A stretch of DNA of 51,465 nt, taken from positions 1 to 51,465 of the IMG/VR virus record IMGVR_UViG_3300037041_001417, one strand, 5' to 3'. A model generated the notes under the pieces. That model saw only the letters and a program-made list of their open reading frames with translations. It made no database searches and was not told where the DNA came from. Position numbers and translations under genes: made by a program. Shown here one piece after another: positions 1 through 51,465 of the stretch. Position 1 is the first letter of the stretch, and every line of letters begins with the position of its first letter. Source of the stretch: a virus.

Positions 1-230
1 ATTATATTAATAAACCATTACATCATAGTTCATTAAGAGTTTTTGATATAATGGAAAATGATGCTTCTAACTTTAAAGTATTAAAAAAACATATAAATGA
101 TTTATTAAGTTTAGCACCATATCTTATTCCAGCAGGAGTAGTAACAGGAGCAGCAGCTTCAGGAGAAGATAATACACCACAATATAAATATGGTGGTAAT
201 GTAAATAAACTTCAAAAGTTTATCAAGTAA
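1..230 (+). CDS. 3' end of a late gene, product unknown (partial)
   Basis: An open frame enters from the left edge (first full codon at base 3) and stops at TAA 228-230, giving about 75 C-terminal residues. The visible part has a helical stretch, an Ala/Gly-rich hydrophobic segment (around LIPAGVVTGAAASG), and a tail with QYKYGG followed by a short basic end. The QYKYGG peptide resembles short Y/N-G-G motifs in the next gene product, so it may be another member of the same virion cargo set; this is inference. It has no cysteine. It is co-directional with the next gene, 36 nt downstream. The function cannot be told from this fragment. Confidence 0.75.
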   Translation, partial: YINKPLHHSSLRVFDIMENDASNFKVLKKHINDLLSLAPYLIPAGVVTGAAASGEDNTPQYKYGGNVNKLQKFIK

Positions 231-242
231 TTTAAAATTTAC

Positions 243-262
243 TATATTTAATATATATAGAA
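243..262 (+). promoter_or_regulatory. AT-rich element upstream of late ORF, candidate late promoter
   Basis: TATATTTA followed by ATATATATAGA lies just upstream of the ATG at 267. A very similar stretch precedes the ATG at 5469, and a shorter TACTATATATAC precedes the ATG at 8892. Recurrence before three late genes is what is seen; a promoter role is inference, and AT-rich background could explain it. Confidence 0.3.
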
Positions 263-266
263 CAAT

Positions 267-3200
267 ATGAAAAAACGTGTTAGAGTATATAAGACTCAAG
301 AAGAAGGACAATATTTAAATCCTACTGCTCAATTTCTAAAGAAAGCACAAGCAGGTCTTGAGCAACAAGGACAACAACAAGAACAAGTTGATCCACAACA
401 ATTAGTTTCTCAAGTAGCTGGTATGGTTGCACCGGCTCCTTATGGACAAGGTCAAGATCCTAATGAAATATATCAACAACTAGCTCAATCATATGGAGAA
501 AAAGTTGCAGGAGAGATACTTGCTGCAGCTTCTGCTTATGTAGAACAAATGGTTGGAGAAGAAGGTGGTGAAGATCCTAATGCTCAAACTGCAGTTACAG
601 AAGAAGAGAATCAAGATCTTTTAGCTCAAGAAGAAGTAATGCGTGCAGAACAAGCACGTCAAGAAGAGCAATACAATATTGATGCTGCAGCTGAAGATGA
701 AACCTTTTATGATGATTTAATGTTTAGTGAGCCTGCTACAGAAGAAAAAAGATTGGGTGGTGCTAAAAAGAAATTTATAAGAGATACAATGAAGCTTGCA
801 AAAAAATCTCTTGGAGATGCAGGTAAAGCTCAACAGTCTGGTAAAGCTGATTCTACAGATACAATAAACGGAAGAGACTTTAATAATAATAATTTTTTAT
901 CAACTATACAAAATCAAGCTACACTTGCTAACATACAAAAGCAAACTGAAAATGTAGCTAATAATATGTTTGCTCCTCAACCAAACTTTCAACAAACGGG
1001 AGGGTTTACAGGACAAGACTTATTTAAATTTATCTATGGGGGTGGTGATGATCCTTCTATACCTGGATTAACTAAAGCACAAGTTGGTCTTCAACAAATA
1101 CGTGGTTTATCTAATGATTTAAATACAAATGAAAAAGGTATAACATCTTTTATACAAGGTGCTAACTTAAATGATACAAACAGTAATGAAGCTGTATATA
1201 ATTATCTTAAATCTCAAGGAAAGAATGTAGGTGAGTATAGAGAAGGTATTGATTATAGTAAAGTACCATCATCTGGTCAAAATGCTAATCAATATGCTAA
1301 TCAGAATAATGTTGGTTACAATACTTCTGGAAACCAATTATGGGATATTTTAACCCCTGGTAACGGGATATGGAATAAATCTTATACTATAAATGGTACT
1401 TCTATGAATGCCTTTGACCCAAGATCTATAATGAGCAAAGGTTTTAATATGGAGAAGGAAAGATTAGGCTTTGGTCATAAACAATATACCTTTACTCCAA
1501 TAGGAAGTGAACAAGTAACATCAGATAATAAAGATCAATTAAAGAAAGATAAAGAACAACGTGACCCAAGAGAAGTAAGATTTAGTATGCCAGCTGCTGT
1601 TGAAAAATGGAAAAGTCATGACTATGGTGGTAAGTTAAAAGGATTTTTAGGTAGGACTTTTGGCAAAGAAGGTTATGCAAAAGATGGACTACAAACTTAT
1701 CAAGGTAATGTATCTCCTTCTTCTGTAAATACTCAAACTGCTAATCCAGCAACTCAACCTTCTGTATGGGGTGATGATTTAAAACCAGTATTAGATACAA
1801 ATGGTATTCCAATGACTGGAACAGGAGATGCTTATACATGGAACTCAAATAATACACCTACAATACAAAATCCAAATAATGGATTACAAGATCCTTCAAT
1901 TGTAGTAGATGAACAAAAGAAACTTAATGGTGTAAACTTATTAAATAAAATGAACCCAGCTTTAAGAGGTTTAACAAAATTCATTAATAATTTTGATGAA
2001 AGAGATAATAAAGCAATGCTTGCTCAAAACTTAACTTCTGATAATCAAAATGCATTACAGAATCCACAGTTTAAAGGAAACTATAATCCTAACTCAGGAC
2101 TACTTAGAGAAGATCAAGAAGGTCAAATATGGAATAGTAAGATAGGTGGACAAAGACCAAAAACAGGACAACAGTATGATGGTGCTTTAGGTATCTTCCC
2201 AACTAAAATGGGTGGTTCAGATATTGACCAATACATGGGTAAATCTAAACCAGAAGTACAAGGTGTGCTTAAGAAAGTTCCAATAGCTGAAGCAAACTTA
2301 GAAGCTGAAGGTGGAGAAACTGCTTATGGAGATATAAATGGTGATGGTTTTCCAGAACATATGAAAATAGAAGGACCACGTCATACACATGGTGGAGTTC
2401 CATTAAATCTTCCTGATGATACATTTATTTTTAGTGATACTAAATCAATGAGAATATCTGATCCAAAGATTCTTAAGATGTTTAACAGACCTGCTAAAAA
2501 AGGTGGTTATACACCAGCAGATCTTGCTAAGCCATATGACATTAATAAATACCGTACAATTCTAGAAAACCCTGACTCAGATGCAATTGATAAAAAGACA
2601 GCTGAGCAAATGATTAAAAACTATAATATTAAATTAGGGGCCCTAGCAATTGCACAAGAAAGTAAAAAAGCTTTCCCACAAGGTATACCTGTTGTAGCTA
2701 AAGCTTATATGGAGATGATGGGTCTTAAAGATGAAGACTTAATACCTCAAGAACAAGAGCAAATGAATCCTGCTATGATGCAACAAGGCATGATGTCAGC
2801 TGAACAACAAGCTTCACCGGAAGAGATGGCAATGATGCAACAGTCTGATTCTGGTATGCAACCAATGGATCAAATGTCTCAAGAAGGTATGATGCAATAT
2901 GGTGGTATGAATTATTTAAGAAGAGCACAAAATGGTGAAGTAGTACAACCTAGTAGTAGTTTTGAAATACCTGAAGGTGTAACTCCAATGGTAAAAGGAA
3001 GTTTAAATGATTTTTTTAATTATAGACTTAATACTGAAAAAAATGATATTAATATTGATGGTTTAAATAATAAGCAACTTGTAGATTATGATACTTTAGA
3101 AAAACAACCTTGGTATAGAGATTTTAATACACAACATAAAACATGGGGGCAAACAGAAAACCCACAATGGAATGCTCCTTATACAACAAGACCACCAGAT

Positions 3201-5405
3201 ACAATTTATGCTAATGGTGGTGACACATTTAGTAATGATGAGTTAAGAAGATTTACTAGTGACTTATATAGAGCACAAGAAGGAATGCAACAACCGTCTC
3301 CTGAAGAAATGGCTATGATGCAACAAGGACAACCTGCACCTGAACAAGGTGGTGGAGATCAAATGGCCCAAATGGTTCAACAAGTTGGTCAAGCTTTACA
3401 ACAAGGTGCACAACCAGAAGAAGTAATAGAACAATTATTACAGAATCAAGTACCACCAGAAGCAATTGCTCAAATACTTGTTCAAGCAGGAATACCTCAA
3501 GAAGAAGTAGAACAACTTGTATCTTCAGTTATGCAACAAATGCAAGGTGGTCAAGAAGAAGTACCAATGGCTCAGTATGGAAGAACTATGAATGGTCATG
3601 ATAAGCCTTTTGGTTTTGATCCTCAACAACTTCAAGATATGCAAAAATACATGGCTAATTGGAATATGCAAAAACCTTTGTATAAAGATAATAATGTTGT
3701 TCCTTATCAAGGTAAAAAAGCTGCACTACCTTCTTATTTTCCTGCTGACATGCTTAACAAATATGGAGAGCCTAAAAGAGGAGCTAGAGTTACTGATTTA
3801 GAAATGACTTCAGGTACAGGTGCAATATCTGGTGAAGAACAAAAAGGCTTTACTGCAAATACTCCTCACTATGGTTCATCAAGAAACTTTAGAGATACAC
3901 TTCGTGATTTTACTCATCCTGGAGAGTTTAACAAAAGAAAAGAATACGGTATATACAATGATGTAGACTGGATAAATGATGATGAAAAATATAATCCTAA
4001 TCTTCAAAATGGTGGTGAACTTGATAAGTATCAAACTGCAGGTCCAGTAAAGTATGATGTAAAAGATAAAGAATTAAGACCGGATGTAGAAACTAAAAAA
4101 GATGAAAAAGGTGTATTAATGGATTATGAATTTATTGATCCAGCAGATGATTTTAAATTTACTGAAGATGAAGTTGGAGCACAAACTAAAAAAACAGGTT
4201 ATGAAGTAGATCCTGAATCTGGTTTTTATTATAATCCAACAACTGGTAAAAAACCTGGTAAAGCAGGTCTTGATGATTTCTACAGAAGACATAAATACTT
4301 TATTGACCAATACCCTGGTGGTAAAGATGCATGGATGAAAACTCAAATTGCAGCTAAAGGAAAAGAAAATCCTGCTATGACATATGTTGTTAATAATCTT
4401 AATGCACTTCACAAACAGTTAACTGGTAAAGATATGGTTGACATTAAGCAGAAAGGTGCATACATACCAGGTGTAGAATTATTCAATCTACCAGGTCTTC
4501 AAAGAAAAGCTGCTAAAAAAGAAGAAGAGAAAAAAGATGAAGAAGTAGAATTAGATGAAGACGGTAATCCAATTGATGAACAACAAATTCCACCATATAA
4601 TGGTAATGCACCATGGTGGCTACAAGATCAATTAAAAGCTGCTGGCGCATTTAGTGATTTAATGAGTGTTAATAAATATTATCCATGGGCTCCAAAGTAT
4701 AGTCCAACTGTTCCGGAACCAGTTTTTCTTGATCCTACTAGAGCAATAGCTGCTCAGTCAGAACAATCAAAAATTCTTGGTGATGCAATGGCACAATTTT
4801 CTCCTTCAGCACAATTAGCTTCTTCTAGACTTTCAAGTCTTCAAGGTCAACTTGCTAAAGGTGCAACAGATACTGCACATCAATATGATACAGCTAACGT
4901 ACAAATTGCTAATCAATTTGGTCCAGCACAAGCTGACATATATAATAAGGCACAACTATATAATCAAGGAGTTACTAAAGGATTGTATGATGGAACTGCA
5001 ATCATGAATCAACAATATGATAATACTATGAGAGCTTTAAAAAATAATGCACTTAATCAAGAAGTGAGTGGTATTACTAATGCTATGCAAACTGATGCAA
5101 TGAATCAAATGTATCCTCAATTCCAAGTTGATCCTTCAGTAGGAGGTAGAATGCATTATTCTGGTTATGGTAAACCAAATAGACCTGAAACTTCAAAATC
5201 ATTAGCTGATTTGTACAAAGAGTACTATGATGCTACTGGTGATAGAGAAGCAGCAGCAAAATTTGCAATGATGGAATATAAAAAAGGTGACAACGGAACT
5301 GGAGATTTGTATCCTGCAGATGCAATGATGTCCTTATATGGTAATATGAAAAAAGGAGGAACATTTATGTTTGGCCCAGGAATGTTACCACCAATGATTC
5401 TTTAA
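267..5405 (+). CDS. Large Gln/Met-rich virion (cargo-type) protein of crAss-like phage, 1712 aa
   Basis: This is a very large, low-complexity protein. Residues 1-145 are rich in Gln and Glu. Residues about 679-860 form the only clearly globular block, with signatures ETAYGDINGDGFPEH, RHTHGGVPLNLP and, further on, FPQGIPVVAK; I recall this block from crAss-like phage proteins but know no function for it. Met/Gln-rich segments lie around 830-900 and 1010-1110, with the peptide SPEEMAMMQQ occurring twice (S850-Q859 and S1011-Q1020). A short helical repeat (PEEVIEQLL, PPEAIAQIL, PQEEVEQLV) follows. Y/N-G-G motifs recur at about 877, 981, 1103 and 1247, and the C-terminus ends in a Gly/Met/Pro-rich tail. 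No cysteine is present. It sits upstream of the RNAP-containing giant genes, the usual place for ejected cargo or structural proteins in Crassvirales. A virion role is inferred. Confidence 0.8.
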   Translation: MKKRVRVYKTQEEGQYLNPTAQFLKKAQAGLEQQGQQQEQVDPQQLVSQVAGMVAPAPYGQGQDPNEIYQQLAQSYGEKVAGEILAAASAYVEQMVGEEGGEDPNAQTAVTEEENQDLLAQEEVMRAEQARQEEQYNIDAAAEDETFYDDLMFSEPATEEKRLGGAKKKFIRDTMKLAKKSLGDAGKAQQSGKADSTDTINGRDFNNNNFLSTIQNQATLANIQKQTENVANNMFAPQPNFQQTGGFTGQDLFKFIYGGGDDPSIPGLTKAQVGLQQIRGLSNDLNTNEKGITSFIQGANLNDTNSNEAVYNYLKSQGKNVGEYREGIDYSKVPSSGQNANQYANQNNVGYNTSGNQLWDILTPGNGIWNKSYTINGTSMNAFDPRSIMSKGFNMEKERLGFGHKQYTFTPIGSEQVTSDNKDQLKKDKEQRDPREVRFSMPAAVEKWKSHDYGGKLKGFLGRTFGKEGYAKDGLQTYQGNVSPSSVNTQTANPATQPSVWGDDLKPVLDTNGIPMTGTGDAYTWNSNNTPTIQNPNNGLQDPSIVVDEQKKLNGVNLLNKMNPALRGLTKFINNFDERDNKAMLAQNLTSDNQNALQNPQFKGNYNPNSGLLREDQEGQIWNSKIGGQRPKTGQQYDGALGIFPTKMGGSDIDQYMGKSKPEVQGVLKKVPIAEANLEAEGGETAYGDINGDGFPEHMKIEGPRHTHGGVPLNLPDDTFIFSDTKSMRISDPKILKMFNRPAKKGGYTPADLAKPYDINKYRTILENPDSDAIDKKTAEQMIKNYNIKLGALAIAQESKKAFPQGIPVVAKAYMEMMGLKDEDLIPQEQEQMNPAMMQQGMMSAEQQASPEEMAMMQQSDSGMQPMDQMSQEGMMQYGGMNYLRRAQNGEVVQPSSSFEIPEGVTPMVKGSLNDFFNYRLNTEKNDINIDGLNNKQLVDYDTLEKQPWYRDFNTQHKTWGQTENPQWNAPYTTRPPDTIYANGGDTFSNDELRRFTSDLYRAQEGMQQPSPEEMAMMQQGQPAPEQGGGDQMAQMVQQVGQALQQGAQPEEVIEQLLQNQVPPEAIAQILVQAGIPQEEVEQLVSSVMQQMQGGQEEVPMAQYGRTMNGHDKPFGFDPQQLQDMQKYMANWNMQKPLYKDNNVVPYQGKKAALPSYFPADMLNKYGEPKRGARVTDLEMTSGTGAISGEEQKGFTANTPHYGSSRNFRDTLRDFTHPGEFNKRKEYGIYNDVDWINDDEKYNPNLQNGGELDKYQTAGPVKYDVKDKELRPDVETKKDEKGVLMDYEFIDPADDFKFTEDEVGAQTKKTGYEVDPESGFYYNPTTGKKPGKAGLDDFYRRHKYFIDQYPGGKDAWMKTQIAAKGKENPAMTYVVNNLNALHKQLTGKDMVDIKQKGAYIPGVELFNLPGLQRKAAKKEEEKKDEEVELDEDGNPIDEQQIPPYNGNAPWWLQDQLKAAGAFSDLMSVNKYYPWAPKYSPTVPEPVFLDPTRAIAAQSEQSKILGDAMAQFSPSAQLASSRLSSLQGQLAKGATDTAHQYDTANVQIANQFGPAQADIYNKAQLYNQGVTKGLYDGTAIMNQQYDNTMRALKNNALNQEVSGITNAMQTDAMNQMYPQFQVDPSVGGRMHYSGYGKPNRPETSKSLADLYKEYYDATGDREAAAKFAMMEYKKGDNGTGDLYPADAMMSLYGNMKKGGTFMFGPGMLPPMIL

Positions 5406-5439
5406 ACTTTGTAGGTTTAGTAAACTTATAAAATTTTAA

Positions 5440-5458
5440 TATATTTACAATATAGATA
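5440..5458 (+). promoter_or_regulatory. AT-rich element, second copy of candidate late promoter
   Basis: TATATTTA then CAATATAGATA lies 29 nt before the ATG at 5469 (distance measured from the start of the element), matching the element before the ATG at 267. The 63-nt intergenic region holds nothing else recognisable. The promoter role is inferred from recurrence only. Confidence 0.3.
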
Positions 5459-5468
5459 AACATTAATT

Positions 5469-8400
5469 ATGGCAACGTATTTACAAGGCGTAACAGATTA
5501 TATACCGCAATTTCAACCTTTTCAACCGGATTTGAATTTCTACAATAATTTATTGCAGACTAAGCAAACACAGTATGATAGTAATTGGAAATCAATTAAT
5601 AAAATATATGGTCAATATTTTTATTCTGATTTAAGTAGAAAAGATAATCTTGATATTAAAGAAGAGTTGATGAAAAACATTGACTTTAATCTTAAAAGAA
5701 CTTCTGGATTAGATCTTTCATTAGATCAAAATGTTGAACAAGCTATACAAGTATTCAAACCCTTTTATGAGGATAAACACCTTATGAAAGATATGGCATA
5801 TACTAAAAATTACCAAAATCAACGTAACAATGGATTGTCATTAAAAAATTCCAAAGATCCAAATGAGAGAAGTCAGTATTGGGATCCGGGAATTAAAGAT
5901 CTAGATTATAGAAGAGAAGAATTCAGAGAAGTAAGCCGTGAAGAATCATTAAACTTTGCAAGTACAACTTATACACCATATGTTAATGCATTAGATAAGT
6001 ATTCAAAAGTTGCAAAAGACTGGGGTATTTCATCAGAGATAACAAGTCCTGATGCATCAGGTAACTATATGATTAGACAAAAGAATGGAGACCTGATTTT
6101 ACCAACTCTTCAAACTTTATTTACAGCATATGGAGCAAATGATCCACAATTACAAGATGTGTACTTTACTCAATCATATGTAAATAGAAAAGACTATGCA
6201 TATCAACATGCTGGTGATTTTGGTGGTGATAAGAATGCAGCTGAAAGAGATTACCTTAATCAAGCTACTACAACTATTTCTAATTATGCTTCAGAAAAAA
6301 ATAAACAATATCAAAAACAATCAGAAGGAATAGCTAAAGAACAAAATAGAACTGAAAAAGTTATAAGTAAAAATGAAGACAACTTGTTTACTCAAGGATA
6401 TCTTGAAAGATTAAATGAAGCTGCCGGATATACAACACAAGCTGCTAATGCTGCTGAAAAACTTGATAAAGAAGTAAATGAAGGTTCAGAAACTGCAGTA
6501 ACTACTGGAGGAACATTTAATACAGATGATGATATTGAAACTTTAAGAAGAAAAGTAGATGCAGGTATTGCATCAATGTTAATGGATGCTGATATTTCAG
6601 AGGCTGCCTATACTTACTCACGTAAAGATATGGTGTATGAAATGAAAGAAAGTCAAAGAGGTCTTGAAGGATTAAGACAAGAAAATAGAATTAAAGCTAT
6701 TAATGCAAAACAAAAAGCTGATGAATGGAACATTATAACTAAAAATAATTTAGATCAAGGAATATGGTTAACTAATGCAAATGGACAAATTTATAAAAAA
6801 GATTTAAATGTACAAGATGATGAACCTATTTCAGCTGTAGATCCAAGTGATCCATTAAACCCAGAACTTGAACCTCAAGATATATTAGATGAAAATAAAA
6901 GAGTAGAAGATGATATAACTAAATTATACACAAGTAGTTGGTTGCAATCAGCTCGCACTTTAGTTGAAGAAAAACATAATGATGGAACTCTTTCAGATAC
7001 TGAGTATAAAACAATGTATGAACCATTTGCATATAGTGGAATAGATCAATTTTTTGATTTTAAACAAAAACAAAAATATACTAAAAATCAAAGTGTAGCA
7101 TCTAGAGTTCTTAATAGAGCAAAAGGTCAAGGTACAAGTCCTATAGCATTTGAAGAAAACTATACAACACCTGAATCTTTTATGAAAGGCTATGATGCTA
7201 ATGCAAGTGAATTTTTATTAGATAAAGCTGAAACATTGACAAACATTAAATTAAAAATTGATGCTTTAGCAGAAAAATCAAGAGGTGATAAGAGTAGTGG
7301 TGATAATTATATAATGAGTACTGTAGATTCTAGTATGAAGATGGATGAATATATCATGCATGCTAGTGCTGTAAAAGCAATTAATATGGCAAATACTCAA
7401 ACAGTACAAACTGCATTAGAAGCATCACCTGCATTATTCCAATTTACAAATGGCAATAAAACTATGATAAAAGAAATTGTAAAAACCTTTTATGATGGTA
7501 ATGGTGGACCTATGAATGAAGAAGCTTTTGACAAAATTGTAAGAAGTAAACTTGATATAACACCAAAAAAATATTTTTTAGAAGGCACTATTGATGATAA
7601 AGAATTTTTTAGACAAGGTCAATTAACTAAAGAAGAAGTTACAAGAGATGTTTTTTCTAGAAACTCCAATGTTCCTGATAATTTAAAATATCAATTGGTG
7701 AATAAAATTCTTAATGCACAAAAAGAATATACTACATTAAAAAATAAATATGGTAAAGATTATGCAGGAGAAAATTCAGATTTTAGAAGAGCAGAAGAAG
7801 TACAAAGAGATTTCATTGAATCTTTAAGCGATCCTAGTAAATCTACAAAAGCAATGTATCTTACTTTACAGGGTGCTTATAATAAAGTAGTTAAAGATCC
7901 AAGTAAATTTAAAATATTAACTCCATTACTTAAAGAAATAACAACTTCTGGAGGTAGAGCAGGTGTATATTCAAAAGGTGAAACTGGTTATGAAGTTCAT
8001 CTTGGAGCTCCTGAAACTTTTAAATCATTTGTAGAATTTATTAAAGGTGACTTACCACATATAGCTTTTGGAGATATTAATAATACTGCTATTAGTATTT
8101 TAGGAACTTCAAAATTTGCTTTTAATCAATCTAAAGAACTTGCAAGTGCAAAAGATGGAGATGGTGGTGCTCAAAGAAACTTATTAAAACGTATTGCTAC
8201 TGATTTATATAATGAAATTGGTACCAAGTCAGGTGTAAAACCATTTAATTTTACACAAAGACAATTGGCTGCTGATAATAGAAATTTAGGTGCTATGGTA
8301 ATAAAACCAACTAAAGAATTTTTAGATAAATATAAAGCAGGTAAAGATGAACCAGGTTTAAGTGCTGAAGATATTAACAATGCATTAAGATATGGTATTT

Positions 8401-8861
8401 CATTTATTGCTCCAAGAGAAAATTTTACTAATTCTTTATTTACACAAAATTTTTGGACACCAATGCAAACTGCAGTTGAAGCTTCTCCAAATCAAAAACT
8501 TGTTTTATCAAATCCATATGGTTCTGGTAGAATTGAAATTAATAAAGTTAAAAATGGAATAGGTGATTATAAAATTATGTCATACTATAATGTTCTTCAG
8601 CCTGATGGAACAATTGAAGTAAAATATGCAGCTTTGCCACCTTTAGTATATGGAAATAATCTTGATTTTCAAGCACGTGATTTAAAAGCACAATTAAGTT
8701 TAGTTGCAGAACTTAATCAAAAAATGTTTCAAAGTTTGGAACCTCAATATAAAAAAATTGCAAGTGCTTCACAGTTACTTAAAGATATTCCGGTTGCAAT
8801 GTTTCCTCTTATACAAATAAGTAATTGGAAATTTAAAAATGAAGTTGAAGGACGTAAATAA
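5469..8861 (+). CDS. Conserved crAss-like phage virion/cargo protein, 1130 aa
   Basis: The protein is mostly alpha-helical and charged, with no catalytic motif I can recognise. The N-terminus (a YIPQFQPFQPDLNFY-type opening followed by a long helical segment) resembles proteins I recall next to the giant virion RNAP genes of other crAss-like phages. Residues around 270-320 and 395-415 are likely coiled-coil-forming. No signal peptide or membrane segment is evident, and no cysteine is present. It lies between the Gln-rich protein and the three giant ORFs, all in one direction with gaps of 63 and 30 nt, so it is probably co-expressed late and packaged. A structural or ejection role is inferred from position; there is no biochemical clue. 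Confidence 0.8.
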   Translation: MATYLQGVTDYIPQFQPFQPDLNFYNNLLQTKQTQYDSNWKSINKIYGQYFYSDLSRKDNLDIKEELMKNIDFNLKRTSGLDLSLDQNVEQAIQVFKPFYEDKHLMKDMAYTKNYQNQRNNGLSLKNSKDPNERSQYWDPGIKDLDYRREEFREVSREESLNFASTTYTPYVNALDKYSKVAKDWGISSEITSPDASGNYMIRQKNGDLILPTLQTLFTAYGANDPQLQDVYFTQSYVNRKDYAYQHAGDFGGDKNAAERDYLNQATTTISNYASEKNKQYQKQSEGIAKEQNRTEKVISKNEDNLFTQGYLERLNEAAGYTTQAANAAEKLDKEVNEGSETAVTTGGTFNTDDDIETLRRKVDAGIASMLMDADISEAAYTYSRKDMVYEMKESQRGLEGLRQENRIKAINAKQKADEWNIITKNNLDQGIWLTNANGQIYKKDLNVQDDEPISAVDPSDPLNPELEPQDILDENKRVEDDITKLYTSSWLQSARTLVEEKHNDGTLSDTEYKTMYEPFAYSGIDQFFDFKQKQKYTKNQSVASRVLNRAKGQGTSPIAFEENYTTPESFMKGYDANASEFLLDKAETLTNIKLKIDALAEKSRGDKSSGDNYIMSTVDSSMKMDEYIMHASAVKAINMANTQTVQTALEASPALFQFTNGNKTMIKEIVKTFYDGNGGPMNEEAFDKIVRSKLDITPKKYFLEGTIDDKEFFRQGQLTKEEVTRDVFSRNSNVPDNLKYQLVNKILNAQKEYTTLKNKYGKDYAGENSDFRRAEEVQRDFIESLSDPSKSTKAMYLTLQGAYNKVVKDPSKFKILTPLLKEITTSGGRAGVYSKGETGYEVHLGAPETFKSFVEFIKGDLPHIAFGDINNTAISILGTSKFAFNQSKELASAKDGDGGAQRNLLKRIATDLYNEIGTKSGVKPFNFTQRQLAADNRNLGAMVIKPTKEFLDKYKAGKDEPGLSAEDINNALRYGISFIAPRENFTNSLFTQNFWTPMQTAVEASPNQKLVLSNPYGSGRIEINKVKNGIGDYKIMSYYNVLQPDGTIEVKYAALPPLVYGNNLDFQARDLKAQLSLVAELNQKMFQSLEPQYKKIASASQLLKDIPVAMFPLIQISNWKFKNEVEGRK

Positions 8862-8879
8862 TAAAAAACATTAAAAAAA

Positions 8880-8891
8880 TACTATATATAC
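8880..8891 (+). promoter_or_regulatory. TACTATATATAC element before giant ORF
   Basis: This short AT-rich stretch lies directly before the ATG at 8892. It shares TACTATAT with the region upstream of the ATG at 267. It could be a promoter-like element or simply background; I give it low weight. Confidence 0.2.
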
Positions 8892-11800
8892 ATGGCTCAA
8901 GAACAAACAGATCAAACTAATATAGATGAAACTTCATCTAAATTTGATTTTTTAAGAGAGGCAACTCCAAATATTGAGGTTCCAAATTATATGAAAACTC
9001 ACTATCCAACTACAAAAAGTATTGATAATCCAGCATATCCTATGAGAGATCAGGTAACTGGATTACAACCTTTTGGTAATAACTTACCAAAAAACAATAC
9101 TAAAAACATGGATGCTGTTGATGCCATAATTTCACAAACTAGAAAAAGAGCTTTTAGTTATGAAGATCAAAATGTATATGCAAAAACATATTCTTTTGAT
9201 GCTTCACCACAAGGAGCTCACATGGCTAGATATAAAGGTTATGGTGAAGAAACTTATGCTAAAATTGGGTTTAATCCTGAGTTAAATAATGAAGCTATAT
9301 TTAATGAACAAACAACTATGACTGATGATTTTGCTAGAATGTTTACACATTCAGCATGGCCAATGTTAAAGTTGGGATTTATGGCTCCACTTGAAAGTTA
9401 TGGACAAATGTTTACAGGAGATAGTAGTGGAGATTCAATTCAAGCAGAAAGATATAATGAATTAAATGCACTTGGCTATTCAACCAAAGGTGGTCTAGGA
9501 GGTTTTACTAACAACCTTTTACTAAGTGCCTCTTATAGTGCTGGTATTATTGGTGAGGCAATAACTGAAGGAATGGTAATGGGTGCCATAGAAGGAACAA
9601 TAGTTGGACCTGAAGGAACAGCAATAGGTGGAGCATTAGGCGGTGTTGGTGGAGCTCTTAAAGGAATATTTGCTTTACCAAAAGCTTTAGCTCAAATGGG
9701 TAAGTATGGTAGCCAAATGTTACTTAATCTTAAAAATGCTCAAAAATATACTGTTGCTAAAAATTTATTTAAAACTGCATCAAAAACAATTGGTGATTTT
9801 GTCAATCCTATTTCAAATACCAAAGATGCTTTTACAAACCATGTATTTGGTAATAGTGATAATTTATCAAATATGGCTAGAGCTGCTAAAACATTTGGTG
9901 GTTTTTATAATGATGTAAGAATTATAAATGCAGCCTTATCTGAAGGAGGCCTTGAAGCTGGAATGGTAGAAAACAACATGTATAAAAACATGTATGATAA
10001 ATATTATAGTGAAAATGGTGTTGCTCCTACATCTGATGAACAAAGGCAAATGCAAGTACAATCACAAATTGCTGCAGCTCATGCTAAGATGTATAATACT
10101 GCATTAATATTTTATACAAATAAGATTACACTTCCTGCTATATTTAAAGGTAGTATATTTAAAAATGCTACTAGTGTTGCTGCTAGATCTGGTTCTTGGA
10201 AAGTTATATTTGATCCAAAAAAACAAATATATGAAACTGTAAAAGTAAATTTTAAAAATGCATTTAAAGGATTAACACGTCCTGCAAATTATGGTAAAGT
10301 TTCAGTAGCTTATTTTAAAACTAATGTAGCTGAAGGTTTACAAGAAAATATGCAAGATGTAATTGCAGATGCAACAGAAAAATATTATACTGATGCATAT
10401 AATGATAAAGGTAAAGCTACTACAGATTATGCTATGGCAGCTTTATATAATGGTCTTTCAAAACAATGGAGTGCTCAAGGAGGAGAAACATTCTTATCTG
10501 GTTTTGCAATGGGATCAGTGTTAAGACCATTAAATAATGTCCCACATTGGGCTTCAATTGGTTATAATAAGTACTTTAAAAATAGAAGTAATTGGGGTGA
10601 ATATCAAAAAGAACGTGAAACTGGAGCTACTGATATTAGAGATGCAATGAATGCTATGCATCAAAATGGTGTTGACTTTTTAAATCTTAGATCTTTTAAT
10701 CAAGGAGTAGCAGGTTCAATTGCTAGAGTAATTGATAGTGCAGACACATCAACTAAAGAAGAAAAAGATGCAAAAAATACATTAATATCTACTGCTTGGA
10801 TTACTGCATTACAAACAGGACAGATGCAAACTTTTTTAGATAACTTCAATGGATATAAACAAATGTCTCCAAAAGAATTAGAAGATGCATGGGGACTAGA
10901 ACCAGGACAAGGAGAAAAAGCTCATATTAAAATTGATGAAATAACAAAAAAAGGAAAAAATTTAAGTGACAGATATACTTATGCAATGAAAATGCATCCC
11001 CAAAAACTAAAATTATCTGATTATAAAAAAGGTACACCAGAATATGAGAAAGCTGACATACTTATAAAAGCACACCAAGTAGGAATAAGAAATTTAATAT
11101 ATTTACAAGATTCATTTGATAATAATTTAGAAAGAATAAATAAAATTAATAATGATTTTGCTAGTCTTCCTGGATTTGCTAATATGCCATCTACTTATAT
11201 TCAAGCCATGCTTGATCCTGTTAGGTTAAATTCTGAGTTACAAATGCTCAGAACTGAAGTTGAGATGAAGGGACCAGATGTTGAGCAAAAACGTAAAATA
11301 TTAACTGCATTTGAAAACTTAGCAGCAACACAAGATTTTTATACTGAATTTACAAATACTCTTAAAGAAAAGTTTAATAAGCAAGATAAAACTTTTGATG
11401 ATGAAGAAATGCTAAATGAGTTAGTTGAGTTTGGAAAAAGATTTGAAGAACTTGGAGTAAATCCAGAAGAAGATTATAAAACAGCATTTGTAAATGTACT
11501 TAAAGCAATTTCAGGAGATGCTTCTACTTTCCATAAATTTACTTCTGCACCAGAATCAGGAGGAACAATTGATAATTTATTTGCATCAGTTCTTGACAAC
11601 GCTTCTCTTAAGAATGAAAGTAATGGTCTAGTGCGTTATATTAATACTCTTTTAGATCCTGAAGGTTTTACAGAGCACATAAATAGGAATTTTCAATGGA
11701 TGAGCAACCTGTATGCCAACCGGAAGGAATACTATAAGGATATAGTAAATGAACAAATAAAAAATATTGAACATAATTCATTACTTGCTGACTTAGCAGA

Positions 11801-14800
11801 TGAAGGTATATATGTTGACTTAGATGAATTTGCAGACTTTGTAGAAAATGGAACTTTACCTACTGAATTTATTGATAGTGTAAATGAACGTATAATAACT
11901 GAGGATAGTCCTTTATGGGAAGACTACATAGATAAATTTTATGAAGCACTTGAGAATAGAGATAAAAAAGCAGCTGGTGAAAATTCTAATTTAGAAGAAC
12001 AACTTGAAGAAAGAATTAAAGAAAGAAATGATCAAAGAGCAAAAGAACTAGATGATGCAAAATTAATTTATCAAAAAGAACTTAAAATTGAAACTGGTAA
12101 AACTGAACAAGAGTTAATCAAACTTCAGAATACTGCAGATGATAAGGATGAAGAAAATAAAGAAAAACTTCAAGCAAGACTTGATGAAATTACAGATTTA
12201 GCAAAACAGTTAGAGTCTGCTGATGCAATTGAAATTAAAGCTATACAAGAAAGATTAGTTGAATTAGGTATTATATCTGATGATACAGATCTATTGTCAG
12301 AACAAGCAAATGCATTAATTGATGCTGATCAAAAAGGTGTAGTTGCAGAAATAACAAAATTAGTTGAAATACATAAACAAAAAGGTTTACCTATTGAAAC
12401 AGAAAATGGAGTTTTAGTAGATACTGAAATACAATCAAGAGCTATTGCAAAATTAATAGCACTTAAAGAAATTAATAAGCAATTACCATTATTAAAAGAA
12501 AAAATTGATAAAATTGTTCCTGCTACTACAGTTAATAAAATAGAAAATACTAAAGCATATAAAGCTTATCAAAAAACTATTACTGAAATTAATGATAAAT
12601 ATGATAAGTTAATCAGTGAACTTAAAGCAGAATTTGCAAAGAAAGCTACTGGTAGTGCTAAACCAAAACCTTCTACAGATACTTCTTGGGATGATCTTCC
12701 TGTTGCGCTTAAAGATAGATTAACACCTTTATTTGAAGAGTTTAAAACAAAAAATAATATTACTCCAGAAGAAGAAGGTACTGTTAGACAAAACTGGTTA
12801 AAAACTCAAAGTGATGTTATTAATGAATACAATAATCAAGTAACAGAAGGAACAATAAGTATGACAATGCCCAAGCTTATGTTCTTTCCAAATGAATTTG
12901 AGTATGATGGTGTTAAAAAAACTTTAGCAGATCTTAAGTTATATCAATTAAAAGCATTAAAAGATTCTGCACAAAAACAACTTAACACAAATAAAAAATT
13001 AGATCCTGCAGATAGTGAAAAAACACTTCCTCTTACACAAGAGGATAAAAATAATTTAACTTCAGATCTTAAAGCACTTACTGAATATATTAATAGTGTT
13101 AGAAATACATTTAGACCTGATGTAGTATTTGAATCTAAACTTCAAATGTTTAAAGAAAGAATTCTTAATAGACAAGATGAGTTAGAAGAAGAACTGGATG
13201 ATGAAGGTAATGTAGTTGCAAGATATTTAGATGGTAAAATTGCTCAACGTGTAACTAAACATGCTGAAAAGATACAAGCTCAAATTATTAATAAACCTGA
13301 ATGGACATTTAGTAGTGTTAAAGAAGAAACATTACCTGATGGCACAGTTAAAACACCTTGGACTCTTTCATACTTTAGATCAATATTAGAAAATGAAGCT
13401 CTTACATCTGAACAAAAGGTTGAAGCTTTTATGTCTGAGTTTAAAAAGAAAACAACCAAAGGACAATTTGCTGAGCCATCAAAAATTACTGATTTAGAAA
13501 AAGCTCTTAAAACAGATTTTTCAGAAGCTAACTTAATTAGAACTATTAATAAACTTTCATTTAGAGAATCAGCAATTGCTGGTAATACTGTAGATATACT
13601 TATACGTGATTTCTTTACACTAGATGCTGAATCTGGATTTAAAAAAATTACAAAGCCAACTAATATGACTCAAGAAGCTTTTGATTCTTTGTTTGGTGAT
13701 AACGGTATAATTACTGAGTTTAGAGATGGAATGATTGATGGTAAATTCTTTATCTTATCAAATAACTTAAATGTATTTGATTCTAATCTTCTTGAAACTG
13801 GTCTTGCTGGAGCTATGGATATTGTTGCAGTTGATGAAAATGGTGAATATTTTATTGTAGATATTAAAACATCCACTGAATCAAATTGGAAAAACTTTAA
13901 TGCTGAATATTTACATAAAATTAAAAAAGGAGAAACTCTTGATGATATTGCAGAAAAGTACAAAACAACACCAGATAAACTGCGTGAAATAAATGCTGAT
14001 AGTCAAACTTTTGAACCTGGTAATACAGTGTTTGTAAGTACTGATATGAATAGTAAAAAATTATATTTCCGTTTACAACAATCAATATATAGAAACTTAT
14101 TTTATAATATGTCAGGTATCATGCCTCAAAGATTAGGTTTGTTACCAATTGAACTTACATATGATTTAACCGGATTTATTACATCAGCTAAAAAAGCATC
14201 AATTGTAGCTGAAGGTGATTCTACAGTAGACTTAGAATATGCTCCTGAAGTAGAAGAATATGGTGTTACTTTAATTACTCCAGAGTTTGAAGAAACTGTA
14301 GAAGAAGTACCTGTTACACCTACAGACCTTAAAGCTGATATAGAAAGAAAAATAAACAGTTTACCTGATAACTTATTGTTTATAACTCATGTAACTTCAA
14401 CAGGTGCAGCATTAAAGATTTTTAATGATAATTTATTAATGCCTAATGGAGTAAGTTCTACTACAGGAGTTGTCAATAAAGAACAATTAAAACAATTACT
14501 ATTTAATTTAGCTGAAGGTAATTCTCCTCATAGAGGATATTTAGATTTATTTATAGCAGGTATTGATAGAGTTACTCTTGAAAATACTAATGGTAAAAGT
14601 TTACAAGATAAATTAGAAAACTATTTAGATGAAAACTTTATAGATGATGTTGCAAAAACACAACTACCATCTAGTTTAAATATTGGATACTTTACAAATG
14701 GTGTTTTAAATACTAAATATGATGCAGAACTAGCTGCTTTAAAGGGTACTGCTAAAGTTACATATCAAGTAGAAAAACCTGAAGATACTTCTTTAGGAGC

Positions 14801-16568
14801 TAATCTTGGTAAAACAGTATTGTATAAAGGACATGTAGGTAAACTTGTTATAAATGAAGATGGTACATTTGGAGTTGAGTTTCCAAATTCAGAAATAGCA
14901 GACCTATATGCGAATCAGAAAATTACTGAAGAAGGCACAACTGTATTTGATCTTACATCAGAATTACTACCAGCTAAGGATAGAAACCTATTATCAACTA
15001 ATGTAGGTATTTCATTTATAAATGAAGTTACTGAACCTATGCAAACTCAAATTGTTGATGATGTAGTATTTGAAACTAAATTTTTAGATAAGAAAGGGAC
15101 AAGAGTTGAAGTTAATGGTGTTGAATATAAAGTTAATAGAAACAATACTGGTCAAGTAGTATCTTTATCTTATAATAACAATGATGGTAAGATAAAAACA
15201 ATAGATAAAGAAACACAAAAGTTATCACTTAAAATTAATGAACTATTAGCAATAAAAGGTTTAGTTGGTGAGGAGTTAATTAAAAATCAAAAAGAAATAG
15301 TTCAATTTAAACAAAGTATTAATGCTCTTAATGCTAGAAGAAAAATTCTTGTAAATTCAAATCAATCACGTACTATCCGTGGTGGTAATGCAGAAAATAT
15401 TATCTTTGCTTTAAACAGTTTACCACAAACATTTAGTGAAGGATCTGAGAATAAAACTGTAGTAGATGAAGTTAGAGAGTTGAAAAAAATGAATAACCTT
15501 GCTTCTTCTTCAACTGCATCACAAAGAATAGATGAAATTCTTTCAATAAACTATCCTGTAAAACTTGATACATTGTTTACACAAGGTATTTCAGGCATTA
15601 ATGGAAGTGACATTAATACTATTGTTAAATGGGCTAATGATACTATTGAAGCTTTAGAAAACTATGGTTATGGTTTACTTGCTAAAGGAGATATAACTAC
15701 AGATGTAGAAAATCAAATACTTGCTTTAAATCAATTAGTAAATGATATTAAACAAATTAAACTTAAAAAAGATGGACAAATCAGTAAGCAACAACCAGCA
15801 GCAAGAAAAATCTTCCAACCAGAAAAAGTACAGACCGGGACTAATGTACCTCAAGTACAAAAGCCTACCGGAACAGGGACAGAAGGAGTTCCTCCAGTGG
15901 AGAGAAGAGAAAAGCCAACAAAGCTTGAACAAAAGCAAATAAGACTTACTATAAGACAACTTATACAAAATCAAGAAAATGATGACATTGCTAATGAATT
16001 ATTAGGTATTTCTGCAACTAAAGGTAAGTCTAAGCAAACAGACAAATTTATTAAGAAACTTAATAAAGCAAAATCATCTGATGAAATGATGATGATTTGG
16101 GCTGATGCACATGCTAAACATATGCAAGATCCAGTTAGTATTGAAATTGATATTTTTGATAAGGTATATAATCAAAAACTTGCTACCTTTGATACTGAAT
16201 TAAGTATTGATAGTTTAAGTATTGGAGATATTCTTAGACTTAAAACTGATGATTCAAAAGTATATGTTATATACAGTAAAACTGAAGAAGATGTTACTGT
16301 AAGAGAATTTGGTGAAGTTGACAATATGAACCTTAATGAAGGTGCACTACAACTATTTAAAAGATTACCTAAAGATAACCAACCTGAAATACCAGAAATA
16401 ATGGAAGAGATCACATCAGAAACAAAAGATGCAGTTACAGAAACTGGTTTAACACTTGATGATTTAAAGAAATCACCTGACGCATTTGATGATGCAAAAG
16501 CAAATGCTAAAAATAAAAATAAAACTTCTAGATTGAAAGATCTTAAAGACAACTCTAAACTTTGTTAA
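8892..16568 (+). CDS. Giant virion protein, 2558 aa: glycine zipper, coiled coil, PD-(D/E)XK nuclease with inserted LysM
   Basis: Likely an ejected virion protein acting with the RNAP. Domains seen in order: a Gly-rich hydrophobic segment at about 218-270 (GxxxG-type spacing, possible membrane insertion); a long charged coiled coil at about 1033-1125; a RecB-like PD-(D/E)XK nuclease core with GAMD1643 and D1657-I-K1659 and a QxxxY helix (Q1729-Y1733). Between the D-x-K strand and the QxxxY helix sits a 45-residue LysM-like domain (about 1673-1717, KKGETLDDIAEKY, then PDKLREIN and FEPGNTVFV). Residues about 1815-1960 faintly resemble an ADP-ribosyltransferase-like fold. A Pro/Thr/Gly linker lies at about 2306-2345. 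The only cysteine I find is the last residue. The next giant ORF starts one base after this stop. The family placement of the nuclease and LysM is by motif; packaging and ejection are inferred. Confidence 0.85.
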   Translation: MAQEQTDQTNIDETSSKFDFLREATPNIEVPNYMKTHYPTTKSIDNPAYPMRDQVTGLQPFGNNLPKNNTKNMDAVDAIISQTRKRAFSYEDQNVYAKTYSFDASPQGAHMARYKGYGEETYAKIGFNPELNNEAIFNEQTTMTDDFARMFTHSAWPMLKLGFMAPLESYGQMFTGDSSGDSIQAERYNELNALGYSTKGGLGGFTNNLLLSASYSAGIIGEAITEGMVMGAIEGTIVGPEGTAIGGALGGVGGALKGIFALPKALAQMGKYGSQMLLNLKNAQKYTVAKNLFKTASKTIGDFVNPISNTKDAFTNHVFGNSDNLSNMARAAKTFGGFYNDVRIINAALSEGGLEAGMVENNMYKNMYDKYYSENGVAPTSDEQRQMQVQSQIAAAHAKMYNTALIFYTNKITLPAIFKGSIFKNATSVAARSGSWKVIFDPKKQIYETVKVNFKNAFKGLTRPANYGKVSVAYFKTNVAEGLQENMQDVIADATEKYYTDAYNDKGKATTDYAMAALYNGLSKQWSAQGGETFLSGFAMGSVLRPLNNVPHWASIGYNKYFKNRSNWGEYQKERETGATDIRDAMNAMHQNGVDFLNLRSFNQGVAGSIARVIDSADTSTKEEKDAKNTLISTAWITALQTGQMQTFLDNFNGYKQMSPKELEDAWGLEPGQGEKAHIKIDEITKKGKNLSDRYTYAMKMHPQKLKLSDYKKGTPEYEKADILIKAHQVGIRNLIYLQDSFDNNLERINKINNDFASLPGFANMPSTYIQAMLDPVRLNSELQMLRTEVEMKGPDVEQKRKILTAFENLAATQDFYTEFTNTLKEKFNKQDKTFDDEEMLNELVEFGKRFEELGVNPEEDYKTAFVNVLKAISGDASTFHKFTSAPESGGTIDNLFASVLDNASLKNESNGLVRYINTLLDPEGFTEHINRNFQWMSNLYANRKEYYKDIVNEQIKNIEHNSLLADLADEGIYVDLDEFADFVENGTLPTEFIDSVNERIITEDSPLWEDYIDKFYEALENRDKKAAGENSNLEEQLEERIKERNDQRAKELDDAKLIYQKELKIETGKTEQELIKLQNTADDKDEENKEKLQARLDEITDLAKQLESADAIEIKAIQERLVELGIISDDTDLLSEQANALIDADQKGVVAEITKLVEIHKQKGLPIETENGVLVDTEIQSRAIAKLIALKEINKQLPLLKEKIDKIVPATTVNKIENTKAYKAYQKTITEINDKYDKLISELKAEFAKKATGSAKPKPSTDTSWDDLPVALKDRLTPLFEEFKTKNNITPEEEGTVRQNWLKTQSDVINEYNNQVTEGTISMTMPKLMFFPNEFEYDGVKKTLADLKLYQLKALKDSAQKQLNTNKKLDPADSEKTLPLTQEDKNNLTSDLKALTEYINSVRNTFRPDVVFESKLQMFKERILNRQDELEEELDDEGNVVARYLDGKIAQRVTKHAEKIQAQIINKPEWTFSSVKEETLPDGTVKTPWTLSYFRSILENEALTSEQKVEAFMSEFKKKTTKGQFAEPSKITDLEKALKTDFSEANLIRTINKLSFRESAIAGNTVDILIRDFFTLDAESGFKKITKPTNMTQEAFDSLFGDNGIITEFRDGMIDGKFFILSNNLNVFDSNLLETGLAGAMDIVAVDENGEYFIVDIKTSTESNWKNFNAEYLHKIKKGETLDDIAEKYKTTPDKLREINADSQTFEPGNTVFVSTDMNSKKLYFRLQQSIYRNLFYNMSGIMPQRLGLLPIELTYDLTGFITSAKKASIVAEGDSTVDLEYAPEVEEYGVTLITPEFEETVEEVPVTPTDLKADIERKINSLPDNLLFITHVTSTGAALKIFNDNLLMPNGVSSTTGVVNKEQLKQLLFNLAEGNSPHRGYLDLFIAGIDRVTLENTNGKSLQDKLENYLDENFIDDVAKTQLPSSLNIGYFTNGVLNTKYDAELAALKGTAKVTYQVEKPEDTSLGANLGKTVLYKGHVGKLVINEDGTFGVEFPNSEIADLYANQKITEEGTTVFDLTSELLPAKDRNLLSTNVGISFINEVTEPMQTQIVDDVVFETKFLDKKGTRVEVNGVEYKVNRNNTGQVVSLSYNNNDGKIKTIDKETQKLSLKINELLAIKGLVGEELIKNQKEIVQFKQSINALNARRKILVNSNQSRTIRGGNAENIIFALNSLPQTFSEGSENKTVVDEVRELKKMNNLASSSTASQRIDEILSINYPVKLDTLFTQGISGINGSDINTIVKWANDTIEALENYGYGLLAKGDITTDVENQILALNQLVNDIKQIKLKKDGQISKQQPAARKIFQPEKVQTGTNVPQVQKPTGTGTEGVPPVERREKPTKLEQKQIRLTIRQLIQNQENDDIANELLGISATKGKSKQTDKFIKKLNKAKSSDEMMMIWADAHAKHMQDPVSIEIDIFDKVYNQKLATFDTELSIDSLSIGDILRLKTDDSKVYVIYSKTEEDVTVREFGEVDNMNLNEGALQLFKRLPKDNQPEIPEIMEEITSETKDAVTETGLTLDDLKKSPDAFDDAKANAKNKNKTSRLKDLKDNSKLC

Positions 16569-16569
16569 A

Positions 16570-19500
16570 ATGGCGTGTGCATTAAACAGTGATCAAATAA
16601 AAGATCTGTATACAATTCTCTATGGTGAGATTAATGATAGAATACAAGATAAAGAATTACCTAAATTTGATATAAAGTCATTTATTAAATCCTTTTATAA
16701 TGAACTTATGGATCCTAGTGATCCTATGGAAGAAGAAAAAGCATTGTTATATCTTCAAGCAATTCCAGATATATTTATGTTAATAACTGGTGATTCTGAA
16801 ATTCAAGATTATATACTTGATAATGACATCCAATTAAATGATATACTTAAATTATCTAAAAAGTTTGAGTCACCTGAGCTTACTGCAGTTAGAGAATTTA
16901 TTACTGTAAAAAAAAAGACTAATAAAGAAATTAAAATAAACATTAGTCAAATTAATAAGTCTATAAAAAAAATAGTTCTTAAAGATCCAGAACCAGGGCA
17001 AAGTGCAACACCTAAAATTTATAAAAATAAAGCAAGAGTAATTACAGCTGCAAGTACTACGCCACAACAAGCTATAGCAGCAAATCCAGAAACTTTAACT
17101 GAGGAACAAAGAAATAAAATTGACCAAGAAAAGGTAATGTTTTATACTGTAATACAGAACCTTGCATATTTGGTAACTAATAAAACTGCAGATCAACAAG
17201 ACATAGAATATAATAATGTTCCAGTACGTCTTAAACCTGTTGTAGTAGGTGCAGTTGATCAATCATACTTTACTGAAAAAGACAAAGTATTTATGAAAGC
17301 AAAGCCTGAAGGTATAGTTACATTTGTATCTGACACTGAAGGCAATATTTTATTTTTTGATGAGGATGGCCAACTTACTGATAAAAAATCTGGAAGACCT
17401 GTTTATCAATATATAAGAAAAGTTACTCTTAAGAATAACAAATTAGTACTGAGTAATCAAAGTGATTTTTACTATAACATTGTATCTCCAGAAGAACAAG
17501 TAGAACAAATGCGTAAGAATGCTGCAAGTAATAAAATAGAATTTACTGACGCATATGCAAAAACACAAATTCAACAAATAAAAGCACAACAACAAAAAGA
17601 TTTAAATAATCTATTTAACTTAAGAAATTACCTTACTGAGAATACAAATGCAAATGTGTTATTACCTATCACAGGAGGATCTACAGGATACGTTGAAACT
17701 GATTATAAAGTATTAGCAGAAACAGATATTAGCCAAGATGAAATTACTGAGTATTTCATAGAAGATTCAGGTGATGATTCAGGAAACTCATATTTTATCT
17801 TAACAAGACCTAAAGGTGGGATGGAGATAAACTCAAAAGTATTTTTACAACGTGGTGACATTACATTAGAATTAGCAAAAAAAATAGCACAAGTACTTAC
17901 TACAGATGCCAAAGTTAAAGGAGAGCAATTGAATCCATATGAAAAAATGGAATATGCAAAAGTTTTTATTAATAACCGTGTATCTAAAAACCGTATAAAT
18001 ATTGATGTTCAAGAAAAAGAAGGTCTTCCTCAACTTGTAATAACAATATTTCCTACTAAAAATGATGCTGCAAGAAATAAAAATGGAGTAGAAATTACTA
18101 CTGCACAAGAAATTGAAGATCATTTAATGAATGCAGTTGAATGGACTGCAAAGAATATTAAACGTACTGAAACATATCCTGCTAATATAAGTTATAATAA
18201 AAAATACAAAGGTGGTAAGACCTTTGTTGATTATAATATTGTTGGTGATAAGATTACTACAAGTGAAGTTTCTTACTTTGACTATATTAAACCATTTATC
18301 AAAATTGAAATTAGTAAAGATTCATATGCATACTTTGCAGGCTTTAATTCTTATTTAATGTTTGCTATTCCGGATGTTGTTAAATCAGCTGATACAGAAT
18401 ATGAAGTTGGTTTTGCAGTTGATAAAGCTCAGACTAAAGCAAAAGGTAAGAAAAAAGAAACTAAACCTGTTGTCATCCAAGAAATTAAACTTAATAATGA
18501 TAAAATAAAAGTAACAGTTGCAAGGAAGTCTGGCTATGGTGAGGCTACCAAACAAGCTATTAAGTCAGGGGACGGTTCACTAGCTTTTGCAATTGACTTT
18601 GATAATAGCGCAGAATCATTAGTGAAAAGAGAATCTGTAAACTATTTTGGAGTAAAACTAGATAGTAAGTCTAAAGCACCTGCTAAATTAGTTCCTACAC
18701 CTCAAGGTATAAATAATATTGTTTCAAATATTAATAAGTTTACGCCAGGTAAATTATTTGTATCTGGTAATGATATATCAATTTTAGAAAAAGCAGGTTA
18801 TACACAAGATGATGTTGATCAATATATGGCTAATATATTAAAAGCTGTATCTACATCTCCAGATCTTGTTACTCCAATTACTCAAATTATTACAACGGGT
18901 CAATCAGGAGTTGCTGAAGCTTTTGTTAAAGCTGCCGCTAAAGTTAATATACTTACAACTATTATAGCACCTAGGGGCTACTCATTTAGAACTTTATCAA
19001 AAAATACTGAAACCGGATACAAGGATGAAAATGATAAGATAGGGTTTATTAACCGTTTTGGAAATACTCCAGAAGCATTACCAACTGAAGAAGAAGTTAT
19101 TGTAGATGAAGTTATACCAGCTCCAGTAGTTAGAAAAGCTAGAAAAACAAAAGTAATAGATAAAACTGTAGAAGAACTTAAAGCAGGTGATGCTGTAAAA
19201 ATTCAAAGTGCTGTTGACTCTATTTTAGGTGCAGTGCCTACATCTTTACTACCTCCTAAAAATTTAGAAAGATCAAAAGGTATAGGTAGTTTTCTTGATA
19301 GAGTGTTTACTACTAAGGCAGATAGAAAAAAAGCTGATGACTGGTATGAAAAATCAGATCTTAGTGATGTTATTTCACTTGAAAGAATTACTGCTATAGT
19401 AAATTCAGATGCATTTGCTACTTGGTCTAAATCAGGTATTACTTTGTATGAAGGAGATGGTGGTACATCTGTAGATTTATACCATGAAGCTTGGCATGGA

Positions 19501-22500
19501 TTCTCTCAGTTATTTTTAACTTATGATGAAAAAGTAGAGTTATATACTCACATGAGAGATAACTATCCTAAATGGGCTAATGCTGAGTTTATTGATATAG
19601 AAGAAAGTTTAGCTGAAGACTATAGATCTTATGCAAAATTTAACAAAAAATTTCCAGGTATCATTGGAAAGATCTTTGCAAAAATTTCAAAAATTTTAAG
19701 AAAACTATTTACTAAGTTAACTAGAAGAGACTTTACAAGACCAATGGATATTCCTATGGTTAAAGCAATGTATGATAATTTATTAAACAATGATTTATCT
19801 AAATACTCTCCAGATGTAAACAATGCAATGCCAGAGTTTACAGTACTCAACCGGGCAAAAGTAATTACTCTTCCTAAGTCTATTGAAAATAACTTTAAAG
19901 AGTTTTCTTTATCAGAGAGTAATAAGATTAATGAGAGTATTGACTCAATTATGGCAATGACTTTTAGAAACTATGCTAAAAAATTCAATGCTCCAGCTGC
20001 AGTAGATTACATACTTACAAATCCTACTAACCGTAAGGCAATGTATGAGGATGTAAAAGTTAAACTTGAAATTAAAAGACAAGATTTTGTTGACCAACTT
20101 TCAAGAGTAACCATAGAAAATCTTGATAGAGAAGATTCAAATGACTTCTTAGAAGCTATGCTAATGGAGAAAGTAGATCTCTTCAATAGAGTGCTAGAAG
20201 GTTTTGGAGATATAGACATGTCCTTAAGTGGAGAACAAAAGTCTGGTGTTGTAGCATACCATATTAAAAATTCAAGATTTAACATTCTTAAAAAAGCATT
20301 ACAAGAAACTGAAGAAGAAGATGCTTCAAATATTTCAATGTCTCAATCGGGTAGAGAACAAAATGACAATGTTAAATCTGCTAAAGAATATGCAAGTGAA
20401 GAAACTATGATGTTACTTGCATCTGTTAATAAGCAAACAAAAGAATATGATAAAGATGGAAATCCAATTTATGTTCTTAATAGTCTTGACATACCAGAAT
20501 TAGAAGATCCAGATCTTTTGTGGAATAGATTAGCAAGATTACTTGCAGGTTCTTTAGATCCAAATGAAATGTATAGTATTATGATTAAATCTCAAGATAA
20601 TTATCCTGAGTTTGAACAAATATTAACTTTACTTCCAAACCCTGTTGAAAATACAGATACATATAAATCTAATAGTGAGTTTGATGCAGAAACAAAATTT
20701 TGGCAAGATCTTAAAAAACCAATTGTTAAGTTTAAACAATTAACAATTAGTAAGACAATTGTTGAAAGAGGTGGTACAACTATAGAAGGAACAGTTAAAA
20801 AAGAAAAGTCAACATATGAGTCTAGATTATCAAGATCAGATTTTAGTACTCATGGGATTATATCTGACTGGACTGCAAATTTTATAACGGCAACTAAAAA
20901 AACTAATCCTTTTATTTATGAAAAGGATAATGATAATTATTTAGATACAGATAAGATAATGGAAAACCTATCTGTAAATGGTATATTGCCAAATAAAAAT
21001 TCAGTACAGTTTTTAAATGCTCTTGGTATTAATTTAGATATGACTAGTTATCAAATTAAGTCTTTTGTAAATAATCCTAAAGCATTATTTAATACTGGAT
21101 TTGGTGTTAATAATATATTCAGTATTGTACAGAAAGTACATTTAGCTAGTAAATCTAAAATACCAGCTCAAGTAATAGCAGCAGAAAAGTTTAAGAAAAA
21201 CCCAATGCACTATCTTTTAAATGGTTTACCAGCAGCATTAAGGACTGATCCAAAAAAAGATGAAGCTGTTAAAACTAAAATTAGACTTTTAGCTGAATTA
21301 CAAAATGAATATTCTGATGGTTATTCTAATTTTAGTACAATAACTCCAGAAGGAAACCGTGTATGGGAACATTTTTTAGACAGTACAATTACTAGAGTTA
21401 TAACTTCAATTAATAAAGCTAAGAACTGGCAAGAACTTACTGACCCTGAAACAGATGTAAATGGTAGATTTAAACATATGTACTGGTTAGCTAAAGAGAA
21501 TAACCCATATTCTAATTTTTCTGTTTTATTAAATTCTATGTTTTATTTAGATCCACTAAATGCTCCAATAGATAAAGATGGATTATCAATGTATGGAAAT
21601 AAAAAAGCGGGAGCTGAATTAAATTTAAATATTGTTGCTGGTACTCAATTAGTAACTAAAAATAGTAATGAAAAAGAAGGTAAGTCTACTAGTTCTTCTG
21701 ACCTTACAACAAAGTTTCTTCAAGAACTTCACACTATGCTTAATAATGGTGTAGAAGAATTTATGAGACATGCTTCTAAGAATACTGCAATGAGTCTATC
21801 TACTAATAAAGTAGAAACATATGCTGGTAAAGATAACAATGGATTATATATTGATACAAAGTTGTTTAGACCATCAGCACTTAGTATGACGGGGAACTTT
21901 GGAGAGAGCCAAGCATTTAATATTATCTCTGGATATATGGCAGGAGAGCTTGATAGAATTTATAGATTTAAAGCTAACTCAAAAAACCCATACCTAAAAG
22001 AATCAGAAAAGTTTAAGAACTGGGCAGGTTATAATAGAGAAGTAGTAAAAAAAGATGGTAAAGTTGTTATGGCTGGAGAAGTTTTTACAGCATTTGATGA
22101 TGTATTAACTGAAACAACTAAAAATAAACTTTACAATATTGTAGATGAGATGGTAGCAAAAGGTGAATCATTTAATCTTATAGAATATTTTGAAAATAAT
22201 GAGGCTTTAAGAAGTGAAATAAAAGAACAAGTAATTGAGTATTTCAATAAACAAACAAAAGTAAATGTCCGTAGACTTAAAAAAGCTAAATATTTGGACC
22301 CATCCTTATATGAGAATCTTACTATAGATGATCTTACAGTAGATCAAGTTGACACTATGTTAATTAAATCTTATACGTATAACTCTTGGATACATAAATT
22401 TGAAACACTGATAATTGCATATGGGGATTTAGCTCAATACAATCATTCTAAAGAAGAATTCCACAAACGTAATGCTGGACTAGCATCTGGTGGAAGAGGC

Positions 22501-25500
22501 TTCCGTGCTGACATGAGAGCTCAAATGTTTATTAATACTAATGTAACTGACCCAGACAAAGCTCCAGGTTTATTCCAAAGATATTATGCAAACAGAGAAG
22601 GTTATTCTGTAAGAGCATATGATGGTACATTGAAAACAGGAATCATTCAAGAAAAAATAGTTAAATCGGTATATTACGATGAATATCATGATAAGCTAGT
22701 AAAAACTTATACTGAAAGACTTAAGAAGAATGATAACATTGCAAAAGAAGACATAGAAAGTAAGGCAAATGAAATGGCTGATACTGCTTTAGATGAGTAT
22801 ACAAAAATGAAAGAAGCTGATGGTCAAGGTCATATTACTTTTGAATCATATAGAATGCTTAAAAAATTAGAGAGCACTTGGACAGATGAACAAGAAGCTT
22901 TGTATAGAAAAATTGCAAGAGGTCAACAAGTTAATTTTGAAGATGTAGTAGAATTTTTTCCTCCATATAAATTACAATACTTTGGTAACATGCAGGTTTC
23001 TGGATTACCGCTTACATCATTTCATAAGTTTTCATTAGCTCCACTTATTCCTTCAGTACATACTATGGATAGTAATCTTGGTAAGTTACATGATATGATG
23101 ATGAAACAACAAATGGATTATGTATTATTTGAGTCTGGTTCAAAAGTTGGTCATGTTACAAGTAATGGTTCAGGTGATGTACTTTATAATGGTGATAATC
23201 AAACTATTAACACTGATGCAAAGTTCACTGTAAATACAGTTTTTGCTGAATTTCTTAAGAATCAAACTGAAATAAATAAAGTATACAAAAAGAAATCAAT
23301 TTTCTCTACTCAGTTACGTAAGTTAATACTTGATGGTTTATATGAGCAAGGTAAAATTCCTTCAACTGATGAAAATAAAATTACTGATCCTATTGTAAAA
23401 AGATATATTAATCATGTTAGTGAATATACTAATCTCCTTAAAATGGAACTTCTTAATGAAATTGGTTTTGAAGAAAAAAATGGTGAGTATTTTCCAGTAG
23501 ATAAAGATAGTACTGCAAAGGTATTAGCAATGATCCGTGCTAATCTTGAAAAAGATGATGTATTAGGTGATCACTTGATTGATATGATTGACATTAATGA
23601 AGATGGAAGTTTAGCATATGATTTATCATTACATCCAGAATCAGCTAAAATTGAAAAGATTTTACTTTCAATAATCAATAAAAGAATAATAAAACAAAAA
23701 GTAAAAGGTGAAGCTTTAGTACAAGTATCTGCAGCAATGTATGAAGGTATGTTTGAAACACCTAAAATGCATAAAGGAACAGATGCTGATATTAAAAAAT
23801 GGGTAGGTAGTAATTTCTTACCAACATATCATAAAAAAGCAGATGGTACTACTGCAGCTATGAAAACAATGGTTGCTCTACAAGGTAGTTTTGTTCATTT
23901 ACTTAAGTTAGAGTATAAAGGTAAAGAGATAGGTACAATAGACAGGCTTAATGAAGCTATCAAAGATGATGAATGGTTGGATACAAACAATAACCGTAAA
24001 TTAATTACAATGGTTGGTGTCCGTATCCCGGTACAAGGATTAAATTCTATGGAGTTTATGGAGGTTTATCACTTCTTACCAGCTGAAGCAGGAAACATTA
24101 TTATACCACCATCAGAAATAGTTGCAAAATCAGGGGGTGACTTTGATATTGATAAGATGAGTGTATTTATGCCAAATATTACTAAAGAGGGTGAATATGT
24201 AAATAGAATTTATGCAGATAATGAGGCAGTTAAACGTGAAGTTGAATCTGTAAAAGAATCAGGTAAATCAGCTGCAGGAGTTTTTACAGCTCAAAAAGCA
24301 GGTATAGAGAATGAACTTATTGAAGACATAAGAGCTATACTTGAACTACCTACTAATTATGCATCACTTATAACACCAAATGGTACTTTCTTATTAAAAG
24401 ATATTGCAGATGATTTATCTCAGTATGTTATGGATTATAATCCACTTACTAACATGTCTTCTGATACTCCTAATAAATCAGATAAAAACAAATCTATCAT
24501 TAGTCCAACTAGGGTATTAGAGTCTGAATATAACTTATACAAACATGAGTCAAATGTTATTGGTAAAAGAACACTTGGTCTAGGTGCTATTGAAAATACT
24601 TTTAATGTTCTTATGAATTCATTAGGTGCATCAATGCCAAATACGTTTTCTCATAGAGATGAATTAACTCCACGTTTTGCACACTTTTGGTTGAAACATA
24701 ATACCATGATGAAGAAAACTGGTCAGTTAGATAAGAATGGTAAAGAGATAATGGAAAAAGTTATTTCATTATCAAATAGATTTGATGCTGATAACACAAC
24801 TAAAATTGCAGATATCTTTTCCCAAATGATTAATGGATGGGTGGATGTTGAAAAAGATGCATGGATATTCTTTATTCAGGGTAATTATGAAGTAGCTCCA
24901 ACATTACTATATCTTATTAAAGCTGGAGTACCTGTGAAAGATGCGATATACTTTGTATCACAACCTTTAGTAAGAGAATATGTAGATGAGCAACGTTTAA
25001 TTAAATCTACATATGCAGAGCTTTTAAGAAAAAAACAATCTGATTTACCAGATAAATATGCAGCGGCATCTAATGTTATTTCTAAACATTGGGAATTACC
25101 TAAAACATTAAATAAAGGTAGGGCTAGATATGATGAAGCAGTAAGATTATCTAAAAAACATTTTAAAGGTGAGGAAGAATTTTCAACTGAAGAGATGTAT
25201 GATTTAATTAAAGATTATAAAAAAGATCCTAAAGCTGCAGATTCAGATTTGTCAAAGTTAATGTTTATGCATTACTTACAAATTGAAGCACAGATAGAAG
25301 GAATAACTCAGTTAAAGATGAACTCTAATCCGGATACATCAACTGATAATGCTTTATTTAAATCAGAAGTAACTCTTGCAAACTTAGAAAGTTTAGAAAC
25401 AGAATCTAAACTTGATCAAGATTTATTTAAAGATATGTTGTCTGATTCTATTATCAGTTCATTCTTTAATCAAAAAATGGCACTTGGTGTAAGTAAACCT

Positions 25501-27291
25501 TTATTTCCATTAAGATATCATCCAGCTATATCTAGTTTCTTAATATATCTAAGTAAAACAAGACAATTAAGAAAAGATTCAGCTACTACATTTGGAGAAG
25601 GTAATGAAGATGTATTAGTTGCAACTTTTAGAAATGACTTTATAAGTTACATCTTACAAAATTCATTAAGAAAATATAAACTTTCTGATGGATATAAAGG
25701 CTATGAGATGACAGATGTGGTGCCATTAAAAATGGTTGACCAATTAAAGTTTGGAGCACACGTAGGACTTGATAACGGTAAAAAAGTATTATATGTTGAT
25801 AAGGTTAGTCTTAGAAATGAGTTTGAATCTAATGCATGGGTAGAAGGTTCAGACAATGCTAATAGTTATGAAAAGCGTAAGTTATTTCCTCTTAAAGCAG
25901 GACACTTTATGACTAATAAGTTTACCAATTTTGATGAATATACAAGATTTGTAGCTGAGAGAGAATTTTTAAGAGACTTATATCCTATTTCTGAATATAA
26001 GAATACAGAAGACTTTGAAAATGAATTAGTCATGACTAAAGTTCAGAAACCTAATATGGATGAGACTGAACAAAACAGATTTACTTATGAAAAATTCTTA
26101 GCACACAGGGCATTAGAGAATACCTTTAATCCTTATCACATGTTTAAGGACCCTAATTATTCTTTTGCAAGTGAATACTCTAAAATTCTTAAAAAATATA
26201 ATAATCTTCCAAAAGAATATACTGTATTACAACGTATAAAAGTTGATGCAAATGATTCAAGAACTATGTTTAACTTATACCTTTCTGATAAAGATGTAAA
26301 TAATTCTAAAGCAAACTTGTATCATGCAGATTTAATCAAACTTGCAGATCCAAATATTGAAAAAGTAGATAATAAAGAAGACAATAAAATGATTAGTGAC
26401 TTCTTTACAAGAATGTCTATGGTAGCATTTTTACAAACAGGATTAAACAAAAGTAAATTTAGTTTTACTAATATAGTTGACTTTGATGAATTCTTATCAG
26501 TTATGCAGCAAGAAGGACAAAAGTTTGTTAATTTATTAAATGACAGTGAGTCAGCTGAAGAAATAATTACAAATTATTATTATGATATTTTCTTAAATGA
26601 AAATAAATTTATGAAAGGTGGCAAACCAAATAAAGATAGAAATAGATTTAAAAACCTTATTTCTAAACTTAATTTTGATAATTTGAAAAAAGTTAAAGCA
26701 CCTACTGTTGCTAGTAAAGAAACAACACTACAATACTTAAGTCAAGAAGGCGTAGCAATATTTAAAAATAATACGGGCAAACCAGATCATTACCAAAATT
26801 TAGTAAATGTAAATTCAGATGTAGTGTTTGTAGCAAATGAAGTTGTAGCAGCAATTGCTGATCCAAGCAAATTCTTCTTAGGAGAAAGTAGTTTAGTTAG
26901 AGCAGCTGAAGGTATGGTAATTAAAATGCCAACATCACAACTTAAAATAAATGATAACTTCCAAGGATTCACTGATGAGACTTTTCCAAAGATTATTGAG
27001 AGATTTGAAAAAAGAATTGAACTTATAAAAAATATTTTATATACCTCTACAGGTGAGTGGACAGGGGAAGTAGTTGCATTTTCTAATAATGGATATGGAG
27101 ATCCAAACAAGATGCCTCAAAAATTATTCGTATATTTATCTAGAAGATTGTATGAAGAATTTGGTTATTTAAATCCTGGCTCTGAGCATTATGATGAGAT
27201 TTCTCAAATGGTAATAGCACAACAAGGAATTGATGATCAAATGATCATAGATAAATTTGATAATGAAACAAGTGATCCTTTCAAATGTTAA
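16570..27291 (+). CDS. Virion RNA polymerase giant protein, 3573 aa (DFDID catalytic motif)
   Basis: Contains the metal-binding catalytic loop of the crAss-like phage virion RNA polymerase: SGGDFDIDKM with D2524, D2526 and D2528, preceded by a RxPxQGxNS-type strand region (about 2475-2523), as in the beta'-like double-psi beta-barrel of phi14:2 gp66 and YonO-type enzymes. That family transcribes early phage genes after ejection into the host. The protein is much larger than phi14:2 gp66 (about 2180 aa), so extra domains are fused. One is a Rossmann-like segment at about 727-830 (TTGQSGVAEAF, APRGYSFRT) resembling SLOG/molybdenum-carrier folds. Another is an HExxH motif (YHEAWH, H972/E973/H976, with E1011-E1012 downstream) typical of gluzincin metallopeptidases. 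A C-terminal domain at about 3394-3555 is unidentified. A charged linker lies at about 830-865. Cysteines occur only at residue 3 and at the very end. The start follows the previous stop by one base, suggesting coupled translation. Confidence 0.9.
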   Translation: MACALNSDQIKDLYTILYGEINDRIQDKELPKFDIKSFIKSFYNELMDPSDPMEEEKALLYLQAIPDIFMLITGDSEIQDYILDNDIQLNDILKLSKKFESPELTAVREFITVKKKTNKEIKINISQINKSIKKIVLKDPEPGQSATPKIYKNKARVITAASTTPQQAIAANPETLTEEQRNKIDQEKVMFYTVIQNLAYLVTNKTADQQDIEYNNVPVRLKPVVVGAVDQSYFTEKDKVFMKAKPEGIVTFVSDTEGNILFFDEDGQLTDKKSGRPVYQYIRKVTLKNNKLVLSNQSDFYYNIVSPEEQVEQMRKNAASNKIEFTDAYAKTQIQQIKAQQQKDLNNLFNLRNYLTENTNANVLLPITGGSTGYVETDYKVLAETDISQDEITEYFIEDSGDDSGNSYFILTRPKGGMEINSKVFLQRGDITLELAKKIAQVLTTDAKVKGEQLNPYEKMEYAKVFINNRVSKNRINIDVQEKEGLPQLVITIFPTKNDAARNKNGVEITTAQEIEDHLMNAVEWTAKNIKRTETYPANISYNKKYKGGKTFVDYNIVGDKITTSEVSYFDYIKPFIKIEISKDSYAYFAGFNSYLMFAIPDVVKSADTEYEVGFAVDKAQTKAKGKKKETKPVVIQEIKLNNDKIKVTVARKSGYGEATKQAIKSGDGSLAFAIDFDNSAESLVKRESVNYFGVKLDSKSKAPAKLVPTPQGINNIVSNINKFTPGKLFVSGNDISILEKAGYTQDDVDQYMANILKAVSTSPDLVTPITQIITTGQSGVAEAFVKAAAKVNILTTIIAPRGYSFRTLSKNTETGYKDENDKIGFINRFGNTPEALPTEEEVIVDEVIPAPVVRKARKTKVIDKTVEELKAGDAVKIQSAVDSILGAVPTSLLPPKNLERSKGIGSFLDRVFTTKADRKKADDWYEKSDLSDVISLERITAIVNSDAFATWSKSGITLYEGDGGTSVDLYHEAWHGFSQLFLTYDEKVELYTHMRDNYPKWANAEFIDIEESLAEDYRSYAKFNKKFPGIIGKIFAKISKILRKLFTKLTRRDFTRPMDIPMVKAMYDNLLNNDLSKYSPDVNNAMPEFTVLNRAKVITLPKSIENNFKEFSLSESNKINESIDSIMAMTFRNYAKKFNAPAAVDYILTNPTNRKAMYEDVKVKLEIKRQDFVDQLSRVTIENLDREDSNDFLEAMLMEKVDLFNRVLEGFGDIDMSLSGEQKSGVVAYHIKNSRFNILKKALQETEEEDASNISMSQSGREQNDNVKSAKEYASEETMMLLASVNKQTKEYDKDGNPIYVLNSLDIPELEDPDLLWNRLARLLAGSLDPNEMYSIMIKSQDNYPEFEQILTLLPNPVENTDTYKSNSEFDAETKFWQDLKKPIVKFKQLTISKTIVERGGTTIEGTVKKEKSTYESRLSRSDFSTHGIISDWTANFITATKKTNPFIYEKDNDNYLDTDKIMENLSVNGILPNKNSVQFLNALGINLDMTSYQIKSFVNNPKALFNTGFGVNNIFSIVQKVHLASKSKIPAQVIAAEKFKKNPMHYLLNGLPAALRTDPKKDEAVKTKIRLLAELQNEYSDGYSNFSTITPEGNRVWEHFLDSTITRVITSINKAKNWQELTDPETDVNGRFKHMYWLAKENNPYSNFSVLLNSMFYLDPLNAPIDKDGLSMYGNKKAGAELNLNIVAGTQLVTKNSNEKEGKSTSSSDLTTKFLQELHTMLNNGVEEFMRHASKNTAMSLSTNKVETYAGKDNNGLYIDTKLFRPSALSMTGNFGESQAFNIISGYMAGELDRIYRFKANSKNPYLKESEKFKNWAGYNREVVKKDGKVVMAGEVFTAFDDVLTETTKNKLYNIVDEMVAKGESFNLIEYFENNEALRSEIKEQVIEYFNKQTKVNVRRLKKAKYLDPSLYENLTIDDLTVDQVDTMLIKSYTYNSWIHKFETLIIAYGDLAQYNHSKEEFHKRNAGLASGGRGFRADMRAQMFINTNVTDPDKAPGLFQRYYANREGYSVRAYDGTLKTGIIQEKIVKSVYYDEYHDKLVKTYTERLKKNDNIAKEDIESKANEMADTALDEYTKMKEADGQGHITFESYRMLKKLESTWTDEQEALYRKIARGQQVNFEDVVEFFPPYKLQYFGNMQVSGLPLTSFHKFSLAPLIPSVHTMDSNLGKLHDMMMKQQMDYVLFESGSKVGHVTSNGSGDVLYNGDNQTINTDAKFTVNTVFAEFLKNQTEINKVYKKKSIFSTQLRKLILDGLYEQGKIPSTDENKITDPIVKRYINHVSEYTNLLKMELLNEIGFEEKNGEYFPVDKDSTAKVLAMIRANLEKDDVLGDHLIDMIDINEDGSLAYDLSLHPESAKIEKILLSIINKRIIKQKVKGEALVQVSAAMYEGMFETPKMHKGTDADIKKWVGSNFLPTYHKKADGTTAAMKTMVALQGSFVHLLKLEYKGKEIGTIDRLNEAIKDDEWLDTNNNRKLITMVGVRIPVQGLNSMEFMEVYHFLPAEAGNIIIPPSEIVAKSGGDFDIDKMSVFMPNITKEGEYVNRIYADNEAVKREVESVKESGKSAAGVFTAQKAGIENELIEDIRAILELPTNYASLITPNGTFLLKDIADDLSQYVMDYNPLTNMSSDTPNKSDKNKSIISPTRVLESEYNLYKHESNVIGKRTLGLGAIENTFNVLMNSLGASMPNTFSHRDELTPRFAHFWLKHNTMMKKTGQLDKNGKEIMEKVISLSNRFDADNTTKIADIFSQMINGWVDVEKDAWIFFIQGNYEVAPTLLYLIKAGVPVKDAIYFVSQPLVREYVDEQRLIKSTYAELLRKKQSDLPDKYAAASNVISKHWELPKTLNKGRARYDEAVRLSKKHFKGEEEFSTEEMYDLIKDYKKDPKAADSDLSKLMFMHYLQIEAQIEGITQLKMNSNPDTSTDNALFKSEVTLANLESLETESKLDQDLFKDMLSDSIISSFFNQKMALGVSKPLFPLRYHPAISSFLIYLSKTRQLRKDSATTFGEGNEDVLVATFRNDFISYILQNSLRKYKLSDGYKGYEMTDVVPLKMVDQLKFGAHVGLDNGKKVLYVDKVSLRNEFESNAWVEGSDNANSYEKRKLFPLKAGHFMTNKFTNFDEYTRFVAEREFLRDLYPISEYKNTEDFENELVMTKVQKPNMDETEQNRFTYEKFLAHRALENTFNPYHMFKDPNYSFASEYSKILKKYNNLPKEYTVLQRIKVDANDSRTMFNLYLSDKDVNNSKANLYHADLIKLADPNIEKVDNKEDNKMISDFFTRMSMVAFLQTGLNKSKFSFTNIVDFDEFLSVMQQEGQKFVNLLNDSESAEEIITNYYYDIFLNENKFMKGGKPNKDRNRFKNLISKLNFDNLKKVKAPTVASKETTLQYLSQEGVAIFKNNTGKPDHYQNLVNVNSDVVFVANEVVAAIADPSKFFLGESSLVRAAEGMVIKMPTSQLKINDNFQGFTDETFPKIIERFEKRIELIKNILYTSTGEWTGEVVAFSNNGYGDPNKMPQKLFVYLSRRLYEEFGYLNPGSEHYDEISQMVIAQQGIDDQMIIDKFDNETSDPFKC

Positions 27292-27297
27292 AATAAA

Positions 27298-30200
27298 ATG
27301 GTTTGTAAAACAAAAATAAATTCTCTACAGTATTTGAGAAATAAAGATCTCATTAATGATGTAAATAGAATTCTTAATGAAACTGCCTTTGATGCAATCA
27401 ATGAGGAGTTAACAAGATATGCTGAAGTTAAATATAACTTACCTACTGAAGGTAAGATGTTATATTCTAAATACAAAACTGAGCAAACAGATGACACCCG
27501 ATCCCGGTATGTAAAGGATGCTAAGTATGCAATGTCATTTGCAGAGCCAAATGATGTTCTCTTCAATACTTTAGATGAATTAATTAAGCTTGATGAGATC
27601 CGTAATACAACTGACCTTATTGATTCTTTAGGGATAGACTATAAAAGTGATTCAGAAGTTAATAAAGAATATGATAAGAGAGTTAAGAATGCTATGATTG
27701 ACTTCATGAAAGGTTTAAATATAACTGTAAATGAAGATGTTGAAGAGATAGTTTCTAAACAAAAGAGAACATATAAAAATGCTGAGGGAAAAACTATCAC
27801 TAAAGAGGACCCCATGGCAGCTTTTGATTTATTACAAAAGTATCTTGCTATAAAAGAAAATATATCAAACAAACAACTTGCTAAACAAACAGCATATGTT
27901 ATTCATACTTTTTTAGGTAAAAAATCTAAATTAGGCATTGAACTTTGGAAAAGTGTTGATAATTGGAGTAAATATGATTATTACTATAATAAATATAGCC
28001 AACCATATGAACAAACAAATGAAGATGAAGTCAAATTAGTAAACAATGATTATGGTGATATAGACATGGCTAGTGACTATATCAAAAAAGTATATGAGTT
28101 TGACCCTGAAAGATTTAATCCATATGCACATAAACAAGTTATTATTGAATTTCTTTCTGAAATGATTATAGCTGGTGCTGATAACATTCAAAGTGGTGCA
28201 AAAATTTCTAATCCTGATATCAATAAAGCTTATTTTGAAAGCATTGGGTATAAAGATAAATATGCTCAGAACTGGTTAGTAAAAATGTGGAATAGAGTTT
28301 GGAATTGGATTCAAGAACATATACTTAATAATAAAGCAATTACTATTTATAGTGAACAAAAACTAAATGAAGTTGTGTTAGACATTGTAGATGATGTTTA
28401 TAAAAAAGACTACACAAAGTTTATCAGGGACTATGTACAAAATGCTGAAAATGGTAAATTCTTTACTAAACAAGGAGTAGAGTTTGAAGAAAAGGATTAT
28501 CAAAAAAGTCTTGATAATGATTGGTTTGCAAAAGATATTGTTACAAAACTTTTTACATCTGCTTTTGATTATATTTTAAGTGGCTCTCTTGTATTAAGAA
28601 AATATGGAAGAGTAATCCGTGCTATGAGTGAAGACTTACATGACATTGATGGTGTAATTACTCTTGAACAATTTCTAAGTGAAGAAAATCATGAGAAGTT
28701 TTTAAAATGGATTGAAGAAGTTGGTCTTTCTTTATCAAAAGATAGGTCAACTAAAAATGCAGCAAAGTTTAAACAACAAATAGTACCACTACTTGAAGAG
28801 CAATCTTGGTATAAGGATGTAAAAAAGTTATTTCCTAGTTGGACATTAGAAAATACATTTATTGGTACTGACCATAAGAAAGGAGAATCTATTACTATTT
28901 CAGGTTATATTGAACATCCAACTGAAATGGAAGAAGCAGAAGAAGAAATATTAAGTTATGGAGGAAGACTTGAAACCAAAATGGTTAAAAGACCTAAAAG
29001 ATATATACTTGACTTTTTCTTAAGAACACAAGAAGGAAACTATCCAGAAATATTTGATCATTACTATAAAGACTGGAAACAAATATTTGAAGCTAAAATT
29101 AATATGGGTAGAAGTAAAGATTTAAATGATCTTATTTATTTTGAACCATATAGAATTGATAAATATAAATATACAAACAAAGGCTTCCGTTACTTTACAT
29201 TTGCTGATAGTAAAAAAGGTGCAACACCACTAGTTTTATCTAGTATAGAAGAATCAGGAATGTCTAAAGAACTTGATCCCTTTACTCAAGTAGAAACAAT
29301 TGAGCTTAGTGTTCCTCAAATGGAAAAAGCAAGAGCTAAAGAAATTTTAGATATCATTACAGAAAGGTTAAGTGCAAACTTAGGTGTAAGTTATGCAAAT
29401 GTTACAGCAGCAGAAGCTACTGAGATCTTAAAGAATAGACCTGTTCCTTATAATGGGGAACTTGGATTTTTTCATGGAGGCACAGTCTATACTGTTGGGG
29501 ATAATGTATCATTGTCTTCAGCATTGCATGAGTTTGGACATCCATTATTAGGTGCAATCAGAAGAGAAAACAAAGTTTTATTTAATAACTTATATGAAGC
29601 ATTAACTCTAACAGATGAAGGTCAAGCACTTGAAAACTTTGTACAAAAAAGATATCCTGAATTACTTAAAGGAGGTGAATTTTTTAAAGAAGAAGTATTA
29701 AATCATGCTTTACAATTAAAAAGTCTTAATAAAATAAATGAACAGATTGCATCTAAAGGATTTGATGCATTCATTTCAAAATTATTAAAAGCAATTAAAG
29801 ATTTACTTAAAAATATTTTTGGTACTAAAGCTGTCATAGCTAAACTTAATGTAGACACATCATTAGAAACTCTTGCAGATATGTTGCTTACAAAAAGTTT
29901 TGAGTATGATACATTCATGGCTACAGAAGAAGATGTAGTAATGTACTTAAGATCAATTAATGAAACAGCAGAAAATCTTGCAGAAAATGTATCAGTAAAA
30001 GCTTTACAGGATGGTATAAACCGGGTATATGCTGTTGCGGATGGTGTAATTAAAAGAGCAAAGAACTTTAAAAAAAATACACCTGAGTATACTATGTTAC
30101 AAGAGTCTATTTTTATGGATATAAATAAAAATAAACTTTTCCCTGCAGTTAAGAGCTCACTGGCTCCTTTTCAAAACTTTTCTCAAAGTCAATCACAAAC

Positions 30201-33200
30201 AAGAGATGACATAATTGATAATGCACTTGATGCTGAATCAAGAAGACTTAAAGACATAGCTACAAGAACAATTAGTTTTGTAAACAGTCTTGATGTAATG
30301 AATGAGTCAGCTAAATATATGTTTGATAATATCTTGGCCATTCAAAATAATGTTGGTTTTGTGTCTAGACCATCTATTGCTTTACTTTCTATGTATAAAG
30401 TTGATACCCGTGCTATGGGTGAAACTATTACAAAATTAGATGAGATATTTAGAAAAGACTTTAATCTAGGACCTGGAAATTCATTGTATACTTTAATATC
30501 TGAGATAACTCAAAATTTAATTAGGAATGAAGAACTAATCCGTGATATTTATAATAATAACACTGGTCAATTCTATGTAGAACTTACAGGAGCTATGAAT
30601 GAGTTTCTTGCTGAGGAATTAAATACCAATCTTAAGTTAGGTTTAGAGAAAAAAATGACTGAACCTGAAATTGAAATACTATATAATAAAGTTATTCAAC
30701 AAAATCTTACTGATGAAGACATAGAAGCACTTTCTAAAATCAAAGGTGTTAATATGCGTTATATCAATAAGTTTATTGAGAAGTATAATTATTTTGTACA
30801 GAATGAAGAAAAAATATTTGAAATCTTAAGTGGAAATACAAAGGATGTAAGTGTAATTAGTAGATATTTAGAAAGTTATAGTACTTCTAATGACCCTATC
30901 ATAGGTTCATTAGCAATTTGGATTAATGATAAAAAAGTTGAAGCTCAAAACACTGCCATAAAACAAGCGCATGGATTAAGAGTTAAGTTAGAAAAGCTAT
31001 TACCAAAGGTTAACTTTAATCCAAACAAAACAAATCAAATATATGAAATGATTGCTTCTGAAGATGAAGTATTTGATATTGATAAAAAAACAGGTAAACC
31101 TATAAGAAGAAAAGTAGGTACATTCCTTAGTGATTTTGGTAATGGTTACAGATATGATAAGTCTGAACTTGAATTTAATATTGCTGAAGCATTTGAAAAA
31201 GGAGATGAAGCTGAGATTAAAAAAGCTGAAGAAGCTTTGGCTAATCATATGTCTGATTACATGTGGGATAAATACCTTCCGGAAGTTTATGAAAAAGATA
31301 AAATCTTTGATGAACATCCTATGGGTAGACAAGCATGGTTAGACAGAAAGCTAATCATAGAAGAAATGCAAAATGCAATCAGTCCAGTAGCAAATGAACT
31401 TGAAAGATTTGAAAAGTATTCTGCAATGCAAGCTCTATGGAAAGAGTATAATCAATTGTATTCATTTACATATGCTGATGGTTTACCAAAAGTTGATAGT
31501 CCAGAAGACGGTGTATTTGATTTAACAAAAGCTAAAATATTAAAAAAGCACAGAGAAGCTACAAGAGACTATAATGAATTTGTACCTATAGAAGGATCAG
31601 TCCAAACAGCTTACAATAATTTTGTACTACTTATACAAGGCCAAGATATAGAAAGAGATTCAGATGAGTTTAATGAAAAACTAGATGAATGGGAAAAACA
31701 AAATATCAGAAAAGCATATAGCCCTGAATACTATGAGGCAGTATCTAAAAATATTAAAAGATTAATAGAACTGCAGTCTAAGATTAAAGAAGCTATGTCA
31801 GATACATTTGATATTGGATCCGCATATAGTGATATTTATGACTTAATGCTTGCATTTAAGGATGAACAGGGACAACCTATTCCACAAGAATTAGGAGTTG
31901 AAAGACTTAAAAAGATTAAAGACATCAATCAAAACATTGTTAATTTCAAAGCTAAGTTTGATCAAAACACTGGTCTTACTAAAGTACAAACTAAAGAGCT
32001 TGACTTCATTAAAGAAGCCATGAGAAAAAATGTTAGTTTGACTGATGAGCAAAAACTTAAATATGCAAAATTATCAGGCTTACAACAAGCATATGGTCTT
32101 TCAGTATCTGAGATAGAAGAAATTAATGATATCTATGCTGAACTTGGAGATTTAAGGTCAACTGTACCTACTGAATATTACATGGATATAATTAATGCTC
32201 AATTGTCAGAAATTAATGTTCCTGAAGTTGCTGATGATAAAGTAGATGAGTTTATTAACTCTACTGAGTTTGCATTAATCTTAGCAAACAATGAAAAATT
32301 TGCTGAATGGTTTTATGATAATCACATTACTAGACAAGTATACAAAGCTGATATCAGTAAATATGTAAACAAGTTTGAAAGATCTTCAGCTTATTCATTA
32401 AAAACACCAAATAATCCTGATTATTATTTAAAAACTGAGATTACAGATAAAGAAACTGGAGAAAAAATAATTTTTGATGGTATTCCAAATGCAAGACACT
32501 GTATTTATAAGATCAAAGATAAGTACCGTACAATACCATTTGAAGATGACTATTCAAAATACATTGGTATCTATGTAAATAACAAAGGTGAGTACTTACC
32601 AAGACCATATAAGCCTGGAGAAAAGTATTCTGCAGTATCAGATAAGTATGTAAATAAGAAATTCTTTGAATTAAATGCAAAAAAGGGCCCAGAACTTGAG
32701 CTTTTAAATGCAGTTAAAGAATATTTTTTAGAAATACAAAAAGGTAAAGCAGGTAATTCTAAACTTTATCTTGACATACCACGGTATGCACTGAAAGATA
32801 ATTTAGAAATAATTCAATCTGGTCTTTTACAAGGTAGATATGAAGATTTTAAAGGTTCATTAAAACATTACTGGGACTCTGCTTGGGGTAAAGCATCAGA
32901 TGAGTTTGAAAATGGGTATAACTATAACAGTGATAACAATCTTGTAAATACAGATTTAAATGGTGATGAAGTAGGTTATGTACCAGTAACTGGTTTATAT
33001 AGATTAGATATTAATCAAACTACAAAAGATGTATTTACTTCATTGTTTCAACATGCAATGTCAATTGAGATTCAATCTAAACTAATTGAAACATTACCAC
33101 TTGTAGAATCTATTTTAGAAACTGTAGAAGATCCGGCTAATGCTCCTAAAAAATTAAAAGGTTGGTCAAAACAAGTCTTTAAACTTACTGGTGAGAAAAG

Positions 33201-34848
33201 AAGATCAAACACAAGAGATAAAAAATCTCAAAGAGCAGGTCAACTTAGATCACTTATAGAAAGAGAATACTATGGTAGAAAAGTAGTAGGTGTAGAAGAG
33301 AATAATATTATCTTATCAAAAATACTAAATGGCTTACAAGGTCTGTCTGCTAGAAGTTCACTTGCATTAAACCCAAGTTCAGATTTAAAGAACCGTTATG
33401 GTGCTATTGCACAAAATATTGTAGAAGCTTCAGGTGGTGAATTTGTAGATCTTAAAAGTCTTGCAATGGGAAGAGTATGGGCTGCTAAAGCAATGTTAGA
33501 TTGGTCTGCAAAAGGAATATATGCAAAAGGTACACAAAGTTTAACTACACAGCTTATTATGGCCTTTGATCCAGCATTTAAAACTGAGAAAGAATATGGT
33601 AGATCAGTGTCAAGAAGCATGTCTAAAGATTTGTTAAACGGTTCTTTCCTATATGATTTTAGAAAGTTTGGAGAAATGGAAGGACAACTTCAACTTTTTG
33701 GAGGTTTCATGGATAAAAAACTTATTGAGTTAAACCTTGCTAATGGTAATGTAGCTAAAGTTAAATATGCAGAAGCATGGGAATTAGATGCTGATGGTTA
33801 TATCAAACTTAAAAACGGTATAGATCCAGAATGGAGCAATCAACCAATTTACCATGATTATATTCAAGGTGAGACAATTGATATGATTGCAAAAAAATAT
33901 TATACTACACCTGAAGCTATTAAAAAGAAAAACAAACTTGATGATACTTCAGAGATAACTCCAGGTACTGAACTTATAATAGCTACATCTGATAAATTTA
34001 AAAAGTTTAGAAATCAGCATGCTGGAACTTCACATTTACTTTATGGAGCTTATGATGCATTTGCTCAACCAGAAGGAGACCAATACTTAGCATACCGTAT
34101 GTTTTTCTTTATGAGAAAATGGGCAACACCAATGTTTATAAACAAATGGGGTGCAGATATTGATACCTCAGAAGGAATTGGTAAAATGAAAGTTAGAGAA
34201 AAGTATAATTGGGAACTTAGCAAAACTAGAATGGGTTACTATACTAAAACTTTACAAACAATTACTGAACTAGTAAAAAGTAAAGGTGCTAAGTATAATT
34301 ATATGACACCAGATGAAAAAGTAGCAATGAAAAAAACACTTGCTGATACATTACAAATGATTGTATATGCATTAATAGTAGGTATGTTATTTGGTTATGA
34401 TTCAGATGATGATGACAGATGGGAAAAATTAAAAGCTAAATCTGGACCATTTGGTACTCCAGAGTTTAAACCTTATGGTTTTCTTGCTCAACACTCTATG
34501 TTACTTCTATTAGGTGTACAAGCTGAAACATCTGCTTTTTTACCACTTCCAAAAATAGGTGGAGTACAATTTGGTCTTGATGACTATACTAAGTTCTTGA
34601 CTCAAACAACTTCAGCATTTGGTAATACCATAACCTTATACGCAAAGATACTGCAGGATATATTCAATACTGTTTCTGGTGATGAAGATGCAAGATATCA
34701 AAGAGCTGCAGGACCATATTGGTGGCAAGATGAAGAAACTCTTAAAATTTGGGGACATGCGTTTAAGACAATTGGATTTACTGGAGGTACCGGAGATCCA
34801 GTTACTTTAACTAAGAACTTAGAAAATAGTGGTGTGAAGATTGGATAA
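27298..34848 (+). CDS. Giant virion protein, 2516 aa: HExxH peptidase-like motif, internal LysM, C-terminal hydrophobic segment
   Basis: Third of the giant late ORFs and a likely partner of the RNAP protein. It shows an HExxH zinc-peptidase motif (LHEFGH, H744/E745/H748) with Glu798-Glu799 about 50 residues on as possible third ligand, within an otherwise helical protein. Near the C-terminus a LysM-like domain spans about 2185-2232 (GETIDMIAKKYY, then PEAIKKKN, ITPGTELII). A hydrophobic, probably membrane-inserting segment follows at about 2350-2368 (MIVYALIVGMLFGY). Long helical stretches fill much of 880-1800. Cysteines are seen only at residue 3 and once near residue 1737. The ATG lies in the same frame as the previous ORF, six bases after its TAA. 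A role in crossing the host envelope is inferred from LysM, hydrophobic segment and position; substrates are unknown. Confidence 0.82.
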   Translation: MVCKTKINSLQYLRNKDLINDVNRILNETAFDAINEELTRYAEVKYNLPTEGKMLYSKYKTEQTDDTRSRYVKDAKYAMSFAEPNDVLFNTLDELIKLDEIRNTTDLIDSLGIDYKSDSEVNKEYDKRVKNAMIDFMKGLNITVNEDVEEIVSKQKRTYKNAEGKTITKEDPMAAFDLLQKYLAIKENISNKQLAKQTAYVIHTFLGKKSKLGIELWKSVDNWSKYDYYYNKYSQPYEQTNEDEVKLVNNDYGDIDMASDYIKKVYEFDPERFNPYAHKQVIIEFLSEMIIAGADNIQSGAKISNPDINKAYFESIGYKDKYAQNWLVKMWNRVWNWIQEHILNNKAITIYSEQKLNEVVLDIVDDVYKKDYTKFIRDYVQNAENGKFFTKQGVEFEEKDYQKSLDNDWFAKDIVTKLFTSAFDYILSGSLVLRKYGRVIRAMSEDLHDIDGVITLEQFLSEENHEKFLKWIEEVGLSLSKDRSTKNAAKFKQQIVPLLEEQSWYKDVKKLFPSWTLENTFIGTDHKKGESITISGYIEHPTEMEEAEEEILSYGGRLETKMVKRPKRYILDFFLRTQEGNYPEIFDHYYKDWKQIFEAKINMGRSKDLNDLIYFEPYRIDKYKYTNKGFRYFTFADSKKGATPLVLSSIEESGMSKELDPFTQVETIELSVPQMEKARAKEILDIITERLSANLGVSYANVTAAEATEILKNRPVPYNGELGFFHGGTVYTVGDNVSLSSALHEFGHPLLGAIRRENKVLFNNLYEALTLTDEGQALENFVQKRYPELLKGGEFFKEEVLNHALQLKSLNKINEQIASKGFDAFISKLLKAIKDLLKNIFGTKAVIAKLNVDTSLETLADMLLTKSFEYDTFMATEEDVVMYLRSINETAENLAENVSVKALQDGINRVYAVADGVIKRAKNFKKNTPEYTMLQESIFMDINKNKLFPAVKSSLAPFQNFSQSQSQTRDDIIDNALDAESRRLKDIATRTISFVNSLDVMNESAKYMFDNILAIQNNVGFVSRPSIALLSMYKVDTRAMGETITKLDEIFRKDFNLGPGNSLYTLISEITQNLIRNEELIRDIYNNNTGQFYVELTGAMNEFLAEELNTNLKLGLEKKMTEPEIEILYNKVIQQNLTDEDIEALSKIKGVNMRYINKFIEKYNYFVQNEEKIFEILSGNTKDVSVISRYLESYSTSNDPIIGSLAIWINDKKVEAQNTAIKQAHGLRVKLEKLLPKVNFNPNKTNQIYEMIASEDEVFDIDKKTGKPIRRKVGTFLSDFGNGYRYDKSELEFNIAEAFEKGDEAEIKKAEEALANHMSDYMWDKYLPEVYEKDKIFDEHPMGRQAWLDRKLIIEEMQNAISPVANELERFEKYSAMQALWKEYNQLYSFTYADGLPKVDSPEDGVFDLTKAKILKKHREATRDYNEFVPIEGSVQTAYNNFVLLIQGQDIERDSDEFNEKLDEWEKQNIRKAYSPEYYEAVSKNIKRLIELQSKIKEAMSDTFDIGSAYSDIYDLMLAFKDEQGQPIPQELGVERLKKIKDINQNIVNFKAKFDQNTGLTKVQTKELDFIKEAMRKNVSLTDEQKLKYAKLSGLQQAYGLSVSEIEEINDIYAELGDLRSTVPTEYYMDIINAQLSEINVPEVADDKVDEFINSTEFALILANNEKFAEWFYDNHITRQVYKADISKYVNKFERSSAYSLKTPNNPDYYLKTEITDKETGEKIIFDGIPNARHCIYKIKDKYRTIPFEDDYSKYIGIYVNNKGEYLPRPYKPGEKYSAVSDKYVNKKFFELNAKKGPELELLNAVKEYFLEIQKGKAGNSKLYLDIPRYALKDNLEIIQSGLLQGRYEDFKGSLKHYWDSAWGKASDEFENGYNYNSDNNLVNTDLNGDEVGYVPVTGLYRLDINQTTKDVFTSLFQHAMSIEIQSKLIETLPLVESILETVEDPANAPKKLKGWSKQVFKLTGEKRRSNTRDKKSQRAGQLRSLIEREYYGRKVVGVEENNIILSKILNGLQGLSARSSLALNPSSDLKNRYGAIAQNIVEASGGEFVDLKSLAMGRVWAAKAMLDWSAKGIYAKGTQSLTTQLIMAFDPAFKTEKEYGRSVSRSMSKDLLNGSFLYDFRKFGEMEGQLQLFGGFMDKKLIELNLANGNVAKVKYAEAWELDADGYIKLKNGIDPEWSNQPIYHDYIQGETIDMIAKKYYTTPEAIKKKNKLDDTSEITPGTELIIATSDKFKKFRNQHAGTSHLLYGAYDAFAQPEGDQYLAYRMFFFMRKWATPMFINKWGADIDTSEGIGKMKVREKYNWELSKTRMGYYTKTLQTITELVKSKGAKYNYMTPDEKVAMKKTLADTLQMIVYALIVGMLFGYDSDDDDRWEKLKAKSGPFGTPEFKPYGFLAQHSMLLLLGVQAETSAFLPLPKIGGVQFGLDDYTKFLTQTTSAFGNTITLYAKILQDIFNTVSGDEDARYQRAAGPYWWQDEETLKIWGHAFKTIGFTGGTGDPVTLTKNLENSGVKIG

Positions 34849-34849
34849 G

Positions 34850-34876
34850 AAAAAAAAAGGGGACGTTAGTCCCCTT
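34850..34876. terminator. Intrinsic terminator at the convergent junction (strong for minus strand)
   Basis: A perfect 8-bp stem AAGGGGAC / GTCCCCTT with a GTTA loop. On the plus strand it is preceded by a run of nine A, so the minus-strand transcript has the stem followed by an uninterrupted U tract. On the plus strand the trailing sequence is TTAATT, a weaker U tract. It lies directly after the stop of the last late gene and before the end of the last early gene, so it can serve both directions. Confidence 0.85.
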
Positions 34877-34890
34877 AATTGATAATCATT

Positions 34891-34914
34891 AACCAAGCCT
34901 GTAAAGGCAAGGTT
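34891..34914. terminator. Second hairpin at the convergent junction
   Basis: AACC-aa-GCCT, loop GTAA, AGGC-aa-GGTT: two four-base-pair arms around a 2x2 A/A internal loop, followed on the plus strand by TTCTTT. It may back up the first terminator for the late transcript. A short, imperfect stem, so a moderate call. Confidence 0.5.
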
Positions 34915-34916
34915 CT

Positions 34917-36383
34917 TTAGAAAAAGTCTGGTATAGACTCATTTTCATTAGTGCTGTCATCTGACCCTAAGTCAAAATCAAAGTCATCAACAATTACTGT
35001 TGGTTGTATAACTTCAGTAACTGCTATTTCTTCAATTATAACAGTATCAGTTGTTCCCCAAATCAATTCTTCAACTGTTGGTTCATTATCTACGGGCTCT
35101 ACAAGTTTAATCTCTAATACATCATTGAAAGATTCAACTATAGGAGCTTCAAATGTATTACCTACTGGATCGGTATACTGAACTATTGGAGTAATTATAC
35201 CTTCAGCTTCAAGTTGATTCCAATCTTCATCTTCTTCAGCATCTAGATCTATAACTTCAGGTGCATCAGTCCAAGTAACTTTTGACATATCAACTTCTGA
35301 AGCATCAATTTCTGGTGCATTTATAAGTGCATCTATAAATTCTTGAGGTGCTTTAACTCCAGATAATTGAGCCATAGCAAAGTTATCTTCTTCAAGTTCA
35401 TTTTGAAGTTCAACTTCTCTAGCATTCATAAAAGTAGTTTCAGCTAATTCTAGTTCAATTGCTAATTCTTCAATGTTATCTGACTCAATAATGATTTCTT
35501 CAATTGCTGTTTCATGTATTTCTACATCTTCAAATGATGCATATCTAACATCTTCATCCATCTGATCTGCTTCCATATCTGCAATTTGATCTAAAATATT
35601 TGTTTGACCCGGATTTAATAATAACGGATCAATATTTAATACTTCTTCAATAAGTATAGTTTTTGGACCAAGATCAAATTCATTAGATATTACCCAGTGA
35701 AGCATACGTTGATCTTCCATCCATGTTTTAGGATGTGCTTGTTGCAATGCAAGAGTAACATGGTTATAAAAAGACCATAGTGTATCTTTACCACCATTAT
35801 AAAAATATGATGGCTTATGCATTTGTTGACGAATAATACTTGCTTGTTCTGTATTTATAATTTCAGATTCTGCAAAGAGTATTCCTAATAACTCAGCTTG
35901 TTTTCTAGAAGAAAGATTAATACTTTTCATACTTTCTTTATCTTGAACAAGTTGATCATAATATTTATTGGCATTTGTAATTTGTGATTGCATACTTGCT
36001 ACAGTATCTGCATCTGCAGTTCCAGTATGTTTTCTAGTATATGAACCCATATCACCTGATAACATAACTGTTTGATTAGCATGTATATATGCACCTGTTG
36101 CACATTTAAACTTAATTTGTTTATTATAACTGTTTGTCCAGGCAAACATAATAGATAACTCAGGATCTGAGTTATATTGTAATCTATAAATACCTTGTGC
36201 AATTTGTCCATCATGGTTGCATCTGTATTCTTCATCCACAACTCCAAATCCTTGGTTTGCTAATTCAGCGTATGCATAATCAATAATTGATTGATGAGAA
36301 ATAACTGTGTACGTATCACCATGAACTGGTAATGGTACACTTACCAAATAATCTTTGGTTACGTCTTTAATTTTTCTTGGCAT
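34917..36383 (-). CDS. DUF932-like phage/plasmid protein, 488 aa
   Basis: The N-terminal 250 residues have the layout of DUF932 (phage/plasmid-like protein) families: a short N-terminus, VPLPVHGDTYTVISHQSIID, a middle part with RLQYNSDPELSIMFAW-type strands and a SYNKQIKFKCATGA signature, and a helical part ending near residue 235. The remaining half is extremely acidic (runs of Glu and Asp, about residues 255-488) and probably disordered or extended. The biochemical role of DUF932 proteins is not established; they often accompany phage replication genes. The start codon overlaps the stop of DNA polymerase by one base (TAATG), so translation is probably coupled. It is the last gene of the minus-strand block, followed by the convergent terminators. 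Confidence 0.75.
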   Translation of the reverse strand: MPRKIKDVTKDYLVSVPLPVHGDTYTVISHQSIIDYAYAELANQGFGVVDEEYRCNHDGQIAQGIYRLQYNSDPELSIMFAWTNSYNKQIKFKCATGAYIHANQTVMLSGDMGSYTRKHTGTADADTVASMQSQITNANKYYDQLVQDKESMKSINLSSRKQAELLGILFAESEIINTEQASIIRQQMHKPSYFYNGGKDTLWSFYNHVTLALQQAHPKTWMEDQRMLHWVISNEFDLGPKTILIEEVLNIDPLLLNPGQTNILDQIADMEADQMDEDVRYASFEDVEIHETAIEEIIIESDNIEELAIELELAETTFMNAREVELQNELEEDNFAMAQLSGVKAPQEFIDALINAPEIDASEVDMSKVTWTDAPEVIDLDAEEDEDWNQLEAEGIITPIVQYTDPVGNTFEAPIVESFNDVLEIKLVEPVDNEPTVEELIWGTTDTVIIEEIAVTEVIQPTVIVDDFDFDLGSDDSTNENESIPDFF

Positions 36384-38380
36384 TAGAATAATTTTGTTTG
36401 ATTTTTAATTGGCTCTAAATTATGAATCTCTTTCATAATTCTTTTTATATAGTAATCATAGTTTAAATCATAGTCTTCAAAATCTTTTTTAACATAATCA
36501 ATAAATAAAGTCTGAAGCCATTTACCTGCTTCCACTTGTGTGATCCTTTTATCTAAATAATTATATTTAATAATCTTGGAACCTTTATGTGATACATAAT
36601 ATCTAATTGTATTTTGGATTGTATCAATTTTATATTCCTGTTGTTCTACATATTCTTTACGGAATTCCCAGTTGCCTTTAATTTTTTTCCCACCACAGAA
36701 GTCATAGATATTCTTATTTTCCTTTAGTGTGATATCAGGATCAACTCCATGTACAAAATAATTAAAAATTGCTTTAGGAATAATTAAAAAGCTTTTGTTT
36801 TTGTGCAAAGCTAAGTCATGAAAATCAAATCTTCCTTTTGCTTTTACTGCTTGATATGAATACACACCATCTTCAGTACGGTTAAATACGTAATGAGGAT
36901 TTTCTGCACTTATTTCCATTGCAGTATCTATGTCAACTACTTTAGGACTATTTACAGCAATATAATTGTTTACATCACCTAAAATAATCTTATCATATGT
37001 ATCATGCTCAAGTTGTAGATTCATTATCTTTTCCCATTCTGCACAAACTTCCATATACTTATCTTGATACTTTCTTGGTATAATAGTCTCAAGACCATCA
37101 GTATTCTGCATTAACGGAACTGCCTCTGGAATTGCCTCCATAATCATTTCATACAGCATAACTAATGATAACTGACCATTAATAGTAATTCTCATAGTAA
37201 ATTCAGGATCATACAAGAAACAATTTTTGTCATTACTTAATCCATAAGTTGAATTAAGAATAATCTTATATACATAATTTCTAATATCTTTTTTACTAAT
37301 CTTTCTTCTTTCATCAAAGAACCATTCATATTGGTCACAGAATTCTTTTTTAGGAAGATGAGCCGGGGCCCATTTATTTCTAATTGCTAAGTTTGGATAA
37401 AAACTAGTAACATCTGATGTCATGATTACAGTATCTTCAGTAGATTCATAAACTTTACTAGTTCTTGCACCATGAATACCTCCTAGACCAACAGTTGTTT
37501 TTACACCCTTATATTGAAATGAATAATTAAATGCATCTTTAGTTTGTAAAGGATCAATTATAACCTCTTGAAACTTGCTTAGCATTTTTTGAAAAGTTGC
37601 TGATTTATACTTAATTGATTCAAGTATAATGTCTTTAACAACTATTTGATCTCTTTTTGTTCTTAATTGCTTTAAGTCATATTTTTTTATACCTAGTTTT
37701 TCACTTAAGAAATGTAAAAATAACTCTTTACTTATCTTTGGCTCAGAAGCACTGAATAGATTAATATTATACTCATCTGTTAAAGTTTTTCTTAAAGCAA
37801 TATGCTTTTTACTAAGTTTCATTATTTGTTTAGTGGAACTAACATCATTCTTACAATAATTGATTATATCATTTATTTGTTCAAAAGATGTAATCTTAGT
37901 ACTATGATGAATTGGCATCTCTACAATTGTAGGCCAATCCATAGTATATTGTATCCACTTTAAACTTGATCTTTTTGCAGGATTATCCCAATGATTTAAT
38001 TTAAATACATCTACCTGGTTAATTTGAAGATCTTTTGGACTGAACTCTAAAAACTCACCGGCATTCTGCTTATAAATAATTAGTTGTGCCGCTTCATATA
38101 ACCACTCAGCTATCTCACAACCACTCATCTCTCTTAACATATCAGAGTTACGGAGAATATACTCAGTAATCTGACTGTCAAACCCAAGACCATTGAAACT
38201 AACATGCCACTCATCAAGAGTAATGTTTCTTTCTAAGAACTCTATAAGTTCATTTATATCATTTTTTAAATCATGTACAGTAAATACTATTGTATTTGTA
38301 GTATTAACTTCTTCAAAGACTGCAATGAAACAATTGGAAATAGTTTCATAGTCCATCACCCAATGTTTTTTCATAGACAT
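36383..38380 (-). CDS. Family B DNA polymerase, 665 aa
   Basis: Replicative phage DNA polymerase with 3'-5' proofreading. Exonuclease motifs: ExoI DYET (D10, E12), ExoII N63xLGFD68, ExoIII Y175CKND179. Polymerase motifs: A, D323VTSFYPN; B, K372IILNSTYG380; C, QNTD428G. In motif C the first of the usual two aspartates (DTD) is Asn, a variant I recall in some phage PolB enzymes; the metal-binding Asp428 is kept. The protein is shorter than cellular PolB and has no obvious protein-priming (TPR2-like) insertion that I can identify. The first ATG is used; a second Met at residue 3 is equally possible. A hairpin terminator sits immediately upstream of the start. Confidence in family is high. Confidence 0.95.
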   Translation of the reverse strand: MSMKKHWVMDYETISNCFIAVFEEVNTTNTIVFTVHDLKNDINELIEFLERNITLDEWHVSFNGLGFDSQITEYILRNSDMLREMSGCEIAEWLYEAAQLIIYKQNAGEFLEFSPKDLQINQVDVFKLNHWDNPAKRSSLKWIQYTMDWPTIVEMPIHHSTKITSFEQINDIINYCKNDVSSTKQIMKLSKKHIALRKTLTDEYNINLFSASEPKISKELFLHFLSEKLGIKKYDLKQLRTKRDQIVVKDIILESIKYKSATFQKMLSKFQEVIIDPLQTKDAFNYSFQYKGVKTTVGLGGIHGARTSKVYESTEDTVIMTSDVTSFYPNLAIRNKWAPAHLPKKEFCDQYEWFFDERRKISKKDIRNYVYKIILNSTYGLSNDKNCFLYDPEFTMRITINGQLSLVMLYEMIMEAIPEAVPLMQNTDGLETIIPRKYQDKYMEVCAEWEKIMNLQLEHDTYDKIILGDVNNYIAVNSPKVVDIDTAMEISAENPHYVFNRTEDGVYSYQAVKAKGRFDFHDLALHKNKSFLIIPKAIFNYFVHGVDPDITLKENKNIYDFCGGKKIKGNWEFRKEYVEQQEYKIDTIQNTIRYYVSHKGSKIIKYNYLDKRITQVEAGKWLQTLFIDYVKKDFEDYDLNYDYYIKRIMKEIHNLEPIKNQTKLF

Positions 38381-38393
38381 AATAAAATAAGAA

Positions 38394-38411
38394 AGGGGGT
38401 AATAACCCCCT
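38394..38411 (-). terminator. Terminator between the 128-aa gene and DNA polymerase
   Basis: Stem AGGGGG / CCCCCT with a six-base loop (TTATTA on the minus strand), followed in minus-strand reading by TTCTTATTTTATT. It lies after the stop of the 128-aa gene (38434) and only 13 nt before the polymerase start at 38380, so readthrough is needed for polymerase expression unless a start lies within that gap. Confidence 0.75.
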
Positions 38412-38433
38412 CTCTATTAGTTTTTAATTTGTA

Positions 38434-38820
38434 TTACTCAGCTTCTACAACAGTATTAACAAAAACCTTGTAATCAAAGTCTTTGTTTACAGCAAAAATA
38501 TCAACTATACTATCTAAAGCATCTACATTATCAATATAGAACTCTTGAAAAGTATCAATTGATTTACGCTCTTCTTTAACTGTTCTACCATTTGGTCTTT
38601 TAGTTTTTAGTTGAGCTGCATCACCATTGTCATCTAATTTAGGTAACATGTGTAAAGCTGTTTTAGTAATTTTACTGATTAATACCAAAACCTTTTGTTT
38701 AGGATCATAGATACACTCTACATAAGGACAATCAATTGTTAATGGAATCATTCTAAATGTATCTCCATCATTCCAATTTGATTTGATTAGAAGCATGTTG
38801 CCTCCATATAAGTTACTCAT
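38434..38820 (-). CDS. Small conserved phage protein, 128 aa, function unknown
   Basis: The protein opens with MSNLYGGNMLLIKSNW and is rich in beta-strand-like segments up to residue 65. A basic stretch (KTKRPNGRTVKEERK) precedes an acidic C-terminus with DFDYKVFVNTVVEAE. I do not recognise the family. The position between replication genes, and a strong terminator directly downstream, suggest a protein made in larger amounts than its downstream neighbour polymerase. A nucleic-acid-binding role is conceivable from the basic patch but not supported further. The 5' leader (AATTAAAAACAACC before the ATG) has no Shine-Dalgarno, like its neighbours. Confidence 0.75.
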   Translation of the reverse strand: MSNLYGGNMLLIKSNWNDGDTFRMIPLTIDCPYVECIYDPKQKVLVLISKITKTALHMLPKLDDNGDAAQLKTKRPNGRTVKEERKSIDTFQEFYIDNVDALDSIVDIFAVNKDFDYKVFVNTVVEAE

Positions 38821-38850
38821 AATGTTGGTTGTTTTTAATTATTTTACAAA

Positions 38851-39417
38851 TTAACCTAGAATTTTTTTATTTTCCAAATTAATAACTTCTGCTACTAAAT
38901 TTTCTTTTTCTAGGTCTGGTTTACTACATAGTTCACCAACACTTTTTAAAAAATCTTCACTTATGGCAAGTAGATTTGCATACATGTTAAAATACTTTTC
39001 TGGAAATAAATAACTTTCCATGTATACATAATTACCACTTGTCTTGTCAAAAAAATTTAAAATTTTGCGCTTTGTTTTTATGTCAATCATACTGTATTTA
39101 CCATTTATAAAATGGTCCCAATCTTCAGATAAATCTGCGAAATCAAATGTAATCAGTATTTGTTCATCATTTAACTGTACATAATCACAAATCCTAGGAT
39201 GTTTTAATAAAATATTTTTTTCAAAATTTTTATATAAAAGATCTGTTCTATTTGGATAAACAGTTACTAATTTTGTATCCTCAGACTTTATGTGACTGTC
39301 CCAAGAAACAAATGTTTGTTCTGGTACAGCACAACTGCCTTTTTTAATTTCTAAGAGCGGATACAAAAAGATCTTAGATTTTTGAAAATATTCCCTATAA
39401 AGCGCATCTATTACCAT
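38851..39417 (-). CDS. Hypothetical early protein, 188 aa
   Basis: A soluble alpha/beta protein without signal peptide or recognisable catalytic motif. The N-terminal part (ALYREYFQKSKIFLYPLLEIKKG) is followed by strands containing TFVSWDSHI, then QILITFDFADLSEDWDHF and a helical C-terminal third. I recall similar proteins beside the PD-(D/E)XK nuclease in other crAss-like phages but without known function. Its start lies 5 nt downstream of the stop of the nuclease gene (39423), so both are probably translated from one message. Confidence 0.75.
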   Translation of the reverse strand: MVIDALYREYFQKSKIFLYPLLEIKKGSCAVPEQTFVSWDSHIKSEDTKLVTVYPNRTDLLYKNFEKNILLKHPRICDYVQLNDEQILITFDFADLSEDWDHFINGKYSMIDIKTKRKILNFFDKTSGNYVYMESYLFPEKYFNMYANLLAISEDFLKSVGELCSKPDLEKENLVAEVINLENKKILG

Positions 39418-39422
39418 ATTTT

Positions 39423-40475
39423 TTACAATTTTAAATTACCAAGTGCAAGCTCATATGGTAAAGTGTAATCTCTTTCATTGTAATGATAGTCTAATGAATT
39501 GACTACATTATGAAATCTATTTTCCCATATAGCTAATGTTTCATTTGATACTTGAAAAGGATATACTTGATTATACTTGTCTACTACGACAAATGTAAAC
39601 ACAATAGTCCATTCCTTTGCATCTTCTTTGTTTGCTATAAATTTGTCATAAATTAAACCTTGGTAAATTGTTGCTTGAATATCATATCTATAAAAATCTA
39701 CTGATTCAGGAAAATCTTGAATTAATTTACTAGTTAATTTTAAATCATTTATAAATACTGTTTTAGTGTTTTCATCAATAACAACATTGTCTACTATGCC
39801 TTTAAATCCAAATGCATGGTTTTCTAAATCAGAAGTTAACAGTAATTCATTATATACTGTTATACCTCTACTGTTGTCATGACCAATTGCTAATAATGCA
39901 TTAATCTTTGGATCTGCTTTAACCATTTCAATGGTTTCTTCAGCACGTTGTTTTACAACACTATCAATAACAGTTTTGTTTTCTTTGAGTTTTAAAAATG
40001 TAAAATATTCTCTGTTGTTTTCTGTGAGTATCTTCTCTAATCTTTTTGAATCTCCCGTTATAGATAGATCTTTTTTATCATCAGTTAAATTCTGATATAA
40101 GTTGACTGTAAGTAATTGATTTAAGATTTCATCTGAGAAGTCTTCCAAAGATAGTGAATCATTTTGCATTGGCAAGTAATTATTAATAAAAATATTATCA
40201 ATAATAACTTTATTGCTATCCGTAGGAATTTTTCCCGGAAGCAGTATAAACATATCATTGAACCTATCAGGCTCAAGTAAAAGACAATGTGCTGCTCTCC
40301 CTGCTACAAGGTGAGCATCAGTCTTGTCTTCTTTTTGTTTTAGAATATAATGATTATAAAAAAATCTTGGTGAAAATAATAATTTATTTATTCCAGAATA
40401 ACTGAAGTAAAATTTTTCACTGTAAAATTTTTCTAATTCATCAGAAGTTGAAATCATCCGTGTTTGTAAGTTCAT
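39423..40475 (-). CDS. PD-(D/E)XK exonuclease-like protein (DUF3799/Cas4-RecB type), 350 aa
   Basis: Predicted DNA exonuclease of the PD-(D/E)XK superfamily, used by phages for recombination or replication-fork processing. The N-terminus has the family signature SYSGINKLLFSPRFFYNHYI (residues 25-44) and AGRAAHCLLLEP (58-69). Catalytic candidates are Glu210, Asp229 in GFKGIVDN, D244-L-K246 in INDLKLT, and the QxxxY helix Q267-Y271. The length suits the family. No cysteine cluster for an iron-sulfur centre is seen, unlike Cas4. Its start overlaps the end of the upstream 380-aa gene by 35 nt; a later Met at residue 7 would still overlap. It probably acts with the Sak4-like ATPase and the SSB-like protein encoded upstream. 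Confidence 0.88.
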   Translation of the reverse strand: MNLQTRMISTSDELEKFYSEKFYFSYSGINKLLFSPRFFYNHYILKQKEDKTDAHLVAGRAAHCLLLEPDRFNDMFILLPGKIPTDSNKVIIDNIFINNYLPMQNDSLSLEDFSDEILNQLLTVNLYQNLTDDKKDLSITGDSKRLEKILTENNREYFTFLKLKENKTVIDSVVKQRAEETIEMVKADPKINALLAIGHDNSRGITVYNELLLTSDLENHAFGFKGIVDNVVIDENTKTVFINDLKLTSKLIQDFPESVDFYRYDIQATIYQGLIYDKFIANKEDAKEWTIVFTFVVVDKYNQVYPFQVSNETLAIWENRFHNVVNSLDYHYNERDYTLPYELALGNLKL

Positions 40476-41583
40476 TTGTTATAATTATTTCTGGTTTAAA
40501 TTCTGGTTTAACATCAAACAACATTTCTTTATTAAGTAATGAATTAACTTCATCACTCATTGTTATAGTTTTTACTTTAAAGTGATCAGTTGAGCCACGT
40601 TTAATCTCTGCTCCAAACTCCTTTAATACTATATTTATGTTATCTTCAGTAATTGCTTTTTTACTAATCAAAGTTGTTACTATTTCATCAATACTCATAG
40701 TAGGATAATTAGGACTAATATCTAAATACACACATAGTGATTTAAAATTTACATGGTTTCTACTTTTTATATTAGAAATTTTATTACCCTGATAATGCAT
40801 TAAAAAGCATGTGTATAATAAACTTTTAATATAATCAGAATTTGCCATAACTTCCATAGCTAGTGTCCAATTGTCACTATCTGAACTGTTAAACATATCA
40901 GACAAAGTATTATACATACTTAAATCAATGTCAACAGCATCTGCACCATTGATATATTGAAGTAAACATTCTTCAGAGTATACATCTTTGCCTTGTATTT
41001 GTTTATAAAGTTCAACATGCTCATCAAGAATAGTAACAAAAGGTTCACTACCATTATTTAGTTTATCATCACCTACTATTTTATAAGGTATATCATTATG
41101 ATCTAATAATCTCATAGTACTGTAACTAATAAAAATAATATCATTAGTATAAAATTCTAAGGCATCTTTAATTTTATCATAGTAAAAAGTTGTTATATGG
41201 CTAGCATCATTTGCTGCTTCAATAAATTCTAAAAATTTTGAAGTTGTGCATACATATTGCCAATTGGTATCAGTAATTTTATCTATAGTTTTATTACCAA
41301 TAAATATTGTTGTAGCAACATCAACATCTCTTACTGTTCTTATGTTATGTGAATTAGCAATATCTTTTAACTTTATTCTTGGTATTACAACACCTGGCAA
41401 AAAATAAAATTTATCATTATTTGTTAGTGTATATTCATTTAATATATTTAAGTCAAGTTTTGCATTTCTGCCACCTATACCTTCAAGTACAGTTATTTTA
41501 CAAGCTAAATCTAAATAACTTAGATCACTATTAGCAAAAAAACTGCCTTCATCTTCAAGTTCTATTTTTATATATGTTTCCAT
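40441..41583 (-). CDS. Hypothetical early protein, 380 aa
   Basis: An acidic, mixed alpha/beta protein. No Walker, nuclease or DNA-binding motif is recognised. Visible parts include an N-terminal LEDEGSFFANSDLSYLDLA, a central stretch with DIIFISYSTMRLLDHNDIPYKI arranged like alternating strands and helices, and a C-terminal winged-helix-like portion (VTTLISKKAITEDNINIVLKEF) that could bind nucleic acid; that is a guess. Sited between the MoxR-type ATPase and the exonuclease, with a strong terminator just upstream of its start. The 3' end overlaps the nuclease gene by 35 nt, the longest overlap in the block. Confidence 0.72.
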   Translation of the reverse strand: METYIKIELEDEGSFFANSDLSYLDLACKITVLEGIGGRNAKLDLNILNEYTLTNNDKFYFLPGVVIPRIKLKDIANSHNIRTVRDVDVATTIFIGNKTIDKITDTNWQYVCTTSKFLEFIEAANDASHITTFYYDKIKDALEFYTNDIIFISYSTMRLLDHNDIPYKIVGDDKLNNGSEPFVTILDEHVELYKQIQGKDVYSEECLLQYINGADAVDIDLSMYNTLSDMFNSSDSDNWTLAMEVMANSDYIKSLLYTCFLMHYQGNKISNIKSRNHVNFKSLCVYLDISPNYPTMSIDEIVTTLISKKAITEDNINIVLKEFGAEIKRGSTDHFKVKTITMSDEVNSLLNKEMLFDVKPEFKPEIIITNELTNTDDFNF

Positions 41584-41601
41584 TATATAGTTTTAAATTA
41601 A

Positions 41602-41629
41602 ATAAGGAAGGTTATAATGCCTTCCTTAT
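41602..41629 (-). terminator. Terminator downstream of the MoxR-type ATPase gene
   Basis: A perfect 10-bp stem ATAAGGAAGG / CCTTCCTTAT around an 8-base loop. On the minus strand it is followed by TTAATTTAAAAC, and the ATG of the 380-aa gene is 18 nt further on. It closes the transcript from the AAA+ gene (stop at 41689) and probably allows partial readthrough. Confidence 0.8.
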
Positions 41630-41688
41630 CTTTGTTTGTGAATAATATTAATTTTTTTTAAAGGTGTTAAATGTATAAAGCTGTTGTA

Positions 41689-42861
41689 TTATTTTACAGC
41701 CATCTTCACCACCTGTGAATTCATCATTAACTTTTGCCATTTAACTTTGTTTCCATTAACAATTTCTTTGACTATAAAATATTTTAAGTCATCTGTAAAT
41801 GAATCACAATCTGTTACTAACTTAGTTACTCTGTTTATCATTGCATCAGTAACACTTTTATCTTTTGAGTGTACTAAACAATAATTAATTACACGTGTAG
41901 CTACAACACTAGCAATGTCAGCTCTAAAATCATCTCCTGTTCCAATTGCACTATTTAAAGCACCAATTACGTAAGATTCATTTGGATTAGTAATAATTTC
42001 AGATGGAGAAATAATTTTATCTAAGTTATTATTAATAAACATAGTGAATAATGCTGATGTTTCATATCCTACTGAACCTTCACCAATCATTTGAATTAAT
42101 GGTAAATCAGCTTCAAACTTAGGAATAGAGCTAATAGAGTTAAAGAATGTAGTCATTGCTCTTGGATTAACACTTTGACTTATTACTTCTGGATTCATCA
42201 ATAAGAAATTGATACATCTACCATCAATGCCAACAGATTCTGCCCATTTTGCCCACACTTTTTCATCAAATTTAACTTCAACAGATATAAATCTAGTTTT
42301 CTGAGCAATATCTAAACTAGTTACATTATAATCTCCATTATCTGGATTAGTAGTAAGAATGATATGCCAGTTTTTAGGCAATTTCCAAGAAGCATAAGCT
42401 TGTTGATCTATTAAAGACATTGTAGCTTGCATAAATCTGTGATCTGCTCTTGTATAATCATCAAGAATTAAGAAACCACCTTCTCCTTTTCCTTCAATCC
42501 ATTCTGGTGCAGCATGAGACATTCTCTTACTTACCACTTTATATCCTTTTTTTACTGCAGCATCAATCTGTTGCTCAGTTATCCATGTTGTTTTGCCTTC
42601 TGCATTTTGAATTTGAAACTCTTTTACAGGAAATCCTACTAAATCACCTAACTCTTCAAACTCAGCTAAATTTAACATGATAAAATCCATGTTATTTTCT
42701 TTAGCTAATTGCTTAATAGAAGAAGTTTTACCTAAACCTGCATCACCTTCAACATTAACAGCTACTGGTACTTTACCTGTAGCTTGAATGTGTTGGTTAT
42801 TTTTAATCATGTGATCCATGAAAGTTTTTAATTCATCAATGTTTAATTTGACTTGACTCAT
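41689..42861 (-). CDS. MoxR-type AAA+ ATPase, 390 aa
   Basis: AAA+ ATPase of the MoxR/RavA-like group, chaperone-type machines that work with VWA-domain proteins. Walker A GDAGLGKT (39-46), Walker B FLILDD (130-135), sensor-1 region TTNPDN with N172, and an Arg near 190 (QKTRF) in the expected position for an arginine finger. The motif ELGDLVGFP at 70-78 and the post-Walker-B segment (RADHRFMQATMSL) fit the MoxR pattern. The gene lies directly downstream of a VWA/HExxH protein gene with a 13-nt gap, the usual pairing of this family. Target and role in phage infection are unknown; capsid, tail or replisome remodelling are all possible. A terminator follows. Confidence 0.9.
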   Translation of the reverse strand: MSQVKLNIDELKTFMDHMIKNNQHIQATGKVPVAVNVEGDAGLGKTSSIKQLAKENNMDFIMLNLAEFEELGDLVGFPVKEFQIQNAEGKTTWITEQQIDAAVKKGYKVVSKRMSHAAPEWIEGKGEGGFLILDDYTRADHRFMQATMSLIDQQAYASWKLPKNWHIILTTNPDNGDYNVTSLDIAQKTRFISVEVKFDEKVWAKWAESVGIDGRCINFLLMNPEVISQSVNPRAMTTFFNSISSIPKFEADLPLIQMIGEGSVGYETSALFTMFINNNLDKIISPSEIITNPNESYVIGALNSAIGTGDDFRADIASVVATRVINYCLVHSKDKSVTDAMINRVTKLVTDCDSFTDDLKYFIVKEIVNGNKVKWQKLMMNSQVVKMAVK

Positions 42862-42874
42862 GTTTTTTAATTTT

Positions 42875-44188
42875 TTAAATTTCTAACTTGATAATTTTTC
42901 CCGGAAGGCTATCATTCATACTTGATCTTTCAGACAGCACCCATAATACTGGTGCTTTTGGTTTGACATCTGCTGTGCATTCACCGTCAGTAAAATATAC
43001 TAAACTTGTATATTTTCTTAAATTTTCATTATAATATTCTAATACTGGATCAAATTCAGTACCACCTCTACCATGTACTTTAAAGTCATCTTTTACTTTA
43101 AAAGGCTCAATAGACCTGATGCTTGTATCACACTGTACTACAGTAATATCAACTCCACATTTGTGGATATGCTCAATTTCACTCATGAATTCAATTAATT
43201 CAGTATTACTTACTGAACCTGAAGTATCAATAGCTAGTAGCATGTGTTGTCTCATTTTTACTTTAAGGCCAGGATTTTCAGAATATCTTCTATTTTCTTT
43301 TCTCCTTATCTTTTTAGTAAAAACTTTACTAGATACACCAGTAAATCTTCTCATGTAACCCCTCCAATTAAATTTAGGAGCTACTTTTATTTTCATTTTT
43401 TCAAGAAATTGTTCTACATTACCGGGCACAGTACCACGTTTCTTAACAGTTTGCTCTGCAGCATCAGTAAGTAAGCGTTCCATTTGATTTTGTATTAACT
43501 TTTGCTCAGCATCAGATAAATCTTCAAAATCTTCCCATGTAGAATGATCAGGTAATCCTTCTCCATCTCCATCCATTTGATCACATAATTGGTCAAAATT
43601 TGGAGAACCAGATGTACCTTGTTCTTCTTTTTTATCTTTTGCTTCTTTTAGCATTTGATAATAATATCTACATCCAGCTTTCCTATCAAGATTAAGCTCA
43701 TCATAGTCATCAATCATAATACCTCTCATAGGTAATTTACCTAATTCCTCAATTGCTTGTTCTTGTGTTATAGTACCAGCTTCTAAGTCTGTTGTGACTT
43801 TAGTTTTTATACTTTGTTTTAATTGTTCAAATTCATCTTTACTATACTCATCACCTGGTAAATAACCAGTTTCAATATATTGATTAATTTCCATATCCAT
43901 AGCTATATTAGCTAATTTTCTATCTGGAAAATTAAAATACTGAGTAAGATGAAAATATGCTATATGCAACAATTCATGTTTCAATAAGCCAACTTTGTGA
44001 TTTTCTGAAAGTCCAATCCAGAATTTTTCATTAATGGCTAATTGATAATTAATATTATATTTACAAACTCCTGCCGTTGGAACTTTATTAGTCCAAATTT
44101 TATTTAACATAATAAGAAAAAATCCATAAAACGGTTCTTTCCACATTAAATCTTTACTTGCTTTTGCAAGTGTTTCTTCTTTTGTCAT
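42875..44188 (-). CDS. VWA-domain protein with HExxH metallopeptidase-like N-terminus (DUF2201-like), 437 aa
   Basis: Partner of the adjacent MoxR-type ATPase. The N-terminal half has a zinc-peptidase-like motif HELLH (H71-H75) with a downstream acidic helix (IAMDMEINQYI, about 96-105), as in DUF2201 'putative metallopeptidase' proteins. The C-terminal half is a von Willebrand A domain with an intact MIDAS: DTSGS (D321-S325), Thr377 in GRGGTEFD, and Asp401 in YFTDGE. A Glu/Asp-rich linker lies around 185-230. The start overlaps the stop of the upstream 130-aa gene in ATGA. The MoxR/VWA pair is known from cellular chaperone systems such as RavA-ViaA; whether the peptidase motif is active is not established. 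Confidence 0.88.
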   Translation of the reverse strand: MTKEETLAKASKDLMWKEPFYGFFLIMLNKIWTNKVPTAGVCKYNINYQLAINEKFWIGLSENHKVGLLKHELLHIAYFHLTQYFNFPDRKLANIAMDMEINQYIETGYLPGDEYSKDEFEQLKQSIKTKVTTDLEAGTITQEQAIEELGKLPMRGIMIDDYDELNLDRKAGCRYYYQMLKEAKDKKEEQGTSGSPNFDQLCDQMDGDGEGLPDHSTWEDFEDLSDAEQKLIQNQMERLLTDAAEQTVKKRGTVPGNVEQFLEKMKIKVAPKFNWRGYMRRFTGVSSKVFTKKIRRKENRRYSENPGLKVKMRQHMLLAIDTSGSVSNTELIEFMSEIEHIHKCGVDITVVQCDTSIRSIEPFKVKDDFKVHGRGGTEFDPVLEYYNENLRKYTSLVYFTDGECTADVKPKAPVLWVLSERSSMNDSLPGKIIKLEI

Positions 44189-44577
44189 TCTTTAATTTTT
44201 ATTGTAAATTCTAATTTATCAATAGGATATCCTAATTTTCCTAAAGAGTTACCAATGTGTTCTACATGTTTTTCTAATGAAATTTCAACTATATCTTTAT
44301 TAGCTTTTGTTGAAATTATATAACTTAACGCAGTTGCATAAGACATAGGTTTTGATAAATTACATTTTTTATCTAATGTATTATAATGTTTAATACATTT
44401 TTCTTTCCAGACTTCTTTAGAATTTTTACTAAATTTATATAAATACACTAAATATCCAAAGTCTTCATTTTTAAAATCATATGCGTTTAATGCTTCAAAT
44501 GCAATATTTGCATTATCAGTATCTTCTGAATTTAACATTGTTAAAATGTTTTTTGCTTCTTCTCTAGTTAACTTCAT
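44185..44577 (-). CDS. Hypothetical helical protein, 130 aa
   Basis: A small, lysine-rich, mainly helical protein (MKLTREEAKNILTMLNSED opening) with no known motif. The central stretch has HEAT-like helical pairs (NIAFEALNAYDF, EDFGYLVYLYKFS), which may be a helical repeat fold; this is a visual impression. The stop TGA overlaps the ATG of the VWA gene, and its own ATG overlaps the stop of an upstream 11-codon ORF, so translation across these junctions is probably coupled. It may be functionally tied to the VWA/MoxR pair by position. Confidence 0.7.
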   Translation of the reverse strand: MKLTREEAKNILTMLNSEDTDNANIAFEALNAYDFKNEDFGYLVYLYKFSKNSKEVWKEKCIKHYNTLDKKCNLSKPMSYATALSYIISTKANKDIVEISLEKHVEHIGNSLGKLGYPIDKLEFTIKIKE

Positions 44578-44609
44578 AATTTTTCTCTAATTTGTTCTAC
44601 TCTTTCCAT
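44574..44609 (-). CDS. 11-residue mini-ORF (MERVEQIREKL) at a gene-boundary repeat
   Basis: ATG at 44609 follows the same upstream sequence (AAAAGACTA) that precedes three neighbouring starts. It runs 11 codons and stops at TGA overlapping the next ATG (ATGA). It could be a leader peptide that couples translation of the 130-aa gene, or the remains of a deleted gene. Too short to be certain it is translated. Confidence 0.35.
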   Translation of the reverse strand: MERVEQIREKL

Positions 44610-44625
44610 TAGTCTTTTGTTTTAA
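44607..44625 (-). repeat. Gene-boundary repeat, copy 1
   Basis: In minus-strand reading TTAAAACAAAAGACTAATG. It holds the TAA stop of the 131-aa gene at its 5' end and the ATG of the mini-ORF at its 3' end. It is related to three further copies at 45015, 45218 and 45354. Confidence 0.6.
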
Positions 44626-45017
44626 TATGATTTACCTGTTTCTTTTTCATACTTCATTTGCCACTCAGATGCTTTTGCTAAATCAAAATGATGATGATAA
44701 AAATCTGCTGCAAGCATTAAAAGTGTTGAATCATACATGTCTTTTGTTACATACATTTTAGTCCAAACAGCTTCTATATTTTCTAAACTTTTTCTAACAT
44801 CATGATCTTCATTAATCCATTTTTCATATATGCCATAAAGACCATGAAAATCTACAGGAAAAGTCATAATAAAAGCATAAGTGTCTTTATTATAATTAGT
44901 GTTTTCTTTTACAAAAATTGGTACTTCTCCAAGAGGTTTTTGCCAACCTAATTCTGTCATTATAATGTCAATCTTAGGTGTATCATACACTTTTTGTGTA
45001 AATGCATTTTCTTCCAT
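44622..45017 (-). CDS. Hypothetical early protein, 131 aa
   Basis: A soluble mixed alpha/beta protein with aromatic-rich segments (DFHGLYGIYEKWINEDHD, LLMLAADFYHHHFDLAKASEWQ). The HHH cluster could bind metal but no family is recognised. The ATG at 45017 lies in the gene-boundary repeat and overlaps the TGA of the preceding gene by one base (TGATG), which supports this start. It is one of a set of small early genes with common junctions, probably variable accessory functions. Confidence 0.7.
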   Translation of the reverse strand: MEENAFTQKVYDTPKIDIIMTELGWQKPLGEVPIFVKENTNYNKDTYAFIMTFPVDFHGLYGIYEKWINEDHDVRKSLENIEAVWTKMYVTKDMYDSTLLMLAADFYHHHFDLAKASEWQMKYEKETGKSY

Positions 45018-45032
45018 CAGTCTTCAATTTTA
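45015..45032 (-). repeat. Gene-boundary repeat, copy 2
   Basis: Minus-strand TAAAATTGAAGACTGATG. It encodes the last residues (K-I-E-D, stop) of the upstream gene and the ATG of the 131-aa gene. Nearly identical to the copy at 45354. Confidence 0.7.
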
Positions 45033-45220
45033 AAAGTTCTAATCATAAGTTCTTTGTTAGTTTTAAATAACTCTATAGCTTTCAAAAACCCAGCTTCATA
45101 ACCTTCTTTTATATTAATTTGGTTATCATAATCAGTTATAGTGCTGACTCCCATTTCTAATTTTATTTTGGATTCAGCATATTCCATAGCTAATCCCCAA
45201 TGATTAATGTAATCTTCCAT
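45017..45220 (-). CDS. Small hypothetical early protein, 67 aa (77 aa with an earlier Met)
   Basis: A small charged protein opening MEDYINHWGLAMEYAESK and ending FKIED. I prefer the start at 45220 over the Met at 45250: the 45220 ATG sits at the same place in the boundary repeat as its neighbours' starts, and the earlier Met would overlap the upstream 40-aa ORF. The C-terminal KIED is also the C-terminus of the 115-aa protein two genes upstream, because both stops lie in the shared repeat. No known function. Confidence 0.6.
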   Translation of the reverse strand: MEDYINHWGLAMEYAESKIKLEMGVSTITDYDNQINIKEGYEAGFLKAIELFKTNKELMIRTFKIED

Positions 45221-45237
45221 TAGTCTTCTATTTTTAA
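45218..45237 (-). repeat. Gene-boundary repeat, copy 3
   Basis: Minus-strand TTAAAAATAGAAGACTAATG. It overlaps the TAA stop of the 40-aa ORF and ends with the ATG of the 67-aa gene. It differs from copies 2 and 4 at only two or three bases. Confidence 0.65.
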
Positions 45238-45356
45238 GGTTTATAATCAATTTTTATTTCTAAAAATAACCATGCATAACTAGCATGCATTCCTTTTGAT
45301 CTTTTTGGAATCAATTTCCATTCTAATAAATTAATTTTTAATGTTATTTGTTTCAT
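45234..45356 (-). CDS. Very small hypothetical protein, 40 aa
   Basis: This short ORF fills what would otherwise be a 105-nt gap. It starts at the ATG in boundary-repeat copy 4 (TGATG, overlapping the stop of the 115-aa gene) and ends with TAA in copy 3. The product is basic with a hydrophobic end (LLEWKLIPKRSKG, then SYAWLFLEIKI). I recall similar tiny proteins in crAss-like phages but no function. Context (shared junctions on both sides) makes it likely real. Confidence 0.55.
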   Translation of the reverse strand: MKQITLKINLLEWKLIPKRSKGMHASYAWLFLEIKIDYKP

Positions 45357-45372
45357 CAGTCTTCAATTTTTA
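45354..45372 (-). repeat. Gene-boundary repeat, copy 4
   Basis: Minus-strand TAAAAATTGAAGACTGATG. It encodes the C-terminal K-I-E-D and TGA stop of the 115-aa protein and the ATG of the 40-aa ORF. Confidence 0.7.
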
Positions 45373-45703
45373 ATGTTTTAATAGCCCATTCTTTAGGCTT
45401 ACCAGATGCAATCATATCAACCCATTCTTTAGCAGTAGGAATGTAATTATTACAATCCTCTTTTACATGTTGTTCAGCAATATATCTTGTATATACAGTT
45501 TTACCATCAGAATTTATGAAGCTTGATCCAAACTTTTTCTCACATTCAAATATTCCTTCACTATGATGCCGGAACATTCTATGCATACTATGTCCAATCC
45601 AAGCCTTAGTTTCATCTAACCATTCATGAATAGCCTGATAATCAGATATTTGACCTTTCCACTTTCTTACTGATGTTTTACAATGTTCTAAAGGATGTGC
45701 CAT
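45356..45703 (-). CDS. DUF6915-like protein, 115 aa
   Basis: The layout closely follows a small conserved family I recall as DUF6915: an N-terminal H-C-x-x-S-V-R-K-W-G/K pattern (HCKTSVRKWKG), IHEWLDETKAWIGHSMHRMFRHHSEGI split over residues 25-51, FECEKKFGSSFINSDGK, then YIAEQHVKEDCNNYIPTAKEW. The many conserved His residues suggest metal binding or catalysis, but the biochemical role is unknown. Such proteins are widespread in phages and plasmids. The start overlaps the stop of the neighbour gene (TAATG). The family name is from memory and unverified. Confidence 0.75.
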   Translation of the reverse strand: MAHPLEHCKTSVRKWKGQISDYQAIHEWLDETKAWIGHSMHRMFRHHSEGIFECEKKFGSSFINSDGKTVYTRYIAEQHVKEDCNNYIPTAKEWVDMIASGKPKEWAIKTLKIED

Positions 45704-46107
45704 TATTCTAAAGTTTTATCAATTAAACTACCTTCATGATAAAATTCTTCTGTATTAGATATTCTTACATTATTGTTTATAATATATTTTCCTGAAGGAA
45801 TACATATACATAATTCTCCAAAACCACCATCATTATTCCACCAATCTTCAATATCATCAAGAATTTTATTTTCAGCAAAATGATAAATTTCATGATATAA
45901 AACAGAATCTAATTTTTCTAAATCATAGTCATAATCCCACACATCAATTTCATTACCTACATCCCCTGGGGTTTCACATGAGTTATATGTATATGCAATT
46001 TGTTCTATAGCACCAGAATCTCCGGAACCTTCATATTTTACCTTAATACCTGTAATATCAAGATCAGCCAACTTAAGAAGAAGGTCTGTCATTTCATTTT
46101 CTGTCAT
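45703..46107 (-). CDS. DUF6878-like protein, 134 aa
   Basis: A small acidic protein with the signature YEGSGDSGAIEQI near residue 25 and, later, WWNNDGGFGELCI with a downstream HxG-type end (EEFYHEGSLID). This combination resembles the DUF6878 family as I recall it; function unknown. It often occurs with DUF6915-like genes, as here. The start overlaps the stop of the 63-aa gene's neighbour frame in ATGA, and the end overlaps the next ATG by one base, so it belongs to the tightly packed small-gene run. Confidence 0.7.
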   Translation of the reverse strand: MTENEMTDLLLKLADLDITGIKVKYEGSGDSGAIEQIAYTYNSCETPGDVGNEIDVWDYDYDLEKLDSVLYHEIYHFAENKILDDIEDWWNNDGGFGELCICIPSGKYIINNNVRISNTEEFYHEGSLIDKTLE

Positions 46108-46295
46108 AATTGTGCTTTTTGAATAAAATGTTTTGCTACTTCAGGAATGTGTTTCTTGTAATAAGGCTGTTCAGACTTACACCATTGTTTCACATCATCC
46201 TTTGTTTTAAACTTTTGGTACGGAAATGTTATTTCCAACTCATTGATAAAATCATTTACAGTCCAACCTTCCCAGATATGTCTGTCATTACTCAT
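46104..46295 (-). CDS. Small conserved hypothetical protein, 63 aa
   Basis: A short protein HIWEGWTVNDFINELE followed by KTKDDVKQWCKSEQPYYKKHIPEV. I recall similar small proteins in Bacteroidota phages, with no assigned role. It is about half helical, with a basic C-terminus. It ends in an ATGA overlap with the next gene, and lies 2 nt after the GIY-YIG-like gene's stop, consistent with one polycistronic message. Confidence 0.7.
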   Translation of the reverse strand: MSNDRHIWEGWTVNDFINELEITFPYQKFKTKDDVKQWCKSEQPYYKKHIPEVAKHFIQKAQL

Positions 46296-46297
46296 AA

Positions 46298-46723
46298 TTA
46301 TTTTGTTTTATAGAATCTACCTAGTATGTTTCCATTAAGGAATCCTTCTTTCTCAAGCACTTCATATTTAAATTGGTGCTTTACTTCTTGATAAGTCAAT
46401 TCCATTGCTGAATAGCAAATTACTAGAATTTCCCTTTTAATTACACATCCTGCTTTGTAAGCATCTTTAAGAGTTTTATTACTACTGTAATAATTCATAA
46501 AGTCAGGTTTTATCTCTCTAGTATACTTTTTTAGTCTTTTGTCTGTAGTCAAGGCTAAAGCTTTCTTACCTAAAGGTTTCTTTTTATTGGTAAAGAAATT
46601 TTTCTTACCAATGTATGCAACAAACTTACCATCAATGATAGTAGTCATAATATAGATGAATCCAATACCATGTTGTGGTATATTAATTTCAGTAAATTCT
46701 ACACCCTTATATATCCAACTCAT
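46298..46723 (-). CDS. GIY-YIG-like putative endonuclease, 141 aa
   Basis: Probable GIY-YIG-superfamily endonuclease. The motif pair is present in degenerate form: GFIYIM (residues 21-26) and AYIGKKNFF (36-44), followed by a basic segment and YYSSNKTLKDAYKAG, then REILVICYS. This matches stand-alone phage 'putative endonuclease' proteins I recall rather than homing enzymes with DNA-binding tails. Possible roles are host DNA breakdown or junction processing; neither is shown. The start overlaps the primase stop in ATGA, which ties it to the replication genes. Confidence 0.78.
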   Translation of the reverse strand: MSWIYKGVEFTEINIPQHGIGFIYIMTTIIDGKFVAYIGKKNFFTNKKKPLGKKALALTTDKRLKKYTREIKPDFMNYYSSNKTLKDAYKAGCVIKREILVICYSAMELTYQEVKHQFKYEVLEKEGFLNGNILGRFYKTK

Positions 46724-47700
46724 TTCATTGCTTGTTTAATTATAGGAATTATTATTTCTTTAACTTTTTCTATACCATGTACTTTTATTGAATCTGATAA
46801 ATCTTTCTCCATTGGTAATATTACTATAGGTAAACCAAATTTCTCAGTATACTTTTTCATAGCTGCAATACCTGGTTCATCAATATCAAATAAAACACAA
46901 ATAAATTGGTATTTTTTAATCAGTTTTTCAATCAATATATCTGAAATCATACTATTTTCACTATCCGGTGCAATTGCTTCTGCATGCTTGAATCCAAGTT
47001 TTGTAAAAGCCATTAAATCCTTAAGTGAAGAAGTGATAACTAAACTAGCTTTTCCAACTAATTGGTCAATACCTTGAGTATAGTTTTGCACTTTTATAAA
47101 TTTTTTATCTAAATTTTTAGGCATGTAGATCTTATATAAGGATCCGTCACTTCTAAAATAGCCATATGTATGACTACGGTTAAAGCTAATAGAAGATATA
47201 CTTCCATCAACATCAATTTTCTCCATTGTAAAATGTCCTAATGGAGCTACATTATAATAATCAAGTAACTTTGAACCAATTTTAAATGACATCCAATACT
47301 TTTGATCTTGATTTGTCCAATGTCTGATCTCCCAATCCACAACTTTATATTTGTCATGTATTACAAATTCATTATTAGGTTTATAAGAATTATTTTCTAG
47401 AAACTTTTCATAGTCACTAATTATTTTTGTTCTTGCTTGATTAAAGTTTATGTTAAATAGTTCTTCTACAAGATTAATTGCTTTACCTTGTTTTCCAGAA
47501 GAAAAATCTTTGAATTTATATTTGTCAGTAGCATTATCTATATAAATTATCATAGACGGAACTTTGTCACTTGCATTAAATGCTGATAATATTTTAATAC
47601 TTTGACCACATAGTCTTTCATTAAGATTTAAGTAATATTCAAATATCCATTCATCAGGAACAGACTTACTACTTACAATAAGTTTTTTTGTAGAAATCAT
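46720..47700 (-). CDS. DnaG-like primase, 326 aa
   Basis: Predicted primase laying down RNA primers for phage replication. The N-terminal third resembles a CHC2 zinc-binding domain (FNASDKVPSM, then YKFKDFSSGKQGKAINLVEEL) but the zinc-binding cysteines are absent; Cys31 is isolated. The C-terminal half carries a TOPRIM fold: VITSSLKDLMAF (221-232) aligns with the usual E-G-x-x-D strand but lacks the Glu, and FDIDEPG (D272, D274, G277) is the DxD motif. Typical DnaG proteins are about 600 aa, so this is a compact phage form without a helicase-interaction domain. It sits between the SSB-like gene and the endonuclease, with a terminator just upstream. Confidence 0.85.
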   Translation of the reverse strand: MISTKKLIVSSKSVPDEWIFEYYLNLNERLCGQSIKILSAFNASDKVPSMIIYIDNATDKYKFKDFSSGKQGKAINLVEELFNINFNQARTKIISDYEKFLENNSYKPNNEFVIHDKYKVVDWEIRHWTNQDQKYWMSFKIGSKLLDYYNVAPLGHFTMEKIDVDGSISSISFNRSHTYGYFRSDGSLYKIYMPKNLDKKFIKVQNYTQGIDQLVGKASLVITSSLKDLMAFTKLGFKHAEAIAPDSENSMISDILIEKLIKKYQFICVLFDIDEPGIAAMKKYTEKFGLPIVILPMEKDLSDSIKVHGIEKVKEIIIPIIKQAMK

Positions 47701-47720
47701 TATAATAAAATTAATTGAAA

Positions 47721-47744
47721 AGGGGAATTATTTCTAACTCCCCT
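47721..47744 (-). terminator. Terminator downstream of the SSB-like gene
   Basis: Stem AGGGGA / TCCCCT extended past one mismatch by TTA / TAA, with a four-base loop. In minus-strand reading it is followed by TTTTCAATTAATTTT. It is 10 nt after the SSB-like gene's stop and about 20 nt before the primase ATG, so the SSB-like message is favoured over the downstream ones. Confidence 0.8.
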
Positions 47745-47753
47745 AGACTATTA

Positions 47754-48431
47754 TTAATCTAATGTGAAGTCAGAAGCTGCTTTTGAAGGAATGTTAAAGT
47801 CATCATCTCCAAAGGATTCAACTGGTTTAATTTCCATTTTCTTTAAGTGCTCAGTTTCATTATATTGTAAAACTTTAGCTCCTTTAGCTCCATATGCATA
47901 ACCCTCTTTACTACTTTTTGGCAACCACATATCATAATTAGTATATCCAGATTTACCTTCATACTCCTTACCTGCTACACAGCAATCAAAATATTTATCT
48001 TTAAACGGAGCATCAGTATTAAATGCTTCAATCAAATCTTCAATAGTATCATGTTTATCATCTTGTGCAATAAACCATGCATTAACATCCAATGCTTTAC
48101 ATAAGTTTTGAATAAATATCAAAACTGATCTGTCTCTTTGAATTTCAACACCTGATTTTGTTTTGCCATCAGCAAATGCATATTGGCTAGCTTTTAACCT
48201 ACCAATTTGACCTGCATAATGACCTTTACTTTCATCCTCTTTATCAAGCATGAACCCTTCAAAACCTTCTATAGGTTCTGTTTCAACATTTAAAATTATA
48301 TGTTTTGCATCTGGTATAAATTTAAAATCATCTAAACCTACACTGTTAATTTTTAACGTATAATTTCCTGGAGAAATTGTTTTAGGTAATCCACTACCTT
48401 CTTTCACTAAATCTGTTGTGCTTAAAGCCAT
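47754..48431 (-). CDS. Probable single-stranded DNA-binding-like protein, 225 aa
   Basis: The N-terminal half reads like an OB-fold (ISPGNYTLKINSVGLDD, then KHIILNVETEPIEG), with a helical middle and an acidic, flexible C-terminus ending DDDFNIPSKAASDFTLD. An acidic tail of this kind is typical of phage and bacterial SSBs, where it recruits partners. It is encoded between the Sak4-like ATPase and the primase and has its own terminator, fitting a protein needed in high amounts. I infer SSB from layout; sequence identity to a named family was not recognised. A DUF669-type phage protein is the main alternative. Confidence 0.6.
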   Translation of the reverse strand: MALSTTDLVKEGSGLPKTISPGNYTLKINSVGLDDFKFIPDAKHIILNVETEPIEGFEGFMLDKEDESKGHYAGQIGRLKASQYAFADGKTKSGVEIQRDRSVLIFIQNLCKALDVNAWFIAQDDKHDTIEDLIEAFNTDAPFKDKYFDCCVAGKEYEGKSGYTNYDMWLPKSSKEGYAYGAKGAKVLQYNETEHLKKMEIKPVESFGDDDFNIPSKAASDFTLD

Positions 48432-48449
48432 TTTGTGTTTTTTTAATTA

Positions 48450-49202
48450 TTAATCTACAAATATTTGGTCCCAGTATGTAACATACTCACCATTCTCATT
48501 AATGTCTGAAATCACAATTTCTTGATTTCTTAGATGTTCTGGTCTTGCTCCACAAGCTACGTCATCATTTGTTTTAAAGCTAAGGATGTTTTTAGTTCCT
48601 TTTCTATACAAATAGCCAATAGCATCAGAGTTTGACGTTGTAATTCTTTTTAACTTACCAGTTAAATCTAGATCCATAGATGAAAAAGTTCCACCTGCTT
48701 TTTCTAATTGAGTATCTTTAACGTGACCAACAAAGATAACATAAGGTGCCCATGTTAGGATATAATCCATAACTTTAGTAAAAGCTTGTCTAGTCCAAAA
48801 ATAACCAGCTCCATCAGGTAAACCTAGTATGTTACCATACTTTACTTTACCACCTGCTTCAGCAGTAAACCAATTTTTACCCATTGGTGATTTAGAATAC
48901 ATTTGTTCTGCATAAGGAATAATCATTTCTTCTAATGCTGTTATAGTGTCAACAGCAATAAATTTATATGGATTTCCTGCTTCTTTAATAGCTTTGCCTA
49001 TTTCTCTGATTTCCTCAAAAGATTTAGCCTCAACTTTCATTGCATTAAGATACTTAGTACCACCTTCTAAATCAAGAATCAGACAATTTTCAAGTGTAGA
49101 TAATAAACTTGTTTTGCCTATCTTAGGTTTAGAAAAGATAATAAGATTCTTTGGGCTTTTGTGACTTGGAGCCACTTTTGCCGTTGGTAGTATAATTCCC
49201 AT
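48450..49202 (-). CDS. Sak4-like RecA-fold ATPase (AAA_24), 250 aa
   Basis: A phage single-strand annealing/recombination ATPase of the Sak4 type. Walker A SKPKIGKTS (24-32), Walker B FIAVD (81-85) followed by TITALEE, and the middle region WTRQAFTKVMDYILTWAPYVIFVGHVKD typical of the family. The length suits Sak4 (about 230-260 aa). The gene order with an SSB-like protein and a nearby PD-(D/E)XK exonuclease fits a recombination-replication module. Its start is 3 nt past the stop of the upstream gene. The substrate is presumably ssDNA by family. Confidence 0.88.
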   Translation of the reverse strand: MGIILPTAKVAPSHKSPKNLIIFSKPKIGKTSLLSTLENCLILDLEGGTKYLNAMKVEAKSFEEIREIGKAIKEAGNPYKFIAVDTITALEEMIIPYAEQMYSKSPMGKNWFTAEAGGKVKYGNILGLPDGAGYFWTRQAFTKVMDYILTWAPYVIFVGHVKDTQLEKAGGTFSSMDLDLTGKLKRITTSNSDAIGYLYRKGTKNILSFKTNDDVACGARPEHLRNQEIVISDINENGEYVTYWDQIFVD

Positions 49203-49205
49203 AAT

Positions 49206-49736
49206 TTAAGATTTAATCAGATCATTTAACCATTTTTTCTGACTAACAGGTTTCTGCAACATGATAGCTGCAAGATCTCTAATAGTCATTTGACTTAATG
49301 GAGCATCAATGTTTGGATCCATGATTTCATCAAAATCAGGAAACGTAGTTGGTACTTCTTCTTCTTCAGGTCCAAATTCAATTTTAATTAACTCAGACAC
49401 TGGAACTAAATACCTAAAATGACCATTTGCTGCTGGTTCAGTCTTTTCATACTCTTCTTCAAAATGAGGATTATATCTCCATTTATAAAGTGTTCTTGTT
49501 GGATCTTCTGGATCAAGATCAATGCTTGTAAATTCTGTATAAATATCCTTTTCTTTTTTAAGTTCACTTAGGAAAAATCCTATATGAAGCTCATTTTTTC
49601 CTTTAGGAGGATACGCACACTTTGGAATAAACAATGGTGCATCATCACCTACCATGTTGAATTTCCATTCATGAAATTTAAACAGTTCTTCTGTTTTTTC
49701 TTGTCTATTAATTGTGGGTTTTGTTGATAAACTCAT
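49206..49736 (-). CDS. Hypothetical early protein, 176 aa
   Basis: An acidic, soluble protein, rich in beta-strand segments (KFHEWKFNMVGDDAPLFIPK, then YKWRYNPHFEEEYEK) with a short helical C-terminus (MTIRDLAAIMLQKPVSQKKWLNDLI) that could mediate protein contacts. No known domain is recognised. It sits between the helicase (7-nt gap) and the Sak4-like ATPase (3-nt gap), so a replisome accessory role, for example a helicase loader or adaptor, is possible but unsupported. Confidence 0.72.
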   Translation of the reverse strand: MSLSTKPTINRQEKTEELFKFHEWKFNMVGDDAPLFIPKCAYPPKGKNELHIGFFLSELKKEKDIYTEFTSIDLDPEDPTRTLYKWRYNPHFEEEYEKTEPAANGHFRYLVPVSELIKIEFGPEEEEVPTTFPDFDEIMDPNIDAPLSQMTIRDLAAIMLQKPVSQKKWLNDLIKS

Positions 49737-49743
49737 AATTTAT

Positions 49744-50751
49744 TTATTTTGTTGTTAGTCTTTTCTCCTGTTGTGGAGGTGTATTCATTTCTACTATTTT
49801 CATCTTTTCAAATTCAGCTCTAAAGAAACTGAGTCTTGTATCACCATTTCTACATTTTAGAAAGTGTAGTACCATGACTCTTTCATCATCAATCACGTAT
49901 CTATCAGGGCCATAAAATCTAATCTTCTGTTTAGCAGGTCTATTTATACCTATAACAGTATCTGCATGCTGTAACAGAGCATCAGCCCCAAATATATCAG
50001 ATTCAAGTACATAATTACCGTATTTGCCTTCTTCAGCTCTATCCGGGTGATCAATGTTTCTATTCAATTGACTTAACACTATAAAAGCAATAGGAAATTG
50101 TCTTTTAAGAAGTGTTAATGCTTCACCAAAATTGTTAAGCATGTCTTGCTTATCTTTCTCAAATGGAGCTTTTTTAAATAGAACTGAGTGATCTACTGTA
50201 ATCAGTACTTTTGGTAAAATCATATTATTTTCAGAATCATATTTTGCGTGTTCCATCATATATTCCCCTATAATTTGCTTGAACTCTTCAATGGTGCAAG
50301 GCTTCTCTACTACATCTATGGGATATTTAATTTTGGATTTTGCGTAATCATAACATTTTTGTAAATCAACATCTGAAAGTTTTCCATCAGCACTACATAA
50401 GTACTTATATGATTTGCCTATTATACTAGAATATTCTCTAATAGCTGAACTTCTAGCAAGCATTTCAAATTGGAATTGTAATACTCTAAAATTTTCTCCT
50501 GGGTTAAGAGGAAAAGATTCCCGTACAATTTGTTCTGCTATTAGTGTTTTACCACTTGCGGGTCTTCCACCAATAACAGTAAGCGTATTCCATTCAATAC
50601 CATCTGTCATGGCATCATTAAATTTAGGCCAGGGAGTTCTAAGACTTTTAATACTTCCTTGCATTCTACCTTGTAAATAACGTAGAGATTCTTGAAAACC
50701 TTCCCTTTGACTATTCCATTTCTTTGGAATACCCTTAGTCTTTTTATCCAT
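49744..50751 (-). CDS. DnaB-like replicative helicase (SF4), 335 aa
   Basis: Superfamily 4 helicase expected to unwind DNA at the fork. Walker A GGRPASGKT (61-69), catalytic-Glu segment QFEM (E96), Walker B KVLITVDH (181-188), and the ssDNA/sensor segment VLSQLNR with Q228. An Arg-rich C-terminus includes KCRNGDTRLSFF near 310. Typical DnaB is about 450 aa with an N-terminal helical domain; here only about 40 residues precede the RecA fold, so the N-terminal domain is missing or minimal. It may rely on a separate partner, perhaps the adjacent 176-aa protein. Confidence 0.92.
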   Translation of the reverse strand: MDKKTKGIPKKWNSQREGFQESLRYLQGRMQGSIKSLRTPWPKFNDAMTDGIEWNTLTVIGGRPASGKTLIAEQIVRESFPLNPGENFRVLQFQFEMLARSSAIREYSSIIGKSYKYLCSADGKLSDVDLQKCYDYAKSKIKYPIDVVEKPCTIEEFKQIIGEYMMEHAKYDSENNMILPKVLITVDHSVLFKKAPFEKDKQDMLNNFGEALTLLKRQFPIAFIVLSQLNRNIDHPDRAEEGKYGNYVLESDIFGADALLQHADTVIGINRPAKQKIRFYGPDRYVIDDERVMVLHFLKCRNGDTRLSFFRAEFEKMKIVEMNTPPQQEKRLTTK

Positions 50752-50761
50752 TAAATTTAAT

Positions 50762-50938
50762 TTATGTATTTATAAGTTGAACTTTTGCTTTTTGATAAAT
50801 AAAATGCATTGTTGTAATTAATAACTCTATCAAAAAGTATTTTCCAAAAGTAAGTGGTATAATAAACATATTAATTATTATATACCCTAGAATGCTTCCT
50901 ATTATAGAGGCAAACATTAATTTTAATCTGTCAATCAT
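50762..50938 (-). CDS. Small membrane protein, 58 aa
   Basis: This ORF fills most of the 183-nt gap between the helicase gene and the upstream hypothetical gene. The ATG at 50938 overlaps the TGA of the upstream gene (ATGA), a junction type used repeatedly here, and the stop is TAA at 50762. The product has two hydrophobic helices (about 9-31, FASIIGSILGYIIINMFIIP, and 33-48) and a basic end, so it is probably an inner-membrane protein. Phage membrane proteins of this size can anchor replication or affect the host envelope; no specific role can be given. Confidence 0.7.
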   Translation of the reverse strand: MIDRLKLMFASIIGSILGYIIINMFIIPLTFGKYFLIELLITTMHFIYQKAKVQLINT

Positions 50939-51441
50939 ACTACCTTTTCACTAAAAAAATTGTTATTCAAATCATTATTATTCCCATTTAAGTATGTATC
51001 ACAATAATTTGCTAATTCAGACTCAAATGTTTTTTCTCCCATGCTTGACTTTCTTACAAAATACTGAGATGTTCTCATATATTTGTAACCTTGTCTTTCA
51101 TATTCATCAACGTACATCTTTGTTGCGTTGATTATTGTATCCCAATCATATGTGTGATTTTCAAAAAACCATCTAAAACTATTTTCCAAATTTTTCTTAT
51201 CAGATCTGGCATATTTACCACTTGGAAGTTTAAATTTAGGAAATATTTCTAAATATTCTTCAATTCTACAGATAAAATTATCACCTAAAATATTTGTTGA
51301 AGTCTTTTTTTTGCTGTTCTTAAAAAAGGATTCCAGCTCCTGTACAAGGATCAGAGACTTACTACTTAATTCTTGATTTTCATCTAACCATTCATCATTT
51401 TTTAATCTCATGTACTCAACTCCAATATTAAGATTAAACAT
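50935..51441 (-). CDS. Hypothetical early protein, 168 aa or longer
   Basis: A charged, helical protein with WLDENQELSSKSLILVQELESFF near the N-terminus and a C-terminal region (FRWFFENHTYDWDTIINATKMYVDEYERQGYKYMRTSQYFVRK) that looks like the helical replication/repeat-binding modules sometimes found in phage early proteins; the family is not recognised. The frame stays open to the window edge (eight more codons), so the true start may be upstream and the gene may be partial here. Met11 is a further internal alternative. It ends in an ATGA overlap with the 58-aa membrane protein. Confidence 0.65.
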   Translation of the reverse strand: MFNLNIGVEYMRLKNDEWLDENQELSSKSLILVQELESFFKNSKKKTSTNILGDNFICRIEEYLEIFPKFKLPSGKYARSDKKNLENSFRWFFENHTYDWDTIINATKMYVDEYERQGYKYMRTSQYFVRKSSMGEKTFESELANYCDTYLNGNNNDLNNNFFSEKVV

Positions 51442-51465
51442 TGGAGTGATACTATGTTTCTTACA

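Follow-up and report, generated by a model that had tools for sequence, protein, structure and literature searches.

The window analysed here comprises positions 1 to 51,465 of the IMG/VR record IMGVR_UViG_3300037041_001417, and it carries several giant genes on its plus strand. ORF 8892-16568 is open, without internal stop, and encodes a 2558-aa protein in which a LysM module is, almost certainly, nested inside a RecB-like nuclease domain. The features considered below are the following:

8892..16568, plus strand: 2558-aa giant protein with crAss-like homologues over most of its length
13527..14231, plus strand: RecB-like PD-(D/E)XK nuclease domain (approximately residues 1546-1780), interrupted by the LysM; identified from the AlphaFold2 model, Foldseek and invariant residues
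13809..13820, plus strand: GAMD motif (residues 1640-1643) with catalytic D1643; G1640 and D1643 are invariant
13860..13868, plus strand: D1657-I-K1659, the catalytic DxK on a long strand (model residues 234-242); alignment and AlphaFold2
13905..14039, plus strand: LysM module (approximately residues 1672-1716) in the loop that joins the DxK strand to the QxxxY helix; Pfam PF01476, AlphaFold2 and Foldseek match to 1e0g
14076..14090, plus strand: Q1729-xxx-Y1733 (QQSIY) in helix 1723-1741; alignment and AlphaFold2
16570..27291, plus strand: 3573-aa protein; at 24139-24153 it has DFDID, corresponding to DxDxD in the virion RNA polymerase of crAss-like phages
33847..33981, plus strand: second LysM, residues 2184-2228 of the 2516-aa product of ORF 27298-34848; Pfam, conserved in relatives

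A cargo-type protein of a crAss-like phage

When named phages were searched with the 2558-aa protein, only residues 1546-1788 were matched, in crAss-like phages (crAss001 gp47, cr85_1, cr128_1 and others), where the matching proteins are mostly annotated as putative RNA-polymerase subunits, and in bajarodcaudo virus 1. Uncultivated phages of IMG/VR (L009, L012, L075, L018) have homologues along most of the protein, that of L009 being 40% identical over residues 50-1812. As in Crassvirales, the window encodes giant proteins of the RNA-polymerase block with a DxDxD motif, which is defined for the crAss-like RNA polymerase in PMC7886860 and present as DFDID at residue 2524 of ORF 16570-27291. The window itself is a fragment; a relative of the crAss001 major capsid protein is encoded in 21 of 23 related contigs (E about 1e-6).

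In crAss001, gp47 and the other proteins of the RNA-polymerase block have been found in virions by mass spectrometry, and gp47 is regarded as cargo that is ejected. Crassvirus cargo comprises several giant proteins packed together and is thought to leave the particle partly unfolded (PMC10172136). By homology, the 2558-aa protein is probably a gp47-type cargo protein of a crAss-like phage that would be packaged and injected. The original prediction had called it a virion protein, a designation which the homology supports; it should be noted that the virion location is an extrapolation, because the detection of gp47 in particles is for crAss001 only.

Two further observations concern the surroundings of the domain. 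Approximately 130 residues immediately downstream of the nuclease (1813-1943; 14328-14720) are absent from the close relative L009, and a stretch within them, FITHVTSTGAALKIFNDNLL, appears faintly ADP-ribosyltransferase-like by eye, with no match in Pfam and phage searches. In addition, a second, separate PD-(D/E)XK exonuclease gene (39423-40475, minus strand; PF12684 and PF12705) is located in the replication block.

The nuclease fold and the LysM within it

The nuclease motifs, GAMD with D1643, D1657-I-K1659 and Q1729-xxx-Y1733, lie where the original prediction had placed them, with 72 residues from D1657 to Q1729 and a K-to-Q linker of 69. To place them among relatives, we aligned 66 distinct domain sequences (window included), collected by scans of viral contigs and from records reached via the 2516-aa protein. 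D1643, D1657, K1659, Q1729 and Y1733 are aligned in all 66, in the order expected of RecB-like nucleases, and Pfam PDDEXK_1 (PF12705) is matched at E <= 0.01 by 25 of the 36 members aligned, the lowest E being 2.8e-7, so that at the level of sequence comparison a chance resemblance is excluded for the nuclease. The window's own nuclease part scores 15.2 bits against the curated profile, under the cut-off of 22, and PDB sequences searched with a profile of the nuclease domain yielded no nuclease. In Foldseek searches of the PDB, the top ranks are occupied by RecB-family nucleases, namely EXO5 (1.5e-4), Cas4 SSO0001, AdnA, AddA and MGME1, with low TM values normalized by the whole query (0.13-0.25) because the query includes flanks and the LysM; among viral models, crAss-like structural proteins and PD-(D/E)XK proteins rank first.

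Yutin et al. 2021 (PMC7886860) described a PD-(D/E)XK domain in a large protein encoded in the transcription block of crAss-like phages, and the nuclease of the window is a domain of this kind. That of crAss001 gp47, likewise encoded in the RNA-polymerase block, is homologous, has the same catalytic residues and a PHROG exonuclease match at the same place, and is approximately 27% identical within the domain; it differs in having 37 residues from K to Q and no LysM, as opposed to 69 with a LysM in the window. Nucleases of the RecB/Cas4/EXO5 type share the fold and the motif order D, DxK, QxxxY. However, Cas4, EXO5 and AddB contain an iron-sulphur cluster, whereas residues 1420-1810 of the window protein contain no cysteine, so that it is not an iron-sulphur nuclease, and its loop is enlarged by the LysM. 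Collectively, these comparisons point to a conserved RecB-like nuclease, predicted to be active on DNA after entry.

The LysM is recognized independently. Pfam matches it at residues 1675-1701, with E of 5.1e-6 for the whole protein and 3.6e-8 when the 57-aa module is searched alone; both matches pass the curated cut-off (33.6 bits versus 20.9), and the consensus KKGETLxxIAxKY...N...PG is typical, intact and without stop. Its best resemblance among PDB sequences is to cell-wall enzymes (LytE, 5.8e-11).

To obtain a structural view, residues 1420-1810 were modelled with AlphaFold2 together with 35 relatives, leaving out three rows from annotated phage records (model residue i corresponds to residue 1419+i of the protein). 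The model (mean pLDDT 90.1, pTM 0.85) contains both folds. The DxK strand (1653-1661) and a short helix (1663-1667) are followed by the strand-helix-helix-strand of the LysM, that is, a strand at 1672-1676 (model 253-257), a helix at 1683-1689 (264-270), a short helix at about 1694-1696 (275-277) and a strand at 1712-1716 (293-297), after which the nuclease resumes with the QxxxY helix (1723-1741; 304-322) and two more strands (1747-1757 and 1763-1768). Confidence is moderate over the LysM (60-86; pLDDT of successive ten-residue blocks 82, 86, 74, 60 and 75), which Foldseek separately matches to the LysM of MltD (1e0g; 44 columns, TMt 0.68) with a weak E of 0.85. Structure prediction had been proposed as a check, and both the nuclease core and the LysM form in the model, the latter inside a single nuclease fold rather than between two domains; we regard this architecture as almost certain.

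The loop among relatives and the provenance of the LysM

The original prediction further held that removal of the LysM would restore a normal spacing, and comparison with relatives bears this out. Over the 66 sequences, the K-to-Q linker spans 18-119 residues (median 26, sd 18.5), with most relatives at 18-37; apart from the window, linkers are 18-56 residues long, with two of 116-119 that carry unrelated inserts. The two neighbouring segments are near-constant (13-14 and 15-19 residues; sd 0.2 and 0.7), and the stretch preceding D1643 is moderately variable (64-96 residues). Homologues with the nuclease but without the LysM, which had been suggested as a further check, are the rule: none of the 65 aligned relatives has a LysM in the linker, nor do seven further relatives measured separately (linker 20-27 residues). 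Since the scan patterns flank the linker on both sides, a LysM-bearing relative was equally findable; the LysM-nuclease arrangement is found in a single contig.

The same loop has received other sequences. Six close relatives (L008-L011, L013 and L014; 42-48% identical) have an insert of about 30 residues that looks helical, L130 and L131 have approximately 90-100 extra residues of unassigned kind, and Steigviridae have a short extra stretch. In a FastTree tree from which the linker was omitted, two short-linker sequences form a group with the window (support 0.80), and the gain of the LysM is therefore best assigned to the branch of the window itself. Given the variable linker, the unrelated inserts and the presence of the LysM in the window only, the loop is an insertion hotspot and the LysM, very probably, a derived, lineage-specific insertion. 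The suggestion of a shared insertion cassette thus stands in part: several lineages share the site, but what they carry there looks mutually unrelated, and the LysM as a module also occurs in a different giant protein of this phage group, where its location is unrelated. The GC content of the insert (0.297 versus 0.298 for the gene) does not point to a recent foreign origin, and no flanking direct repeat of at least 8 bases was found. As a separate observation, the insert in the nuclease loop of L130 (L130:1501-2376) has a weak match to Imm50 (E 0.014).

That other giant protein, the 2516-aa product of ORF 27298-34848, has its LysM in all 30 aligned relatives. Of 33 uncultivated contigs that encode the nuclease, 30 have a LysM, as do all 29 contigs that encode the 2516-aa protein, one contig being common to the two sets. 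The LysM almost always occurs singly in a contig and within a large ORF; in most of the nuclease contigs, this ORF was equated with the 2516-aa protein by its length and by the sequence around the LysM rather than by full alignment. A LysM search in crAss001 and three other named relatives gave no match at all, and the 2516-aa protein has no match among named phages. The AlphaFold2 model of its C-terminal region is poor overall (pLDDT 61), with a confident LysM (block pLDDT 77-89) placed between a small strand-rich element and a helix; a hydrophobic segment lies at 2348-2366.

With 17 of 45 residues identical, the nuclease LysM is not a copy of the contig's other LysM, and DNA similarity between the two is out of register. 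Among about 50 LysMs of the family, its best match is the one from the 2516-aa protein of the same genome (27.8 bits, phmmer; raw BLOSUM62 score 84, approximately 37 bits by conversion). This is no better than the best LysMs of phage and plasmid records (up to 39 bits), so that intragenomic copying is indistinguishable from acquisition from another source.

Possible roles of the nested LysM

A LysM nested in another domain is already known from the Type III CVNH lectins (MoCVNH-LysM; PMC4926178), and one such structure (5c8o) is among the Foldseek matches of our model; there, however, the host domain is a fungal lectin and not a phage nuclease. In the open-access literature, we found no paper joining crassvirus, LysM and nuclease, the crAss-like papers searched do not mention LysM, and a term search of the main text of PMC7886860 returned none. 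In the window, a module of the cell-wall-binding type sits within the catalytic domain of a phage protein that is probably injected. The nuclease loop, which repeatedly takes up unrelated inserts, marks a natural permissive site in RecB-like nucleases.

We favour the following scenario. The gp47-type cargo protein would be packaged in the virion and injected, and its RecB-like nuclease would cut DNA after entry. The permissive loop beside the active site would have taken up a complete LysM in the window's lineage; as the protein emerges into the periplasm, this LysM would bind peptidoglycan (N-acetylglucosamine chains) and, at the wall, tether or guide a portion of the complex being injected; the adjacent 2516-aa giant protein would do likewise via its conserved LysM. 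The ejection of the giant RNA polymerase of N4-type phages, together with proteins that form a periplasmic tunnel (PMC12633501), offers an analogy for such entry. If so, the nested LysM and the conserved neighbouring one suggest that crAss-like cargo proteins contact peptidoglycan while entering, a stage of crassvirus infection about which little is known. Activity of the nuclease, binding of glycan and tethering are all predicted here from sequence and models. We give the tether role itself an even chance, and the whole explanation, from injected cargo to peptidoglycan tether, could equally prove right or wrong. Against tethering, crAss001 and the three other named relatives have no LysM match, the nested LysM is known from one contig and modelled with only moderate confidence, and cargo that crosses the periplasm unfolded would carry a LysM unable to bind.

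A further consideration is that domains resembling LysM take part in the assembly of phage tails and baseplates, where they serve as protein-protein contacts. The nested LysM might accordingly dock another phage protein, for example within the packaged cargo complex, instead of binding sugar; the joint packing of several giant proteins (PMC10172136) and the LysM of one neighbour are consistent with such a contact. We consider this reading a serious rival but unlikely, since the classical consensus is preserved in the LysM, whose best PDB resemblance is to cell-wall enzymes. Equally serious, and in our estimate no more probable, is that the LysM is a neutral passenger, one of several unrelated inserts without selected role in an insert-tolerant loop, as the inserts of the six relatives, of L130 and L131 and of Steigviridae would illustrate and as the gene-like GC content would allow; yet the consensus has stayed intact though the base composition became that of the gene, which suggests that the module was kept under constraint.

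The original prediction put forward the idea that the LysM could hold the nuclease inactive while crossing the cell wall. For such a latch, which would block the nuclease until the LysM binds, or leaves, peptidoglycan, speaks the insertion between the DxK strand and the QxxxY helix, by which the LysM must sit near the active-site edge. A LysM at this rim could couple peptidoglycan contact to the predicted nuclease activity and yield a sugar-gated nuclease switched by wall passage. Such gating appears very improbable, since all relatives (65 aligned and seven others) have the nuclease without a latch and the cargo is probably partly unfolded when extruded (PMC10172136), so that a latch is not needed. 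Finally, a chimeric assembly or a false domain call, which the occurrence in one contig might raise, is scarcely credible, because the insert is in frame, open and of the same GC content as the gene, homologous sequence continues on both sides, the module is no copy of the contig's other LysM, and Pfam, PDB sequences and AlphaFold2 agree.

Whatever the role of the nested module, the LysM of the 2516-aa protein is possibly of broader interest, being conserved in the relatives of that protein (58 related crAss-like contigs have a LysM) and missing in phages of the crAss001 type. A scan of genome contigs based on the nuclease found nothing, and one based on the 2516-aa protein found a single contig, in a Rickettsiaceae MAG, in which it is probably mis-binned; this contig was left aside as a clue to the host. 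The contig of L016 (G008) encodes an extra LysM (L147:6-2843, minus strand) near the start of the stretch analysed, in a large protein whose sequence after the LysM looks lysozyme-like by eye, with Pfam confirming the LysM only. Zincin-like motifs occur in two of the giant proteins of the window, HEFGH at residue 744 of the 2516-aa protein and HEAWH at residue 972 of the 3573-aa protein.
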